The position numbers were made by a program, and so were the translations under genes. Below, piece after piece: positions 1 to 64,000 of a stretch of DNA of 64,000 bases. Positions within the stretch are counted from its first letter, which is position 1; each line of letters opens with the position of its first letter. Below the pieces are notes generated by a model, which saw nothing but the letters and a program-made list of their open reading frames with translations, had not been told where the DNA came from and ran no database searches. This DNA comes from Hanleya hanleyi (lineage: Eukaryota > Mollusca > Polyplacophora > Lepidopleurida > Hanleyidae), in the NCBI GenBank assembly GCA_036873755.1, contig JAVTVY010010452.1, positions 186,001 through 250,000 of the forward strand. Direction: 5' to 3'.

Positions 1-497
1 AGCAATCACAACGTTCCTCATTGACACAGCAATCACAACGTTCCTCATTGACACAGCAATCACAACGTCCTCATTGACACAGCAATCACAACGTTCCTCA
101 TTGACACAGCAATCACAACGTCCCTCATTGACACAGCAATCACAACGTTCCTCATTGACACAGCAATCACAACGTTCCTCATTGACACAGCAATCACAAC
201 GTTCCTCATTGACACAGCAATCACAACGTTCCTCATTGACACAGCAATCACAACGTTCCTCATTGACACAGCAATCACAACGTCCCTCATTGACACAGCA
301 ATCACAACGTCCCTCATTGACACAGCAATCACAACGTTCCTCATTGACACAGCAATCACAACGTTCCTCATTGACACAGCAATCACAACGTTCCTCATTG
401 ACACAGCAATCACAACGTTCCTCATTGACACAGCAATCACAACGTTCCTCATTGACACAGCAATCACAACGTTCCTCATTGACACAGCAATCACGAC
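1..497. repeat. 27-bp minisatellite, cut by the window edge
   Basis: About 18 near-perfect tandem copies of a 27-bp unit (acacagcaatcacaacg followed by ttcctcattg) fill the first 497 bases and continue beyond the left edge. The main variants are single T/C changes, and one copy near position 68 lacks a base. Because 27 is divisible by three, both strands stay open, giving TQQSQRSSL repeats on + and MRNVVIAVS repeats on -. The single-base deletion and the lack of any codon-level pattern argue that this is non-coding. Confidence 0.9.
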
Positions 498-3231
498 ACA
501 AACATTGGCATTTGGAATCTGTCAATCAATTCCATTTGTTCGCACAATCGAATGTTCCAAAATTGAATTATTTTTAGGATACCTGATCTCTATCAGTAAA
601 GCACAGACTTCAGAGCGGGAAATTATAGAACCCGCCATTGTCCGAGTATACCTAATCGCTATCTTAATCACTATCCATATCTGCATGCGCTTTAATGAGA
701 AATTAATATCTTTAATAATTCACTTTCTAAATCGCATCTAAACGTTTACTATATTTCTGAATTTTATTTTTGTTCTATACTTCATTCTAAATGAAGAACA
801 AATAAATCAGAAATACATATCGATATGAGGCAGAAGACTTCAGTTGTCAGTCATACTATACCTTAGAAACTGTAAAGCCAACACAGTCAGAACATGAACC
901 GTGCATAGCACTGAGAACCCCTCGACTGAGTGTATTTGAATGGAGTCCTGTTTAAGGGAGAGCAATTGGTGATGATTTGTGATGATGTTCACCAATCAAA
1001 CACTTGTTTGAGGCTTCTAGGCAGTCATTCTTGGGACACGGCGGTAACAACATAACAGGTAGACGGACATACATACATGATGACCATACCACAAAGCCAA
1101 TTTTAGCAGTAGCCCATGACCAGATGCGTGTCTGGTGTAAGTTCCTTGCGCCTTGGCCTTATCATTGTTGAGATAGGTGGTAAAAAAGCAATTGATGATA
1201 AAGTTGAGATAATTTGACAATGATGACAATACCCAAGGCTAATAAGGGTAAAAATGGTATTATGTCATCAACTTTTATGGTGATTATGCCTGGTCATCGC
1301 CCTTGATGAAAAAAGAGCGATGGTCTCAGTGCACCACATCACCCTGTAGAGGTGTTGAGGTCGGGTGAGGGGCACCGAGTGTAAATTCAGGATCATCACC
1401 TCATCAGCCTAAAGATGATAGCCTAAAATTTGCAAACATTAGGGCGATGGTTCTAACTCATCGCCTTATTTAAGGTGATATAGCTATCACCTTTTTCTGG
1501 CTGAACTGCAAAAATATGGTTGTAGACATGGGACCGTTTTGTGAGTGGATCATCTTCGCTGCGTCAACGTTTTGATTTATGATCTGGTGCAGTCAGACCA
1601 TTGGTAGCCAATGCTAGCGTTAGCGGTGGGCTCGATATTCAAGGTCGGCATCCATTCTAGTCACATTTCTCCCTAATCATTAATTATCATATTAATAACT
1701 TTACAGGTACATTTTATTACGGGTCAGTGAGTTTTGTATATATTAACTCTAATTCACCACATATATAATGCTGCCTGAATTACTATATCGTATACATGAC
1801 ACAGGAAATTTGTTTAATAGATAAGATAAACGATATATTCTATTTTATCAACGAAGATATAACACAGACGACAATACTGTCCTATGTACGCCCTGATCTG
1901 CGTATACTTCTCAACACAATGATGATGTTCACTACTTGACTGGTTCACCGGTAATAATATGCCGGCTAATCCAGATTCAAACCCTTTGTGTCGGTAAAAA
2001 GACCCATTGGCCGATAGAAAACAAAAACTATAAGCAGTGGAAAGACACACGAAATGGTGCGTTTTATTTGTGTGAGAGAATCAGTTACAGGTGTTCACCT
2101 CATAATTGATGGAAGGTTACCCAAAATGACCGGTAGAAAATTATGCTTGGCCATCCCCGCCAAAAGGTGGCCACCCCATAATAATCAAGGGAATAGGGAA
2201 GTTAATTTTGTATGCATCCGATGAGAAACCTAGTTTCGTTGCCAGCCCCATCACGCGACGCTCACTTATCTTCAAGTTTTACATCAGATGATAAGTACGC
2301 TATCAACATCATTCCCATAACTCGTATCACGTTCTGTAAGTACTAACATCATTCCCATAACTCGTTATCACGTTCTGTAAGTACTAGCCGTCCACATTTT
2401 ATAAATAACAGTACCGGTACATAAACAGTTTCCCTGTGGTTACAGCAGACCTGTTCAGTGTGCATAAAGGTGTTACGCGATTTCCGGGATAAGTTTAAAC
2501 ATCTAGTGCCGGTGTAAAATGTTATAATTATATCAAATAACCTAGCTAACACATTCTTCCCTGATTTGTACATCTTGTAAGACATATTTTGTCCGACGAG
2601 AAACCATGTACGGTACATTAAGTATTCATCTGTCTCAGAAACATATGAAAAGAGACATTGTTTCCTGCAACATTCTTCCCTTTACATCTAAAAACCAATT
2701 GGTGGTGAATCCTCACGAGATGTATCCAACGCAAATTACCTTTTTCATAACAGTTATTTTTTTAATACAACAACGGTATAGGTATACCGACGGAACTTAT
2801 TTCAATTTGATTTGCAGCGATATCAGAATACAACTACGGTTTTTGGTGTATATTATTCTCTTTGAAAGTGACATCTACTTTTCGTTAAGCAAATATTTCA
2901 GACTATCTCAGTAAACTGAGATAAATAAACTGATATACTATCTTGGTTTGCCTATAGATTGGTATTAAAGAGGTCTGTTGTTGATACTTTTGGCTTGGGC
3001 GGTTTTAAAATGTCCCAGCTTTTCCAAGATCCCTGCTAGCGTCTGGAATTCCGGAACTACAGTATAACTATGTTTTTTGATTATTTTCTTTAGTGAGCAA
3101 ATGTTGACAGGTACATCATTTTAGCAGTCCATGATGTTTCAATCATTCAAGGTTGGTTGGAACTTGCAAAGTATTAAATTGAAGTCGACTCGCTTTCCGG
3201 GTGATTCACCTATGCTTTACTCTCCTTGCAG
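498..3231. other. No gene recognised; probable 5' intron of the RhoGAP gene
   Basis: No exon with a convincing protein match was seen here. The first recognised exon starts in phase 0 at 3232, so an earlier coding exon must exist upstream. Minor structures are a ~41-bp direct duplication at 2305-2386 and two small hairpins, at 1443-1466 (arms ggcgatg/catcgcc) and 1472-1493 (arms aaggtgata/tatcacctt). Confidence 0.5.
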
Positions 3232-3388
3232 GGGTCATGCACGTGGTGCAGTATGAGTGGTCGGAGAGTCACACTGAAAGGGACCACGTTGCTGCAGCTC
3301 TCGGAGAAGGAAAGACTGGCGCTGCAGAAAATAGCTTTATTAAAATTTCAGGGTATGAACTTGGGATGCCCTGTGGATATTCCTAAGG
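3232..3388 (+). CDS. ARHGAP6: ARHGAP6-like exon: pre-GAP segment
   Basis: The acceptor ctccttgcag precedes 3232 and the donor is g|gtaaga after 3388. It encodes 52 codons plus one base, beginning [17 protein letters not shown] and ending CPVDIPK. This aligns with the block upstream of the GAP domain in vertebrate ARHGAP6 (TW..MSGR.V.L, LSE.ERA.LQ, IPK). It starts in phase 0, so an upstream coding exon is required. The ATG at 3226 lies inside the acceptor and is not a credible start. Confidence 0.88.
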
Positions 3389-6300
3389 GTAAGAAGCTTA
3401 TCACTGTCTTGTCTATAATAATAGTTTCTTAATTAAAGGATTCTAGTATGATAATTAGGAAGTTCAACATCGACATTATATCGCTAAGAGAAAATGTACT
3501 TCACGTTTTGGGTTTGAAAATACATCAAGCGAAAACTACCGGAACGTCATTTCGAGGTTTGAAACACTGTTTGTCGCACTCTTGGAGAGTTTCAACAGCT
3601 AAAATATCAGCAGCGACACAATTATTGGTTTTATTTCAACAAGTTACGCCGTAGTGGCATTACATCGACCCATTACATCGCACATTCCCAGATCACGTGT
3701 CAGCCTTTTATAGCAGCCAATCAAATCCATTTATCATCGAAAATATGTTAATGAGATCACGTGGTATCCTATATCAATTGCATAGGGTACTGTAATATAT
3801 AGTTTCGTGGCTAATCTATGCATGAATTGATATACATTTGGACAAACCATTCACAGAATAGTATTTCCATAGAGATACGTAATCATATGTGTTATTATTT
3901 CTGTTAATGTTCCACTTGATTTTCATATAGCCGGAGACTGACAATAGGAACTCTGTAATAGAAAACCTGGGGCTTGGTAGTATGCATTGTATCAGTGAGG
4001 CAGACAGCTGGAAAAGATATTTGTAACACATCACTGGCACAATAGAATAGACACATTCCAATGAATCTTATCCTTTAGTAGAAACAATCTCTGTTGATCT
4101 TGTACTCTCTACAGCTTCATAGCCAGCTGTTATACATTATTAGAATCTGTTCTCATTTTTGGCAACAGAATAAGCTAGAGTAAAATGCATATATGCCAGA
4201 ACTAGTTTTGTATTCATTAAAATACCTATGCAATCTGGATCACTATTAACATCAATAATTTAGCTGAACTTTCACATAGGTAAACCCTGCAAGCTCATGC
4301 TATACTTTTATTACCATTACTTAGCTATGTTCATTTTGAGACACATACATCTTCACTGGTGAGGTTATTCAGCTGATGGATGGGGGGAGCAAATATTGTA
4401 ACTGCTGGAACACCAGTGTACTCTATCTCAATGAATTACAATACTTCCATTGATGAATAGTCATATCCGTATATTGTGTTCCAATGATATAGAGGGCACT
4501 GGTGTTCCAACAGTCACAAGATTGGCTCCCCTTAGCCATCAGCTGGATAACCCCATTGATTGTAACAACTGATTTTGGCAGAATTACTGCATATTATGTG
4601 TGCATGTGTTTGTGCAGCCGAATTTAGTCAAATCAGCTCAATAGAGTGATGCCACCAATTTTCAATTTTCCCCACCAAAAGAAGGTAGTCAATCATTGCC
4701 ACTTTTTTAGGGAAGAGCGAGAAAGGAGGAGTCATTTTATTGGGTAAATGAGCTTGCTTGCTCTTTTTGATTAGCTGGAAGTGGCATGTTGAGAAAGACA
4801 TCAAGATTTTGCTTTGTGAAGATTTCCAGCACTATTGAGTGTATGAACAGATATATGAATACAATTTAACAAACCTATGCTAAAGAGATAAACATCCAGT
4901 TATTTCCATCAGTATGTTGCCAATGACATTATAGACTACAGCATATTGAATTCCTTAAACAAACATAGTGAATATACCTGCTCATCCTCACATCTGGAGT
5001 AAGCTTGTATAAATGTACAGTAAACATCAAACTATAGTGTCACCATGAGTTATCTGCCTTTGTCTTATACCAGAAACTTGCCATTGTTCTTCAACATATT
5101 AAAGCATAGTATACGTAAGTTGACCTAAAGTATGACTAAATTCACTATCTGGACCAAGATTAAATCTTGCAGGAGAAAAATTTGCCCTAAAAACTCACTT
5201 GACTTATTTAACTTGTTCCAGAATTAGCCCCTACTTAACTGTTAGTGTGTTTAATGAGGTGTAGCCAAGCAGGCTATTAGGCCAGGGAAATATGTCTTAG
5301 GTATTTATTATGTAAGACATGGTAGAGCCTGGGCATAATAAATTTATGAAATTACTAAAGAATTGACTAAACTGGTAGCCCCAGGTATATAAGAGTTAGT
5401 GATGTACATCTTCACAACATAGAGTATACATAACAGTTCAGTTTTCATGGTGCATGTGCACCTCACATCAGTTAACATAAAAATTATAGTTAGGCCATTG
5501 TCACTTGATTGGTTGTTTAGCATGACCGTAATTTTTTAAATGCACATGCTAGATGCTATAATTATTGATTATTAATTATTAAATTGCAAACCAATTGAAT
5601 ATGAATATGAAGAAAATGAGTAAGGTTTACTCATGAAAATGTAAATCCCGCATCTATTTTAATTATTTGCCCTCAAAATATAGATGAGGGCTGGTCATGC
5701 TAAACAACCAATCAAGTAACAATGGCCTTACTTTCCAATAGTAACTCCGTATTTGAGGGAAAGATGGGAAAGTTACTACTATATATTACATCTCTTTATG
5801 TCTTAAAGCTTTGTTATAAAACCAGACAATACTATTAAAGTACTCTAAATTTAATATAAATTTAGATTATATTATATGTTTTTAGAAATCTGTTGTAAAG
5901 CTTGTGCATTGCATTTTTCAATCCTGTATAAAACAATCTATTTAATTTATTTATTTAAGTTCAATGTTGAAACTTGTTCCAAAGTCCCGTTGTTCATAAG
6001 ACAATAAGATAAGTTTAAACTAACTAAAACAGTTTTTTTTTTTTTATTTCAGAAACAACTCAAGTTAAACGAGCTAAACGGGTGCTTAAGATGTTGAAGA
6101 GGAAATCTCACTCAGCCAACCTGAGTAGTCTACTAGACAATCTGAAGGAAAACCAGGTGGACAAAGATACCCGAGGTGAGAATAGGATCACTGTAGTCTA
6201 TGATAGGAGGTTGATCTGATATAATTGTTACTGAAATATATTCACTGAAATTAGGGGTGTAATTGTCATGAATATTTTCAGCTTGAGAAAATAAACTATG

Positions 6301-9300
6301 ACATCCTGCTCACAAAGATTCACCAAAACAGTAGGGTTAATATACTGGCCGAAGTTTGGGTACAGCTGGCGATGAGCCTGGAAATATGTGTTGAAAGACA
6401 GGTGTGCAAAATATAAGAAGGAAAAGGTGCAGGTGTGCACTGCATAAGTGTGAAAAGTTAAGGTGTAGGCCTACACCATAGAAAGGGAAAAAGGTTAAGA
6501 GGTGTAAACTATATAAGTGGGGAAAGGTATGGTACTGGGTAAACTTTTATAAGGGGGAAAGGTTCAGGTGTACACAAAATCAGGTAGGAAATGTAAAGAT
6601 GTACAATATATAAGTGGAGAAATAAGGAGGAAAAGGTACCGGTTACACTAAGGGGGGGGGGGGGATGTTACAGGTGTACTACTGGGAAATGGTACAGGTC
6701 CGAGGTGTACACTATATAAAGGGGGAAAAAATCCCTCTAAAAACACAGGAAGGAAGCAATCAGAGATTGCTCAATTGTATGCCCCCCCTTCCGCTTTAAT
6801 CCGACACTGCCCCGCCATTGTTCTGTTGTTTATTAGTTGGTGGAGGCCTAATTTGGATAATTATAAAAATTCTGTTTCTGTCACTTTTTTTGCCATGCCT
6901 CACATAATACATATTCCAAGTATCAGCCAACAAGTGATAATACGATGTTTCGATGCAAGATGGTCGCCAGGGCTTTCGCCAAATCCGAAAATGTGACCTG
7001 GTTATGAGACCTACATTCCTTGGGAGTATATTGTGGTGAAATTATGAAGCGATCAGTGAACTTTGAATTTTGCACCCAATTCACTCTTTTTGGGGCAACT
7101 TCATACTTTAACTTCAGGACCTATGTTGTCTGCTTTGGAATGTAGGATAATATATAATATAGCCATTTTTCTGGTCCAAATCGGTTATGGACTGAGATCC
7201 AGCCTGGACAAATGAATATATCCCATTCACTTTAGTTTTGATAAACAAAGGGCCATAACTCTTGAAAATATAACCGAAAGCAGAGAAACTTCACGCTGCA
7301 CACCAATGGGTCACTGACCACATATCATGCAAATTTCATACTTGTCCATACAATATTAACCGAGATCCAGCCCTACAAGTCTCAAAGATTTGAAGAAAAA
7401 AGGGCCATAACTGTTGAAAATATACGCGAAATGTGGAGAAACTTCACGCTGCACAACTACAGGGCACTGACCACATATCCTGCAAATTTCATAATTGTCC
7501 ATACAATATTAACCGAGATCCAGCCCGGACAAGTCCCAATTCACACAAATTTGAAGAAAAAAGGGCCATAACTCTTGAAAATATATGTGAAACGCGGAGA
7601 AACTTCATGCTGCACAACTACAGGGCACTGACAACATATCCTGCAAATTTCATAATTGTCCATACAATATTAACCGAGATCTAGCCCGGACAAGTCCCAA
7701 TTCACGAAGAATTCAGGAACAAAGGGCCATAACTCTTGAAAATATAAGCGAAACGTGAAGAAACTTTACGCTGCACAACTGTGGGGCACTGACCACATAT
7801 CATGCAAATTTCATACTTGTCCATACAATATTAACCAAGATCCAGCCCGGACAAGTCCCATTCACAGAGATTTCAGAAAAAGGGCCATAACTCTTGAAAA
7901 TTATACCGGAACTCGGAAAAAACTCAACGCTGCACATCTACGAGGCACTAGCCACATTCCATGCAAGTTTCAATCCTGTCCATCAAATATTAACCGAGAT
8001 ATTGCTCGGACAAGAAATTCGGACGGACAGACGGACAGGCGGACAGATGGACGGACGGACAAAGCGATCGCTATATGCCCCCCCTCTAGTTAGAGGGGGG
8101 GCATAATTAAATCTAGCTTAATGACTATATTGCAGGAGTTACCAGTACTAGGGTCAGTCTTCTTATACCAAAGACTTGAAAAATGGAACTTGTTGCTTCC
8201 TCGCTTACTCTCAGCATTAAGCGGATAAAACTAGGACAGTGGTTTGCTCGGAGTCAGTATAATGTGACTGGGTGGGATGTATGATACTTCAGTAGGACAG
8301 CACTGTCAATGGTAGCATTACGACTCCGACTGCCACAAGTAGGCACCCCCATCCTGATATAATTGAATATTTGCTGAAAGTCACTCATATCAGTTTATCA
8401 CATACTTAGGTACCGTATGCCTGTTGTATGTTTTCAAATCCTCTAGAAATAACTTTTACTCGAACCAAAATTCTGCAGAAATTGTATAGGCCCTATAACT
8501 CATACCAGTAGCAGGAACTCTGCATATGCAGGAAATAGTGAACACCACTTCAACATGGTTCATGTGAGTTCATCGTAAAGCATGTAACTTCACAAGTACT
8601 GGAAAACTACTAATATGTGTATGGTAGGTAATTTCAGGGTTATTTGGAGTTTAAATGAACACATCCTGTACTCATATTCTATCGAGAAATAATTGATGTG
8701 CCTGATATATACAAGGTGTGCATTGCACAATCACTGACATCTGTGGTTCCCATAACGGTCCATATTTGCATCACTGCAGAGCTTGGCATTCCAATGTGCA
8801 GCTATATCTGCTTCTGGTACAGCATTCCTGAGCTACATATACGGTACCACATGTAATAGTACATGGACATGCAATGCGGCATCTTCATCTTACTGACAAT
8901 AAAACAATGCTTACTTCCCTTACTGCAATGTACAATAAATTTAGATTTTCAATCAGTTTATTTATTGGTCCACAGTAACCTTGACCTTACGATCTCAATA
9001 TGTTTGTGTGTCATAAATCTTGAGACATTCCTGAAGTTTGATGACAATCCACACCCATGAACTGGGGTTCTATCACAATGCTTTTAACGATTTCCTGATT
9101 TTTGGCTCAGAGTGATCTTGACCTTCGAGCTGAATTTTGATACCTAGCGTATCTTTTCCAACTGTCAGGTCACAGTAACCTTGACCTTTTGACCTCACTA
9201 TTGCTATGTGACAGATTCTCCTATAGCCACTCAAAAAATTATGGTTTTCATTGATTTTGTCTTTTTGCGGGGAGGTTGGGGGGAATGGTATAGGCCTATT

Positions 9301-12300
9301 GACCTCAATTTTAGTGTGTGACATCTAGTTTTCCCCAATAGCTATCCTGGTGAAATTAGAGAGAAAATTATCCATTTGTTACAAAGTTAAGGAACTAAAT
9401 AACATAAGTCAAGGGGGAGGAGAATGTGCATTCCATGGGAGTTCACCAGTTATAGCTGACATAGATCCAAACTCCCTTTGATAATATGTAATGCTGTTAG
9501 CAGGCAGTTATCCGGCTGTTGATAGAATGCAGACTATAAACACAGTGTGTGCAAGCCTTTCATTTGGCTGCTGACATTCTACCCTACAACAGCTTTTAAC
9601 ATGCTTCACCTCCTTGTACATAACTTCTCAGAAAGCCTAATAACCTTGGTACAGCTTCACACATAATACCCTGGCAGTTTCATGGTTTAATATTAGGAAG
9701 TTAATGTAAGGTGAAAATATCCTGAGGAGGGTATAACTGAAGTTGTGATCAACATTGGAATTAAAAGTAGGTAATGATTAAGCTAAATTTTCCAGTAATT
9801 TAATCACGGACACCTTTCAAATAAATTATCACTCCCATATTCTGGGTAAAATCAGTTCTGATGATAAGCCAATAAATATTGATGAGGATTTGGAGAGAGA
9901 TATCAGATTTGTTCTTAAAATAAGTTCAAATTCTCTTCTTACTGTTGCAGAAATTAATCACCCTACCTATACATTATTTTAAATAAATTGAACCCCTTAA
10001 AATTAGATTAAATTATTTTTGAACATTTCCCATATTTTATTGTGATGAGATAAATATTAGAAACTTGAAGTTAAAAATTCTTCTTGGTGGTCCTGCTCAT
10101 AATTTCATAGACCAGCTAGTATACATATACCAAAGGGTAAATGTTAGGGCAAAGATCCGGACACCCATACCAACTGTTCCTTCATATTTAACATATGGAC
10201 ATGGTGTGGCAGGTGGGAAATGTTATACCTGACCACCATGAAGGCTTTATTTCACATGTACACAACAAACTAAAGTACCGGTACATGTACCAGTTCACAC
10301 CTGTACTTGTATATATATCAGATACAATAGTTGTATATATATCAAATACAACACTACTAATTCCAGTCATTTTCTGACATTTGTATTAGACTAGATTTAT
10401 TTATTTTGATCCGAGACGTATTATGTAGGTGGTCTAAATGATGATCCCAGCTATGTCCATATCACCTGACCAAAGTATACATGTTCACTAGCTTTCTACA
10501 TTATATTAGCCAAATGCCATCTTTACTGCCAAAACTAACAATGGAGTTATTTCCACAGTATTTGTATGGGTGGGCTTGGTATTATGGCAGCTTGCGATTA
10601 CGTATGCCTGTTTTAATTCATTGCACACAGTGTTCATGGAATTCAACAAAATTGCCCTGGTTTTGAGAGATTATAGCTAATATAGATAATATTTTTCAAA
10701 TTTACAGGCTCATACATATATCATGTTTTTGTTCCTAATAAAACCGAATTCAAAGAAAATTTAACTTACTTTTTTGTTTCAAATTCTGTCAGGGCATTTG
10801 AGATTCAATCAAATGAGAGAAAAATGCCTCAATCACCTTTCATTGTTCATGTCATCTCTCCTCCTTCAGACTTCTATGATTCATCACTGTTGGTTACAAT
10901 CATGTTCCTTAATCAACTGTCACTCTCTACCATTCCAATACAAGAGCATGTAGAATAGATTTACCATGCAGTACCCAATGAACTTGAGGTTAATTAGACC
11001 ATCTTTTCTAACAAAAAACTTCTCAAAACTCAATGTCAAGGTCACCTGGAGCAAGTATATGTCTGAATAATATATCAACAGTCAATTCAAATGAAAGATT
11101 TCATAACTTTCCATTAAAAATTTATCTAATTCTCAAAGTGGCCATAATACTAAATAGTGCTCACTTGTGGCCCATCCCTAAAAGTTGCTTTTACCATCTG
11201 AGACACAAGCAGGACCTAAATCAGCTCCGGACAAGAAATCACACCTTAGATTCTTCCGGACTAGTTGATTTCTCTCTCAAAGTAGAAAAAGCTGTAAAAA
11301 AAACTTAACTAAACCTCTGATAATACCAAGTCGACCCACAATAATGGTCCATGTAATAGTGAGAGACCAGTGTAATTGAACCATTCCAGTTTTGTTGACC
11401 ATGGGTACAGAAAATCTGCAATACATTCAAATGCTCTATTACAGACTGCCGACCAATGGGATTAGTCTTTGGTATACCTTTGTCCAAGTGTGTTGCCAAT
11501 GATATTGAGTTACAGAAAAGAAGGCTGTCACGACCTGATGCAACTCCCCTTTCTCCGCACCAAAGGTAAACATACATTCATTATAGTTTAAATAGTATGG
11601 TCCTAATGTGCATGACTGTTGGGAAATTTGTATAAAACTGCATAACAGATTCCAGTGTTGAAGGGATGGTGGATGCTAAGTGTGGGTGGGGGGGGGGGGG
11701 ATAAAAACTAAATTAAGAAAGTACTATTTAAATGAATAAAAAATCTTGTTTAATTCTCTGTGACTGGTTTTTAATATTGACCTGTAGAACCACCAGATAT
11801 CTCAGATACTTAATGTATTATATTATTCAATTATTTATAGGAAGTCCAGTAATTCATCAATCAACTCATATGATAGTATTAATCATAATGGGAACCTAAC
11901 AGGAAATCGTGAACAGGCAAAGGTGAGTGGACACAGCTATCAAAATATTTATGTCTACCTGCTACGTTAAATTTCATTAATTCATCAATTCTCTTAACTT
12001 TCAATCACCTGAATTTTGTTTTGATCAAATTCTGATGTGCCTACCTCTTCAAACCTAGAAGAGATGATAATAGATATCGCTATCAAAATATCTCTTAGTT
12101 TCAATGAATTTCCAGGTGGGAAACTACACTTGATTTGATTAGACTCACCGCAATTCATGCATAATTCAGGGTAAAAAGCGGGATACTCTTTGGTCTCTCG
12201 GTGCATACAGTTCTTAAAGTGTCTAAATTATGTGATTGCATCTGGGTAGGATTCCAAGCATTCATGGTACCGGTAGATCTAATGTACATAGATGTACTAC

Positions 12301-15300
12301 ATATCATCTTCCATCTGTGCATTTGTCATCATTAATTTTGTCTGGCTGTCAATTACAAGCTGAATTTTTTAACTTTCATATATGCATTAATGATTTACTC
12401 CTTTAGAATCGAGCGATAAGTACAGAATCTCTGTCAGAGTCAGAAAGTGGGAAGCACAGTACCAGTCTGTTGGATGCCCTGTCATTGTCACTAACCAGTC
12501 ATCATCACCAGTCACCATTACCACTCAACACGACATCGCCCCAAGTCCCGAGAGTTGTGAAAACCTGCTTCAAACACCTGGAAACCTATGGTTAGTATAG
12601 AATTATCTATCGGATTATTAGACTTGATCATCCTTTAAGCCTTGATGAATGAATGAAGTAAATAAACACTTCAGTTTGATCTACAGTGGTGGTGTGAATA
12701 ATTATATACCAGCCGCTAGGTAAAGACAAAAATAATAACTCTAAATCTTTATTTATATAACCACCAGCTGTCTGGCCTAAAGTGAGGGTAGTTTGTGTGG
12801 TATCAAACATTGACAGTACTTGGACTGAGTAACTCTAAACACATGTTCACATCTTCTCTTGGGATACATGAAAAACTTCAAAAGCTGTCTGTATGTAGTT
12901 ATGTAATGGATGTCGTAGTTACGTAAACTGTATAATATTTGGACATGTTCAAGTTTGTCTGTTTATTCAGAACGTACTTATAGAAGTCTTATTACACTGG
13001 TCCTGTTTTATGTCAGCTGAAGTGGTAGAATCTTGCTTTACTTGTCTAACTACTTACTACATGTGGTAATAGTTGAATAGTTCACATATCTCATCATCAT
13101 TTAAAGATCCTATTTGATGGCAGTGTAAATTACTGGTCCCTTGAACTTTGATAAAATATGTGCTCATATTTTCTATTATAGCCAATAATAAATTTGGCAA
13201 CATATAAAATCAACAATATGAATGAAAGATAAGAAAGTGAAAGTTATGACAATCCTTCTGGGAATTGAATGATAAATCAAAGCATGTACATGTCTATGAT
13301 TTCTATTGAAATCATCATCAGTAAGTTCATGATTATGAGATTTCCTTCACAGAGTCTCTCAATCTATTATATTACAGGTCTGCATACTTTAGGTATATTC
13401 AGAGTTGGGAGTGCAAAGAAGAGAACAAAACAGGTAGGAGCCTGCAAAATAAATTCTTTTTTTGGTAGTAATTGTTTGTATTTTATCTCAGAATTATATG
13501 ACCTTACTTTGTTTGCTTTAATAGCAGTCAGGATTAGAAATGGAAGTCCTTAGCTCATCATATCATGGATAAGATTGTACAGGTAATCACATTATTGGAT
13601 CAGTATGAGCCCACTCATCAGATCACTCATAATGATCATCATAGTATTTGAAGCAGACTGGTTTCATATCCCTGCATAAGTGACAGCATTGTGGTGTTCA
13701 ATTTCACTTACCACTAAATCATGCTGAGGCATTAATAGTAGAAAAGCAGTCTGATAGAAAATATGAGACGATGTTTGCAGTGATTTCTCGAATATAATAT
13801 ACACCTATAATTCTGAGTATGAAGCGAGTCTCCAAGGTTTGTACCAAAAAGTGCCTATTGTCAAATTAACCGACTGCTGGTTGATATATTTACCTGTACA
13901 TTATAATCTTATGTTCACTGTATGTTGTAGATGAGGGATGAGTTTGACTGTGGGAAGGACGTCAAATTAGGGGAACATCATAATCCTAATGATGTGGCCG
14001 CACTTCTGAAGGAATATTTTCGGGACTTACCAGAACCCTTACTCACCCGAGATTTATATTCACCGTTTGTCGCCACAAGAAGTAAGTGTGATTTATAGCA
14101 TACAGGTGATGTCAATATTCAAATTACGATTCATTTTATAACAATTTTGAAAGCTAATTCAATTGCCATCTGTGTTCATTTTTGGAGTACGCAAATTCGC
14201 TTTTAGTTTATATCGATTCCTTTAGAGCTGAAATGCTAGCTTTTTGTATTCTTATTTTGTGCTTGAAAGACTATGGAAATTTGGATAAAAAATGTACAAC
14301 TGAAAGCAGATGCCATTATGTGATAGTATCGGGAAAGTCATGCAGGTTTTTCGTATCATTCAACATTATAATACACTATAATTTTGAGTGCTGGCGAATT
14401 TAATATATTGAGATTGAAGAACATTTTCACAACAATTTTGACTAAAACAAATTGAGTTGTCTGATTTTTGTAGACAAGCCACACTAAATTGAATTTCTGC
14501 TTATTTACTAACATTTGAAAAGTGATTTCTTGAAGTATTTTGGGCATTGCAGGACTTGTGTCCAGTTTTCCCAGAGGCACCACTGTGGGTCAACAATATT
14601 GCTAATATTTCTGATAGTATAAATGACACTGTTCACATTGTTGGTCCATTTAGGCCCTGACCACATCTTAACTGGTATTCTCTGTATTCCAGGTATATAT
14701 CAGAGCTCGAAGCAAGCGTTGACGGTGAAGATGTTAGTGGCCTTGTTACCTGTCCCTAACAGAGACACACTCTGGGCATTGCTCTGTTTTCTCAACAAGG
14801 TTGTAGAACATTCCGCAGACTCCATTGACCAGAATGGACAATTGGTGAGCAAATAAATCATACACCGAGATATAGCAATGGAGAAATGTTTGACATCTCT
14901 GGCTCCAGCATGAATTTGTGATACTTCTGGCTCCAGCATGAATTTATAATACTTCTGGTTCCAGAATAAATTTATAGTACTTCTGGTTCCAGCATGAATT
15001 TATAGTAGTTATGGTTCCAGCATGAATTTATACTTCTGGCTCCAGCATGAATTTATAATAATTCTGGCTCCAGCATGAATTTATAATACTTCTGGCTCGA
15101 GCATGAAATACCTCTGGCTCCATCAAAAATTTATAACACTTCTGGCTCCAGCATGAATTTATAATATATCTGGCTCCAGCATGAATTTATGATACTTCTT
15201 CCTCCATTATGTATTTATAATATATATTCCTCTAGCATGAATTTATATATCTGGTTCCAGAATAAATTTATAGTACTTCTGGTTCCAGCATGAATTTATA

Positions 15301-18300
15301 GTAGTTATGGTTCCAGCATGAATTTATACTTCTGGCTCCAGCATGAATTTAAATAATTCTGGCTCCAGCATGAATTTATAATACTTCTGGCTCGAGCATG
15401 AAATACCTCTGGCTCCATCAAAAATTTATAACACTTCTGGCTCCAGCATGAATTTATAATATATCTGGCTCCAGCATGAATTTATGATACTTCTTCCTCC
15501 ATTATGTATTTATAATATATATTCCTCTAGCATGAATTTATATATCTGGTTCCAGCATGAATTTATAATACTTCTGGCTCTAGCATGAATTTATGATACT
15601 TCTGTCTCCAACAATAATGTAACTATATGTAGGTATTTATTATTCAAATGTTAAACATATTACTTATACAAATAAAATAGCATATAAATAGAATGTTCTT
15701 GGCTTTCATGGTAGATTAAATATAATGCAGATAAATTTGTTCTCAAAGAATCCTTTCAGTTGTATCATGAACAGAATTGATAATTTCTCAGTTTTCCTCC
15801 AGGTAATTAAAGTCAGGTAGTGTCATGAACTAACTCATAATTAATCTGGTAAATTAAATAAACCACCTTTTGTCATCAGATTCTACACATGTTCCATTAA
15901 AAAGGAAAAAAGTTATCAGTTTGAAAATAATTGGCGCATATATTATTTTTTGTTGTTGTTGGGCAGAATAATCTATCATATACATTTAAATGCATCAAGC
16001 AGACCACCAAGTTGTCAGTAATTTCAGCGTTTAATAGTTAATGGTGGTATAAAGGCCTAATACAGCCTTGTGAAGGCTCATCAATAGTGATAAATATCAA
16101 TCCTTGGAGACTGACCACCCATGCATAAACTTTTATCTTGTTGGGATCTGAGGGAATTAGCATAAATTACTGGGTAGACTAACAGGTTTGTGATATGTTC
16201 AACCTTCAGGCTGATGCATTCAGGGATAGAGAATAGTTGTCCCAGGTGCAGTGGAGAATCTGATATTTACTTTAGTAATCTTTGCACTGTCTGTGTCAAG
16301 TTGTGTTCAGAAAAATACTGATTTACATATAATTTTGCAGCAATTGCATTGATAAATCTGCTGTATCTAATTATTGAATTACCATTGTAAGATGGCTTAA
16401 ATTTTATAGAAACATTATAGAACAATGCAGTGTACATTTGTTTTAACAATTACTACTTACTTAAAAGTAAAAAGTGTTGAAACATTATGTACCTATATAA
16501 TAAACCCATCTATTGTAGAAATAGAAGTTAAAATATTTGAGAATATATACCCCATATGAAAATAGGGGTATATATATTTATTTATTATACCTCTTGAATA
16601 TTCATGAGGGTTTTCTGATATTTCATTGGTCAAACTGTACCCAGCCATGAGTCAATATTTTTCAATCACTGACCCAGCTGTTTATGTGTCAGGCGGAGCA
16701 CGTGAGGTCCGGAGTCAATATTGTGATCACGTGGTCACTGTTTACAAGTACCGTCTGTCTGCAACATGGCTGACGGTGGTCGCTTCGTAGATTGTACGAT
16801 GACAATCTACAAGAACTGTTACAAAATAGGGACAGTAAGAACGCAAAAAATGTTATACAGGCGTCTCAATATTACGGGTCCTATGACAAGCAAAAGATAT
16901 TAATTCGATATTCTTTCGTCGATAACGAAAGAACAACTAATTGGTGAATTCCTCTTCAAACTCTTTGCTGAGTTGAGAAAGAAGGATGAAGATAAATACT
17001 CTCGTTCGTCGATGGTAAGCATACGTTTCGGTCTCCTGAATATTCAAGAGGTAGAATAATTTGTTATATGTAATTTCTATCTGCACTGCCCGAGTAATCC
17101 ATTTCATTCTCATCTCAAAACTGGAGTAAATTTACGCTGTCGATGTCAGCCAATCAAATGAGTTCACCATGACCTAAATAGGATTTATGAATGAAGTGTG
17201 TGAAGCCAGTGGCTACATTGTATCAAAACACCCAGGGTTTGTGAAACGCTTCTGAAACTTTAAATTCTCAGTATTATTCTAGTCAGATTGGAAGCAGCTT
17301 TGTAGATTTATCCATGAACTATTCATAAAATTGTATCTGTGTGTCTTATTTCCGATAACACACAGCTGCACGACAGAAAGTATTCGCCAAACAGCGTTTT
17401 TGAAAAGGAGTAATAATAGTACCATGCGATAGTCTGGCGTCATAGCGATAATTCACTGCATTTAATAAATTCGGTATAATAAACACTTATAAACTTGTGA
17501 CGGAGTCAATATCATGAAACCTGGACCCTTGGCCAGACTTGGCCAAAGCGACCTGCTTTGCCAGGTCTGACCTCGGGTCCAGGTTTCATGATATTGACTC
17601 CGTCACAAGTTAATAAGTGTATAATATTCAAGCCTGCAAATTAAGTTCAATCAATATCCATCTCTCAATACTTTAGAAAAACAAATACTGTAAGAATGTT
17701 TAGAGCAGATTAAATCTGTTGTGTAAACCACTGACAAGAATTGCCACCCAAATATGTGAGTGATTAACCGTTATTGAAGTAACTGAAGTGTTAGGAAATT
17801 CACCATAGGATAACTAGTTACCATGGTAACTAACATTTACATCTATATCATGTACTACACATGTTCTCTTTTACTTATAATAGTAGTTTTTAATTTAAAA
17901 CTAAATCTGTCCCCCTCACTTCTAGGGGTGAATTGATTAATAATGAAGAGCACAGTCAAGATTTCACAGCAATATACCTGGTTGACATTTTCAGAGGTCA
18001 CAAACTCCTTTTTTGGAAAATATTTATACTACCTCTGTGACAATCAAGGAAAGAGTGTAAATATTACTGTATGTTTCAGCTTCCCGGGAATAAGATGGAC
18101 TCCCACAACCTGGCAACATTGTTTGGACCAAATGTTTTACACAAGGCCAAAGCAGGGGTAGAAAAACAGTTCCTTGTGGAGGATGTTCATAGAGCAGAGG
18201 AGCGGAGTGAAGTAATCGCTGTCCTCGAGGATATGATTGACTTCTATGAGGATACCTTCAATGTAAGTCCTTGAGGATAGTATCACATACCTTTTTTATG

Positions 18301-21300
18301 CATAGATGAGATGATAAGTTTATACACCCTCATACCGGTTAATTTTTGGAGAAATAACTTATTTGGACATATTGAATTTCATGATTTGTCTTCAGCAAAT
18401 GCTAAGAGTTGTCTTCCCTATTGCTTCATATTATCATGAGTTATCTCCCCCTGATTGTGACGTGTGCCAGCATACTGTTAGTATTTATGATACTGTTATT
18501 AAATGAACTGGACATTATTTACTGTGAGCGTTAAGTAACAAAACGTTTTCAAATGTATTATTTAGTACACTCCAAACACTGTCAGATTGCTTGAAAGTGG
18601 ATTCTGCAACAACGTCAGGTCTTTTGTGCCCTTCTTGTACACCGATTGACCATGGCTCAAAGTCATACACTAAAGATCAGTACTCTGAGCACTGACCATT
18701 TGAAATAATGTGATGTTCTAGATCAGTTGTCTACACTGATTGTGACAAACCAAACTGGAGTAGATTTCTTTCTAGGAATTCAACTTTAAAAAAAAAATTA
18801 ATTGCATTAAAATCTACTCCAACAAAGATGCTTAAAATTTTCTTGTAGGCAAAACAATTTCAATCAAAGCTTGAAAAAAAAAATGCATTTCTAAGATGCT
18901 TGAACAGATTTCTTTTAGATTTCACTTCAGATTAAGTATATACTACACAAACTGTGATTCTAAGCTGGCATTTGTAAAATCTGTCTTTCTCATTGTGTAT
19001 GGATATTTATTGGAATATTTCAGGTTCCGGCAGAGTTACAAGATGAAATAGTTCGTCATTTGATGGAGACTGACCCAGATACTGCTGATGACCTGCTCAA
19101 ACAACTTGCTTCAGAGTATGGGTATGTAAGCCTTGGTCATTTGAATAGCAATTTGTGGAGTGTACAACAATTGACTATAATAATCATTAGAAATGCAGAG
19201 AACACAAATTTTGAAGTTCATAATTTATTTGCATAAAAATATGATCTGAATTGATAAACTATCGTAAATGGTCAATGAAACATAAACATTACGGTAATTT
19301 CCCTATTAATTCGCGATGTAGTGATGAAACTCACCACTCCAAAAATTGGCTACTTTCGAATTATTTGTTGAGCCAATTCTAGAAAAACGCGAGTGTTCGA
19401 ATTAAATGTCACGCCGACTTTCACGGAGAATCCAAAATGGCGGACCGCTTCGCCGTGGTCGTAGTGATCGTATTTATTAACGTGTATTAACTTTGAGATC
19501 TCACCATAGTTTCCATAAAATGCAGTGTATGATGTCAGAAAATCTCCTCTATCCTGATAAAGGCGTCTAATTTTATTCGAGGAAGTCAAGCATATTTATC
19601 GAGTGACAAGTTCAGCACGATCATGCAGATTTTTGAGCTGACGTCCGTAAATTCGCGTCCATAATAACATCGTAAAAGTAGGCCAAAACATTGAACGTAT
19701 TCCTTCCTTTTGTCCAGTATTAGCTATGATCTATATTATGAAACCTAACTGACATGGAATTGAATGAATATTCTATATATATAAAACTATACACATATTA
19801 GAGTATTCCATGTTCGAGTCGTTCGGTATGTCGACGTTGTTGTTGTGAACCCTGAAAATGAACCAACGGCAAATTTATGTAGGATTATATCACGAAGTTT
19901 TAGACAGATTAGCGGACTGTCATAGACTTTTTGGTCTTCATTGTGCATGATTTTACACACACCATCCAGGACTTGAATAAATATCCCGGACCTATGACAC
20001 GAAATTAATGTAGAATTAACGGCGGATTGTACAAGAGAACCGAGTGTCAGTCGGCAATACACGTTTCGATTTGTTTGTTTCAAGTATGAGAATATCTATT
20101 ACGGTACCGGTACTGTAACAGTTTACTAAAAGTATAGGTCGAAGTATGATATCGTTCTGAATATTAATTAAATACTGTTATGTTCTCATCTCCGAAACTT
20201 TACCTAATGCCATTTAAATGTTTCTCAAATTTGTTTAGCATATAGAGTAATGGAATAGCGAGTAGCGATGTTTTGATTCTTAGTGTAAAAATGCGCGGTG
20301 TAATTCCAAAGAATTTTTGATTGCTGGAATTTTGGTAAGTTCGTGGGTATTCATAAGAAATATTTTCATTCACAATAAAATATTTAACAAAACCGGAAAG
20401 AGTAAGTCTTTATGATAACCGTATTTGAACAAAACAGAGCACATGCAGAGATGATTGTTGTCGGCGCTTCACATCGCGAAATTTGTTTGTGTCCCCTTGT
20501 GGGAAAACTGACGTTTGTCAACTGTGTGATTTCCTGTCTATGTTTCATTAAACGATAGGTGTATTTTGTTAAACTTTTTCATTTTAAGTTTATCTAATTA
20601 TCTAAATAAGCAGGTGTGTTTTGCCTTATGGCCAGTGTCACAGTTATTGAATTGAACTGCATGGTAATTTCAATAATATCACTTGATTGAAAGTTCCCGT
20701 TTCACAATGTATGACTGCCGACTCAAAATCAAGTCATTCAACAGTGCTTAATTCTTGAAAAGGAAACTTTTACCTGCATCCGATCGTCTTTCTGATTTGA
20801 GATTTGGCCCGACTGCAGCTTTTCTATAATTTATAAATATACACTCAGTAAATATAACCGGATCCACTTCAGAGAATATACAGAAATTGACATCTCAATT
20901 AACTGGACTGGTAAATTAGACCGATCTATGTAAGTTGTGATTGTATTCTGGTCGAAGAATCATGGCGAAAAATTCTACCAAATGTACAATCCCGTTTCTC
21001 AACGGTTTAGTGAAATTAATTCAGCCTTTCAGAGAATCTAGTTGAGGAAAGTTATAAAATATATCCATATGCTCAATATCATGATGCTTTTGTCCGTGCA
21101 GTACTGAGAACCATATGTGGATGGATTTATTCCATTTTTCTAAAAAAAAATCTAAACAACACTAATATCGAAATTACAACCGCGGCATGCGATTGTTGAT
21201 TCCAGGTCAGATCGATAGCCGGCTTCATCTGAAAATATATTAGCATAAAATGTATTCTATTTAATCACCAACGTATAAAAGTTAAAGGGGGCATGAATTA

Positions 21301-24204
21301 ATGAGGGACGATGAACCACCGTAAAGACTTCAACAGAAAAGGAGCGCCATGAAAATTTCCTTAGACCGTGTCACGTCGATCACCGTTGTCGGTGATTTTT
21401 ATGTTCCGTTCAAACATAATTCATTCGCATGCAGTTCTGCCTTCTCGGAAAATATTCACCGTGTTTTTCAAATAAAGGAATGCTGGTTTAAAGAAAGATA
21501 TTTGATATACGAACGGCTGGAAACTGAAGAATGATTCAATAGCGGGCCGTGTGCAGACACTCGACCACGTGCGGGGACTACCGTATATATTTTTCCCGAC
21601 TGCGGCGAAACGCGATCAAGTTAGGATAAAATTACAGGACTGCGGAGTTAATTGAATCAATTTTATTCCTTATAGACTGTAAGTAATAGTAATTCAGTCT
21701 GATTATATTGTACCATTCCCTGTTGTTTCTCTGCGCTTACAAATAATAGCATACGCCGATATACTATACGAGATTCTAGTAACACATTCACTTTACTTTC
21801 ATCGACACGAACTCCGTGGCGAAAACGGGAGTGTTCGAATTTATTGTTTCACGGATATTGAAAATGCTCCCGTGTTCGTTTTATTAGGATGGACAAAATC
21901 ACGACAGCGGAAAAATCGGCCGTTTTCGAATTAAGTTTGGAAGGTGAATTAATAGGGAAATTACCGTACATATTATTGCATAAGTCGCGACAAGATCAGT
22001 AGATAGAAGAATGTTACCTTATTGTCAAATTTGTTTAACACCCTGATGGGGTCCCGGTATTGAACCTGTTGAAGGAGAATGTCTCTGGTTGACCATTATT
22101 TTAGACCTATTGTAGAAAACAATAAGATTAATTTCTCTAACCATGCTTAAGGATACAGAGCCCTCCTGCAGACACTTTTGCACACACCCTAGAATTTGTC
22201 TTTGTACCGCTAAAAGTATGCCGTGGTAATGTATATATTTGTTGAAAGCACATTTCTTATGGATTCCAAATATATAATTTCGTTCACTATAAATCTGTAG
22301 GTTGTGAAGATATTCAAATTTAAACAAAATAATTAAAACAAATAAGCCTTTTTTAAATGGCTATATTAAAGAAAGTATTCAACTTTTCGTAACTTACATC
22401 ACATTTCCTGCAGAAGACACCTCCAACAGGATATCCGTGTCTCAGTTTTGTAAATTTTGGTGTAGTCTTTTTCTATTGACATTTGATTCAACTTCAAAGT
22501 TCAAAACTATGAGTTGCTAGATTCTGTGAAGAAATATTCCATTAAATGTCAATAGAATGAGAACTAGACCAAAATTGATAAAACTGAGACACGGATTTCC
22601 TGTTGGAGTTGTCTTCTACAGGAAATGATGAAGTAAGTTACGATAAGTTGAATACTTTTTTGAAAATAGCGTTTATTTAAAATTAAATTAAATTAAATTC
22701 ATTTAAAATCCCAATATCTTCAGAACATACAGGTATACAGTGAACAAACTTATATATTTGGAATCCTCAAGGAATGTGGTTTCAAGAAATATATACATTA
22801 CCATAGCTGTATGGCATACTTTCAGCTGTATAAAGACTAGTTCTAGAGGGTGTGTAAAAGTGTGTGCAGTCTGTACCCTTAAATCTATACTGTTAATTTC
22901 TGCAACCATGCCTAAATCTGTAATGTTAGATTAATTTCTCTTACCATGCCTAAATCTGTACTGTTAGATTAATTCCTCTAAGCCTAAATCTGCAACGTTA
23001 GATTAATTTCTCTAAACATGCCTAAATTTGTAATGTTAGATTAATTTCCCTAACCATGATGTCTAAATCTGTAATGTTAGATTAATTTCTGTAACCATGC
23101 CTAAATCTGTAATGTTAGATTAATTTCTGAAACCATGCCTAAATCTGTATTGTTAGATTAATTTCTGTAACCATGCCTAAATCTGTATTGTTAGATTAAT
23201 TTCTGTAACCATGCCTGAATCTGTATTGTTAGATTAATTTCTGTAACCATGCCTAAATCTGTATTGTTAGATTAATTTCTGTAACCATGCCTAAATCTGT
23301 AATGTTTTTGCATCATTTCTGCAGGATTGAACCTGACCCTGATACAACCTCCAGCAGTGTGTTTGACGATAGTGACACATCATCAATACCCCATTCTCCC
23401 AGCGCTGATGGTGAGCTTGGTCTTCGCTCACGGATGTCATTCGAATCACGGAGACCGCAGTCAAGACCCCATCATGCGATGTTGAGACAAGTTCAAAGTG
23501 CTACTAATCCCATGAGCTCTGTGTTAACAGGGGCCGAGAGGCTGGAAGTGCCTCGACACTTGCAAAGTGAAAGTGACTCCATGGATGACAGTATAACAAA
23601 GAGCCTATCTGCTCGGAGTCCAAAGCCACATCGTAGTCCTAGGATGCCAAAATTTAAAATATCTCATGAAAAATCCAGCACAAATACTAAAGGTAAAACG
23701 GGGCACGTAGGGTCCTCTGTCTCTGATAATTATTGGTCAGACCTTTATGCCCATGACTTGTTAACTGTGCCTTCATTGGATGGTCAAAGGAAAAGCTCAA
23801 GTTCGTTGACTTCCCCAGAGCCAAGTCCAGTCGGCTCTGACAGCTCGGGTCAGTGGCTCATGACAACTGGCTCTAGTAGCTCGGGTACATCACGATCCAA
23901 CTCTCCTCGGCTACTACGACATGAATCACCTAGGCAACATCATCAAGAACCTGCTTCTCCACGCAGGCATAGGACAGACTCGAGGTCAGATTCTAGAACA
24001 GATTCTCGGACAGATTGTATGTCAAATGCTACCAGCTCATCACAGCAGCGCCCGCTCACTTCTCGGCAGCGTCCACTAGGGATAAGAAATTCTGAGGACT
24101 CAAGGTGTGAAGATGCCGATTTGGAATCACAGCGCTGTAGACGGTGGGAGTATTTAGCAGCAGAAAAAGCGAGTGACCCGTACGAACAAGAAACATTGGT
24201 ATGA
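3232..24204 (+). CDS. ARHGAP6: ARHGAP6-like Rho GTPase-activating protein, spliced, 5' partial
   Basis: Ten exons with matching phases (3232-3388, 6053-6175, 11841-11922, 12407-12590, 13378-13433, 13931-14081, 14693-14844, 18080-18262, 19024-19121, 23325-24204), plus a possible one at 8780, encode roughly 700 residues. The order is: a pre-GAP segment containing [15 protein letters not shown] and an IPK end; a Ser-rich linker; a complete RhoGAP domain; and a long Ser/Pro/Arg-rich tail ending in ETLV. In the GAP domain GIFRVG carries the arginine finger, [14 protein letters not shown] carries the conserved Lys, and NLATLFGPN carries the conserved Asn. The pre-GAP block, the NKM...NLAT segment and the WE...ETLV terminus match vertebrate ARHGAP6 as I recall it; human ARHGAP6 has about 974 residues. 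ARHGAP6 stimulates GTP hydrolysis by RhoA and loosens actin structures. The N-terminus is missing. The paralogue ARHGAP36 is the alternative, but the intact arginine finger and ETLV favour ARHGAP6, or the single invertebrate ancestor of both. Confidence 0.88.
4363..4552. repeat. Inverted repeat with 67-bp arms
   Basis: The left arm 4363-4429 and right arm 4486-4552 are imperfect reverse complements (roughly 85% by eye) around a 56-bp loop. Shared core words are agctgatgg, ggaacaccagtg and ctctat. The layout suggests a foldback element or small MITE in the intron. No target duplication was established. Confidence 0.85.
5493..5727. mobile_element. MITE-like element with 35-bp terminal inverted repeats
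   Basis: The terminal arms 5493-5527 and 5693-5727 are reverse complements with one mismatch; each begins ggccattgt and contains ttgattggttgtttagc. The 165-bp interior is AT-rich and non-coding. TTA flanks both ends and may be the target duplication. This is a non-autonomous DNA transposon of unassigned family. Confidence 0.85.
6053..6175 (+). CDS. ARHGAP6: ARHGAP6-like exon: basic linker
   Basis: The acceptor is a T-tract ending atttcag and the donor is cgag|gtgaga. It encodes about 41 residues, including [13 protein letters not shown], followed by a Ser/Leu stretch and ENQVDKDTR. Length and basic character match the segment after IPK in vertebrate ARHGAP6. It joins the previous exon as G|AA (Glu) and leaves one base. 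The 11841 exon needs a two-base carry-over, so a short exon must lie between them or an alternative donor is used. Confidence 0.8.
6420..6740. repeat. Degenerate purine-rich minisatellite
   Basis: Irregular ~30-36-bp units of the form ggggaaaggt.caggtgtacac.atataag repeat across this intron segment, with a run of 12-13 G near 6652-6664. The units are strongly diverged and the boundaries are approximate. Confidence 0.65.
6775..8106 (+). mobile_element. Pearl/Helitron-like non-autonomous element with ~160-bp core repeats
   Basis: The left end reads tatgccccccc (6778 on). The right end is a near-perfect hairpin at 8073-8105, tatgccccccctctag facing agaggggggcata. Between them, about five tandem core units start at gggccataact (7250, 7402, 7563, 7724, 7882), spaced 152, 161, 161 and 158 bp. 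A GGAC/GACA microsatellite at about 8019-8060 precedes the end hairpin. Core repeats of ~160 bp followed by a tetranucleotide microsatellite are the architecture described for bivalve pearl elements. No protein is encoded; open frames inside are incidental. Confidence 0.75.
8780..8843 (+). CDS. ARHGAP6: Candidate short ARHGAP6-like exon (LGIPM motif)
   Basis: The acceptor atcactgcag ends at 8779. Three possible donors (gtacag at 8817, gtacca at 8844, gtaata at 8853) give exons of 37, 64 or 73 nt. All are 1 mod 3, exactly the length class needed to join the 6053 and 11841 exons in frame. The start reads (E)LGIPMCSYI, which resembles the FGMPLSQVI motif expected here in ARHGAP6. The residues that follow match poorly, so this is tentative. 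The coordinates given use the middle donor. Confidence 0.35.
8965..9330. repeat. Diverged mollusc-type 'accttgacc' repeats
   Basis: The phrase acagtaaccttgacctt occurs at about 8971 and 9173, each followed by gacctca/gatctca-like text and then 'tgtgtgaca/tgtgtcat'. A further fragment is near 9117. Such text is a common dispersed repeat in bivalve genomes (recalled, not searched). The 83-codon - strand open frame here is incidental. Confidence 0.5.
11841..11922 (+). CDS. ARHGAP6: ARHGAP6-like exon: Ser/Asn-rich linker
   Basis: The acceptor ttatttatag precedes 11841 and the donor is aag|gtgagt. One base plus 27 codons read [17 protein letters not shown] onward. The corresponding human linker also contains an SSNSS stretch. 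It ends in phase 0 and fits the next exon. Confidence 0.75.
12407..12590 (+). CDS. ARHGAP6: ARHGAP6-like exon: linker and start of the RhoGAP domain
   Basis: The acceptor is ctttag and the donor is atg|gttagt. Sixty-one codons plus one base encode a Ser-rich stretch with [11 protein letters not shown], comparable to LLEALQLSLP in human ARHGAP6. The start of the GAP fold follows: [17 protein letters not shown], the helix before the arginine-finger loop. Confidence 0.9.
13378..13433 (+). CDS. ARHGAP6: ARHGAP6-like exon: arginine finger
   Basis: A 56-nt exon (acceptor attacag, donor cag|gtagga) encodes [19 protein letters not shown]. The catalytic arginine of GIFRVG is codon AGA at 13401-13403. 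Human ARHGAP6 reads GIFRVGSSKKR here. The intact Arg predicts an active GAP. Confidence 0.92.
13931..14081 (+). CDS. ARHGAP6: ARHGAP6-like exon: RhoGAP domain core
   Basis: The acceptor tgttgtag precedes ATG AGG GAT at 13931; the donor is a|gtaagt. Fifty codons plus one base include [19 protein letters not shown], the signature helix of RhoGAP domains with the conserved Lys. The initial Met is internal. Confidence 0.93.
14693..14844 (+). CDS. ARHGAP6: ARHGAP6-like exon: RhoGAP domain middle
   Basis: The acceptor is tattccag and the donor is ttg|gtgagc. It encodes about 51 residues, including [20 protein letters not shown], the typical 'LP..N..TL..LL.FL' helix pair, then a turn ending NGQL. 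Confidence 0.92.
14895..15610. repeat. ~27-bp minisatellite with a duplicated ~296-bp block
   Basis: Tandem units of acttctggctccagcatg plus aatttataat run through this intron just after the exon. A block of about 296 bp (from near 14955 to 15250) is repeated immediately at about 15251-15546 with the same internal variants (ctcgagcatg, ccatcaaaaa, cctccattat). This shows a recent higher-order duplication. Confidence 0.9.
16584..17060. mobile_element. 477-bp TIR element carrying a Crypton/KIAA1958-like fragment
   Basis: The left terminus 16584-16609 and right terminus 17034-17060 are reverse complements over ~26 bp with small gaps; both contain acctcttgaatattca. The interior holds two CACGTG E-box motifs and the broken coding fragment listed separately. 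It was probably a 5' gene end caught between inverted repeats, or the 5' end of a longer element. No clear target duplication was found. Confidence 0.65.
16766..17014 (+). pseudogene. Broken N-terminus of a Crypton/KIAA1958-type (tyrosine-recombinase-like) protein
   Basis: Three + strand frames in order give MADGGRFVD (from ATG 16766), [20 protein letters not shown] (from 16801) and then [20 protein letters not shown], ending DKYSRSSM at 17014. Two frameshifts separate them. The second and third pieces resemble the start of the KIAA1958/QRICH1/ZMYM-like Crypton-derived family that is abundant in bivalves, where a 'DSKNTK..I' helix is followed by 'F..E.RKKDG..Y...S'. A GT dinucleotide (gtaagc) directly after Met 17014 looks like the original donor site. 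The family call is from memory and the fragment is non-functional. Confidence 0.6.
17474..17626. repeat. ~153-bp near-perfect palindrome
   Basis: Outer arms (17474-17528 and 17572-17626) share acttgtgacggagtcaat, then atcatgaaacctggaccc, in opposite orientations, nearly without mismatch. The centre continues as a weaker inverted repeat around ttggccagactt/ccaggtctgacc. The whole unit could fold into one hairpin. It is a foldback MITE candidate, and ggagtcaatat also occurs in the neighbouring element near 16710. Confidence 0.88.
18080..18262 (+). CDS. ARHGAP6: ARHGAP6-like exon: RhoGAP domain C-terminal half
   Basis: The acceptor is gtttcag and the donor is aat|gtaagt. Sixty-one codons run [20 protein letters not shown] and onward to [26 protein letters not shown] is the RhoGAP motif with the conserved Asn that contacts the GTPase. 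It is in phase 0 at both ends. Confidence 0.93.
18263..19023 (+). other. Intron, nothing recognised
   Basis: A 761-bp AT-rich intron between the last two GAP-proximal exons. No repeat structure or RNA gene was seen. Confidence 0.5.
19024..19121 (+). CDS. ARHGAP6: ARHGAP6-like exon: post-GAP helix
   Basis: The acceptor is atttcag and the donor is gg|gtatgt. It encodes [20 protein letters not shown] and then [13 protein letters not shown]. Human ARHGAP6 has PPDLQNEVL.SLLETDPDV in the same place. The first donor (19122) rather than the second (19126) keeps the frame into the last exon. Confidence 0.9.
19292..21966. mobile_element. 2.7-kb DNA transposon with TA target duplication, no transposase found
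   Basis: The element begins CGGTAATTTCCCTATTAATT (19292) and ends with the exact reverse complement (to 21966). TA flanks both ends (19290-19291 and 21967-21968). The two subterminal regions share gagtgttcgaatt followed by a ttcacgg-like word, near 19391 and 21829. TA duplication suggests the Tc1/mariner or a related TIR class. Open frames inside are short and none resembles a transposase, so it is probably non-autonomous. It lies in the RhoGAP intron after the 19024 exon. Confidence 0.82.
22147..22883. repeat. Large inverted repeat with ~340-bp arms
   Basis: The left arm 22147-22487 and right arm 22541-22883 are diverged reverse complements around a ~53-bp loop. Strong blocks include gtatgcc..a, atgtatatattt, gattccaaatatata, agtattcaactt and tctattgacattt. 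Transcribed as intronic RNA this would form a long double-stranded hairpin. It directly abuts the 38-bp array that follows. Confidence 0.85.
22884..23309. repeat. 38-bp minisatellite abutting the last splice acceptor
   Basis: About eleven copies of a 38-bp unit (accatgcctaaatctgtaa then tgttagattaatttctgta) run up to about 15 nt before the 3' splice site at 23325. Each unit contains branch-point-like words (gattaat, tgtaacc). A lone copy of the same words, gattaatttctctaaccatgc, is at 22125-22146, just left of the inverted repeat. Confidence 0.88.
23325..24204 (+). CDS. ARHGAP6: ARHGAP6-like terminal exon: Ser-rich tail with PDZ ligand
   Basis: The acceptor catttctgcag precedes 23325 and the stop TGA ends at 24204. 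The exon encodes 292 residues rich in Ser, Pro, Arg and His, with many possible phosphorylation sites and an [14 protein letters not shown] run. The C-terminus is [21 protein letters not shown] split across the end; human ARHGAP6 has a similar W.IWELL...PETLV end. T-L-V is a class I PDZ-binding motif. The upstream ATG at 23287 lies in the minisatellite and is intronic. Confidence 0.93.
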
Positions 24205-25130
24205 TAAGTCAAACAATGAACCTTACAATGCATTTCCATAGGGTTTTCTTGCGTTCATGTTTGGCTTGCTCAAGAGTTGACTTTGGAACATTGAAACTGG
24301 ATGCTACTCATCTGACAAGGTTTGTCAGCGCTCTTGGTGCTCTAAGATTCCATCATTGGATTACTTACAATATTGTACTTGTAAATTATCAGACACTTCA
24401 GTGGATCCTGGGATATATTACAGGTTATAACATCACAGCCGCTTGATTGATTTGAATACTTAAAAGACGGATTGCTGAATTTCATTGGTCAATGGAAAGG
24501 CATACAAGACAATCTAGCCAATCATCGTGGTCCATTGATATTTGTAGTATGTCAACAAAGATTTGTGGATCAGAACAAGAGTTACTGTATTGTGTCAGTG
24601 CCAGGAAGTGTTATATATTACTTGCCCAGTCTTCCCGTTCAAGGAGTTTTAATGTGCTAAATCTGTACATGCATCTTCATTGATATTGTGCTGTTATGGT
24701 TATTGTGAGAACAGCTCATTGATCAGCAATCATGTTTTAATTGTATGTGCCTTGGATTCTATACATTTGGGATATATTTATAGGTGAAACAAATTAATTT
24801 AATGTCTGCTAAGTTTGTTCAGTCCGATAAATATTCCGCCCAATGTCGTAAGTCAGTTGTATCAATATAAATTCATTTGGACAAATCATCTCAGGATTTA
24901 ACATATTATATTTTGGAATTTTCTTCACATCTTGTCTCTGTATGATTCAGATTTGTTATCCCTAGTCACTGATGAGTCAGTATTTCTGGACAGATAAAAG
25001 TCACCATACAACCCAAATCACAACCATGAAGAAAAATCTGAGCAAAACAGAAGCGAAAATGCACATACTGATATACAAGTATGTGTTAATACAAATCAAC
25101 CAGAATGACAAAATAAATAAGATAAATACA
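24205..25130 (+). other. Probable 3' UTR of the RhoGAP gene
   Basis: Non-coding AT-rich sequence after the stop. The first AATAAA hexamer is at 25112-25117, a plausible polyadenylation signal, though only a transcript could confirm it. Confidence 0.5.
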
Positions 25131-27482
25131 GGACAAAACTGAATGAATTTGAACATGCAGACAACTTTTTATCTACAATTCTCTACTACAACATTATACA
25201 AAATAGTTCAATGTGAAAAATGTATTACATGTATAATATGTGAATCTACATGTGACATGATTGTGTGTGCTCATTTTCACCGTAAGAAATCTACATATAT
25301 ATCTACATGTATTAGATCCTGTGCAATAATTCCTCCTGTATCAGTCTCATTGTAAATACCCCTTGACATACTGCTGTCATGCATAACAACCGGCAGTCTA
25401 AGAATCAAGCTGCATATTATACATGTACCACAAGTAGTCAGTGGGGACATTACAAATCATGAGATTGGTATTGGAGATTAATTAATCTCTTATATACCCT
25501 AATAATATAGTATTATTTTGTTTTGGCTAGCGATGTCTAGTGGGGGGAAATGAGACTTTACCACAGATTACCACCAAGTAACCACAAATTAAACACAGAT
25601 TAACCACAATCAACATTTAAACACCATAAGACACCACAAATAACATGTTTTATCTATAAAAATTTGATTATTTGTACAAGAGCCGCGAGCTCACATATCC
25701 TATTGAACTAAACATAAAAATGTCTCTTTTTGCCCCATTGGCACTACTGTACCATGCTAAGTTTGGTTCCAATTTATAAACCAGAACTACAGATTTACCG
25801 ATTTTTTTTGCAAATTTTATAGCCCAAGTGACCTTGAACTTTGACCTAGTGACCTCAAAATCAATACGCCGAAAGTTATTCCCCAATTATACCTTCAGTT
25901 AAAATTTAGAATGAATTGAATAAATCCATCTCAGGACATACACACATACAGGGTCGGCTGGGGATAAAAATGATAGATTTTGCCAAAATTATTACTCTCA
26001 TTCTTTGTTAATCAACTATTTCTCAACAAATCATCAGATGAGGTTGTTGGTGACCTTTCATAATCCTGGGGTATAGGATCATGGGCAAATTCAAAATGGC
26101 CCACGAATTACCAGAAAGTAACCATTAAAGGTGAATACTAAATTAGCCACAAATTGTGGTAATTGTTACTTTGTGATACCTTATGGTTACTTTATTGCCG
26201 ACTGTCTGAAATATTGACCAAAATGAGAAAAATAAGGATGTTCTCTTTTTCAGCATTATGTGGCTAAATCTATTATTCTATGGTAATTAATCTATGTAAC
26301 ACTTTCTCCACTTGACGTCACTAGAGAAAGGGGTCCTGCCACTTATTATAAATGTCTAAGCATACTTCCCACATATTAGTAATTACAGGTGGAGATCAGA
26401 TCCTCTCACTATATGCCTACCTTTCAAGTGTTCAAAATATCATCTCCTCCAGGTCTATTGGATACATAGCATTCATTGGACAAGACTTCAGTTTCAGAGA
26501 CAACTACATGTACTTCAAGCTAGTTTGGTTTTTACTGAAGGCTCTACAGACACATGTGTTACATATCAATCTATTACACCTGCAACTTCATTGACAAGCT
26601 TTATTCTACAGTTTTTGAACAGTTGATGTTTTAATTCGTATACATGTTGTAGAGAGTTTTGTCAATGTTTGTAGTTTTGTCTTCCATAAGCTTATCCCGC
26701 AAACTAAATACCCTTTTCAATATGCAGACCCACAAGTTGTGATATAGATGTGTTAATAAATATAAATGTATACATGAAAAAGAAAAATATACAAATTAAT
26801 AGTATTCTGTGTATATATTTATATGAGTATATATACCTGTATCTATATATATGGTGTAAGTAAATGACAACCATAGCACTGATAGAATGCTCTTTTATGT
26901 AATCAATCACACTAGACAAGATCATTTCTAATTTTGCCAATCATAGCCTCAAATAATCAGAGCAGAATGTTACAATAACTCTGCTTATCCTGTTTACTGG
27001 TACAAATTTTGAACAAATTCATCTTTACCTAATTCATAAAACTGTCAACAATTTAATGTTCATACTTCATGTAGATGAGATTTTAGTTGAGTCAGTCTTG
27101 GTAGTACTCTCGCCAACAACTGACCAGAACGGTATTTCACATCTATGTTCATCTACAGTTGCGGTCACCTGATTGGATGCCAGAATGCATCCTGTACATT
27201 GTATCTTTGTGAATGTCTGTGTATATTTGCCAGTAATGGCAAGTGTTTTTGATAAACCCAAGTAAAGTTTATACGGTATATTATTTACTTTTACAATAAT
27301 GGTTTTGTTATTTTTGCAAAAGCAGGTCTAGTACCATATATGTACGTGATAATCATGAATACAGTGAATCCTGCATAAAATGACACCTGAATATATCAAC
27401 AAATCAGTGAATATTGTCAATGTATTAAAGGGGATGGAATATTTCTATGAATTTCATGCAGTTTCCACAGTGACCTCAGTTG
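25131..27482. other. Intergenic region between the convergent genes
   Basis: AT-rich. It includes a mollusc-type repeat near 25690-25900 with ccaagtgaccttgaactttg and gacctcaaaatcaata, and accaca-rich text at 25560-25640. The open frames seen here match nothing I know. Confidence 0.5.
25690..25905 (-). repeat. Dispersed mollusc-type repeat fragment
   Basis: Text such as gccccattggcactactgta, tggttccaatttataaacc and gtgaccttgaactttgacc resembles a dispersed sequence I associate with bivalve genomes. Boundaries and orientation are uncertain. Confidence 0.45.
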
Positions 27483-28736
27483 AAGTGACATGTGTCTAGT
27501 TGAATTCATGTCGGTCTAACATATGTCTAGGTGAATTCAGGCAATTCTAACATGTGCCAAAGCAGTTTCAGGTCATCCTAGATGTTGTCTAGTCGAATTC
27601 AGGTCATTCTATTGGGTGCCAAAGTGAATTCAGTCCACTCTAGAAATTGTCTAGTTGAATTTAGGCCAATCTAGCAAGTGTCAAGATGTATTCAGGTCAT
27701 TCAACAATGTGTCTTGATGAATTCAGGCCATTCTATCAAGTGTCAAGATAAATTCATGCCATTCTAACATGTCTAGGTGAATTCAGGCCATTCTTTAACA
27801 TGGCTAGGTGAATGCAGGCTATTCCAACATGTCTAGGTGAATTCAGGCCATTCTAGCATGTCTAGGTGAATTCAGGCCATTCTAGCATGTCTAGGTGAAT
27901 TCAGACAATTCTAACATGTCAAAGTGAATTGAGACCATTTCAATATGTCTAGGTAAATTCAGACAATTCTAACATGTCCAGATGATTTCAGGTCATTCTA
28001 ACATGTTTAGGTGAATTCGGGTAATTCTAAGTTGTCTGGGAGAATTCTGGCCCTTCTATCATATCTATGTGAAGTCTAGGTGAATTCAGACAATTCTAAC
28101 ATGTCAAAGTGAATTGAGACCATTTCAATATGTCTAGGTAAATTCAGACAATTCTAACATGTCCAGATGATTTCAGGTCATTCTAACATGTTTAGGTGAA
28201 TTCGGGTAATTCTAAGTTGTCTGGGAGAATGCTGGCCCTTCTATCATGTCTATGTGAATTCAGACCATTCTAAAATGTCTAGGTGAATTCAGCCCATTGT
28301 AACATGTCTAGGCGAATTCAGGTCATTCTAACATGTCCAGATGATTTCAAGTCCTTCTGACCGGACTAGATGAATTCTGGCCATTCTATCATGTCTAGGT
28401 GAATTTGGGTAATTCTAAGATGCCACGGTGAATTCAGGCCATTGTAACATATCTGTGTGAATTTAGGCTATTCTATCGTGTCCAGCTAGATTCTGGTCAT
28501 TCTAACATTTCTAGGTAAATTCAGGCTATTCTAACATGTCTATGTGAATTCAAGCCATTATAACATGTCTAGGTCAATTCAAGCCATTCTAATATGTCCC
28601 GGTGAATTCAGGTCATTCGAACATGTCTAGGTGAATGCAGGCCATTCTAACATGTCTAGATGAATGCGGGCCATTCAAAAATGTCCATGCGAATTCAAGC
28701 CATTCTAACATGTCTAGGTGAATTCAAGCAATTCTG
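27483..28736. repeat. ~29-bp minisatellite rich in gaattc
   Basis: More than forty diverged copies of a ~29-bp unit (aacatgtctaggtgaattca then ggccattct). A ~187-bp block at about 27893-28079 is repeated at about 28080-28266, with identical rare variants such as aattctaagttgtctgggag. The ends are approximate. Confidence 0.9.
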
Positions 28737-28847
28737 GTTGATATTGTGGAACCACACATCAAAGCTTGATTATTGCGATAATGTAAGAGTGACAACCACA
28801 CACACACACATCGACAGCGATTCTATAGCCCCAGCTAGTGTTCAATA

Positions 28848-29807
28848 CTGTAAAACATGTTTCTTTCGCGTGCATGAAACTTTCGCGATTTTCGCGATTG
28901 GAATAAATCGCGAAAGTTTCATGCACGCGAAAGAAACATCTTCATATGACAATGGCGAAGACAAGAACGCAACAACAACGACAGAGAAAGGACATGAGAG
29001 CAATTGTTTTCGACATTTGCACAGCCTTAATGGTCTCACCACCTAAGCTCTAATCAGAAGCGACTGTTTAAAGCACCGGATACAGTTTAATATACGAGTA
29101 TACTAGTACAATTAATTCTGCTGAATTAGTCCCAAGACTTGCATATGTGAAGCAAGTGTAATACTAGAATCGATCGTCAATGTCCTCGTATGCCGCCTTG
29201 ATGCCGGCCGTTTGGAACCCCTGTAGGATAGCAGACGTGTTGTTTAGGTTTCAATGTCAACTTTGATATCCTATACAGATTTTCCACTTTTCAGCCCTTC
29301 GGAAACAATGTCTCCCTACCACGCGGTGAACTGGTCTTTCAGAGCGGCTTTGAAAGCTCCATTCCCGCTGAGATCTAACGGCTGGAGCTCTTCTGTGTGG
29401 TATTTATTTACTCTAGCGGAGTTTAAATGACAAATACCTGCATAATATCTCGCGATATAGGGTTTGTTTACCTACGGGAATTCCTTTCAAGTCTGAAACA
29501 GCGGGATTGAAATAATCTGCCCAACAGTCAGGAAACCTCTGTTTGAATACCAGTAACTGTATCTTCATACAGCTAATGCCGTCTCTCGTTAGACTCGTGT
29601 TGATACTGTGCAACGACCACACTGAGCGCACCCACATGTGAATACACGTGGCTTTGCCGATTTTGCCGCCACCGGTATGTATTTTCCATGTCTATTAGTA
29701 TGATATATTTGTAAATTAATTTTTTTTCTGGCACAGAGAGAATCGCAAAAGTTTCATGTCGCGAATTTTTTAAAATTGAAAAATCGCGAAAGTTTCATGT
29801 TTTACAG
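28848..29807 (-). mobile_element. 960-bp pogo/Tigger-like TIR element with TA target duplication
   Basis: Both ends read CTGTAAAACATG outward-in and are followed by forms of aaactttcgcgattttt. TA flanks both sides (28846-28847 and 29808-29809). Just inside the left end is a second perfect hairpin (about 28859-28936, gtttctttcgcgtgcatgaa and its complement). A - strand coding relic lies inside. TA duplication and the relic agree on the Tc1/mariner superfamily, pogo branch. Confidence 0.8.
29165..29403 (-). pseudogene. Decayed C-terminal piece of a pogo/Tigger-like transposase
   Basis: Reading the - strand, one frame gives YHTEELQPLDLSGNGAFKAA and then LKDQFTAW before a stop. Another frame, closer to 29165, gives AILQGFQTAGIKAAYEDIDD and a stop. 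LQPLD.S.N..FK..L and GF..AGI are characteristic of the end of pogo/Tigger/Jerky (DDE_1) transposases. At least one stop and a frameshift separate the pieces. The relation is recalled, not searched. Confidence 0.65.
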
Positions 29808-29809
29808 TA

Positions 29810-31939
29810 CTCTCCAATATGCAGACCTATGAAGTATATTGCCCGCAGCTCTGCTGCTTTAAGATGCACAGTCCATTGTGGCACATGATCACCAGATGTG
29901 ACTATGACCGGAGCTCTTCATTCAAGAAGTAACCAAGGGAGAAAAGCAACTCAGATGTCTGCAAAACTCCATTGGTCAAATGGGTCACATGGCAATGAAT
30001 ATTCAAATAGAAGGATAAGCATATCTATGATCATAGTGGAACATGCTAGCGGAAATCAAATTGGCTGAAAAATTGAGGAAGTTGCATGTGTCACAAATTT
30101 CATATACATCAAAGAAATAAAGAGCAGCAAGAGTGTTCGGGGAATTCACTCTGCTTCCATGGCTTGACTGTAGCAGAGTACCTCCTATACAGGGAAGCAT
30201 AGTTAAATCATGATCACTTCTCTGTGACAAATTATCCCTAATTTATTCAGATTCCAAAAATCTACACATGGTTTCTCAACTACAACTTTTAAATTGGGTC
30301 AGAAGGACTATTGTTCACAAATTACAATGTCCCTTAACAAATGACAACTTTGATGAGCTAATGATTATGCCATTTGGAGCTGGAGATCAAGAGTCACAAT
30401 GGTATCAGAGTCTCACAGCAGCAGAGCTAGTGGTGATATAGTTTAGTGTTCAACTAAACTGATTGTAAAGAAGTTCAAGAACAAGTGTGAAATTCTTCAG
30501 CTCATATACCATTATTTATTCCTACTATTCAAATAAGTCATGTTTCAAACATGTAACATACAATACTACATATACAAGAATATATCAATATTTTAACATA
30601 GATCAACATTACAAAACAATAAGTACTTTTATATAAGTACAATATTATTGAGACCTTTCATATGAACTTGATGGAATATATATATTTTGATTTCACAAAC
30701 TTATATTTCTCAGAAAACAAGGAGTTTTAATTACCACGAACAGAACAGAAGGAAGAAACTTTAAACAAAGCAAATGTCCTGATTGAATACCTAGGATTGA
30801 TAACTTGATCAACCTTGAATGTTTGGACTAGAACTGCTTACTTCCTTTGGTTGGTATTGGAATACTTTACCCAAACAACTGTACACATGATTTAAATGAA
30901 TGGTACACTTCTGCAATAATAATATTTATAAATTAACATTTTAATCACCTTTGTAAGACTCGACCTTTCCATAAAACTGATATCCCATCTGATCTGAAGT
31001 CTAGCCAACCCAAAAACATAAACTATTTGTACATAAACACATATGTCATTAGGATGATTGGTCCTCGTAATTTGTGTTGGAAACAAGATTTCAGATGACC
31101 TCCAGATGACACCACTATATGAGCTAACCGAGTTGTGACATTGGTATCGACACCTAAGTTTGGGAGGGATGCCCTAATCATGTAAGAGTATAGCTGGACT
31201 GGAATGAAAAACAGCTCATTTTAATCCATTATAAATTATCATGGATTTCAGAGTTGTTTTTTTGAGGGAGTATGTCTGGGTTATGTATTTTTTTTTGTTT
31301 TTTTTTTGATAAAATATTTTTTGTCACTGCACCTGCATAGAAACCGCAGAAACTTCTTTTGAACTTAAACCAGTTGTATTCTAGGAAATTTTTCAAGCTC
31401 TTGATCCGCCATACTGGAACCATTCATGGTTGTGCTCTGAGACATCAACGGAGTTGACTAGATGGTTTAACTATCAACCCCACCTGAACCTGGCCCTTTT
31501 GGGTGATATAAAGGGTGATAAACACAGACATCATAGGCTTGGAATTTAACCAAGGCCACCAAAGCCATTGCCTTGGATGTCCTTGCTAATTTCCAAGTCA
31601 TTTTATGCCAGCCAGGCCTTAGTGCCCTTAATTCCACCAACTTGGTCTTGCTTCAAGTTTCCCAAATTTGAAGTCTGACCTCATCTTTGTCTAATGAGAT
31701 GTCTTATTCAGTTTACAGAATCCCTAGTCAGTGCAGGATGAAGAAACAGTTAATGTCTGGTTTGGTAATGTCATAACTGGAGATCACCTCTACTGATAAA
31801 ACAGAAAAGTAATAGCCTATCAGGAAATGAGCACAGATTCCTCCACTGTAGAGTATTCCCAACAAAGTGTATCACACAACAATATGATCACCTGGTTATC
31901 TCCCTTGATCAACCCACACATACTAGCCTGTCAGGAGAA
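29810..31939 (-). other. Intergenic and probable ALG5 3' UTR
   Basis: AT-rich sequence beyond the ALG5 stop codon (31940). No recognisable gene or repeat was seen. A - strand polyadenylation site should lie here but I could not choose one. Confidence 0.45.
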
Positions 31940-32055
31940 TCACTGAGATTTGGGTTTGTCTGTAATTTTCCAGGCTCCTAAGAAGTAACGTAGTCGTATC
32001 AATAAGAGGTCTTTACCCATCTGTGCCCAGCTCCAGAATGGTATCATTTTGGAAC
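31940..32055 (-). CDS. ALG5: ALG5 terminal exon
   Basis: The acceptor (minus) is attcag before 32055 and the stop is at 31940-31942. Thirty-seven residues, SKMIPFWSWAQMGKDLLLIR then LRYFLGAWKITDKPKSQ, match the conserved C-terminus SK..PFWSW.QMG.DLL.IRLRY..GAW. Confidence 0.94.
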
Positions 32056-35000
32056 CTGAATAAAATGGAGAATACAATACAAATCTGAAGACAGAAAAAT
32101 AAAATCCTGTATCAGTAAAACCATAGCAAAAACTAGACAAGAAATGTTCAACTCTGTCACCACTAACTTAGCAATCAGAAAGTCATGGGAATCACATGCA
32201 ATGCCAGGTATAGCATAATATTATATCTCACATCAGTGCTATATAAATCTTGTACAAATTTCAAATTACATCTGTTAACCACTCAGGTAGCTGTTGGAGG
32301 CCTATTCATCATATAAGGAAAACGCAATAGGTGACTACATGTAGGGAACCATGTTAAACCTGGAAAAGCTACCTGACAAGCTGTATTGCACACAGTGTTC
32401 CCAGTTTGAAGATCTTTACATGGAGAGAAACAATTTTAAAATGACACCCCTTGTTATTTATTACACATCTGGGCACGGGGACCAATTTGATGAACAATAT
32501 AGCAGAACAGCATCCAAATAAGTTATCATGGTTTGTGGTAAACATTCCTCTCCAGAAAGATCAAAAGACTGCCCCCTGCTGAATAGTCTGGTTTTTATTT
32601 CCCTGATCTACCATGTTGCAGACCTTGACGTTTGAAAAAAGCAGGAGAGTGGCAAATCACTCCCTTGAAGTCGCCAAGGGGAGTGACAAAGAGCGACAAA
32701 TAGCTCTCTCAGACTTACCGAGGGGAGTGATTTCTATTTTTAATAAATATTTGGATATAGACATGCCTGGTTTTAAAATAAAAATCATGTTGATTATTTT
32801 AAATAAATAGTGTAAGACATCAAAGAGAACTAGTGATTCATTGTGGTAAATTATCTAATTACTCGATCACAGTAGTGAAATTCCACACAGATTTATTAGA
32901 CCAGGAAAGAAGTTACACAAACTTCACACAAAATGAACTGGGGGGATTAATCTGAAGGGATGAATTTCAATTCAGGTGATTGAAAGATTTATTGATTATG
33001 TACCATAATCAAAAGAACAAATTAATAAAAAATTCTCACCAAGAAGTTGCATGCATTGATGCAAGTTCACTTGGAATTTGAAAGAAAATAAAGATTGGAA
33101 AAGGAGTTACTTCCTCTCGTATATTATTTATGCAGCCAACTGAATGGAGTCTTTCAACCATGTGCGTGTTATCATAATATCTAACGGCTTGATGGGGCAC
33201 AGCGCCAAATTTCATCAAACTAAAGAATACACAGGGTTATTAACAACAGGTTTGTTTCATTATTTCCCTCTTCAAACTTACCATAGACAATAAATGCCTT
33301 GTAACATTGTGTTTGGTTAGGGGCCTACGTAGCCTGTGCCATTGATGCAAGTGTCAATCTCCAATCTTGCTTTCCCACGTATGCGGCAGTCTGATTTGAC
33401 TTTGTCGCCATATTTTCTGCAAACATTGCACCATACTTTTGACACCAGGACACGACCCGGGGTGGTGTCATTCGTTATATAACCGATGTCATCGACATTC
33501 CACGCGAGAAATGTTGACAGATTCAAACAGTTTCCTCTAGATGGCTGCCATACTGTAAGGCCGTCACAGTAACGTCGGATCTCGCGGGATTTCGACTTTC
33601 CAACTTCCGGTATTAATCCCATGATGCCGTTCTGCAAAACATGGCCACGCCCTGGTCAGATTCAAAGTGGGAAGGATATCCTCCTTCTAAGCGCGCAATT
33701 GATAGATATTTGTTGCATTTTTCAATAGGGAAGGAAATTAAACGATCAGAATGAAGGCGCGCTATAAATCGCGCACTGGGGATGCGTTTTAGGCGCGCGA
33801 TAGGGAGCGATCGCGATCGCGCCCCTCAAAACGCAAGGTCTGATGTTGGTTTACCTAGATTGCGTCATCCTGTACAACCTGGTAGACCTTGGTCAAGCTT
33901 TCTGAACCCGTGTAAACTTTGATACTGATTCTAGAAATGGATCAATTCGATCAAACAGCAAGTACCATAATTCACACTCCAAATGGGAAAACTATACCGA
34001 GTGTACATTGTGCCATGTCTGAAACCAGCAGTATTCCTTATTGGAAGCCAAATCTTCATCCACCATACATCGAATTTGGGGTTGAAGTCTGTGGCAGCCA
34101 TGTTGATTTTCACAAAATTTGGACTAGAAGGGGTGTGGAATTTCACTACATAGTCTGATCATGATGATATTCATAATAAATGTATTCATAGGTTAAACAT
34201 CAACAGCAGTTTAATCTGGGTGAAATACCTGGCCAAAGTATATAAGACCATAACAATCAGATACAATCACAGATACGAGGTGAAACTCCAGAATAACCTG
34301 ATGATTACAAGTGACTGAATCAGACAGAGTAACCCATGTCCATCCACAGACCACACGGTGCACTGACAACTAGAACAGATAATTGACAGATTAAGGTCTT
34401 ACCTTCTATTTCCTGCCAGAATATGCACACTTCTCCAATAGGCATACCAAAATGTTGGGCCAGGTATAACAGATCAACATCAAATGCCCTACAAATGAGA
34501 TTAACAGAGACTTATACTTGTAATTTTATTGTGTTACACATATCCTATGTATCTTGTTTAAATCTCAAATCAATCAATTTTACTTGTCGCTCTTAACTTC
34601 AAACCCTTCCCTTCTCCAAATATGAAAAATAAATAAGGGCTGTCCTTTCCTATTTCGAGGCCTAAACTATGTACATCAACTGATCTGTGGTGATGGTGGT
34701 GTATTAGGGAACCACCTTTCCTCTATAATCAGTAAACCACAAACAACATCATCCCCTCTCTTAAGAAGTTTATTTCATTAATTTAGCCTGATGGCTGAAC
34801 TGTAGTCTCTAAATATTGATCTTTAGATAACCAAGTACTACAAGCATCCAGCAAAACTTTTTGGCTTTCAGTTCACTTTGACTTTAGGATAATTCATATA
34901 ATCTATTCTAAACATTTACTTTTGTACCATTTCAGTAAAATTCCTAGTGTTCCAATAAATTTGATCACCCCAAAATTTTAGTATTGAAAAATTACGGGAA

Positions 35001-38000
35001 TTAAGGGTAGAAGGTTCTCTGGGCAGAAACGTCAACCTTAAACTAATATTTATTGAAGAAACTTCAATATGGCTCTACAATCTTCACAAACTTACCATCT
35101 TTCCACATGCATATTGGAGAAAATTAGCAAAGCAGCCTCCCTGGTCAACAGTTTGAAACCACACTGAGTATCCTTGACTCCTCGCACACACAGTATATAC
35201 ACCAGCATGTGAAAGCCATACATTAGAACAGTCCGGAAAAATGTTCTCTGTCAAAATAAAAACAGTCACAATATTGTAATGCACATCACATTTCACCACA
35301 GTGTTCTCCGTAACCATGTATGGTAATGGTACCATCTTAACTCAGATCAAAGATGTGTAAAACATGGCACAGAGGAAACACCTGGAGCTGTCCACAGTGA
35401 TATAACAATGGTACAGTGGTATACCACTGGTACAGAAATATCATAATGCTATAGTGGTGTACCACCAGTACAGATGTATCATAATGGTATAGTTGTATCA
35501 CACCGGTACAGATGTATCATAATGGTAAAGTGGTATACCACTGGTACAGATGTATCATAATGCTATAGTGGTGTACCACCAGTACAGATGTATCATAATG
35601 GTATAGTGATGTACCACCAGTACAGATGTATCATAATGGTATAGTGATGTACCACCACTACAGATGTATCATAATGCTATAGTGGTATACCACCGGTACA
35701 GATGTATCATTATGGTATAGTGGTATCACACTGGTACAGATGTATCATAATGGTATAGTGGTGTACCACCAGTACAGATGTATCATAATGGTATAGTGGT
35801 ATACCACCAGTACAGATGTATCATAATGGTATAGTGATGTACCACCAGTACAGATGTATCATAATGGTATAGTGGTATACCACCAGTACAGATGTATCAT
35901 AATGGTATAGTGATGTACCACCAGTACAGATGTATCATAATGGTATAGTGGTGTACCACCAGTACAGATGTATCATAATGGTATAGCGGTATACCACCAG
36001 TACAGATGTATCATAATGGTATAGCGATGTACCACCAGTACAGATGTATCATAATGGTATAGTGGTATACCACCAGTACAGATGTATCATAATGGTATAG
36101 TGGTGTACCACCAGTACAGATGTATCATAATGGTATAGTGGAATACCACCAGTACAGATGTATCATAATGGTATAGTGATGTACCACCAGTACAGATCTA
36201 TCATAATGGTATAGTGGTATACCACCAGTACAGATGTATCATAATGGTATAGTGATGTACCACCAGTACAGATGTATCATAATGGTATAGTGGTATCACA
36301 CCAGTACAGATGTATCATAATGGTATAGTGGTGTACCACCAGTACAGATGTATCATAATGGTATAGTGATGTACCACCAGTACAGATGTATCATAATGGT
36401 ATAGTGGTATCACACCAGTACAGATGTATCATAATGGTATAGTGGTGTACCACCAGTACAGATGTATCATAATGGTATAGTGGTGTACCACCAGTACAGA
36501 TGTATCATAATGGTATAGTGGTGTACCACCAGTACAGATGTATCATAATGGTATAGTGATGTACCATCAGTACAGATGTATCATAATGGTAAAGTGGTGT
36601 ACCACCAGTAAAGATGTATCATAATGGTATAGTGGTATCACACCAGTACAGATGTATCATAATGGTATAGTGGTGTACCACCAGTACAGATGTATCATAA
36701 TGGTATAGTGATGTACCATCAGTACAGATGTATCATAATGGTATAGTGGTGTACCACCACTACAGATGTATCATAATGGTATAGTGGTATCACACCATTA
36801 CAGATGTATCATAATGGTATAGTGATGTACCACCAGTACAGATGTATCATAATGGTATAGTGGTGTCACACCAGTACAGATGTATCATAATGGTACAGTG
36901 GTGTACCACCAGTACAGATGTATCAGAATGGTATAGTGATGTACCATCAGTACAGATGTATCATAATGGTACAGTGGTGTACCCCCAGTACAGATGTATC
37001 ATAATGGTATAGTGGTATACCACTGGTACAGATGTATCATAATGGTATAGTGGTGTACCCCCAGTACAGATGTATCATAATGGTATAGTGATGTACCACC
37101 AGTACAGATGTATCATAATGGTATAGTGGTGTACCCCCAGTACAGATGTATCATAATGGTATAGTGGTGTACCACCAGTACAGATGTATCATAATGGTAT
37201 AGTGGTGTACCACCAGTACAGATGTATCATAATGGTATAGTGATGTACCATCAGTACAGATGTATCATAATGGTATAGTGGTGTACCCCCCGTACAGATG
37301 TATCATAATGGTATAGTGGTATACCACTGGTACAGATGTATCATAATGGGGTGACTGAATAGAATTTAACGTCGCTTTCAACAATATTTCAGCTATATCA
37401 CGACGAACCAACTAAGCACCACCCAGCCCAGTTGTGTTCCTGCTACTTGTGTCATAATGGCATAGTGGTGTACCACCAGTACAGATGTATCATAATGGTA
37501 TAGTGGTGTACCACCAGTACAGATGTATCATAATGGTATAGTGGTATCACACCAGTACAGATGTATCATAATGGTATAGTGGTATACCACTGGTACAGAT
37601 GTATCATAATGGTATAGTGGTGTACCCCCAGTACAGATGTATCATAATGGTATAGTGGTCTCACACCAGTACAGATGTATCATAATGGTATAGTGGTGTA
37701 CCACCAGTACAGATGTATCATAATAGTATAGTGGTATCACACCAGTACAGATGTATCATAATGGTATAGTGGTGTACCACCAGTACAGATGTATCATAAT
37801 GGTATAGTGATGTACCATCAGTACAGATGTATCATAATGGTATAGTGGTGTACCACCAGTACAGATGTATCATAATGGTATAGTGGTGTACCACCAGTAC
37901 AGATGTATCATAATGGTATAGTGATGTACCACCAGTACAGATGTATCATAATGGTATAGTGGTGTACCACCAGTACAGATGTATCATAATGGTATAGTGA

Positions 38001-41000
38001 TCTACCATCAGTACAGATGTATCATAATGGTATAGTGGTATCACACCAGTACAGATGTATCATAATGGTATAGTGGTATACCACTGGTACAGATGTATCA
38101 TAATGGTATAGTGGTGTACCCCCAGTACAGATGTATCATAATGAGAGTATAGTGAAGTATCACGCACCGAGTACAGATGTATCATAATGGTATAGTGGTA
38201 TACCACTGGTACAAGATGTATCATAATGGTATAGTGGTGTACCCCGTACAGATGTATCATAATGGTATAGTGGTGCCACCAGTACAGATGCATCATAATG
38301 GTATAGTGGTGTACCCCCAGTACAGATGTATCATAATGGTATAGTGGTGTACACCAGTACAGATGTATCATAATGGTATAGTGGTATACCACTGGTACAG
38401 ATGTATCATAATGGTATAGTGGTGTACCCCCAGTACAGATGTATCATAATGGTATAGTGGTACAGATGTATCATAATGGTATAGTGGTGTACCACCAGTA
38501 CAGATGCATCATAATGGTATAGTGGTATCACACCAGTACAGATGTATCATAATGGTATAGTGGTGTACCACCAGTACAGATGTATCATAATGGTATAGTG
38601 ATGTACCATAAGTACAGATGTATCATAATGGCATAGTGGTGTACCACCAGTACAGATGCATCATAATGGTATAGTGGTATCACACCAGTACAGATGTATC
38701 ATAATGGTATAGTGGTGTACCACCAGTACAGATGTATCATAATGGTATAGTGGTGTCACACCAGTACAGATGTATCATAATGGTACAGTGGTGTACCACC
38801 AGTACAGATGTATCAGAATGGTATAGTGATGTACCATCAGTACAGATGTATCATAATGGTACAGTGGTGTACCCCCAGTACAGATGTATCATAATGGTAT
38901 AGTGGTATACCACTGGTACAGATGTATCATAATGGTATAGTGGTGTACCCCCAGTACAGATGTATCATAATGGTATAGTGATGTACCACCAGTACAGATG
39001 TATCATAATGGTATAGTGGTGTACCCCCAGTAAAGATGTATCATAATGGTATAGTGGTGTACCACCAGTACAGATGTATCATAATGGTATAGTGATGAAC
39101 CATCAGTACGGATGTATCATAATGGTATAGTGGTGTACCCCCAGTACAGATGTATCATAATGGTATAGTGGTATACCACTGGTACAGATGTATCATAATG
39201 GGTAGTGGTGTACCACCAGTACCAGATGTATCATAATGGTATAGTGGTATCACACCAGTACAGATGTATCATAATGGTATAGTGGTGTAACACCAGTACA
39301 GATGTATCATAATGGTATAGTGATGTACCATCAGTACAGATGCATCATAATGGTATAGTGGTGTACCACCACTACAGATGTATCATAATGGTATAGTGGT
39401 ATCACACCATTACAGATGTATCATAATGGTATAGTGGTGTACCACCAGTACAGATGTATCATAATGGTATAGTGGTGTCACACCAGTACAGATGTATCAT
39501 AATGGTACAGTGGTGTACCACCAGTACAGATATATCAGAATGGTATAGTGATGTACCATCAGTACAGATGTATCATAATGGTACAGTGGTGTACCCCCAG
39601 TACAGATGTATCATAATGGTATAGTGGTATACCACTGGTACAGATGTATCATAATGGTATAGTGGTGTACCCCCAGTACAGATGTATCATAATGGTATAG
39701 TGATGTACCAGCAGTACAGATGTATCATAATGGTATAGTGGTGTACCCCCAGTACAGATGTATCATAATAGTATAGTGGTGTACCACCAGTACAGATGTA
39801 TCATAATGGTATAGTGATGTACCATCAGTACAGATGTATCATAATGGTATAGTGGTGTACCCCCAGTACAGATGTATCATAATGGTATAGTGGTATACCA
39901 CTGGTATAGATGTATCATAATGGGGTGACAATAGAATTTAATGTCGCTTTCAACAATATTTCAGCTGTATCACGACGAACCAACTAAGCACCACCCAGCC
40001 CAGTTGTGTTCCTGCTACTTGTGTCATAATGGCATAGTGGTGTACCACCAGTACAGATGTATCATAATGGTATAATTGTGTACCACCAGTACAGATGTAT
40101 CATAATGGTATAGTGGTATCACACCAGTACAGATGTATCATAATGGTGTAGTGGTATACCACTGGTACAGATGTATCATAATGGTATAGTGGTGTACCCC
40201 CAGTACAGAGGTATCATAATGGTATAGTGGTATCACACCAGTACAGATTTATCATAATGGTATAATGGTGTACCACCAGTACAGATGTATCATAATAGTA
40301 TAGTGGTATCACACCAGTACAGATGTATCATAATGGTATAGTGGTGTACCACCAGTACAGATGTATCATAATGGTATAGTGATGTACCATCAGTACAGAT
40401 GTATCATAATGGTATAGTGGTGTACCACCAGTACAGATGTATCATAATGGTATAGTGGTGTACCACCAGTACAGATGTATCATAATGGTATAGTGATGTA
40501 CCACCAGTACAGATGTATCATAATGGTATAGTGGTATCACACCAGTACAGATGTATCATAATGGTATAGTGGTGTACCACCAGTACAGATGTATCATAAT
40601 GGTATAGTGATGTACCATCAGTACAGATGTATCATAATGGTATAGTGGTGTACCACCAGTACAGATGTATCATAATGGTATAGTGGTATCACACCAGTAC
40701 AGATGTATTATAATGGTACAGTGGTGTACCACCAGTACAGATGTATCATAATGGTATAGTGGTGTACCACCAGTACAGATGTATCATAATGGTATAGTGG
40801 TGTACCACCAGTACAGATGTATCATAATGGTATAGTGGTGTACCACCAGTACAGATGTATCATAATGGTATAGTGATGTACCATCAGTACAGATGTATCA
40901 TAATGGTATAGTGGTGTACCACCAGTACAGATGTATCATAATGGTATAGTGGTATCACACCAGTACAGATGTATCATAATGGTATAGTGGTGTACCACCA

Positions 41001-44000
41001 GTACAGATGTATCATAATGGTATAGTGATGTACCATCAGTACAGATGTATCATAATGGTATAGTGGTGTACCACCAGTACAGATGTATCATAATGGTATA
41101 GTGGTATCACACCAGTACAGATGTATCATAATGGTATAGTGGTGTACCACCAGTACAGATGTATCATAATGGTATAGTGGTGTCACACCAGTACAGATGT
41201 ATCATAATGGTACAGTGGTGTACCACCAGTACAGATGTATCAGAATGGTATAGTGATGTACCATCAGTACAGATGTATTATAATGGTACAGTGGTGTACC
41301 CCCAGTACAGATGTATCATAATGGTATAGTGGTATACCACTGGTACAGATGTATCATAATGGTATATTGGTGTACCCCCAGTACAGATGTATCATAATGG
41401 TATGGTGATGTACCACCAGTACAGATGTATCACAATGGTATAGTGGTGTACCCCCAGTACAGATGTATCATAATGGTATAGTGGTGTACCACCAGTACAG
41501 ATGTATCATAATGGTATAGTGATGTACCATCAGTACAGATGTATCATAATGGTATAGTGGTGTACCCCCAGTAAAGATGTATCATAATGGTATAGTGGTG
41601 TACCACCAGTACAGATGTATCATAATGGTATAGTGATGAACCATCAGTACAGATGTATCATAATGGTATAGTGGTGTACCCCCAGTACAGATGTATCATA
41701 ATGGTATAGTGGTATACCACTGGTGCAGATGTATCATAATGGGGTGAGTGAATAGAATTTAACGTCGCTTTCAACAATATTTCAGCTATATCACGACGAA
41801 CCAACTAAGCACCACCCAGCCCAGTTGTGTTCCTGCTACTTGTATCATAATGGCATAGTGGTGTACCACCAGTACAGATGTATCATAATGGTATAGTTGT
41901 GTGCCACCAGTACAGATGTATCATAATGGTATAGTGGTATCACATCAGTACAGATGTATCATAATGGCATAGTGGTATACCACTGGTACAGATGTATCAT
42001 AATGGTATAGTGGTGTACCCCCAGTACAGATGTATCATAATGGTATAGTGGTATCACACCAGTACAGATGTATCATAATGGTATAGTGGTATACCACTGG
42101 TACAGAGGTATCATAATGGTATAGTGGTGTACCCCCAGTGGAGATGTATCATAATGGTATAGTGGTGTACCACCAGTACAGATGCATCATAATGGTATAG
42201 TGGTATCACACCAGTACAGATGTATCATAATGGTATAGTGGTGTACCACCAGTACAGATGTATCATAATGGTATAGTGATGTACCATAAGTACAGATGTA
42301 TCATAATGGCATAGTGGTGTACCACCAGTACAGATGCATCATAATGGTATAGTGGTATCACACCAGTACAGATGTATCATAATGGTATAGTGGTGTACCA
42401 CCAGAACAGATGTATCATAATGGTATAGTGGTGTCACACCAGTACAGATGTATCATAATGGTACAGTGGTGTACCACCAGTACAGATGTATCAGAATGGT
42501 ATAGTGATGTACCATCAGTACAGATGTATCATAATGGTACAGTGGTGTACCCCCAGTACAGATGTATCATAATGGTATAGTGGTATACCACTGGTACAGA
42601 TGTATCATAATGGTATAGTGGTGTACCCCCAGTACAGATGTATCATAATGGTATAGTGATGTACCACCAGTACAGATGTATCATAATGGTATAGTGGTGT
42701 ACCCCCAGTAAAGATGTATCATAATGGTATAGTGGTGTACCACCAGTACAGATGTATCATAATGGTATAGTGATGAACCATCAGTACGGATGTATCATAA
42801 TGGTATAGTGGTGTACCCCCAGTACAGATGTATCATAATGGTATAGTGGTATACCACTGGTACAGATGTATCATAATGGGGTGAGTGAATAGAATTTAAC
42901 GTCGCTTTCAACAATATTTCAGCTATATCACGACGAACCAACTAAGCACCACCCAGCCCAGTTGTGTTCCTGCTACTTGTATCATAATGGCATAGTGGTG
43001 TACCACCAGTACAGATGTATCATAATGGTATAGTTGTGTACCACCAGTACAGATGTATCATAATGGTATAGTGGTATACCACTGGTACAGATGTATCATA
43101 ATGGTATAGTGGTGTACCCCCAGTACAGATGTATCATAATGGTATAGTGATGTACCACCAGTACAGATGTATCATAATGGTATAGTGGTGTACCCCCAGT
43201 AAAGATGTATCATAATGGTATAGTGGTGTACCACCAGTACAGATGTATCATAATGGTATAGTGATGAACCATCAGTACGGATGTATCATAATGGTATAGT
43301 GGTGTACCCCCAGTACAGATGTATCATAATGGTATAGTGGTATACCACTGGTACAGATGTATCATAATGGTATAGTGATGAACCATCAGTACAGATGTAT
43401 CATAATGGTATAGTGGTATACCACTGGTACAGATGTATCATAATGGTATAGTGATGTACCACCAGTACAGATGTATCATAATGGTATAGTGGTGTACCCC
43501 CAGTAAAGATGTATCATAATGGTATAGTGGTGTACCACCAGTACAGATGTATCATAATGGTATAGTGATGAACCATCAGTACAGATGTATCATAATGGTA
43601 TAGTGGTATACCACTGGTACAGATGTATCATAATGGTATAGTGGTGTACCCCCAGTACAGATGTATCATAATGGTATAGCGATGTACCACCAGTACAGAT
43701 GTATCATAATGGTATAGTGGTGTACCCCCAGTAAAGATGTATCATAATGGTATAGTGGTGTACCACCAGTACAGATGTATCATAATGGTATAGTGACGAA
43801 CCATCAGTACGGATGTATCATAATGGTATAGTGGTGTACCCCCAGTACAGATGTATCATAATGGTATAGTGGTATACCACTGGTACAGATGTATCATAAT
43901 GGGGTGAGTGAATAGAATTTAACGTCGCTTTCAACAATATTTCAGCTATATCACGACGAACCAACTAAGCACCACCCAGCCCAGTTGTGTTCCTGCTACT

Positions 44001-47000
44001 TGTATCATAATGGCATAGTGGTGTACCACCAGTACAGATGTATCATAATGGTATAGTTGTGTACCACCAGTACAGATGTATCATAATGGTATAGTGGTAT
44101 CACACCAGTACAGATGTATCATAATGGTATAGTGGTATACCACTGGTACAGATGTATCATAATGGTATAGTGGTGTACCCCCAGTACAGATGTATCATAA
44201 TGGTATAGTGGTATCACACCAGTACAGATGTATCATAATGGTATAGTGGTATACCACTGGTACAGATGTATCATAATGGTATAGTGGTGTACCCCCAGTA
44301 CAGATGTATCATAATGGTATAGTGGTGTACCACCAGTACAGATGTATCATTATGGTATAGGGATGTGCCACCTGTACAGATGTATCATAATGGTATAGTG
44401 GTGTACCCCCAGTACAGATGTATCATTATGGTATAGGGGTGTACCACCTGTACAGATGTATCGTAATGCAGGGTCCGAATTAGGAAATTTGTGATGACCT
44501 GCTATTTTTTTCCATCGAAAAAAAAATCGCAGGCCAAATCTAACATCACCTGCTATTTATGAAGTTGGACAGCTATTTTTTTTTTCTACATGTGCAAATC
44601 CACCAATAAGGCCTCTGTTAATTAATCTTTAGCTTCTCATGACCTTGGGAGGAAATTATGATGATGCTGAATTCTGTAATTATTAATTATTTGACTGCTT
44701 TAAGACATTGCAATAAAAAAGAAGTTTTATGTATGTGGTATTACGGTCTCCACTAAAACTTCGCTGACTGTCCAACTAAAAATGAGGTGGGCGTTTTTTA
44801 TATTTATTATTATTAATTTTTTTATTTGGCACACATGTTCTTTAAAACTGAGCACCAATGGAAAGTTGATGTCAACTTTGATATGTCAAAGACAACTATT
44901 TCCCCTAATTTCTACAATTAGAACTGCAAAAGCCTTGTTGACTGAAGCATGTGGACTATATATACTTATATTTATCAAAAGTCTCCCCTAATTGTAAATT
45001 ACTGATTGCAATAAATTAGAATCAGCCACCAGAGTCCTGTTGGAATTATCAATTAACTGAAATGTCTGCTTAGAAAAACTTCAGCTTGTGAATAGAAGCC
45101 CAGGAAAAGAGGCCAACAATATTATTTACCATCGGTACCAACTGGAAAAAAAACAACAGATAGTCCGATTCTGTTTCGTAACAGGTCCGACTTTTGCATG
45201 CACCGGACCACCGCGCATGAATTGACGCGCAGCAACCGGAAGTGAAATTGGCGCGGGAAATGTTGACAGAGAAATCCAACAACAATGGCCAAAGATCGGC
45301 TTGGAATAAATTTTCAATGGATTATTTCTTGGATTGTCCGTTGCTTCAGATAGATCTAGACTCCTAAAAGGTATTTACGAAAATTGATCGCATTTTATCG
45401 TTTTTGCTGGATGAAATCCTACTTTCCGCATGCGACAGATAGATTTTATTGCAACTTGTCACGGGAAAAATTCACTTGCCGGCGGCGGTAGGTAGGCAGG
45501 CGTTATTTCGACCGTTGCCTTGTTCTGCAGATTTTATTTTTTTAGTGGAGTATTTGTACGATGATATCGGCCACGAAGAATTCAATTTACGTTGTGTGCA
45601 ACGAAAACAAAATTATATATAGGTAGGAAACTATTAGAATGGCCAGGAAAATTATGGCCTGCTACTTTCGGTCGAGATTTTTTTTCTTAGCAGGTCATTT
45701 TCCACATCGCCTGCTTTGTCAAAATTTTGGCCTGCTTTTAGCCAATAGCAGGCCGCCATTTCGAACGCTGTAATGGTATAGTGGTGTACCACCAGTACAG
45801 ATGTATCATAATGGTATAGTGATATACCACTGGTACAGATGTATCATAATGGTATAGTGGTATCACACCAGTACAGATGTATCATAATGGTATAGTGGTG
45901 TACCACCAGTACAGATGTATCATAATGGTATAGTGATATACCACTGGTACAGATGTATCATAATGGTATAGTGGTATCACACCAGTACAGATGTATCATA
46001 ATGGTATAGTGGTATCACACCAGTACAGATGTATCATAATGGTATAGTGGTGTACCACCAGTACAGATGTATCATAATGGTATAGTGATATACCACTGGT
46101 ACAGATGTATCATAATGGTATAGTGGTATCACACCAGTACAGATGTATCATAATGGTATAGTGATATACCACTGGTACAGTTGGTTGGTTGGTTGAATTT
46201 TAACGTCACACCTAACCTTATTGGTCACACGGCGACGATGACCCAAACAAACATACCCTAGCAAAACCCTAACCCTAACAAAAACCTAACCAAAACTACA
46301 AAATTTTGAATTTCGAATTTTGAAAATTAGGCTCTACAGACACTGATCACAATGGATCTACAGACACTGATCACAATGGATCCTCAGAGAGCCCAATCTG
46401 TTTGGTACTTTAATCTACCTCCTGTGCCAGACAAACATGGTAAAAACCATGCTGCCCTAAGCCGGAGGGCACCACTGGTACAGATGTATCATATTGGTAT
46501 AGTGGTGTACCCCCAGTACAGATGTATCATAATGGTATAGTGGTGTACCCCCAGTACAGATGTATCATAATGGTATAGTGGTGTACCACCAGTACAGATG
46601 TATCATAATGGTATAGTGATGTACCACCAGTACAGATGTATCATAATGGTATAGTGGTGTACCACCAGTACAGATGTATCATAATGGTATAGTGGTGTAC
46701 CACCAGTACAGATGCATCATTATGGTATAGTGGTATACCACCAGTACAGATGTATCATAATGGTATAGTGGTGTACCCCCAGTACAGATGCATCATATTG
46801 GTATAGTGGTGTACCCCCAGTACAGATGTATCATTATGGTATAGTGGTGTACCACCAGTACAGATGTATCATAATGGTATAGTGGTGTACCCCCAGTACA
46901 GATGTATCATTATGACATAGTGGTGTACCACCTGTACAGATGTATCATAATGATATAGTGGTGTACCACCAGTACAGATGTATCATAATGGTATAGTGGT

Positions 47001-50000
47001 GTACCACCAGTACAGATGTATCATAATGGTATAGCGGTATCACACCAGTACAGATGTATCATAATGGTATAGTGGTGTACCACCAGTACAGATGTACCAT
47101 AATGGTATAGTGGTATCACACCAGTACAGATGTATCATAATGGTATAGTGGTGTACCACCAGTACAGATGTATCATAATGGTATAGTGGTATCACACCAG
47201 TACAGATGTATCATATTGGTATAGTGGTGTACCATCAGTACAGAAGTATCATAATGGTACAGTGGTGTACCACCAGTACAGATGTACCATAATGGTATAG
47301 TGGTGCACCACCAGTACAGATGCATCATAATGGTATAGTGGTATACCACCAGTACAGATGTATCATAATGGTATAGTGGTGTACCATCAGTACAGATGTA
47401 TCATAATGGTATACCACCAGTACAGATGTATTATAATGGTACAGTGGTATCACACCAGTACAGATGTATCATAATGGTATAGTGGTATCACACCAGTACA
47501 GATGTATCATAATGGTATAGTGGTGTACCACCAGTACAGATGTACAATAATGGTATAGTGGTATCATAATGGTATAGTGGTATCACACCAGTACAGATGT
47601 ATCATAATGGTATAGTGGTGCATCACCAGTGCAGATGCATCATAATGGTATAGTGGTATCACACCAGTACAGATGTATCATAATGGTATAGTGGTGTACC
47701 ACCAGTACAGATGTATCATAATGGTATAGTGGTGTACCACCAGTGCAGATGTATCATAATGGTATAGTGGTGTACCACCAGTACAGATGTATCATAATGG
47801 TATAGTGGTGTACCCCCAGTACAGATGTATCATAATGGTATAGTGATGTACCATCAGTACAGATGTATCATAATGGTATAGTGGTGTACCACCAGTACAG
47901 ATGTATCATAATGGTATAGTGGTGTACCACCAGTAAAGATGTATCATAATGGTATAGTGGTATCACACCAGTACAGATGTATCATAATGGTATAGTGGTG
48001 TACCCCCAGTACAGATGTATCATAATGGTATAGTGGTGTACCCCCAGTACAGATGTATCATAATGGTATAGTGGTGTACCACCAGTAAAGATGTATCATA
48101 ATGGTATAGTGGTATCACACCAGTACAGATGTATCATAATGGTATAGTGGTGTAACACCAGTACAGATGTATCATAATGGTATAGTGATGTACCATCAGT
48201 ACAGATGCATCATAATGGTATAGTGGTGTACCACCACTACAGATGTATCATAATGGTATAGTGGTATCACACCATTACAGATGTATCATAATGGTATAGT
48301 GGTGTACCACCAGTACAGATGTATCATAATGGTATAGTGGTGTCACACCAGTACAGATGTATCATAATGGTACAGTGGTGTACCACCAGTACAGATATAT
48401 CAGAATGGTATAGTGATGTACCATCAGTACAGATGTATCATAATGGTACAGTGGTGTACCCCCAGTACAGATGTATCATAATGGTATAGTGGTATACCAC
48501 TGGTACAGATGTATCATAATGGTATAGTGGTGTACCCCCAGTACAGATGTATCATAATGGTATAGTGATGTACCCCCAGTGCAGATGTATCATAATGGTA
48601 TAGTGGTGTACCACCAGTACAGATGCATCATAATGGTATAGTGGTATCACACCAGTACAGATGTATCATAATGGTATAGTGGTGTACCACCAGTACAGAT
48701 GTATCATAATGGTATAGTGATGTACCATAAGTACAGATGTATCATAATGGTATAGTGGTGTACCACCAGTACAGATGCATCATAATGGTATAGTGGTATC
48801 ACACCAGTACAGATGTATCATAATGGTATAGTGGTGTACCACCAGTACAGATGTATCATAATGGTATAGTGGTGTCACACCAGTACAGATGTATCATAAT
48901 GGTACAGTGGTGTACCACCAGTACAGATGTATCAGAATGGTATAGTGATGTACCATCAGTACAGATGTATCATAATGGTACAGTGGTGTACCCCCAGTAC
49001 AGATGTATCATAATGGTATAGTGGTATACCACTGGTACAGATGTATCATAATGGTATAGTGGTGTACCCCCAGTACAGATGTATCATAATGGTATAGTGA
49101 TGTACCACCAGTACAGATGTATCATAATGGTATAGTGGTGTACCCCCAGTAAAGATGTATCATAATGGTATAGTGGTGTACCACCAGTACAGATGTATCA
49201 TAATGGTATAGTGATGAACCATCAGTACGGATGTATCATAATGGTATAGTGGTGTACCCCCAGTACAGATGTATCATAATGGTATAGTGGTATACCACTG
49301 GTACAGATGTATCATAATGGGGTGAGTGAATAGAATTTAACGTCGCTTTCAACAATATTTCAGCTATATCACGACGAACCAACTAAGCACCACCCAGCCC
49401 AGTTGTGTTCCTGCTACTTGTATCATAATGGCATAGTGGTGTACCACCAGTACAGATGTATCATAATGGTATAGTTGTGTACCACCAGTACAGATGTATC
49501 ATAATGGTATAGTGGTATCACACCAGTACAGATGTCTCATAATGGTATAGTGGTATACCACTGGTACAGATGTATCATAATGGTATAGTGGTGTACCCCC
49601 AGTACAGATGTATCATAATGGTATAGTGGTATCACACCAGTACAGATGTATCATAATGGTATAGTGGTATACCACTGGTACAGATGTATCATAATGGTAT
49701 AGTGGTGTACCCCCAGTACAGATGTATCATAATGGTATAGTGGTGTACCACCAGTACAGATGTATCATTATGGTATAGGGATGTGCCACCTGTACAGATG
49801 TATCATAATGGTATAGTGGTGTATCCCCAGCACAGATGTATCATTATGGTATAGGGGTGTACCACCTGTACAGATGTATCGTAATGGTATAGTGGTGTAC
49901 CACCAGTACAGATGTATCATAATGGTATAGTGATATACCACTGGTACAGATGTATCATAATGGTATAGTGGTATCACACCAGTACAGATGTATCATAATG

Positions 50001-53000
50001 GTATAGTGATATACCACTGGTACAGTTGGTTGGTTGGTTGAATTTTAACGTCACACCTAACCTTATTGGTCACACGGCGACGATGACCCAAACAAACATA
50101 CCCTAGCAAAACCCTAACCCTAACAAAAACCTAACCAAAACTACAAAATTTTGAATTTCGAATTTTGAAAATTAGGCTCTACAGACACTGATCACAATGG
50201 ATCTACAGACACTGATCACAATGGATCCTCAGAGAGCCCAATCTGTTTGGTACTTTAATCTACCTCCTGTGCCAGACAAACATGGTAAAAACCATGCTGC
50301 CCTAAGCCGGAGGGCACCACTGGTACAGATGTATCATATTGGTATAGTGGTGTACCCCCAGTACAGATGTATCATAATGGTATAGTGGTGTACCCCCAGT
50401 ACAGATGTATCATAATGGTATAGTGATGTACCACCAGTACAGATGTATCATAATGGTATAGTGGTGTACCACCAGTACAGATGTATCATAATGGTATAGT
50501 GGTGTACCACCAGTACAGATGCATCATTATGGTATAGTGGTATACCACCAGTACAGATGTATCATAATGGTATAGTGGTGTACCCCCAGTACAGATGTAT
50601 CATATTGGTATAGTGGTGTACCCCCAGTACAGATGTATCATTATGGTATAGTGGTGTACCACCAGTACAGATGTATCATAATGGTATAGTGGTGTACCCC
50701 CAGTACAGATGTATCATTATGACATAGTGGTGTACCACCTGTACAGATGTATCATAATGGTATAGTGGTGTACCACCAGTACAGATGTATCATAATGGTA
50801 TAGTGGTGTACCACCAGTACAGATGTATCATAATGGTATAGTGGTATCACACCAGTACAGATGTATCATAATGGTATAGTGGTGTACCACCAGTACAGAT
50901 GTACCATAATGGTATAGTGGTATCACACCAGTACAGATGTATCATAATGGTATAGTGGTGTACCACCAGTACAGATGTATCATAATGGTATAGTGGTATC
51001 ACACCAGTACAGATGTATCATAATGGTATAGTGGTGTACCATCAGTACAGATGTATCATAATGGTACAGTGGTGTACCACCAGTACAGATGTACCATAAT
51101 GGTATAGTGGTGCACCACCAGTACAGATGCATCATAATGGTATAGTGGTATACCACCAGAACAGATGTATCATAATGGTATAGTGGTGTACCATCAGTAC
51201 AGATGTATCATAATGGTATACCACCAGTACAGATGTATTATAATGGTACAGTGGTATACCACCAGTACAGATGTATCATAATGGTATAGTGGTGTACCCC
51301 CAGTACAGATGTATCATAATGGTATAGTGGTGTACCATCAGTACAGATGTATCATAATGGTATACCACCAGTACAGATGTATTATAATGGTACAGTGGTA
51401 TACCACCAGTACAGATGTATTATAATGGTACAGTGGTATACCACCAGTACAGATGTATCATAATGGTATAGTGGTGTACCCCCAGTACAGATGTATCATA
51501 ATGGTATAGTGGTGTACCACCAGTACAGATGTATCATAATGGTATAGTGGTGTACCACCAGTACAGATGTATCATAATGGTATAGTGGTGTACCCCCAGT
51601 ACAGATGTATCATAATGGTATAGTGGTGTACCACCAGTACAGATGTATCATAATGGTATAGTGGTGTACCCCCAGTACAGATGTATCACATGTGGCTGTC
51701 GCCATCGGGACCCCTCGGGCCGGGCCCAGAGCAATTGTAGAAATAATGTTTCTGACCCCAACAACTTACATATTTGGGGTGGGCATAATTTTACCTGTAT
51801 GATATAGATCATAGACAGACAAAAAAATATAGCAATAGAGCAGTGATTACCTATAGTAGATGTAGTCGAACGATTACTGTCTATTCACAGCAATCCACAC
51901 AGGTTTGTGTGAACTCCTGAAAAACACATTCCATGGCACCGACTTTCAATAGGCTTCTGGTATTGGCTGTATTAAACAACTGTATGAAGTTTCATTGTTG
52001 TGAGTGAAGGACTTTTTGAGATAATGTGTTTACAAGGATATGGACCAACAGACATGTATAAAGGGGCAGAACTCCTGAAAAACACATCCGATTACACCGA
52101 CTTTCAATAGGCTTCTGGTACTGGCTGTATTAAACAACTGTATGAAGTTTCATTGTTGTGAGTGAAGGACTTTTTGAGATAATGTGTTTACAAGGATAAA
52201 AACAGACAGACATGTATAAAGGGGCATAACTCCTGAAAAACACATCCAATGGCACCGACTTTCAATAGGCTTCTGGTACTGGCTGTATTAAACAACTGTA
52301 TGAAGTTTCATTGTTGTAAGTGAAGGACTTTTTAAGATAATGTGTTTACAATGATATGATGGACAGACGGACAGACGGACGGACGGACAGACGACGGAGG
52401 CAACGACAATACCGCTCGGGCAGAATCTGCCCGAGAGGTAATAATGGTATAGTGGTGTACCACCAGTACAGATGTATCATAATGGTATAGTGGTGTACCA
52501 CCAGTACAGATGTATCATAATGGTATAGTGATGTATCACCAGTACAGATGTATCATAATGGTATAGTGGTATACCACCAGTACAGATGTATCATAATGGT
52601 ATAGTGATGTACCACCAGTACAGATGTATCATAATACTATAGTGGTGTACCACCAGTACAGATGTATCATAATGCAGGGTTATATGCAGGATTTTCGCCA
52701 AAGTCCTTGTTTGAAAATAGCTTTGTCGTTATTTGAAAAAACTAATTTTGCAAAATGGCTAATATCACTCAAATGGAGTTGAACATGCCAAAACATTGTC
52801 AGTTTGTGTTCTTTGAGTGTTTTACACAAACTATTGTGCCTTTTGCCCCTGATATTCACTTTTAATCTAGGAGTTTTCTAAAATAAAGCCATTTGATTTT
52901 GTGGAGAAATGGTCATTTGATTTTATAGTTGTGTCCTTTTTAAGGACGCTGTGAGACCCTGTATCTAACTCTGTAATGGTATAGTGGTATACCACCAGTA

Positions 53001-56000
53001 CAGATGTATCATAATGGTATATTGGTGTACCACCAGTACAGATGTATCATAATGGTACAGTGGTGATAGTGGTGTACCATCAGTACAGATGCATCATAAT
53101 GGTGTAGTGGTGATAGTGGTGTACCATCAGTACAGATGTATCATAGTGGTGATAGTGGTGTACCATCAGTACAGATGTATCATAATGGTATAGTGGTGAT
53201 AGTGGTGTACCATCAGTACAGATGTATCATAATGGTATAGTGGTGATAGTTGTGTACCATCAGTACAGATGTATCATAATGGTGTAGTGGTGTACCACCA
53301 GTATAGATGTATCATAATGGTATAGTGGTGGTATCATAATGGGATGAATGAGTGAATATGGATGAGTGATGGTAGTTTAACATCCCTTTCAACAAGCTTA
53401 CAGCCTTATCACAATGTTGGGATCCTGTTCCCTTTACACCTGGGAACCCCACAGGTACTAGGGTCCTATTCCTTTTTTACATCAGGGTCTCCCATCATGG
53501 GTGGGGTCCTATTCCTTTTTACATCTGGAAACCCCACAGATGCAAAAGTTAGTCATCGCTTAAGACAAGCTGTCTCAGGATCTAAGGCCCTAAATTCTTG
53601 AACAAAGTAAACAAGCTACAGAACCACCACAGGAGCCCAACAATTCTAAATAACATAGGGAAAACAACAGGATTCTTGCCCTCAAAGCCTCATCAGACAG
53701 AATTCTTGGATCTATTTTTGCATTGTGTGGCCATACTATCAAATCTGTACAATTCAATAACACACTTCAAATACATCTACCATCTTGATAGTTATCCAAT
53801 AATCTGGCAGAAGAATTTATAGGACTGCTTTCTCTGAGTTCATACCCAACTCATTGTCACTATTTGTTACATGGAAATTTGATGCGAAGAATCAAATGTT
53901 GTTTGTGACACATAACGAGTTCTTCTCGTGAGATTCCACGAGATCCCGCGACACTGTTTACATACGGGTATTTCCCTTTGTCTGAAACGTCTTTCATCGT
54001 CGCCATATTTGATCGGTCCATGCTGAGCTCTATGCACATTAGTACAGTGCAGATCAGCTTAATCTTCCAATTAGTGAACAGGGTTTACGCACTGATGGCG
54101 CGCCAACGTGCTGGCCTAATCACTAAGACTTATTACACCCCCCATGATGTGACCCTTGCCGCCACGCGCCGGTAGAATATAGTCCGGTCAAACCACTGAA
54201 CCATTGTAAGCATGTCGGCGGTAAACAAAGGCTCCCCGCTGGGGCGCTTGCCGGATTGCGCGCTAACAGCCGTCACCGCTTAAAACTGAATTGTTTTCAA
54301 AGAGTTCCCCTCTGGCGGTGTACGGCAAGAACACAATCTATTCTACAGTTTAAATTACTGGCTAAGTAATTAAAAAAATATATAGAAGATTTGACTTCTT
54401 CAATAAGAATGTTGTAAATGATTATCTATCATTTTTTGTTTGCGCTCCAAGGAAACTCGGTCGTCTTGTGAACATTCGGTTGAGACTACGAATAATCTTC
54501 ATTAACAAAAAGTTTCGCCAAAGATAGCTTAAAGTATGCCTAAATATATTATCAGAATTCATAAAACGTTGGTGTGTGCAAATTGCGAAGGCCGCCTCCT
54601 CTTTCAGAACGGCCAGTAAAACGGTTGAACGTAACATTTCAAATGAATACAGCTTCGTATAAATTCACACACGGGCGAGTCGAGGTCATAATCGGGGCAA
54701 CATGCAGTGCTCGGTCAGACTAGTTGTCTCTTTGGCTTGTCTTGTTACAACCGCCTAACCAAAATATACACAGAAATTCAAAAGATCAATTAGCCCCTTA
54801 CAGAGAATGACAAATACTTGTATATGCTCTTTATTCGTTTTCCGCCCGACTGTTAAAGGTTGCACACGAAACTTCCGATGAGGAAATAAGAATTAACAAG
54901 TATTTATGGCCCACACATCGTTCCAGCTAAATAACAAAAAAGAAACAATAACAGAGATTTCTACCTAAATAATAAGTTAATGCCATTTCATTTCTTTTCA
55001 AATGAGACACAGACGCGCATTTTGTTGGACGAAAGCGGGATATCGCTTTACCCCGTCAGAGAGAGAATACACTGTTATGTTTATATTATCCACTTGTTTA
55101 GGCCAAACTTAACGAGATGATTAACCTTTACAGTGTTGTTTTCTTGCTGACAATATAACATCCGTTATTCTGTTCGACAGGAAGTATGCATTAACACATA
55201 TGAAATGTAGGTCTTGATGTTGGGGACGGAGGGAGGGACTTCAGCCATAAATAATGTGGGTCCACTGTTCGTTTTACCATTCTCACCTCGTCTCCCATTA
55301 CAGAAATCACTCTACCTGGTCTTACTGAATATCTCACTTACTATCGGCAAAACATATTTTTGTGCATAAATAACCTGCGATGATATACGTATACGTACCA
55401 GAAAGAGTCATGCGAACTTGTACATAGCGATTCTTATTTACTTCTATTTATATCTCCTACTAATCTCTCATTGTTATTTATTATTTATTCATTTATTTAG
55501 TTACATATTTAGCGCTGGAAAAGGTATTCAAAAAACAAAGAAATGTACCGCGAAATTCAAATAAAACATTGAGTTGATGGGCCGCGAAATCCGAATGGGA
55601 AGCGGCCCTTAAACTACAATTTCAATCAAAAAAACGTACATGTACTCAAGTGAAATCGTATTGAACTACCGTCGACTGTACTGTTTTCATAGTAATATGG
55701 ATTATAACTTAAAGTGAAAGATTTTCCCATCAGTCGGTGTCCTTCCTGCCGAATCAAACTGTCGGTTCAGTAAAATATAACTTCTGCGCAGTAATATGTT
55801 GCAAGATTTCAAACACGTGTTCTCATTTTCCCGCGAAAAGCGACGTGGGGATAAACTGGTCGCGCGGGGCTATATTTAGCATGTTCAGACAGCATCCAAC
55901 ACTTGTACCAAAGTTCGTCTGGATAGCGTAGTTGTGTGTAGACGCCAGATTTCATGAGGGTTGATCTATTTCACAGAGGAGTGAGTTCTGTTTTATTGGT

Positions 56001-59000
56001 GACAATCCGCAGAAAGGGATTACCAGACTTCAATCAAATTAATCAACCGATTTCTAGTAAAAAGGTACGGGTATTGCATAATTCGTTTCATCGGTTCTTG
56101 TCCCACTGATTAAATATTTATACACTGCATAATCCGGTAGTAAAATCCCGGACATTTACTCTTGAATGGTCAAAATTAACACAATTTGCAAGAATTTTTG
56201 AATATATAAAAACGAATGACTTGAACTTGCATATCTGTATGAGGAGCGGCCGTAAGATGAAGCTTCCAATAAACAAATACCCACACTTTAATACCAGAAA
56301 CGCTATTCCTTGATACGCGCAAGTCTGGGTCAACTTTGAAAGCAGGTGTCCGACGAAGCACAAATTACAATCCATTTTGCAAGCGGTGTTTATGATTAAA
56401 AAAAATATTGAATCTATTTCCTTTCACAAATTTTTAGATGGAATGCAAATACGCTTGATCGAGGTCGACGTGTTCGCCAGTAACACAAATTCATACACCT
56501 GATGTTATTTAATAGGTATGAATTACATGCAGACATTCGTGCCGATTAACGCCACGTGGACTCCCAACTGATTTTCTTGAGCTCGCTAACAAAGACCTCG
56601 CTAGCGGGCTCTTCCCGCAGCTCGCTTCCAGCCATTGTCTGACCGTGCTGATAGCGCGCGGCCTATGTTCAATCATGTCGACGGACTACATTCAACAGAG
56701 TTAGAACAATGGCCAGGCGATAATCATGGGCATTGGCGCACTATACCTTTGTGTTGGCACGCTTCGTTTGCGCGCCGTTGGTGCGCCAAAATTAACCTTT
56801 CAGCTGGCCTGAACTGTACAATCCAGTTTTTTAAGCTATTTTGCGTTACCCACCACCAACCCCTAAATTCACCACTAATTGTTCATTGGGGACTTCACTA
56901 TACGGGGGGACTTCACTATATTTACATACGTTCATTTACCCCCAAGATGGATTCCAGCACACTCTTCATGCACTCAATCATACATAATCTTACATCATCA
57001 TGCATAATAGACAGCTCCCGCAGTCTATTTAGGCAGCTCCCGCTGCACTTTGCTTAGGTACATATATAATAGACACACTCTGCTTAGGTACATGCATAAT
57101 AGACGGCTCCTGCGGTCTATTTAGGCAGCTCCCGCTGCACTCTGCTTAGGTACATGTATAATAGACGGCTTCCGCGGTCTATTTAGGCAGCTCCGGCTGC
57201 ACTCTGCATTAGGTACATGTATAATAGACGGCTCCCGCGGTCTATTTAGGCAGCTCCCGCTGCACTCTGCTTAGGTACATGTATGATAGACGGCTCCCGC
57301 GGTCTATTTAGGCAGCTCCTGCTGCACTCTGCTTAGGTACATGTATAATTGCTCCTGCTTCTTCCATGGGATTATACGTAATGTGTATATGCTATGCCTA
57401 TGGGGCAAACAGTTATAGCCATTGGTATTATCCGTCGATCTGTTTGTAATCTTGCATAACGATGGTGAGCTGTGTGCCCCCATAAGCCAAAGTGGGTATA
57501 AAGAATAAAGAATATATATCAAACTTAACTCGTCGTGTTGTGTATCATAAATGAATGGTTGTGTATGAAAAATTTGTTAGTTTTTACTCGGGCAAATGTT
57601 GGTTTTATGCTTTTTGAAACAATTGAAACAGAAACTCAAACAAGCCTCTAAAATACAATAGGGTGTGAGAAATGGAATCTTAAAATTGCACAATTGCACA
57701 ATTGCTCTCTGTGAAAACAGTGTTCGCATTTATGATCAGAGAACAGATGGGGACACTTTAGTGTGTAATACTGTAATCATAATATTGTAATAACCAGAAT
57801 ATGAGCTCTGGTTACACAAGCAGTTCAACAACTACATTCGCAACAGTTTGCGATCAAGGCTACACCCCAATGACAACAGATCAACATATTTTCTCACTCG
57901 AACTGAGATCTGGAGGTCTTTTCAACGGAAGTCCTCAACTGCAAATGACTGAATTTCCCGAACAATGGCACCACAATGATTGCTAGGATGACTTTACCTC
58001 AAGATATTAAATATTTGGTCCACTCTGTCCCCTATTCTGACAGGTAAGACACACAACAAATCAGACTAGGGTCCAATATGTACATAATCAGCTTCTTTAC
58101 TGAAACTGGCTGAAAAATCATTGAGAGACAATTTCAAACTTGCACTCACCTCTGCTATAGACTGTTCTTCTAGATGAGATCTTGATCCACATACTACAGC
58201 CATATTGTCCTTAAATGATTAACACAATAGTTAACATTACACTGGAGAATTATGACAGTGTAAGTACAGTAATACAAGTACATATAAACTAACCCATTCT
58301 TCTCCATTGATCAGAGATGAGTACAGCATTGTCACAATGGAGGAAACACTGAACTCCTCCACCATTATACCCTTTCTTCTCTGTCAGGGCCATATCCAGA
58401 GTCATTTTGATACCTGTTAAGGGCTATGAGCGCCCAAACTTTACAGCCAGTATATTAATGCTTTTTACATAAAAATGCGCCCAAATACATATAAATGCGT
58501 CAAAAAAAAGGCAAAAAAGTCAAGAAAGGTCTGTATGCATGAGTAATGTAATACTAGGTGTATATGTATGAGTAATGTAATACTAGGTCTGTATGGAATT
58601 GTAATGTAATACTAGGTGTGTATGCATGAGTAATGTAATACTAGATGTGTATGCATGAGTAATGTAATACTAGGTGTGTATGCATGAGTAATGTAATACT
58701 AGGTGTGTATGCATGAGTAATGTAATACTAGGTGTGTATGCATGAGTAATGTAATACTAGGTGTGTATGCATGAGTAATGTAATACTAGGTGTGATTGCA
58801 TGAGTAATGTACTACTAGGTGTGTATGCATGAGTAATGTAACACTAGATCTGTATGCATACGTAATGTAATACTAGGTCTGTATGCATGAGTAATGTAAT
58901 ACTAGGTGTGTATGCATGAGTAACGTAATACTAGGTGTGTATGCATGAGTAGTGTAATACTAGGTGTGTATGCATGAGTAACGTAATACTAGGTGTGTAT

Positions 59001-59930
59001 GCATGAGTAATGTAATACTAGGTCTGTATGCATGAGTAATGTAACACTAGATCTGTATGCATACGTAATGTAATACTAGGTCTGTATGCATGAGTAATGT
59101 AATACTAGGTGTGTATGCATGAGTAATGTAATACTAGGTGTGTATGCATGAGTAATGTAATACTAGGTGTGTATGCATGAGTAATGTAATACTAGGTGTG
59201 TATGCATGAGTAACGTAATACTAGGTGTGTATGCATGAGTAATGTAATACTAGGTGTGTATGCATGAGTAACGTAATACTAGGTGTGTATGCATGAGTAA
59301 TGTAATACTAGGTCTGTATGCATGAGTAATGTAATACTAGGTGTGTATGCATGAGTAGGCTAATGTAATACTATGTGTGTATGCATCAGTAATGTAATAC
59401 TAGGTCTGTATGCATGAGTAATGTAATACTAGGTGTGTATACATGAGTAATGTAATACTAGGTGTGTATGCACGAGTAATGTAATACTAGGTGTGTATGC
59501 ATGAGTAATGTAATATTAGGTGTGTATGCATGAGTAATGTAATACTAGGTGTGTATGCATGAGTAATGTAATACTTTCACAAGAGGATTAGAGTGCATCA
59601 ATTTCAAAACAAACTCTCCTCCTTGAGGAAATACACATACATAGTAAATTGCTGTCAATAATTACATTTCTCATTAAGTTTCCTTATTAATGAGGACATT
59701 CAAATTGATACTTGTATGTTTACGAGTGACATGCTTCGATGGGAGCAAGGACCTATTGGTCATAAGATCACATGATCAGATGACACATGATGACAATATC
59801 ATAAACTTGTACTCACTGTTCTTGTGTTCACTCTCTCCAGTTCCTTCTCTAATTTTTCTATATCACTAAACTTGGATGCTCCATCAGCATCAGCAAATAG
59901 TAAGGACTTCCCTCGAGCTACAAACATACC
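31940..59930 (-). CDS. ALG5: ALG5, dolichyl-phosphate beta-glucosyltransferase, spliced, 5' partial
   Basis: Five - strand exons (59817-59930, 58150-58209, 35096-35247, 34403-34488, 31940-32055) join with compatible phases into 175 codons plus stop. Human ALG5 has 324 residues, so about half the protein (signal anchor and start of the GT2 fold) lies beyond 64000. ALG5 transfers glucose from UDP-glucose to dolichyl phosphate at the ER membrane, supplying Dol-P-Glc for N-glycan assembly. The fragment has the metal-binding DADGASKF motif, CGSRSHLE, the D-T-Q-C-G-F-K segment, AFDVDLLYLA and a GSKMIPFWSWAQMGKDLL end, all close to vertebrate ALG5 as I recall it. An intron of 22.9 kb separates exons 58150 and 35247. 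Confidence 0.93.
32056..34402 (-). other. ALG5 intron
   Basis: A 2.35-kb intron. It holds a zinc-finger-like fragment (33317-33637) and, near 33042-33219, an open - strand segment bounded by ctttag and gtgaga that I cannot identify. A CpG-rich patch lies at 33750-33840 (gcgcgc and gcgatcgcgatcgc). Confidence 0.5.
33317..33637 (-). pseudogene. Fragment resembling a ZNF862/hAT-associated zinc-finger protein
   Basis: A - strand open frame contains KVWCNVCRKYGDKVKSDC, then RGKARLEIDTCINGTGY and a stop at 33317. The pattern 'WC.VC.KY.....G.....INGT..V' recalls the zinc-binding N-terminal segment of ZNF862/DUF4371 proteins, which are domesticated hAT relatives common in molluscs. The true Met is probably internal (MGLIPEVGKS). 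An ETS-like ccggaagt lies inside the frame. No continuing exon was found, so this is likely a relic within the ALG5 intron. Confidence 0.35.
34403..34488 (-). CDS. ALG5: ALG5 exon (AFDVDLLYLA)
   Basis: The minus acceptor is atttgtag and the donor is gaag|gtaaga. Eighty-six nt encode AFDVDLLYLAQHFGMPIGEV, then CIFWQEIE, with one base shared at each end (W upstream, G downstream). Human ALG5 reads AFDVELLYIAQ.F.IPI.EV..NW.EIEG. Confidence 0.94.
35096..35247 (-). CDS. ALG5: ALG5 exon (VKDTQCGFKL)
   Basis: The minus acceptor is attttgacag and the donor is tg|gtaagt. Fifty codons plus two bases begin RTFFRTVLMYGFHMLVYILC and contain VKDTQCGFKLLTREAA, matching the conserved D.QCGFKLF.REAA of ALG5. 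The MYGFH...LC part is the hydrophobic stretch that in ALG5 lies against the ER membrane. Confidence 0.94.
37350..37447 (+). mobile_element. 98-bp SINE-like insert in the satellite, copy 1
   Basis: It reads ggtgactgaatagaatttaa then cgtcgctttcaacaatattt and ends cctgctact. It is flanked by a 13-bp duplication of array sequence (tgtatcataatgg on the left, tgtgtcataatgg at 37448-37460). The ttaacgtcgc...tcagctatatcacgacg text matches a widespread molluscan SINE-like motif (recalled). Confidence 0.8.
39924..40019 (+). mobile_element. 98-bp SINE-like insert, copy 2 (96 bp)
   Basis: Same insert and flanks as the copy at 37350, with two bases lost and several substitutions, including tgtat for tatat. 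Confidence 0.8.
41743..41840 (+). mobile_element. 98-bp SINE-like insert, copy 3
   Basis: Same insert; its right flank tgtatcataatgg (41841-41853) is an exact copy of the left flank. Confidence 0.82.
42880..42977 (+). mobile_element. 98-bp SINE-like insert, copy 4
   Basis: Same insert with an exact 13-bp flank duplication (42978-42990). Confidence 0.82.
43903..44000 (+). mobile_element. 98-bp SINE-like insert, copy 5
   Basis: Same insert with an exact flank duplication (44001-44013). This copy opens the duplicated block that is paralogous to 49321 onward. Confidence 0.82.
44469..45770. mobile_element. 1302-bp hAT-like transposon, TAATG target duplication
   Basis: The ends are cagggtccgaatt (left) and the complement of cagcgttcgaaat (right), imperfect terminal repeats. 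TAATG flanks both sides (44464-44468, 45771-45775). Subterminal cctgct/agcagg words are dense at both ends: 44498, 44554, 45656, 45688, 45708, 45731 and 45747. The empty site exists in the paralogous block (tatcgtaatggtatag at about 49878-49892). A 5-bp duplication and CAG termini suggest a hAT-type element. No transposase is present. An ETS-like ccggaagtg and E2F-like ttggcgcggg near 45235-45258 look promoter-like. Confidence 0.88.
46181..46470 (+). mobile_element. 290-bp retroposon with 13-bp target duplication, copy 1
   Basis: It starts ttggttggttggttgaattt, then taacgtcacacctaacc, and ends taagccggagggc. The 13-bp duplication accactggtacag flanks it (46168-46180, 46471-46483). It contains a telomere-like accctaaccctaac tract. 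The long array-derived duplication fits target-primed insertion of a SINE-like element. The open frame over it is incidental. Confidence 0.82.
49321..49418 (+). mobile_element. 98-bp SINE-like insert, copy 6
   Basis: Same insert with an exact flank duplication (49419-49431). It is the start of the right copy of the duplicated block. Confidence 0.82.
50026..50315 (+). mobile_element. 290-bp retroposon, copy 2
   Basis: The same 290 bp as 46181-46470 with the same 13-bp flank (50013-50025, 50316-50328). It arose by duplication of the surrounding array block and not by a second insertion. Confidence 0.85.
51689..52441 (+). mobile_element. 753-bp pearl/Helitron-like element inserted in the satellite
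   Basis: Three core repeats start at aactcctgaaaaacaca (51912, 52070, 52228), exactly 158 bp apart. A ggac/gaca microsatellite (52360-52400) and a perfect end hairpin ctcgggcag-aat-ctgcccgag follow. Array sequence resumes so that atca and taatgg join with no duplication, an A|T insertion as made by Helitrons. The architecture matches the element at 6775, but the sequence differs. Confidence 0.8.
52675..52973. mobile_element. 299-bp MITE, TAATG target duplication
   Basis: The ends are cagggttatatgcagg and the complement of cagagttagatacagg, matching at 13 of 16. TAATG flanks both sides (52670-52674, 52974-52978). The interior is non-coding. It used the same target word as the 1302-bp element at 44469. 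Confidence 0.82.
53342..53601 (+). repeat. Diverged SINE-like sequence at the right edge of the array
   Basis: After the last atcataatgg comes gatgaatgagtgaatatgg, then tagtttaacatccctttcaa and cagccttatcacaa, a diverged relative of the 98-bp insert. A ~37-bp phrase (gggtcctattccttttt plus acatctgg..ccccaca) then repeats about three times. The tail resembles molluscan SINE-like ends (recalled). Confidence 0.55.
53602..57010 (-). other. Unremarkable part of the large ALG5 intron
   Basis: Mixed sequence with some CpG-rich patches (54110-54300, 55850, 56570-56780). No gene, RNA or transposon end was recognised; open frames are short and unfamiliar. Confidence 0.45.
57011..57349. repeat. 62-bp tandem repeat with two stem-loops per unit
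   Basis: Five full units and one partial unit of acggctcccgcggtctattt, then aggcagctcccgctgcactc and tgcttaggtacatgtataat. The second unit has lost 32 bp. Each unit carries agac...gtct and gcagc-tccc-gctgc dyads. Confidence 0.88.
57350..58149 (-). other. ALG5 intron, nothing recognised
   Basis: About 800 bp with no repeat or coding match seen before the next ALG5 exon. Confidence 0.45.
58150..58209 (-). CDS. ALG5: ALG5 exon (CGSRSHLE)
   Basis: The minus acceptor is catttaag and the donor is gag|gtgagt. It is exactly 20 codons, DNMAVVCGSRSHLEEQSIAE, in phase 0 at both ends. Human ALG5 has NQMAIACGSRAHLEKESVAQ at this point. Confidence 0.94.
58210..59816 (-). other. ALG5 intron holding a 27-bp array
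   Basis: 1.6 kb between two ALG5 exons. Apart from the array at 58529-59575, nothing was recognised. Confidence 0.6.
58529..59575. repeat. 27-bp minisatellite, ~39 copies
   Basis: The unit is gtgtatgcatgagtaatgta plus atactag. A rare pair of variants (aacactagatctgtatgcat then acgtaatg) occurs twice, about 200 bp apart (58840 and 59040), marking an internal higher-order duplication. Confidence 0.93.
59817..59930 (-). CDS. ALG5: ALG5 exon with the DADG motif
   Basis: The minus acceptor is attgtag and the donor is aca|gtgagt. Thirty-eight codons begin GMFVARGKSLLFADADGASK and run to ELERVNTRT, in phase 0 at both ends. D-A-D is the DxD metal/UDP-binding motif of this GT2 enzyme. Human ALG5 reads G.FSSRG.KILMADADGATKF. 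Confidence 0.94.
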
Positions 59931-60063
59931 CTACAATATAGAACATGGTTTACATGAATACAGAACACATTATATTATACAGATTCAAACTCTAAACAAG
60001 AAATGCAGAAGTTGGTCACCATCCACTCTGGAATTTTTACTATGAAGGTACAATTTATGCACA
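59931..60063 (-). other. Start of the next upstream ALG5 intron
   Basis: A short non-repeat stretch between the ALG5 exon and the 37-bp array. Earlier ALG5 exons lie beyond the window. Confidence 0.5.
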
Positions 60064-63000
60064 GCTCAAGATGGTCAACTTACTCTGTGTATACACTATA
60101 GCTGAACTGAGTTGGCAATCTTCGGCTACTGTGTATGCACAGAGTGAGTTGCCAACTTCAGCATTCGTTTATGGTAAATGGAAGTGTATGCACAGAATAA
60201 GTTGGTGACCTTCAGGTGTGGTATATGCACAGAGTATTATGCTGGTGGCCTTTTTCGGCTATAATGTATCTACAGACCATGAGTTGATAACCTTTATCTG
60301 AAGTGTAAGCAAATTGTTGGCATTCTTCAATTATGAAGTATGAACAAAGTAAGTTGGTGACCTTCAGCTGATGTGTATGCACAAAGTAAGTTGGCAATAA
60401 TCAGCAGTGATGTATGTACAGATTATTTTTTAGTCTGCTGTAGTGTATGCAAAGATAACTTGGTAAGCTGTCAATGTATGCATGGAGTAATTTGGTGGGC
60501 ATCTGTAGTGTATGCGCAGGGTATGCTGGTGACCACCAGCTATGATGTATGTGCAGGGTATGCTGGTGACCACCAGCTATGGTGTAAGTGCAGGGCATGC
60601 TGGTGACCACCAGCTATGGTGTTTGTGCAGGGTATGGTGGTGGCCACCAGCTATGATGTATTTGCAGGGTATGCTGGTGACCACCAGCTATGGTGTTTGT
60701 GCAGGGTATGATGGTGACCACCACCTATGGTGTATGTGCAGGGTATGCTGGTGGCCACCAGCTATGGTGTATGTGAAGGGTATGGTGGTGGCCACCAGCT
60801 ATGGTGTATGTGCAGGGTATGGTGGTGACCACCAGCTATGGTGTATGTGCAGGGTATGCTGGTGGCCACCAGCCATGGTGTATGTGCAGGGTATGGTGGT
60901 GACCACCAGCTATGGTGTATGTGCAGGGTATGGTGGTGACCACCAGTTATGGTGTATGTGCAGGGTATGGTGGTGACCACCAGCTATGGTGTATGTGCAG
61001 GGTATGGTGACCACCAGTTATGGTGTATGTGCAGGGTATGGTGACCACCAGCTATGGTGTATGTGCAGGGTATGGTGGTGGCCACCAGCTATGGTGTATG
61101 TGCAGGGTATGCTGGTGACCACCAGCTATGGTGTATGTGCAGGGTATGGTGGCCACCAGCTATGATGTATGTGCAGGGTATGGTGGTGACCACCAGTTAT
61201 GGTGTATGTGCAGGGTATGGTGACCACCAGTTATGGTGTATGTGCAGGGTATGGTGACCCCCAGTTATGGTGTATGTGCAGGGTATGGTGGCCACCAGCT
61301 ATGATGTATGTGCAGGGTATGGTGGTGACCACCAGCTATGGTGTATGTGCAGGGTATGGTGGTGACCACCAGTTATGGTGTATGTGCAGGGTATGGTGAC
61401 CACCAGCTATGGTGTATGTGCAGGGTATGGTGGTGACCACCAGTTATGGTGTATGTGCAGGGTATGGTGGTGACCACCAGCTATGGTGTATGTATCTACA
61501 GACCATAAGTTGATAACCTTTATCTGAAGTGTAAGCAAATTGTTGGCATTCTTCAATTATGAACAAAGTAAGTTGGTGACCTTCAGCTGTTGTGTATGCA
61601 CAAAGAAAGTTGGCAATAATCAGCAGTGATGTATGTGCAGATTATTTTTAAGTCTGCTGTAGTGTATGCAAAGATTACTTGGTAAGCTGTCAATGTATGC
61701 ATGGAGTAATTTGGTGGGCATCTGTAGTGTATGTGCAGGGTATGCTGGTGACCACCAGCTATGATGTATGTGCAGGGTATGCTGGTGACCACCAGCTATG
61801 GTGTAAGTGCAGGGTATGCTGGTGACCACCAGCCATAGTGTATGTGCAGGGTATGCTGGTGACCACCAGCTATGATGTATGCTTAGCTTACCAAACTAAG
61901 AATAAGCAACCATAAGCTAGAAATCGAAACTGGCCGCTACCATAAACCGATTATACCCAGGAACGGTCGAACGTGCCAGTTTTGTGTGGGCTCTATTGGG
62001 GATGAGTATCATTTTGTTATGCATTGTTCAAATAATGCTGATCTAAGATTGTCGCTATTTCGTGAATTGGGTCTGACCGTCCCCATTTCAGAATATCATT
62101 CTCGTATATTGTTCACCAAACTTTTCAAATGTGATAGTTTTAAAATCACCAGAGTATTTGCTAAATTTGTAATACAAAGCTTCGACAGGAGAGTCAGTTG
62201 ATATTCTGTACAGGCAGATTGACATGTACCAGTTTTGAAATAATTGAAAACAATTCGAGCCTCTGTTGAGCCATGTAAAATCATACACTTGTTCATGTAT
62301 ACTGTTACTGGCCTTAACCAATGTGATTTGTGTTTGCGCCAATAAACGAATCTGAATCTGTGCAGGGTATGCTGGTGACCACCAGCTATGGTGTAAGTGC
62401 AGGGCATGCTGTTGACCACCAGCTATGGTGTTTGTGCAGGGTATGGTGGTGGCCACCAGCTATGATGTATTTGCAGGGTATGCTGGTGGCCATCAGCTAT
62501 GGTGTATGTGCAGGGTATGGTGGTGACCACCAGCTATGATGTATGTGCAGGGTATGGTGGTGACCACCAGCTATGGTGTATGTGCAGGGTATGGTGACCA
62601 CCAGTTATGGTGTATGTGCAGGGTATGGTGGTGACCACCAGTTATGGTGTATGTGCAGGGTATGGTGGTGACCACCAGTTATGGTGTATGTGCAGGGTAT
62701 AGTGGTGACCAGCAGCTATGGTGTATGTGCAGGGTATGGTGACCACCAGCTATGGTGTATGTGCAGGGTATGGTGGTGACCACCAGCTATGGTGTATGTG
62801 CAGGGTATGGTGGTGACCACCAGTTATGGTGTATGTGCAGGGTATGGTGGTGACCACCAGTTATGGTGTATGTGCAGGGTATGCTGGTGACAACCAGCTA
62901 TGGTGTGTGTGCAGGGTATGCTGGTGACCACCAGCTATGGTGTATGTGCAGGGTATGCTGGTGACCACCAGCTATGGTGTATGTGCAGGGTATGGTGGTG

Positions 63001-64000
63001 ACCACCAGTTATGGTGTATGTGCAGGGTATGCTGGTGACAACCAGCTATGGTGTATGTGCAGGGTATGGTGACCACCAGTTATGGTGTATGTCCAGGGTA
63101 TGCTGGTGACAACCAGCTATGGTGTATGTGCAGGGTATGGTGGTGACCACCAGTTATGGTGTATGTGCAGGGTATGGTGGTGACCACCAGCTATGGTGTA
63201 TGTGCAGGGTATGGTGACCACCAGTTATGGTGTATGTGCAGGGTATGGCGGTGACCACCAGCTATGGTGTATGTGCAGGGTACGCTGGTGACCACCAGCT
63301 ATGGTGTATGTGCAGGGCATGGTGACCACCAGTTATGGTGTATGTGCAGGGTATGGTGGTGACCACCAGCTATGGTGTATGTGCAGGGTGTGCTGGTGGC
63401 CACCAGCCATGGTGTATGTGCAGGGTATGCTGGTGGCCACCAGCTATGGTGTATGCGCAGGGTATGGTGACCACCAGTTATGGTGTATGTGCAGGGTATG
63501 GTGGTGACCACCAGTTATGGTGTATGTGCAGGGTATGGTGGTGACCACCAGTTATGGTGTATGTGCAGGGTATGGTGGTGACCACCAGCTATGGTGTATG
63601 TGCAGGGTATGGTGGTGACCACCAGCTATGGTGTATGTGCAGGGTATGGTGGTACCACCAGTTATGGTATAGTGCAGGGTATGGTGGTGACCACCAGCTA
63701 TGGTGTATGTGCAGGGTATAGTGGTGACCACCAGCTGTGTATGTGCAGGTATGGGGACCACCAGTTATGGTGTATGTGCAGGGTATGGTGGTGACCACCA
63801 GTTATGGTGTATGTGCCGGGTATGGTGGTGACCACCAGCTATGGTGTATGTGCAGGGTATGGTGACCACCAGCTATGGTGTATGTGCAGGGTATGGCGGT
63901 GAGCACCAGCTATGGTGTATGTGCAGGGTATGGTGGTGACCACCAGCTATGGTGTATGTGCAGGGTATGGTGGTGACCACCAGCTATGATGTATGTGCAG
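60064..64000. repeat. 37-bp minisatellite, diverged on the left, running off the window
   Basis: The canonical unit is gtatgtgcagggtatggtgg then tgaccaccagctatggt, 37 bp, with a common 34-bp form lacking one gtg. From 60064 to ~60500 the units are strongly diverged (tgtatgcacaaagtaagttg then gtgacc). From ~60500 on they are nearly uniform. A diverged block (60264-60560) recurs at 61492-61790. A LINE fragment splits the array at 61882-62360. Each unit centres on a ggtggtgaccacc-type dyad. Both strands give incidental open frames. Confidence 0.94.
61882..62360 (+). mobile_element. 5'-truncated non-LTR retrotransposon (LINE 3' end)
   Basis: Inserted in the 37-bp array between gtatg and tgcagg with no clear target duplication. 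The first ~320 bp encode in one frame TKLRISNHKLEIETGRYHKP, then RNGRTCQFCVGSIGDEYHFV and MHC, up to a stop at 62199-62201. This is the C-terminal zinc-knuckle region (C..C...DE.HF...C) found after the reverse transcriptase in many LINEs. About 160 bp of 3' UTR and a cgaatctgaatctg tail follow. The clade was not determined. Confidence 0.82.

What the first reader, a model, noticed from the sequence alone, without database searches (positions are those of the whole stretch)
35248..58149. An ~18-kb satellite array sits inside one ALG5 intron
The exons at 58150-58209 and 35096-35247 are consecutive in ALG5 and join in phase, so the intervening 22.9 kb must be transcribed and spliced out. About 18 kb of it is a 38-bp array. 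A satellite of this size inside a housekeeping glycosylation gene is unusual and could affect splicing or allele length.
Basis: partly seen in the sequence, partly recalled or inferred. Interest (0 to 1): 0.75.

Follow-up and report, generated by a model that had tools for sequence, protein, structure and literature searches.

The report
Giant private minisatellite inside ALG5 intron
In what is most likely a bivalve mollusc, an intron of an ordinary sugar-attachment gene has swollen to 23 kb because a 38-letter sequence, almost unknown elsewhere in its genome, multiplied there into an 18-kb array, and four further introns of the gene carry other arrays; it is a large, clean example of a known kind of repeat.

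Summary
Exons 58150-58209 and 35096-35247 are consecutive, in-phase ALG5 exons with GT..AG borders. With 50 kb taken from beyond the window, nine ALG5 exons read as one 304-residue frame with the expected glycosyltransferase domain; only the first exon was not located. All 6 ALG5 protein matches in the 2.48-Gb assembly lie in this locus.

The intron is 22,902 bp. The array spans 35407-53330 (17,924 bp), of which about 14.4 kb is 38-bp repeat. The rest is eleven inclusions, several of them copies made when blocks of the array were duplicated.

The label 'satellite' needs correcting. The repeat is private to this intron: 181 of 181 exact 28-mer matches and 364 of 367 relaxed matches genome-wide lie here. 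It is a giant intronic minisatellite born in place. Nor is it alone: five consecutive ALG5 introns each carry a 27-38-bp array, and the gene body is 67% tandem repeat against 10-17% in the flanks and in 16 sampled stretches.

Hairpins are not beyond chance, strict G-quadruplex motifs are absent, and the transcribed strand is poor in splice-like words. I read it as tolerated, spliced-out DNA grown by block duplication. An effect on splicing or allele length is untested.

The parts
59817..59930 (-). ALG5 exon (GMFVARGKSLLFADADGASKF...), 114 nt, phase 0
   Evidence: GTAG acceptor and GTGAGT donor, in phase; tblastn with four ALG5 proteins
58210..59816 (-). ALG5 intron of 1,607 bp; 1,049 bp is a 29-bp tandem array (58527-59575)
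58150..58209 (-). ALG5 exon, 60 nt (DNMAVVCGSRSHLEEQSIAE), phase 0
35248..58149 (-). ALG5 intron of 22,902 bp that holds the 38-bp array
   Evidence: splice borders and phase; 17,716 bases in TRF arrays
35407..53330 (.). 38-bp minisatellite array, span 17,924 bp, about 14.4 kb repeat; consensus AATGGTATAGTGGTGTACCACCAGTACAGATGTATCAT
   Evidence: private to this locus
37350..37448 (.). T1, a 97-99-bp inclusion; six copies in the array starting at 37350, 39924, 41743, 42880, 43903 and 49321, all at the same place of the monomer; four of six copies identical, and these four have an exact 12-bp flanking repeat (one mismatch in the other two)
   Evidence: similar strings of monomer subtypes before five of six copies
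46181..46469 (.). 289-bp inclusion with 13-bp flanking repeat (SINE-like by my reading); identical second copy at 50026-50314
44469..45770 (.). 1,302-bp transposon-like insertion, CAG...CTG ends, TAATG on both sides; matching empty site in the duplicated block at 49878
51689..52440 (-). about 750-bp Helentron/HINE-like element: 158-bp repeats x2.8, GTCC-type microsatellite, terminal palindrome
   Evidence: sequence, TRF, compared with PMC7492417
52675..52973 (.). 299-bp transposon-like insertion with CAG...CTG ends, TAATG on both sides
35096..35247 (-). ALG5 exon, 152 nt (RTFFRTVLMYGFHMLVYILCV...HVER)
34403..34488 (-). ALG5 exon, 86 nt
31940..32055 (-). last ALG5 coding exon, ends with TGA
60508..64000 (.). 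37-bp array in the next upstream ALG5 intron (intron 59931-68017 on the window scale; array sequence runs on to about 67949, past the window end)

Best explanation
A unique stretch of an ALG5 intron began to repeat as a 38-bp unit. It then grew in place, by unequal exchange or slippage and by copying whole blocks of many monomers, to about 380 units over 17.9 kb. Mobile elements dropped into it at different times; older ones were copied along with their neighbours, younger ones were not. RNA polymerase reads through the array and the spliceosome removes it as part of one 22.9-kb intron. The array is most likely tolerated, not used. Shown: gene structure, single ALG5 locus in this assembly, privacy of the repeat, block copying. 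Inferred from sequence: the order of insertions. Inferred only: transcription, removal by splicing, neutrality.
For: Nine in-phase ALG5 exons with GT and AG at all eight introns, one 304-residue frame; 68-77% identity over 298-303 residues to the 12 relatives compared, glycosyltransferase 2 domain above its cut-off, and 6 of 6 genome-wide ALG5 protein matches on this contig. In-place birth: exact 28-mer 181 forward and 0 reverse in 2.48 Gb, all 181 in the window; 22-mer with up to 2 mismatches 366 + 1 genome-wide, 364 of them in the array, chance expectation about 0.6. Block copying: six T1 copies at one monomer position, four identical; the subtype string cABPDP lies within the 18 units before five of six T1 copies, out of seven occurrences in the array; seven listed duplications of 1.0-1.7 kb at 95-96% identity; two identical 289-bp inclusions. 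Order: the 1,302-bp insertion at 44469 is absent from the matching place of the duplicated block, 49878. Tolerance: 297 of 352 units have no AG on the ALG5 strand; 2 GTRAG donor-like words in 17.9 kb of array on that strand (8 on the other strand), against 8 in the 4.8 kb of the same intron to the right of the array.
Against: No RNA was available, so splicing across the array is inferred. The lack of AG in the consensus unit is expected in about 10% of shuffles, so it is no proof of selection for tolerance. Three of 367 relaxed matches lie outside the array, at places the capped list did not show. Five consecutive introns with arrays is more than one accident and hints at a shared local cause that this account does not name. 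In a 38-bp tandem array, flanking repeats around an inclusion can also come from the array's own period.
Confidence: 0.82

Rival explanations
1. The array is an assembly artefact: repeat sequence mis-joined into ALG5 or wrongly expanded there.
For: Long arrays are hard to assemble, and sequencing reads were not available.
Against: Nine ALG5 exons in order and on one strand of one 474-kb contig; no N in the window or the 50 kb beyond it; the unit hardly exists anywhere else it could have come from; internal landmarks (six T1 copies, a filled and an empty insertion site) differ along the array. The exact length remains unverified.
Confidence: 0.06
2. It is one locus of a dispersed satellite family, or the central repeat of a Helentron-type element that brought it in.
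For: Oyster satellite-like arrays are often carried by Helentron elements (PMC7492417, abstract and passages); such an element lies inside the array.
Against: The unit is private to the locus. The Helentron-like element has its own 158-bp repeats and interrupts the array as an insertion. The C. gigas central repeats studied have mostly 140-180-bp units and on average up to about 5 copies per array.
Confidence: 0.04
3. The array acts on ALG5 in cis: its length tunes splicing, transcription speed or chromatin, as intronic VNTRs are reported to do in human TERT and ABCA7.
For: Precedents: 38-bp TERT VNTR6-1 (PMC11830802, abstract and passages) and the ABCA7 VNTR (PMC5954066, abstract); a C. elegans minisatellite over-represented near alternative splicing regions (PMC4039745, abstract). 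A 22.9-kb intron in a single-copy gene is a plausible target.
Against: The TERT effect goes with G-quadruplexes; this array has no strict motif on either strand, though a loose two-G pattern matched 4 times on the plus strand. Folding is no better than shuffles as RNA (z -0.24) or DNA (z -0.56) for the one 152-nt stretch folded. Few splice-like words on the transcribed strand.
Confidence: 0.1
4. This ALG5 copy is dead and another copy serves the cell, so the array is in no working gene.
For: Exon 1 (about 20 residues) was not located.
Against: Open 304-residue frame, GT and AG at all eight introns, 68-77% identity to 12 relatives, domain intact by Pfam; no ALG5 match outside this contig.
Confidence: 0.02

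Closest known systems
Human TERT intron 6 VNTR6-1 (PMC11830802; abstract and passages seen)
   Same: Intronic tandem array with a 38-bp unit in a protein-coding gene.
   Different: 24-66.5 copies against about 380 here; the TERT unit is G-rich and predicted to form G-quadruplexes, no strict motif here; unit sequences unrelated by eye; effect on splicing reported there, untested here.
Human ABCA7 intronic VNTR (PMC5954066 abstract; 10,000 bp from the abstract start of PMC6857246 in a search listing)
   Same: Multi-kilobase intronic minisatellite.
   Different: Length variation and exon skipping measured there; here one assembly only.
Drosophila kl-3 and kl-5 satellite-filled giant introns (PMC6508621; abstract)
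   Same: Introns made mostly of tandem repeats.
   Different: Megabases of simple satellite in genes of spermatogenesis, shown to be transcribed, with a special expression programme; here 18 kb, a private unit, an ordinary gene, no RNA data.
Cg_HINE Helentron central repeats of oyster (PMC7492417; abstract and passages)
   Same: Tandem repeats dispersed in a bivalve genome; a HINE-like element sits in this array.
   Different: Those are dispersed, mostly 140-180-bp units with up to about 5 copies per array on average; this is private, 38 bp, about 380 copies.
Satellites in HSP70 introns of Mytilus galloprovincialis (Kourtidis 2006; title seen only in reference lists)
   Same: Tandem repeats inside introns of a bivalve gene.
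   Different: Paper itself not read; no comparison of size or sequence was possible.

Membership tests
Intronic minisatellite / VNTR | Head-to-tail units of roughly 10-100 bp (range recalled) | tested here: met
   38-bp unit, 352 of 378 intervals exactly 38 bp
Intronic minisatellite / VNTR | Lies within an intron of a protein-coding gene | tested here: met
Intronic minisatellite / VNTR | Locus-specific unit | tested here: met
   181 of 181 exact and 364 of 367 relaxed genome-wide matches in this array
Intronic minisatellite / VNTR | Copy number varies among individuals (needed for the name VNTR) | not testable with these tools
   one assembly only
Satellite DNA family | Abundant repeat present at many loci or in megabase heterochromatic blocks | tested here: not met
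   the assembly may miss unassembled blocks
ALG5 (dolichyl-phosphate beta-glucosyltransferase) | Sequence similarity over the whole coding region with in-phase exons | tested here: met
   nine exons, 304 residues, 68-77% identity to 12 relatives; alignment of the last 175 residues. First exon not found.
ALG5 (dolichyl-phosphate beta-glucosyltransferase) | Pfam glycosyltransferase 2 domain | tested here: met
   304 residues: PF00535, 81.6 bits against cut-off 23.3; the C-terminal 175 residues alone give no Pfam match
Helentron/HINE (inclusion 51689-52440) | Central repeats, GTCC-type microsatellite and a palindrome near an end | tested here: met
   158-bp x2.8 and GGAC/GACA run, palindrome read from sequence, features from PMC7492417
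Helentron/HINE (inclusion 51689-52440) | Insertion at a TT dinucleotide without target duplication | tested here: inconclusive
   junctions read fit A/T or T/G, not clearly TT

The most novel reading that the evidence does not exclude
ALG5 in this species is a nursery of minisatellites: something local, such as its chromatin, replication or transcription state, made five consecutive introns each start their own tandem array, so that a small housekeeping gene became two-thirds tandem repeat without losing its reading frame or splice sites, and array size may now vary enough among animals to change how fast or how well ALG5 is made.
Probability: 0.15. Interest if true: 0.62.

Novelty: new member of a known kind. 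Interest (0 to 1): 0.42.

Why it matters
It is a clean case for asking how minisatellites begin and grow: one private unit, one locus, almost no relatives elsewhere to confuse the history, internal landmarks that order the events, and a single-copy gene whose product can be measured. The run of five arrays in adjacent introns, against 10-17% tandem sequence in the flanks and samples, makes 'why this gene' a testable question. It also warns that what looks like a satellite in a bivalve intron can be a locus-private minisatellite.

Tried and rejected
Hairpin or cruciform function of the GTGGTGTACCAC core: the longest perfect arm of the commonest unit is reached by 250 of 500 shuffles, and that of the best of six subtypes by 42 of 500; RNA and DNA folding z-scores -0.24 and -0.56 for one 152-nt stretch. 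Rejected. Differences between units do cluster in that core (mean entropy 0.47 against 0.14 bits); of the 63 units with A at position 24, 32 also carry T at position 32, but copies share descent, so this is not counted as evidence for pairing.

G-quadruplex: 0 strict motifs in the 38-, 37- and 29-bp arrays on either strand; a loose two-G pattern, counted on the plus strand only, matched 4, 4 and 0 times. Rejected.

Kinship of the 38-bp and 37-bp units: 2 of 1000 shuffles as good with two periods (seven units compared with the 38-bp one), 18 of 1000 with about 1.5 periods, among 10 pairs tried. Left open. The 29/28 pair scored 29 of 1000, not counted.

Selection for lack of splice signals: the AG-free unit has about 0.10 chance in shuffles. 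Not claimed.

Sequence of the repeats in print: 5 strings of 19-20 letters, 0 papers. Monomer in viral contigs and genome contigs: 0 and 0. Rfam and tRNA scans of the window: 0 and 0. Solved structures for the 175-residue ALG5 part: 0.

Genome-wide copy number of the 37-bp unit was asked for and never answered, nor was that of T1. That the 37-, 29-, 28- and 27-bp units are private too is therefore not shown.
Full report
What is there. The window is the stretch 186001-250000 of a 473,947-bp contig in a 2.48-Gb assembly of 52,793 contigs. The 10 ALG5 proteins I aligned to the gene come from eight named bivalves, one abalone and one unnamed source; the closest is Ruditapes at 80% (names). The organism is therefore most likely a bivalve; no call named it.

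The gene. On the minus strand five exons in the window (59817-59930, 58150-58209, 35096-35247, 34403-34488, 31940-32055) join in phase, with GT donors and AG acceptors, into 175 residues ending in a stop. A database search with these residues gave 1,132 proteins, 120 of them listed; those listed with a functional name are ALG5 (dolichyl-phosphate beta-glucosyltransferase). A second search seeded with the best of them gave mollusc ALG5s among its first rows. Ten chosen proteins align with the 175 residues; the only gaps are single-residue ones near residue 35 and at the C-terminal end, none of them at the 58150/35247 junction. I then took the next 50 kb of the contig. Four further exons lie there, in order and on the same strand, at 68018-68110, 69354-69422, 71362-71408 and 73862-74039 on the window scale. 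The nine exons read as one frame of 304 residues, 68-77% identical to the 12 relatives compared and with the glycosyltransferase 2 domain well above its cut-off. The first exon, about 20 residues, was not located. A whole-genome search with a Ruditapes ALG5 scored 10 candidates and gave 6 matches, all on this contig, so this is the only ALG5 seen in the assembly.

The intron and the array. The intron 35248-58149 is 22,902 bp. The 38-bp array spans 35407-53330, 17,924 bp. Anchoring on a conserved 17-mer gave 379 anchors; 352 of 378 intervals are 38 bp, and these 352 units average 95% identity to their consensus. Eleven inclusions interrupt it, about 3,520 bp in all, leaving about 14,400 bp of repeat. 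Neighbouring units are no more alike than distant ones (mean difference 0.093 at lag 1, 0.083 at lag 100), which fits copying of blocks rather than of single units.

History read from the array. T1, a 97-99-bp inclusion, occurs six times, always at the same place of the monomer; four of the six copies are identical and have an exact 12-bp flanking repeat, with one mismatch in the other two. The monomer subtype string cABPDP lies within the 18 units before five of the six T1 copies, out of seven occurrences in the array, so T1 most likely entered once and was then copied with its surroundings. A 289-bp inclusion with a 13-bp flanking repeat is present in two identical copies 3,845 bp apart. A 1,302-bp transposon-like element at 44469, with TAATG on both sides, is missing at the matching place of the duplicated block, 49878; most simply it came after that duplication. 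A 299-bp element at 52675 also has TAATG on both sides. An element of about 750 bp at 51689-52440 has the parts described for oyster HINE elements: central repeats, GTCC-type microsatellite, terminal palindrome. Caution: in a 38-bp tandem array, flanking repeats can also come from the array's own period. The names SINE-like and transposon-like are my reading and rest on no database match.

The repeat is private. The exact 28-mer GTACAGATGTATCATAATGGTATAGTGG occurs 181 times on the plus strand and 0 times on the minus strand of the whole assembly; the window alone holds 181. With a 22-mer and up to two mismatches the assembly holds 366 + 1 matches, of which 364 are in this array; about 0.6 would be expected by chance. 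The three others lie at places that the capped list did not show. The tool states that these counts are whole, and also warns that counts of repeats can be lower bounds. So the unit was most likely born and multiplied here. It is not a member of a dispersed satellite family, with the proviso that unassembled blocks cannot be excluded.

It is not alone. Five consecutive introns of the eight seen carry tandem arrays: 27-bp (658 of 1,243 bp), 28-bp (1,324 of 1,939), 37-bp (7,505 of 8,087), 29-bp (1,049 of 1,607) and 38-bp (17,716 of 22,902, TRF bases of all periods from 10 bp); the other three carry none (units). The gene body is 67% tandem repeat against 12% to its left and 17% in 40 kb to its right, and 10.3% in 144,619 bases from 16 stretches of other contigs (four of the 20 stretches asked for did not exist). 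Among the two longest arrays printed for each of those 16 stretches, only one has a unit of 20-60 bp and 600 bp or more (L018). Against a strict hot-spot reading: one sampled stretch, L016, is 59% tandem repeat, mostly a 5.3-kb array of 178-bp units, and a RhoGAP gene on the plus strand of this window also has an array between its exons. So large arrays are not unique to ALG5, and part of this is a property of the genome or region.

How it works, as far as the sequence says. If ALG5 is made, the array is transcribed and removed with the intron. On the ALG5 strand 297 of 352 units have no AG, and the array holds 2 GTRAG words in 17.9 kb (8 on the opposite strand), against 8 in the 4.8 kb of the same intron to its right. 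It offers the splicing machinery little to misuse, which fits tolerance; the AG-free consensus is not improbable (about 0.10). Hairpins and G-quadruplexes do not stand out. I see no sign of a function.

Compared with what is known. Multi-kilobase intronic minisatellites are known in people: ABCA7 (abstract), where length goes with exon skipping, and TERT VNTR6-1, also a 38-bp unit, where G-quadruplex content goes with splicing (abstract and passages). Fly spermatogenesis genes kl-3 and kl-5 have megabase satellite introns (abstract). In Daphnia pulex tandem repeats are densest in introns, which that paper calls rare in animals, and strandedness in introns is reported (PMC3152781, abstract). 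In oysters, the most abundant satellite-like arrays are carried by Helentron elements, with units mostly 140-180 bp (abstract and passages), and one oyster satellite has a standalone array of about 40 kb (passage). Satellites in mussel HSP70 introns are known to me only as a title in reference lists. This case is a new, large, private member of the intronic minisatellite kind. Its unusual side is five arrays in a row in one gene.

Verdict. Observation confirmed, with the 18 kb being the span. Interpretation partly supported: ALG5 intron yes, satellite no, functional effect untested.

Noticed in passing
60508-64000, continuing to about 67949 on the window scale (L002): 37-bp array (unit GTGTATGTGCAGGGTATGGTGGTGACCACCAGCTATG) filling most of the next upstream ALG5 intron (TRF 7,505 of 8,087 bp), possibly a distant relative of the 38-bp unit; 145-bp higher-order period.
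   Followed up: partly
58527-59575; 68399-69135 and 69495-70818 on the window scale (L002): Three further arrays (29, 27 and 28 bp) in three more ALG5 introns, making five introns in a row with arrays.
   Followed up: partly
13931-24201, plus strand: RhoGAP-domain gene convergent with ALG5; three pieces match different parts of PF00620, one above and two just below the curated cut-off. A 28-bp array at 14898-15610 lies between its exons.
   Followed up: partly
7247-8061: 161-bp repeats x4.8 followed by a GACGGACA microsatellite: looks like a second HINE/pearl-type element.
   Followed up: no
61887-62198, plus strand: Open frame that reads to me like the end of a retrotransposon polyprotein inside the 37-bp array; no Pfam match.
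   Followed up: no
44469 and 52675: Two different CAG...CTG-ended elements sit at the same place of the 38-bp monomer with the same TAATG flanking repeat, as if that word is a preferred target.
   Followed up: no
53331-53460: The right edge of the array begins with sequence similar to T1 (alignment score 43 against a maximum of 27 in 500 shuffles).
   Followed up: partly
52972-53330: At its right end the array switches partly to 47-bp units, made by an internal repeat of ATAGTGGTG.
   Followed up: no
27493-28735 and 22893-23306: Further arrays (29 bp, and a different 38-bp unit with no significant similarity to the ALG5 one) outside ALG5.
   Followed up: partly
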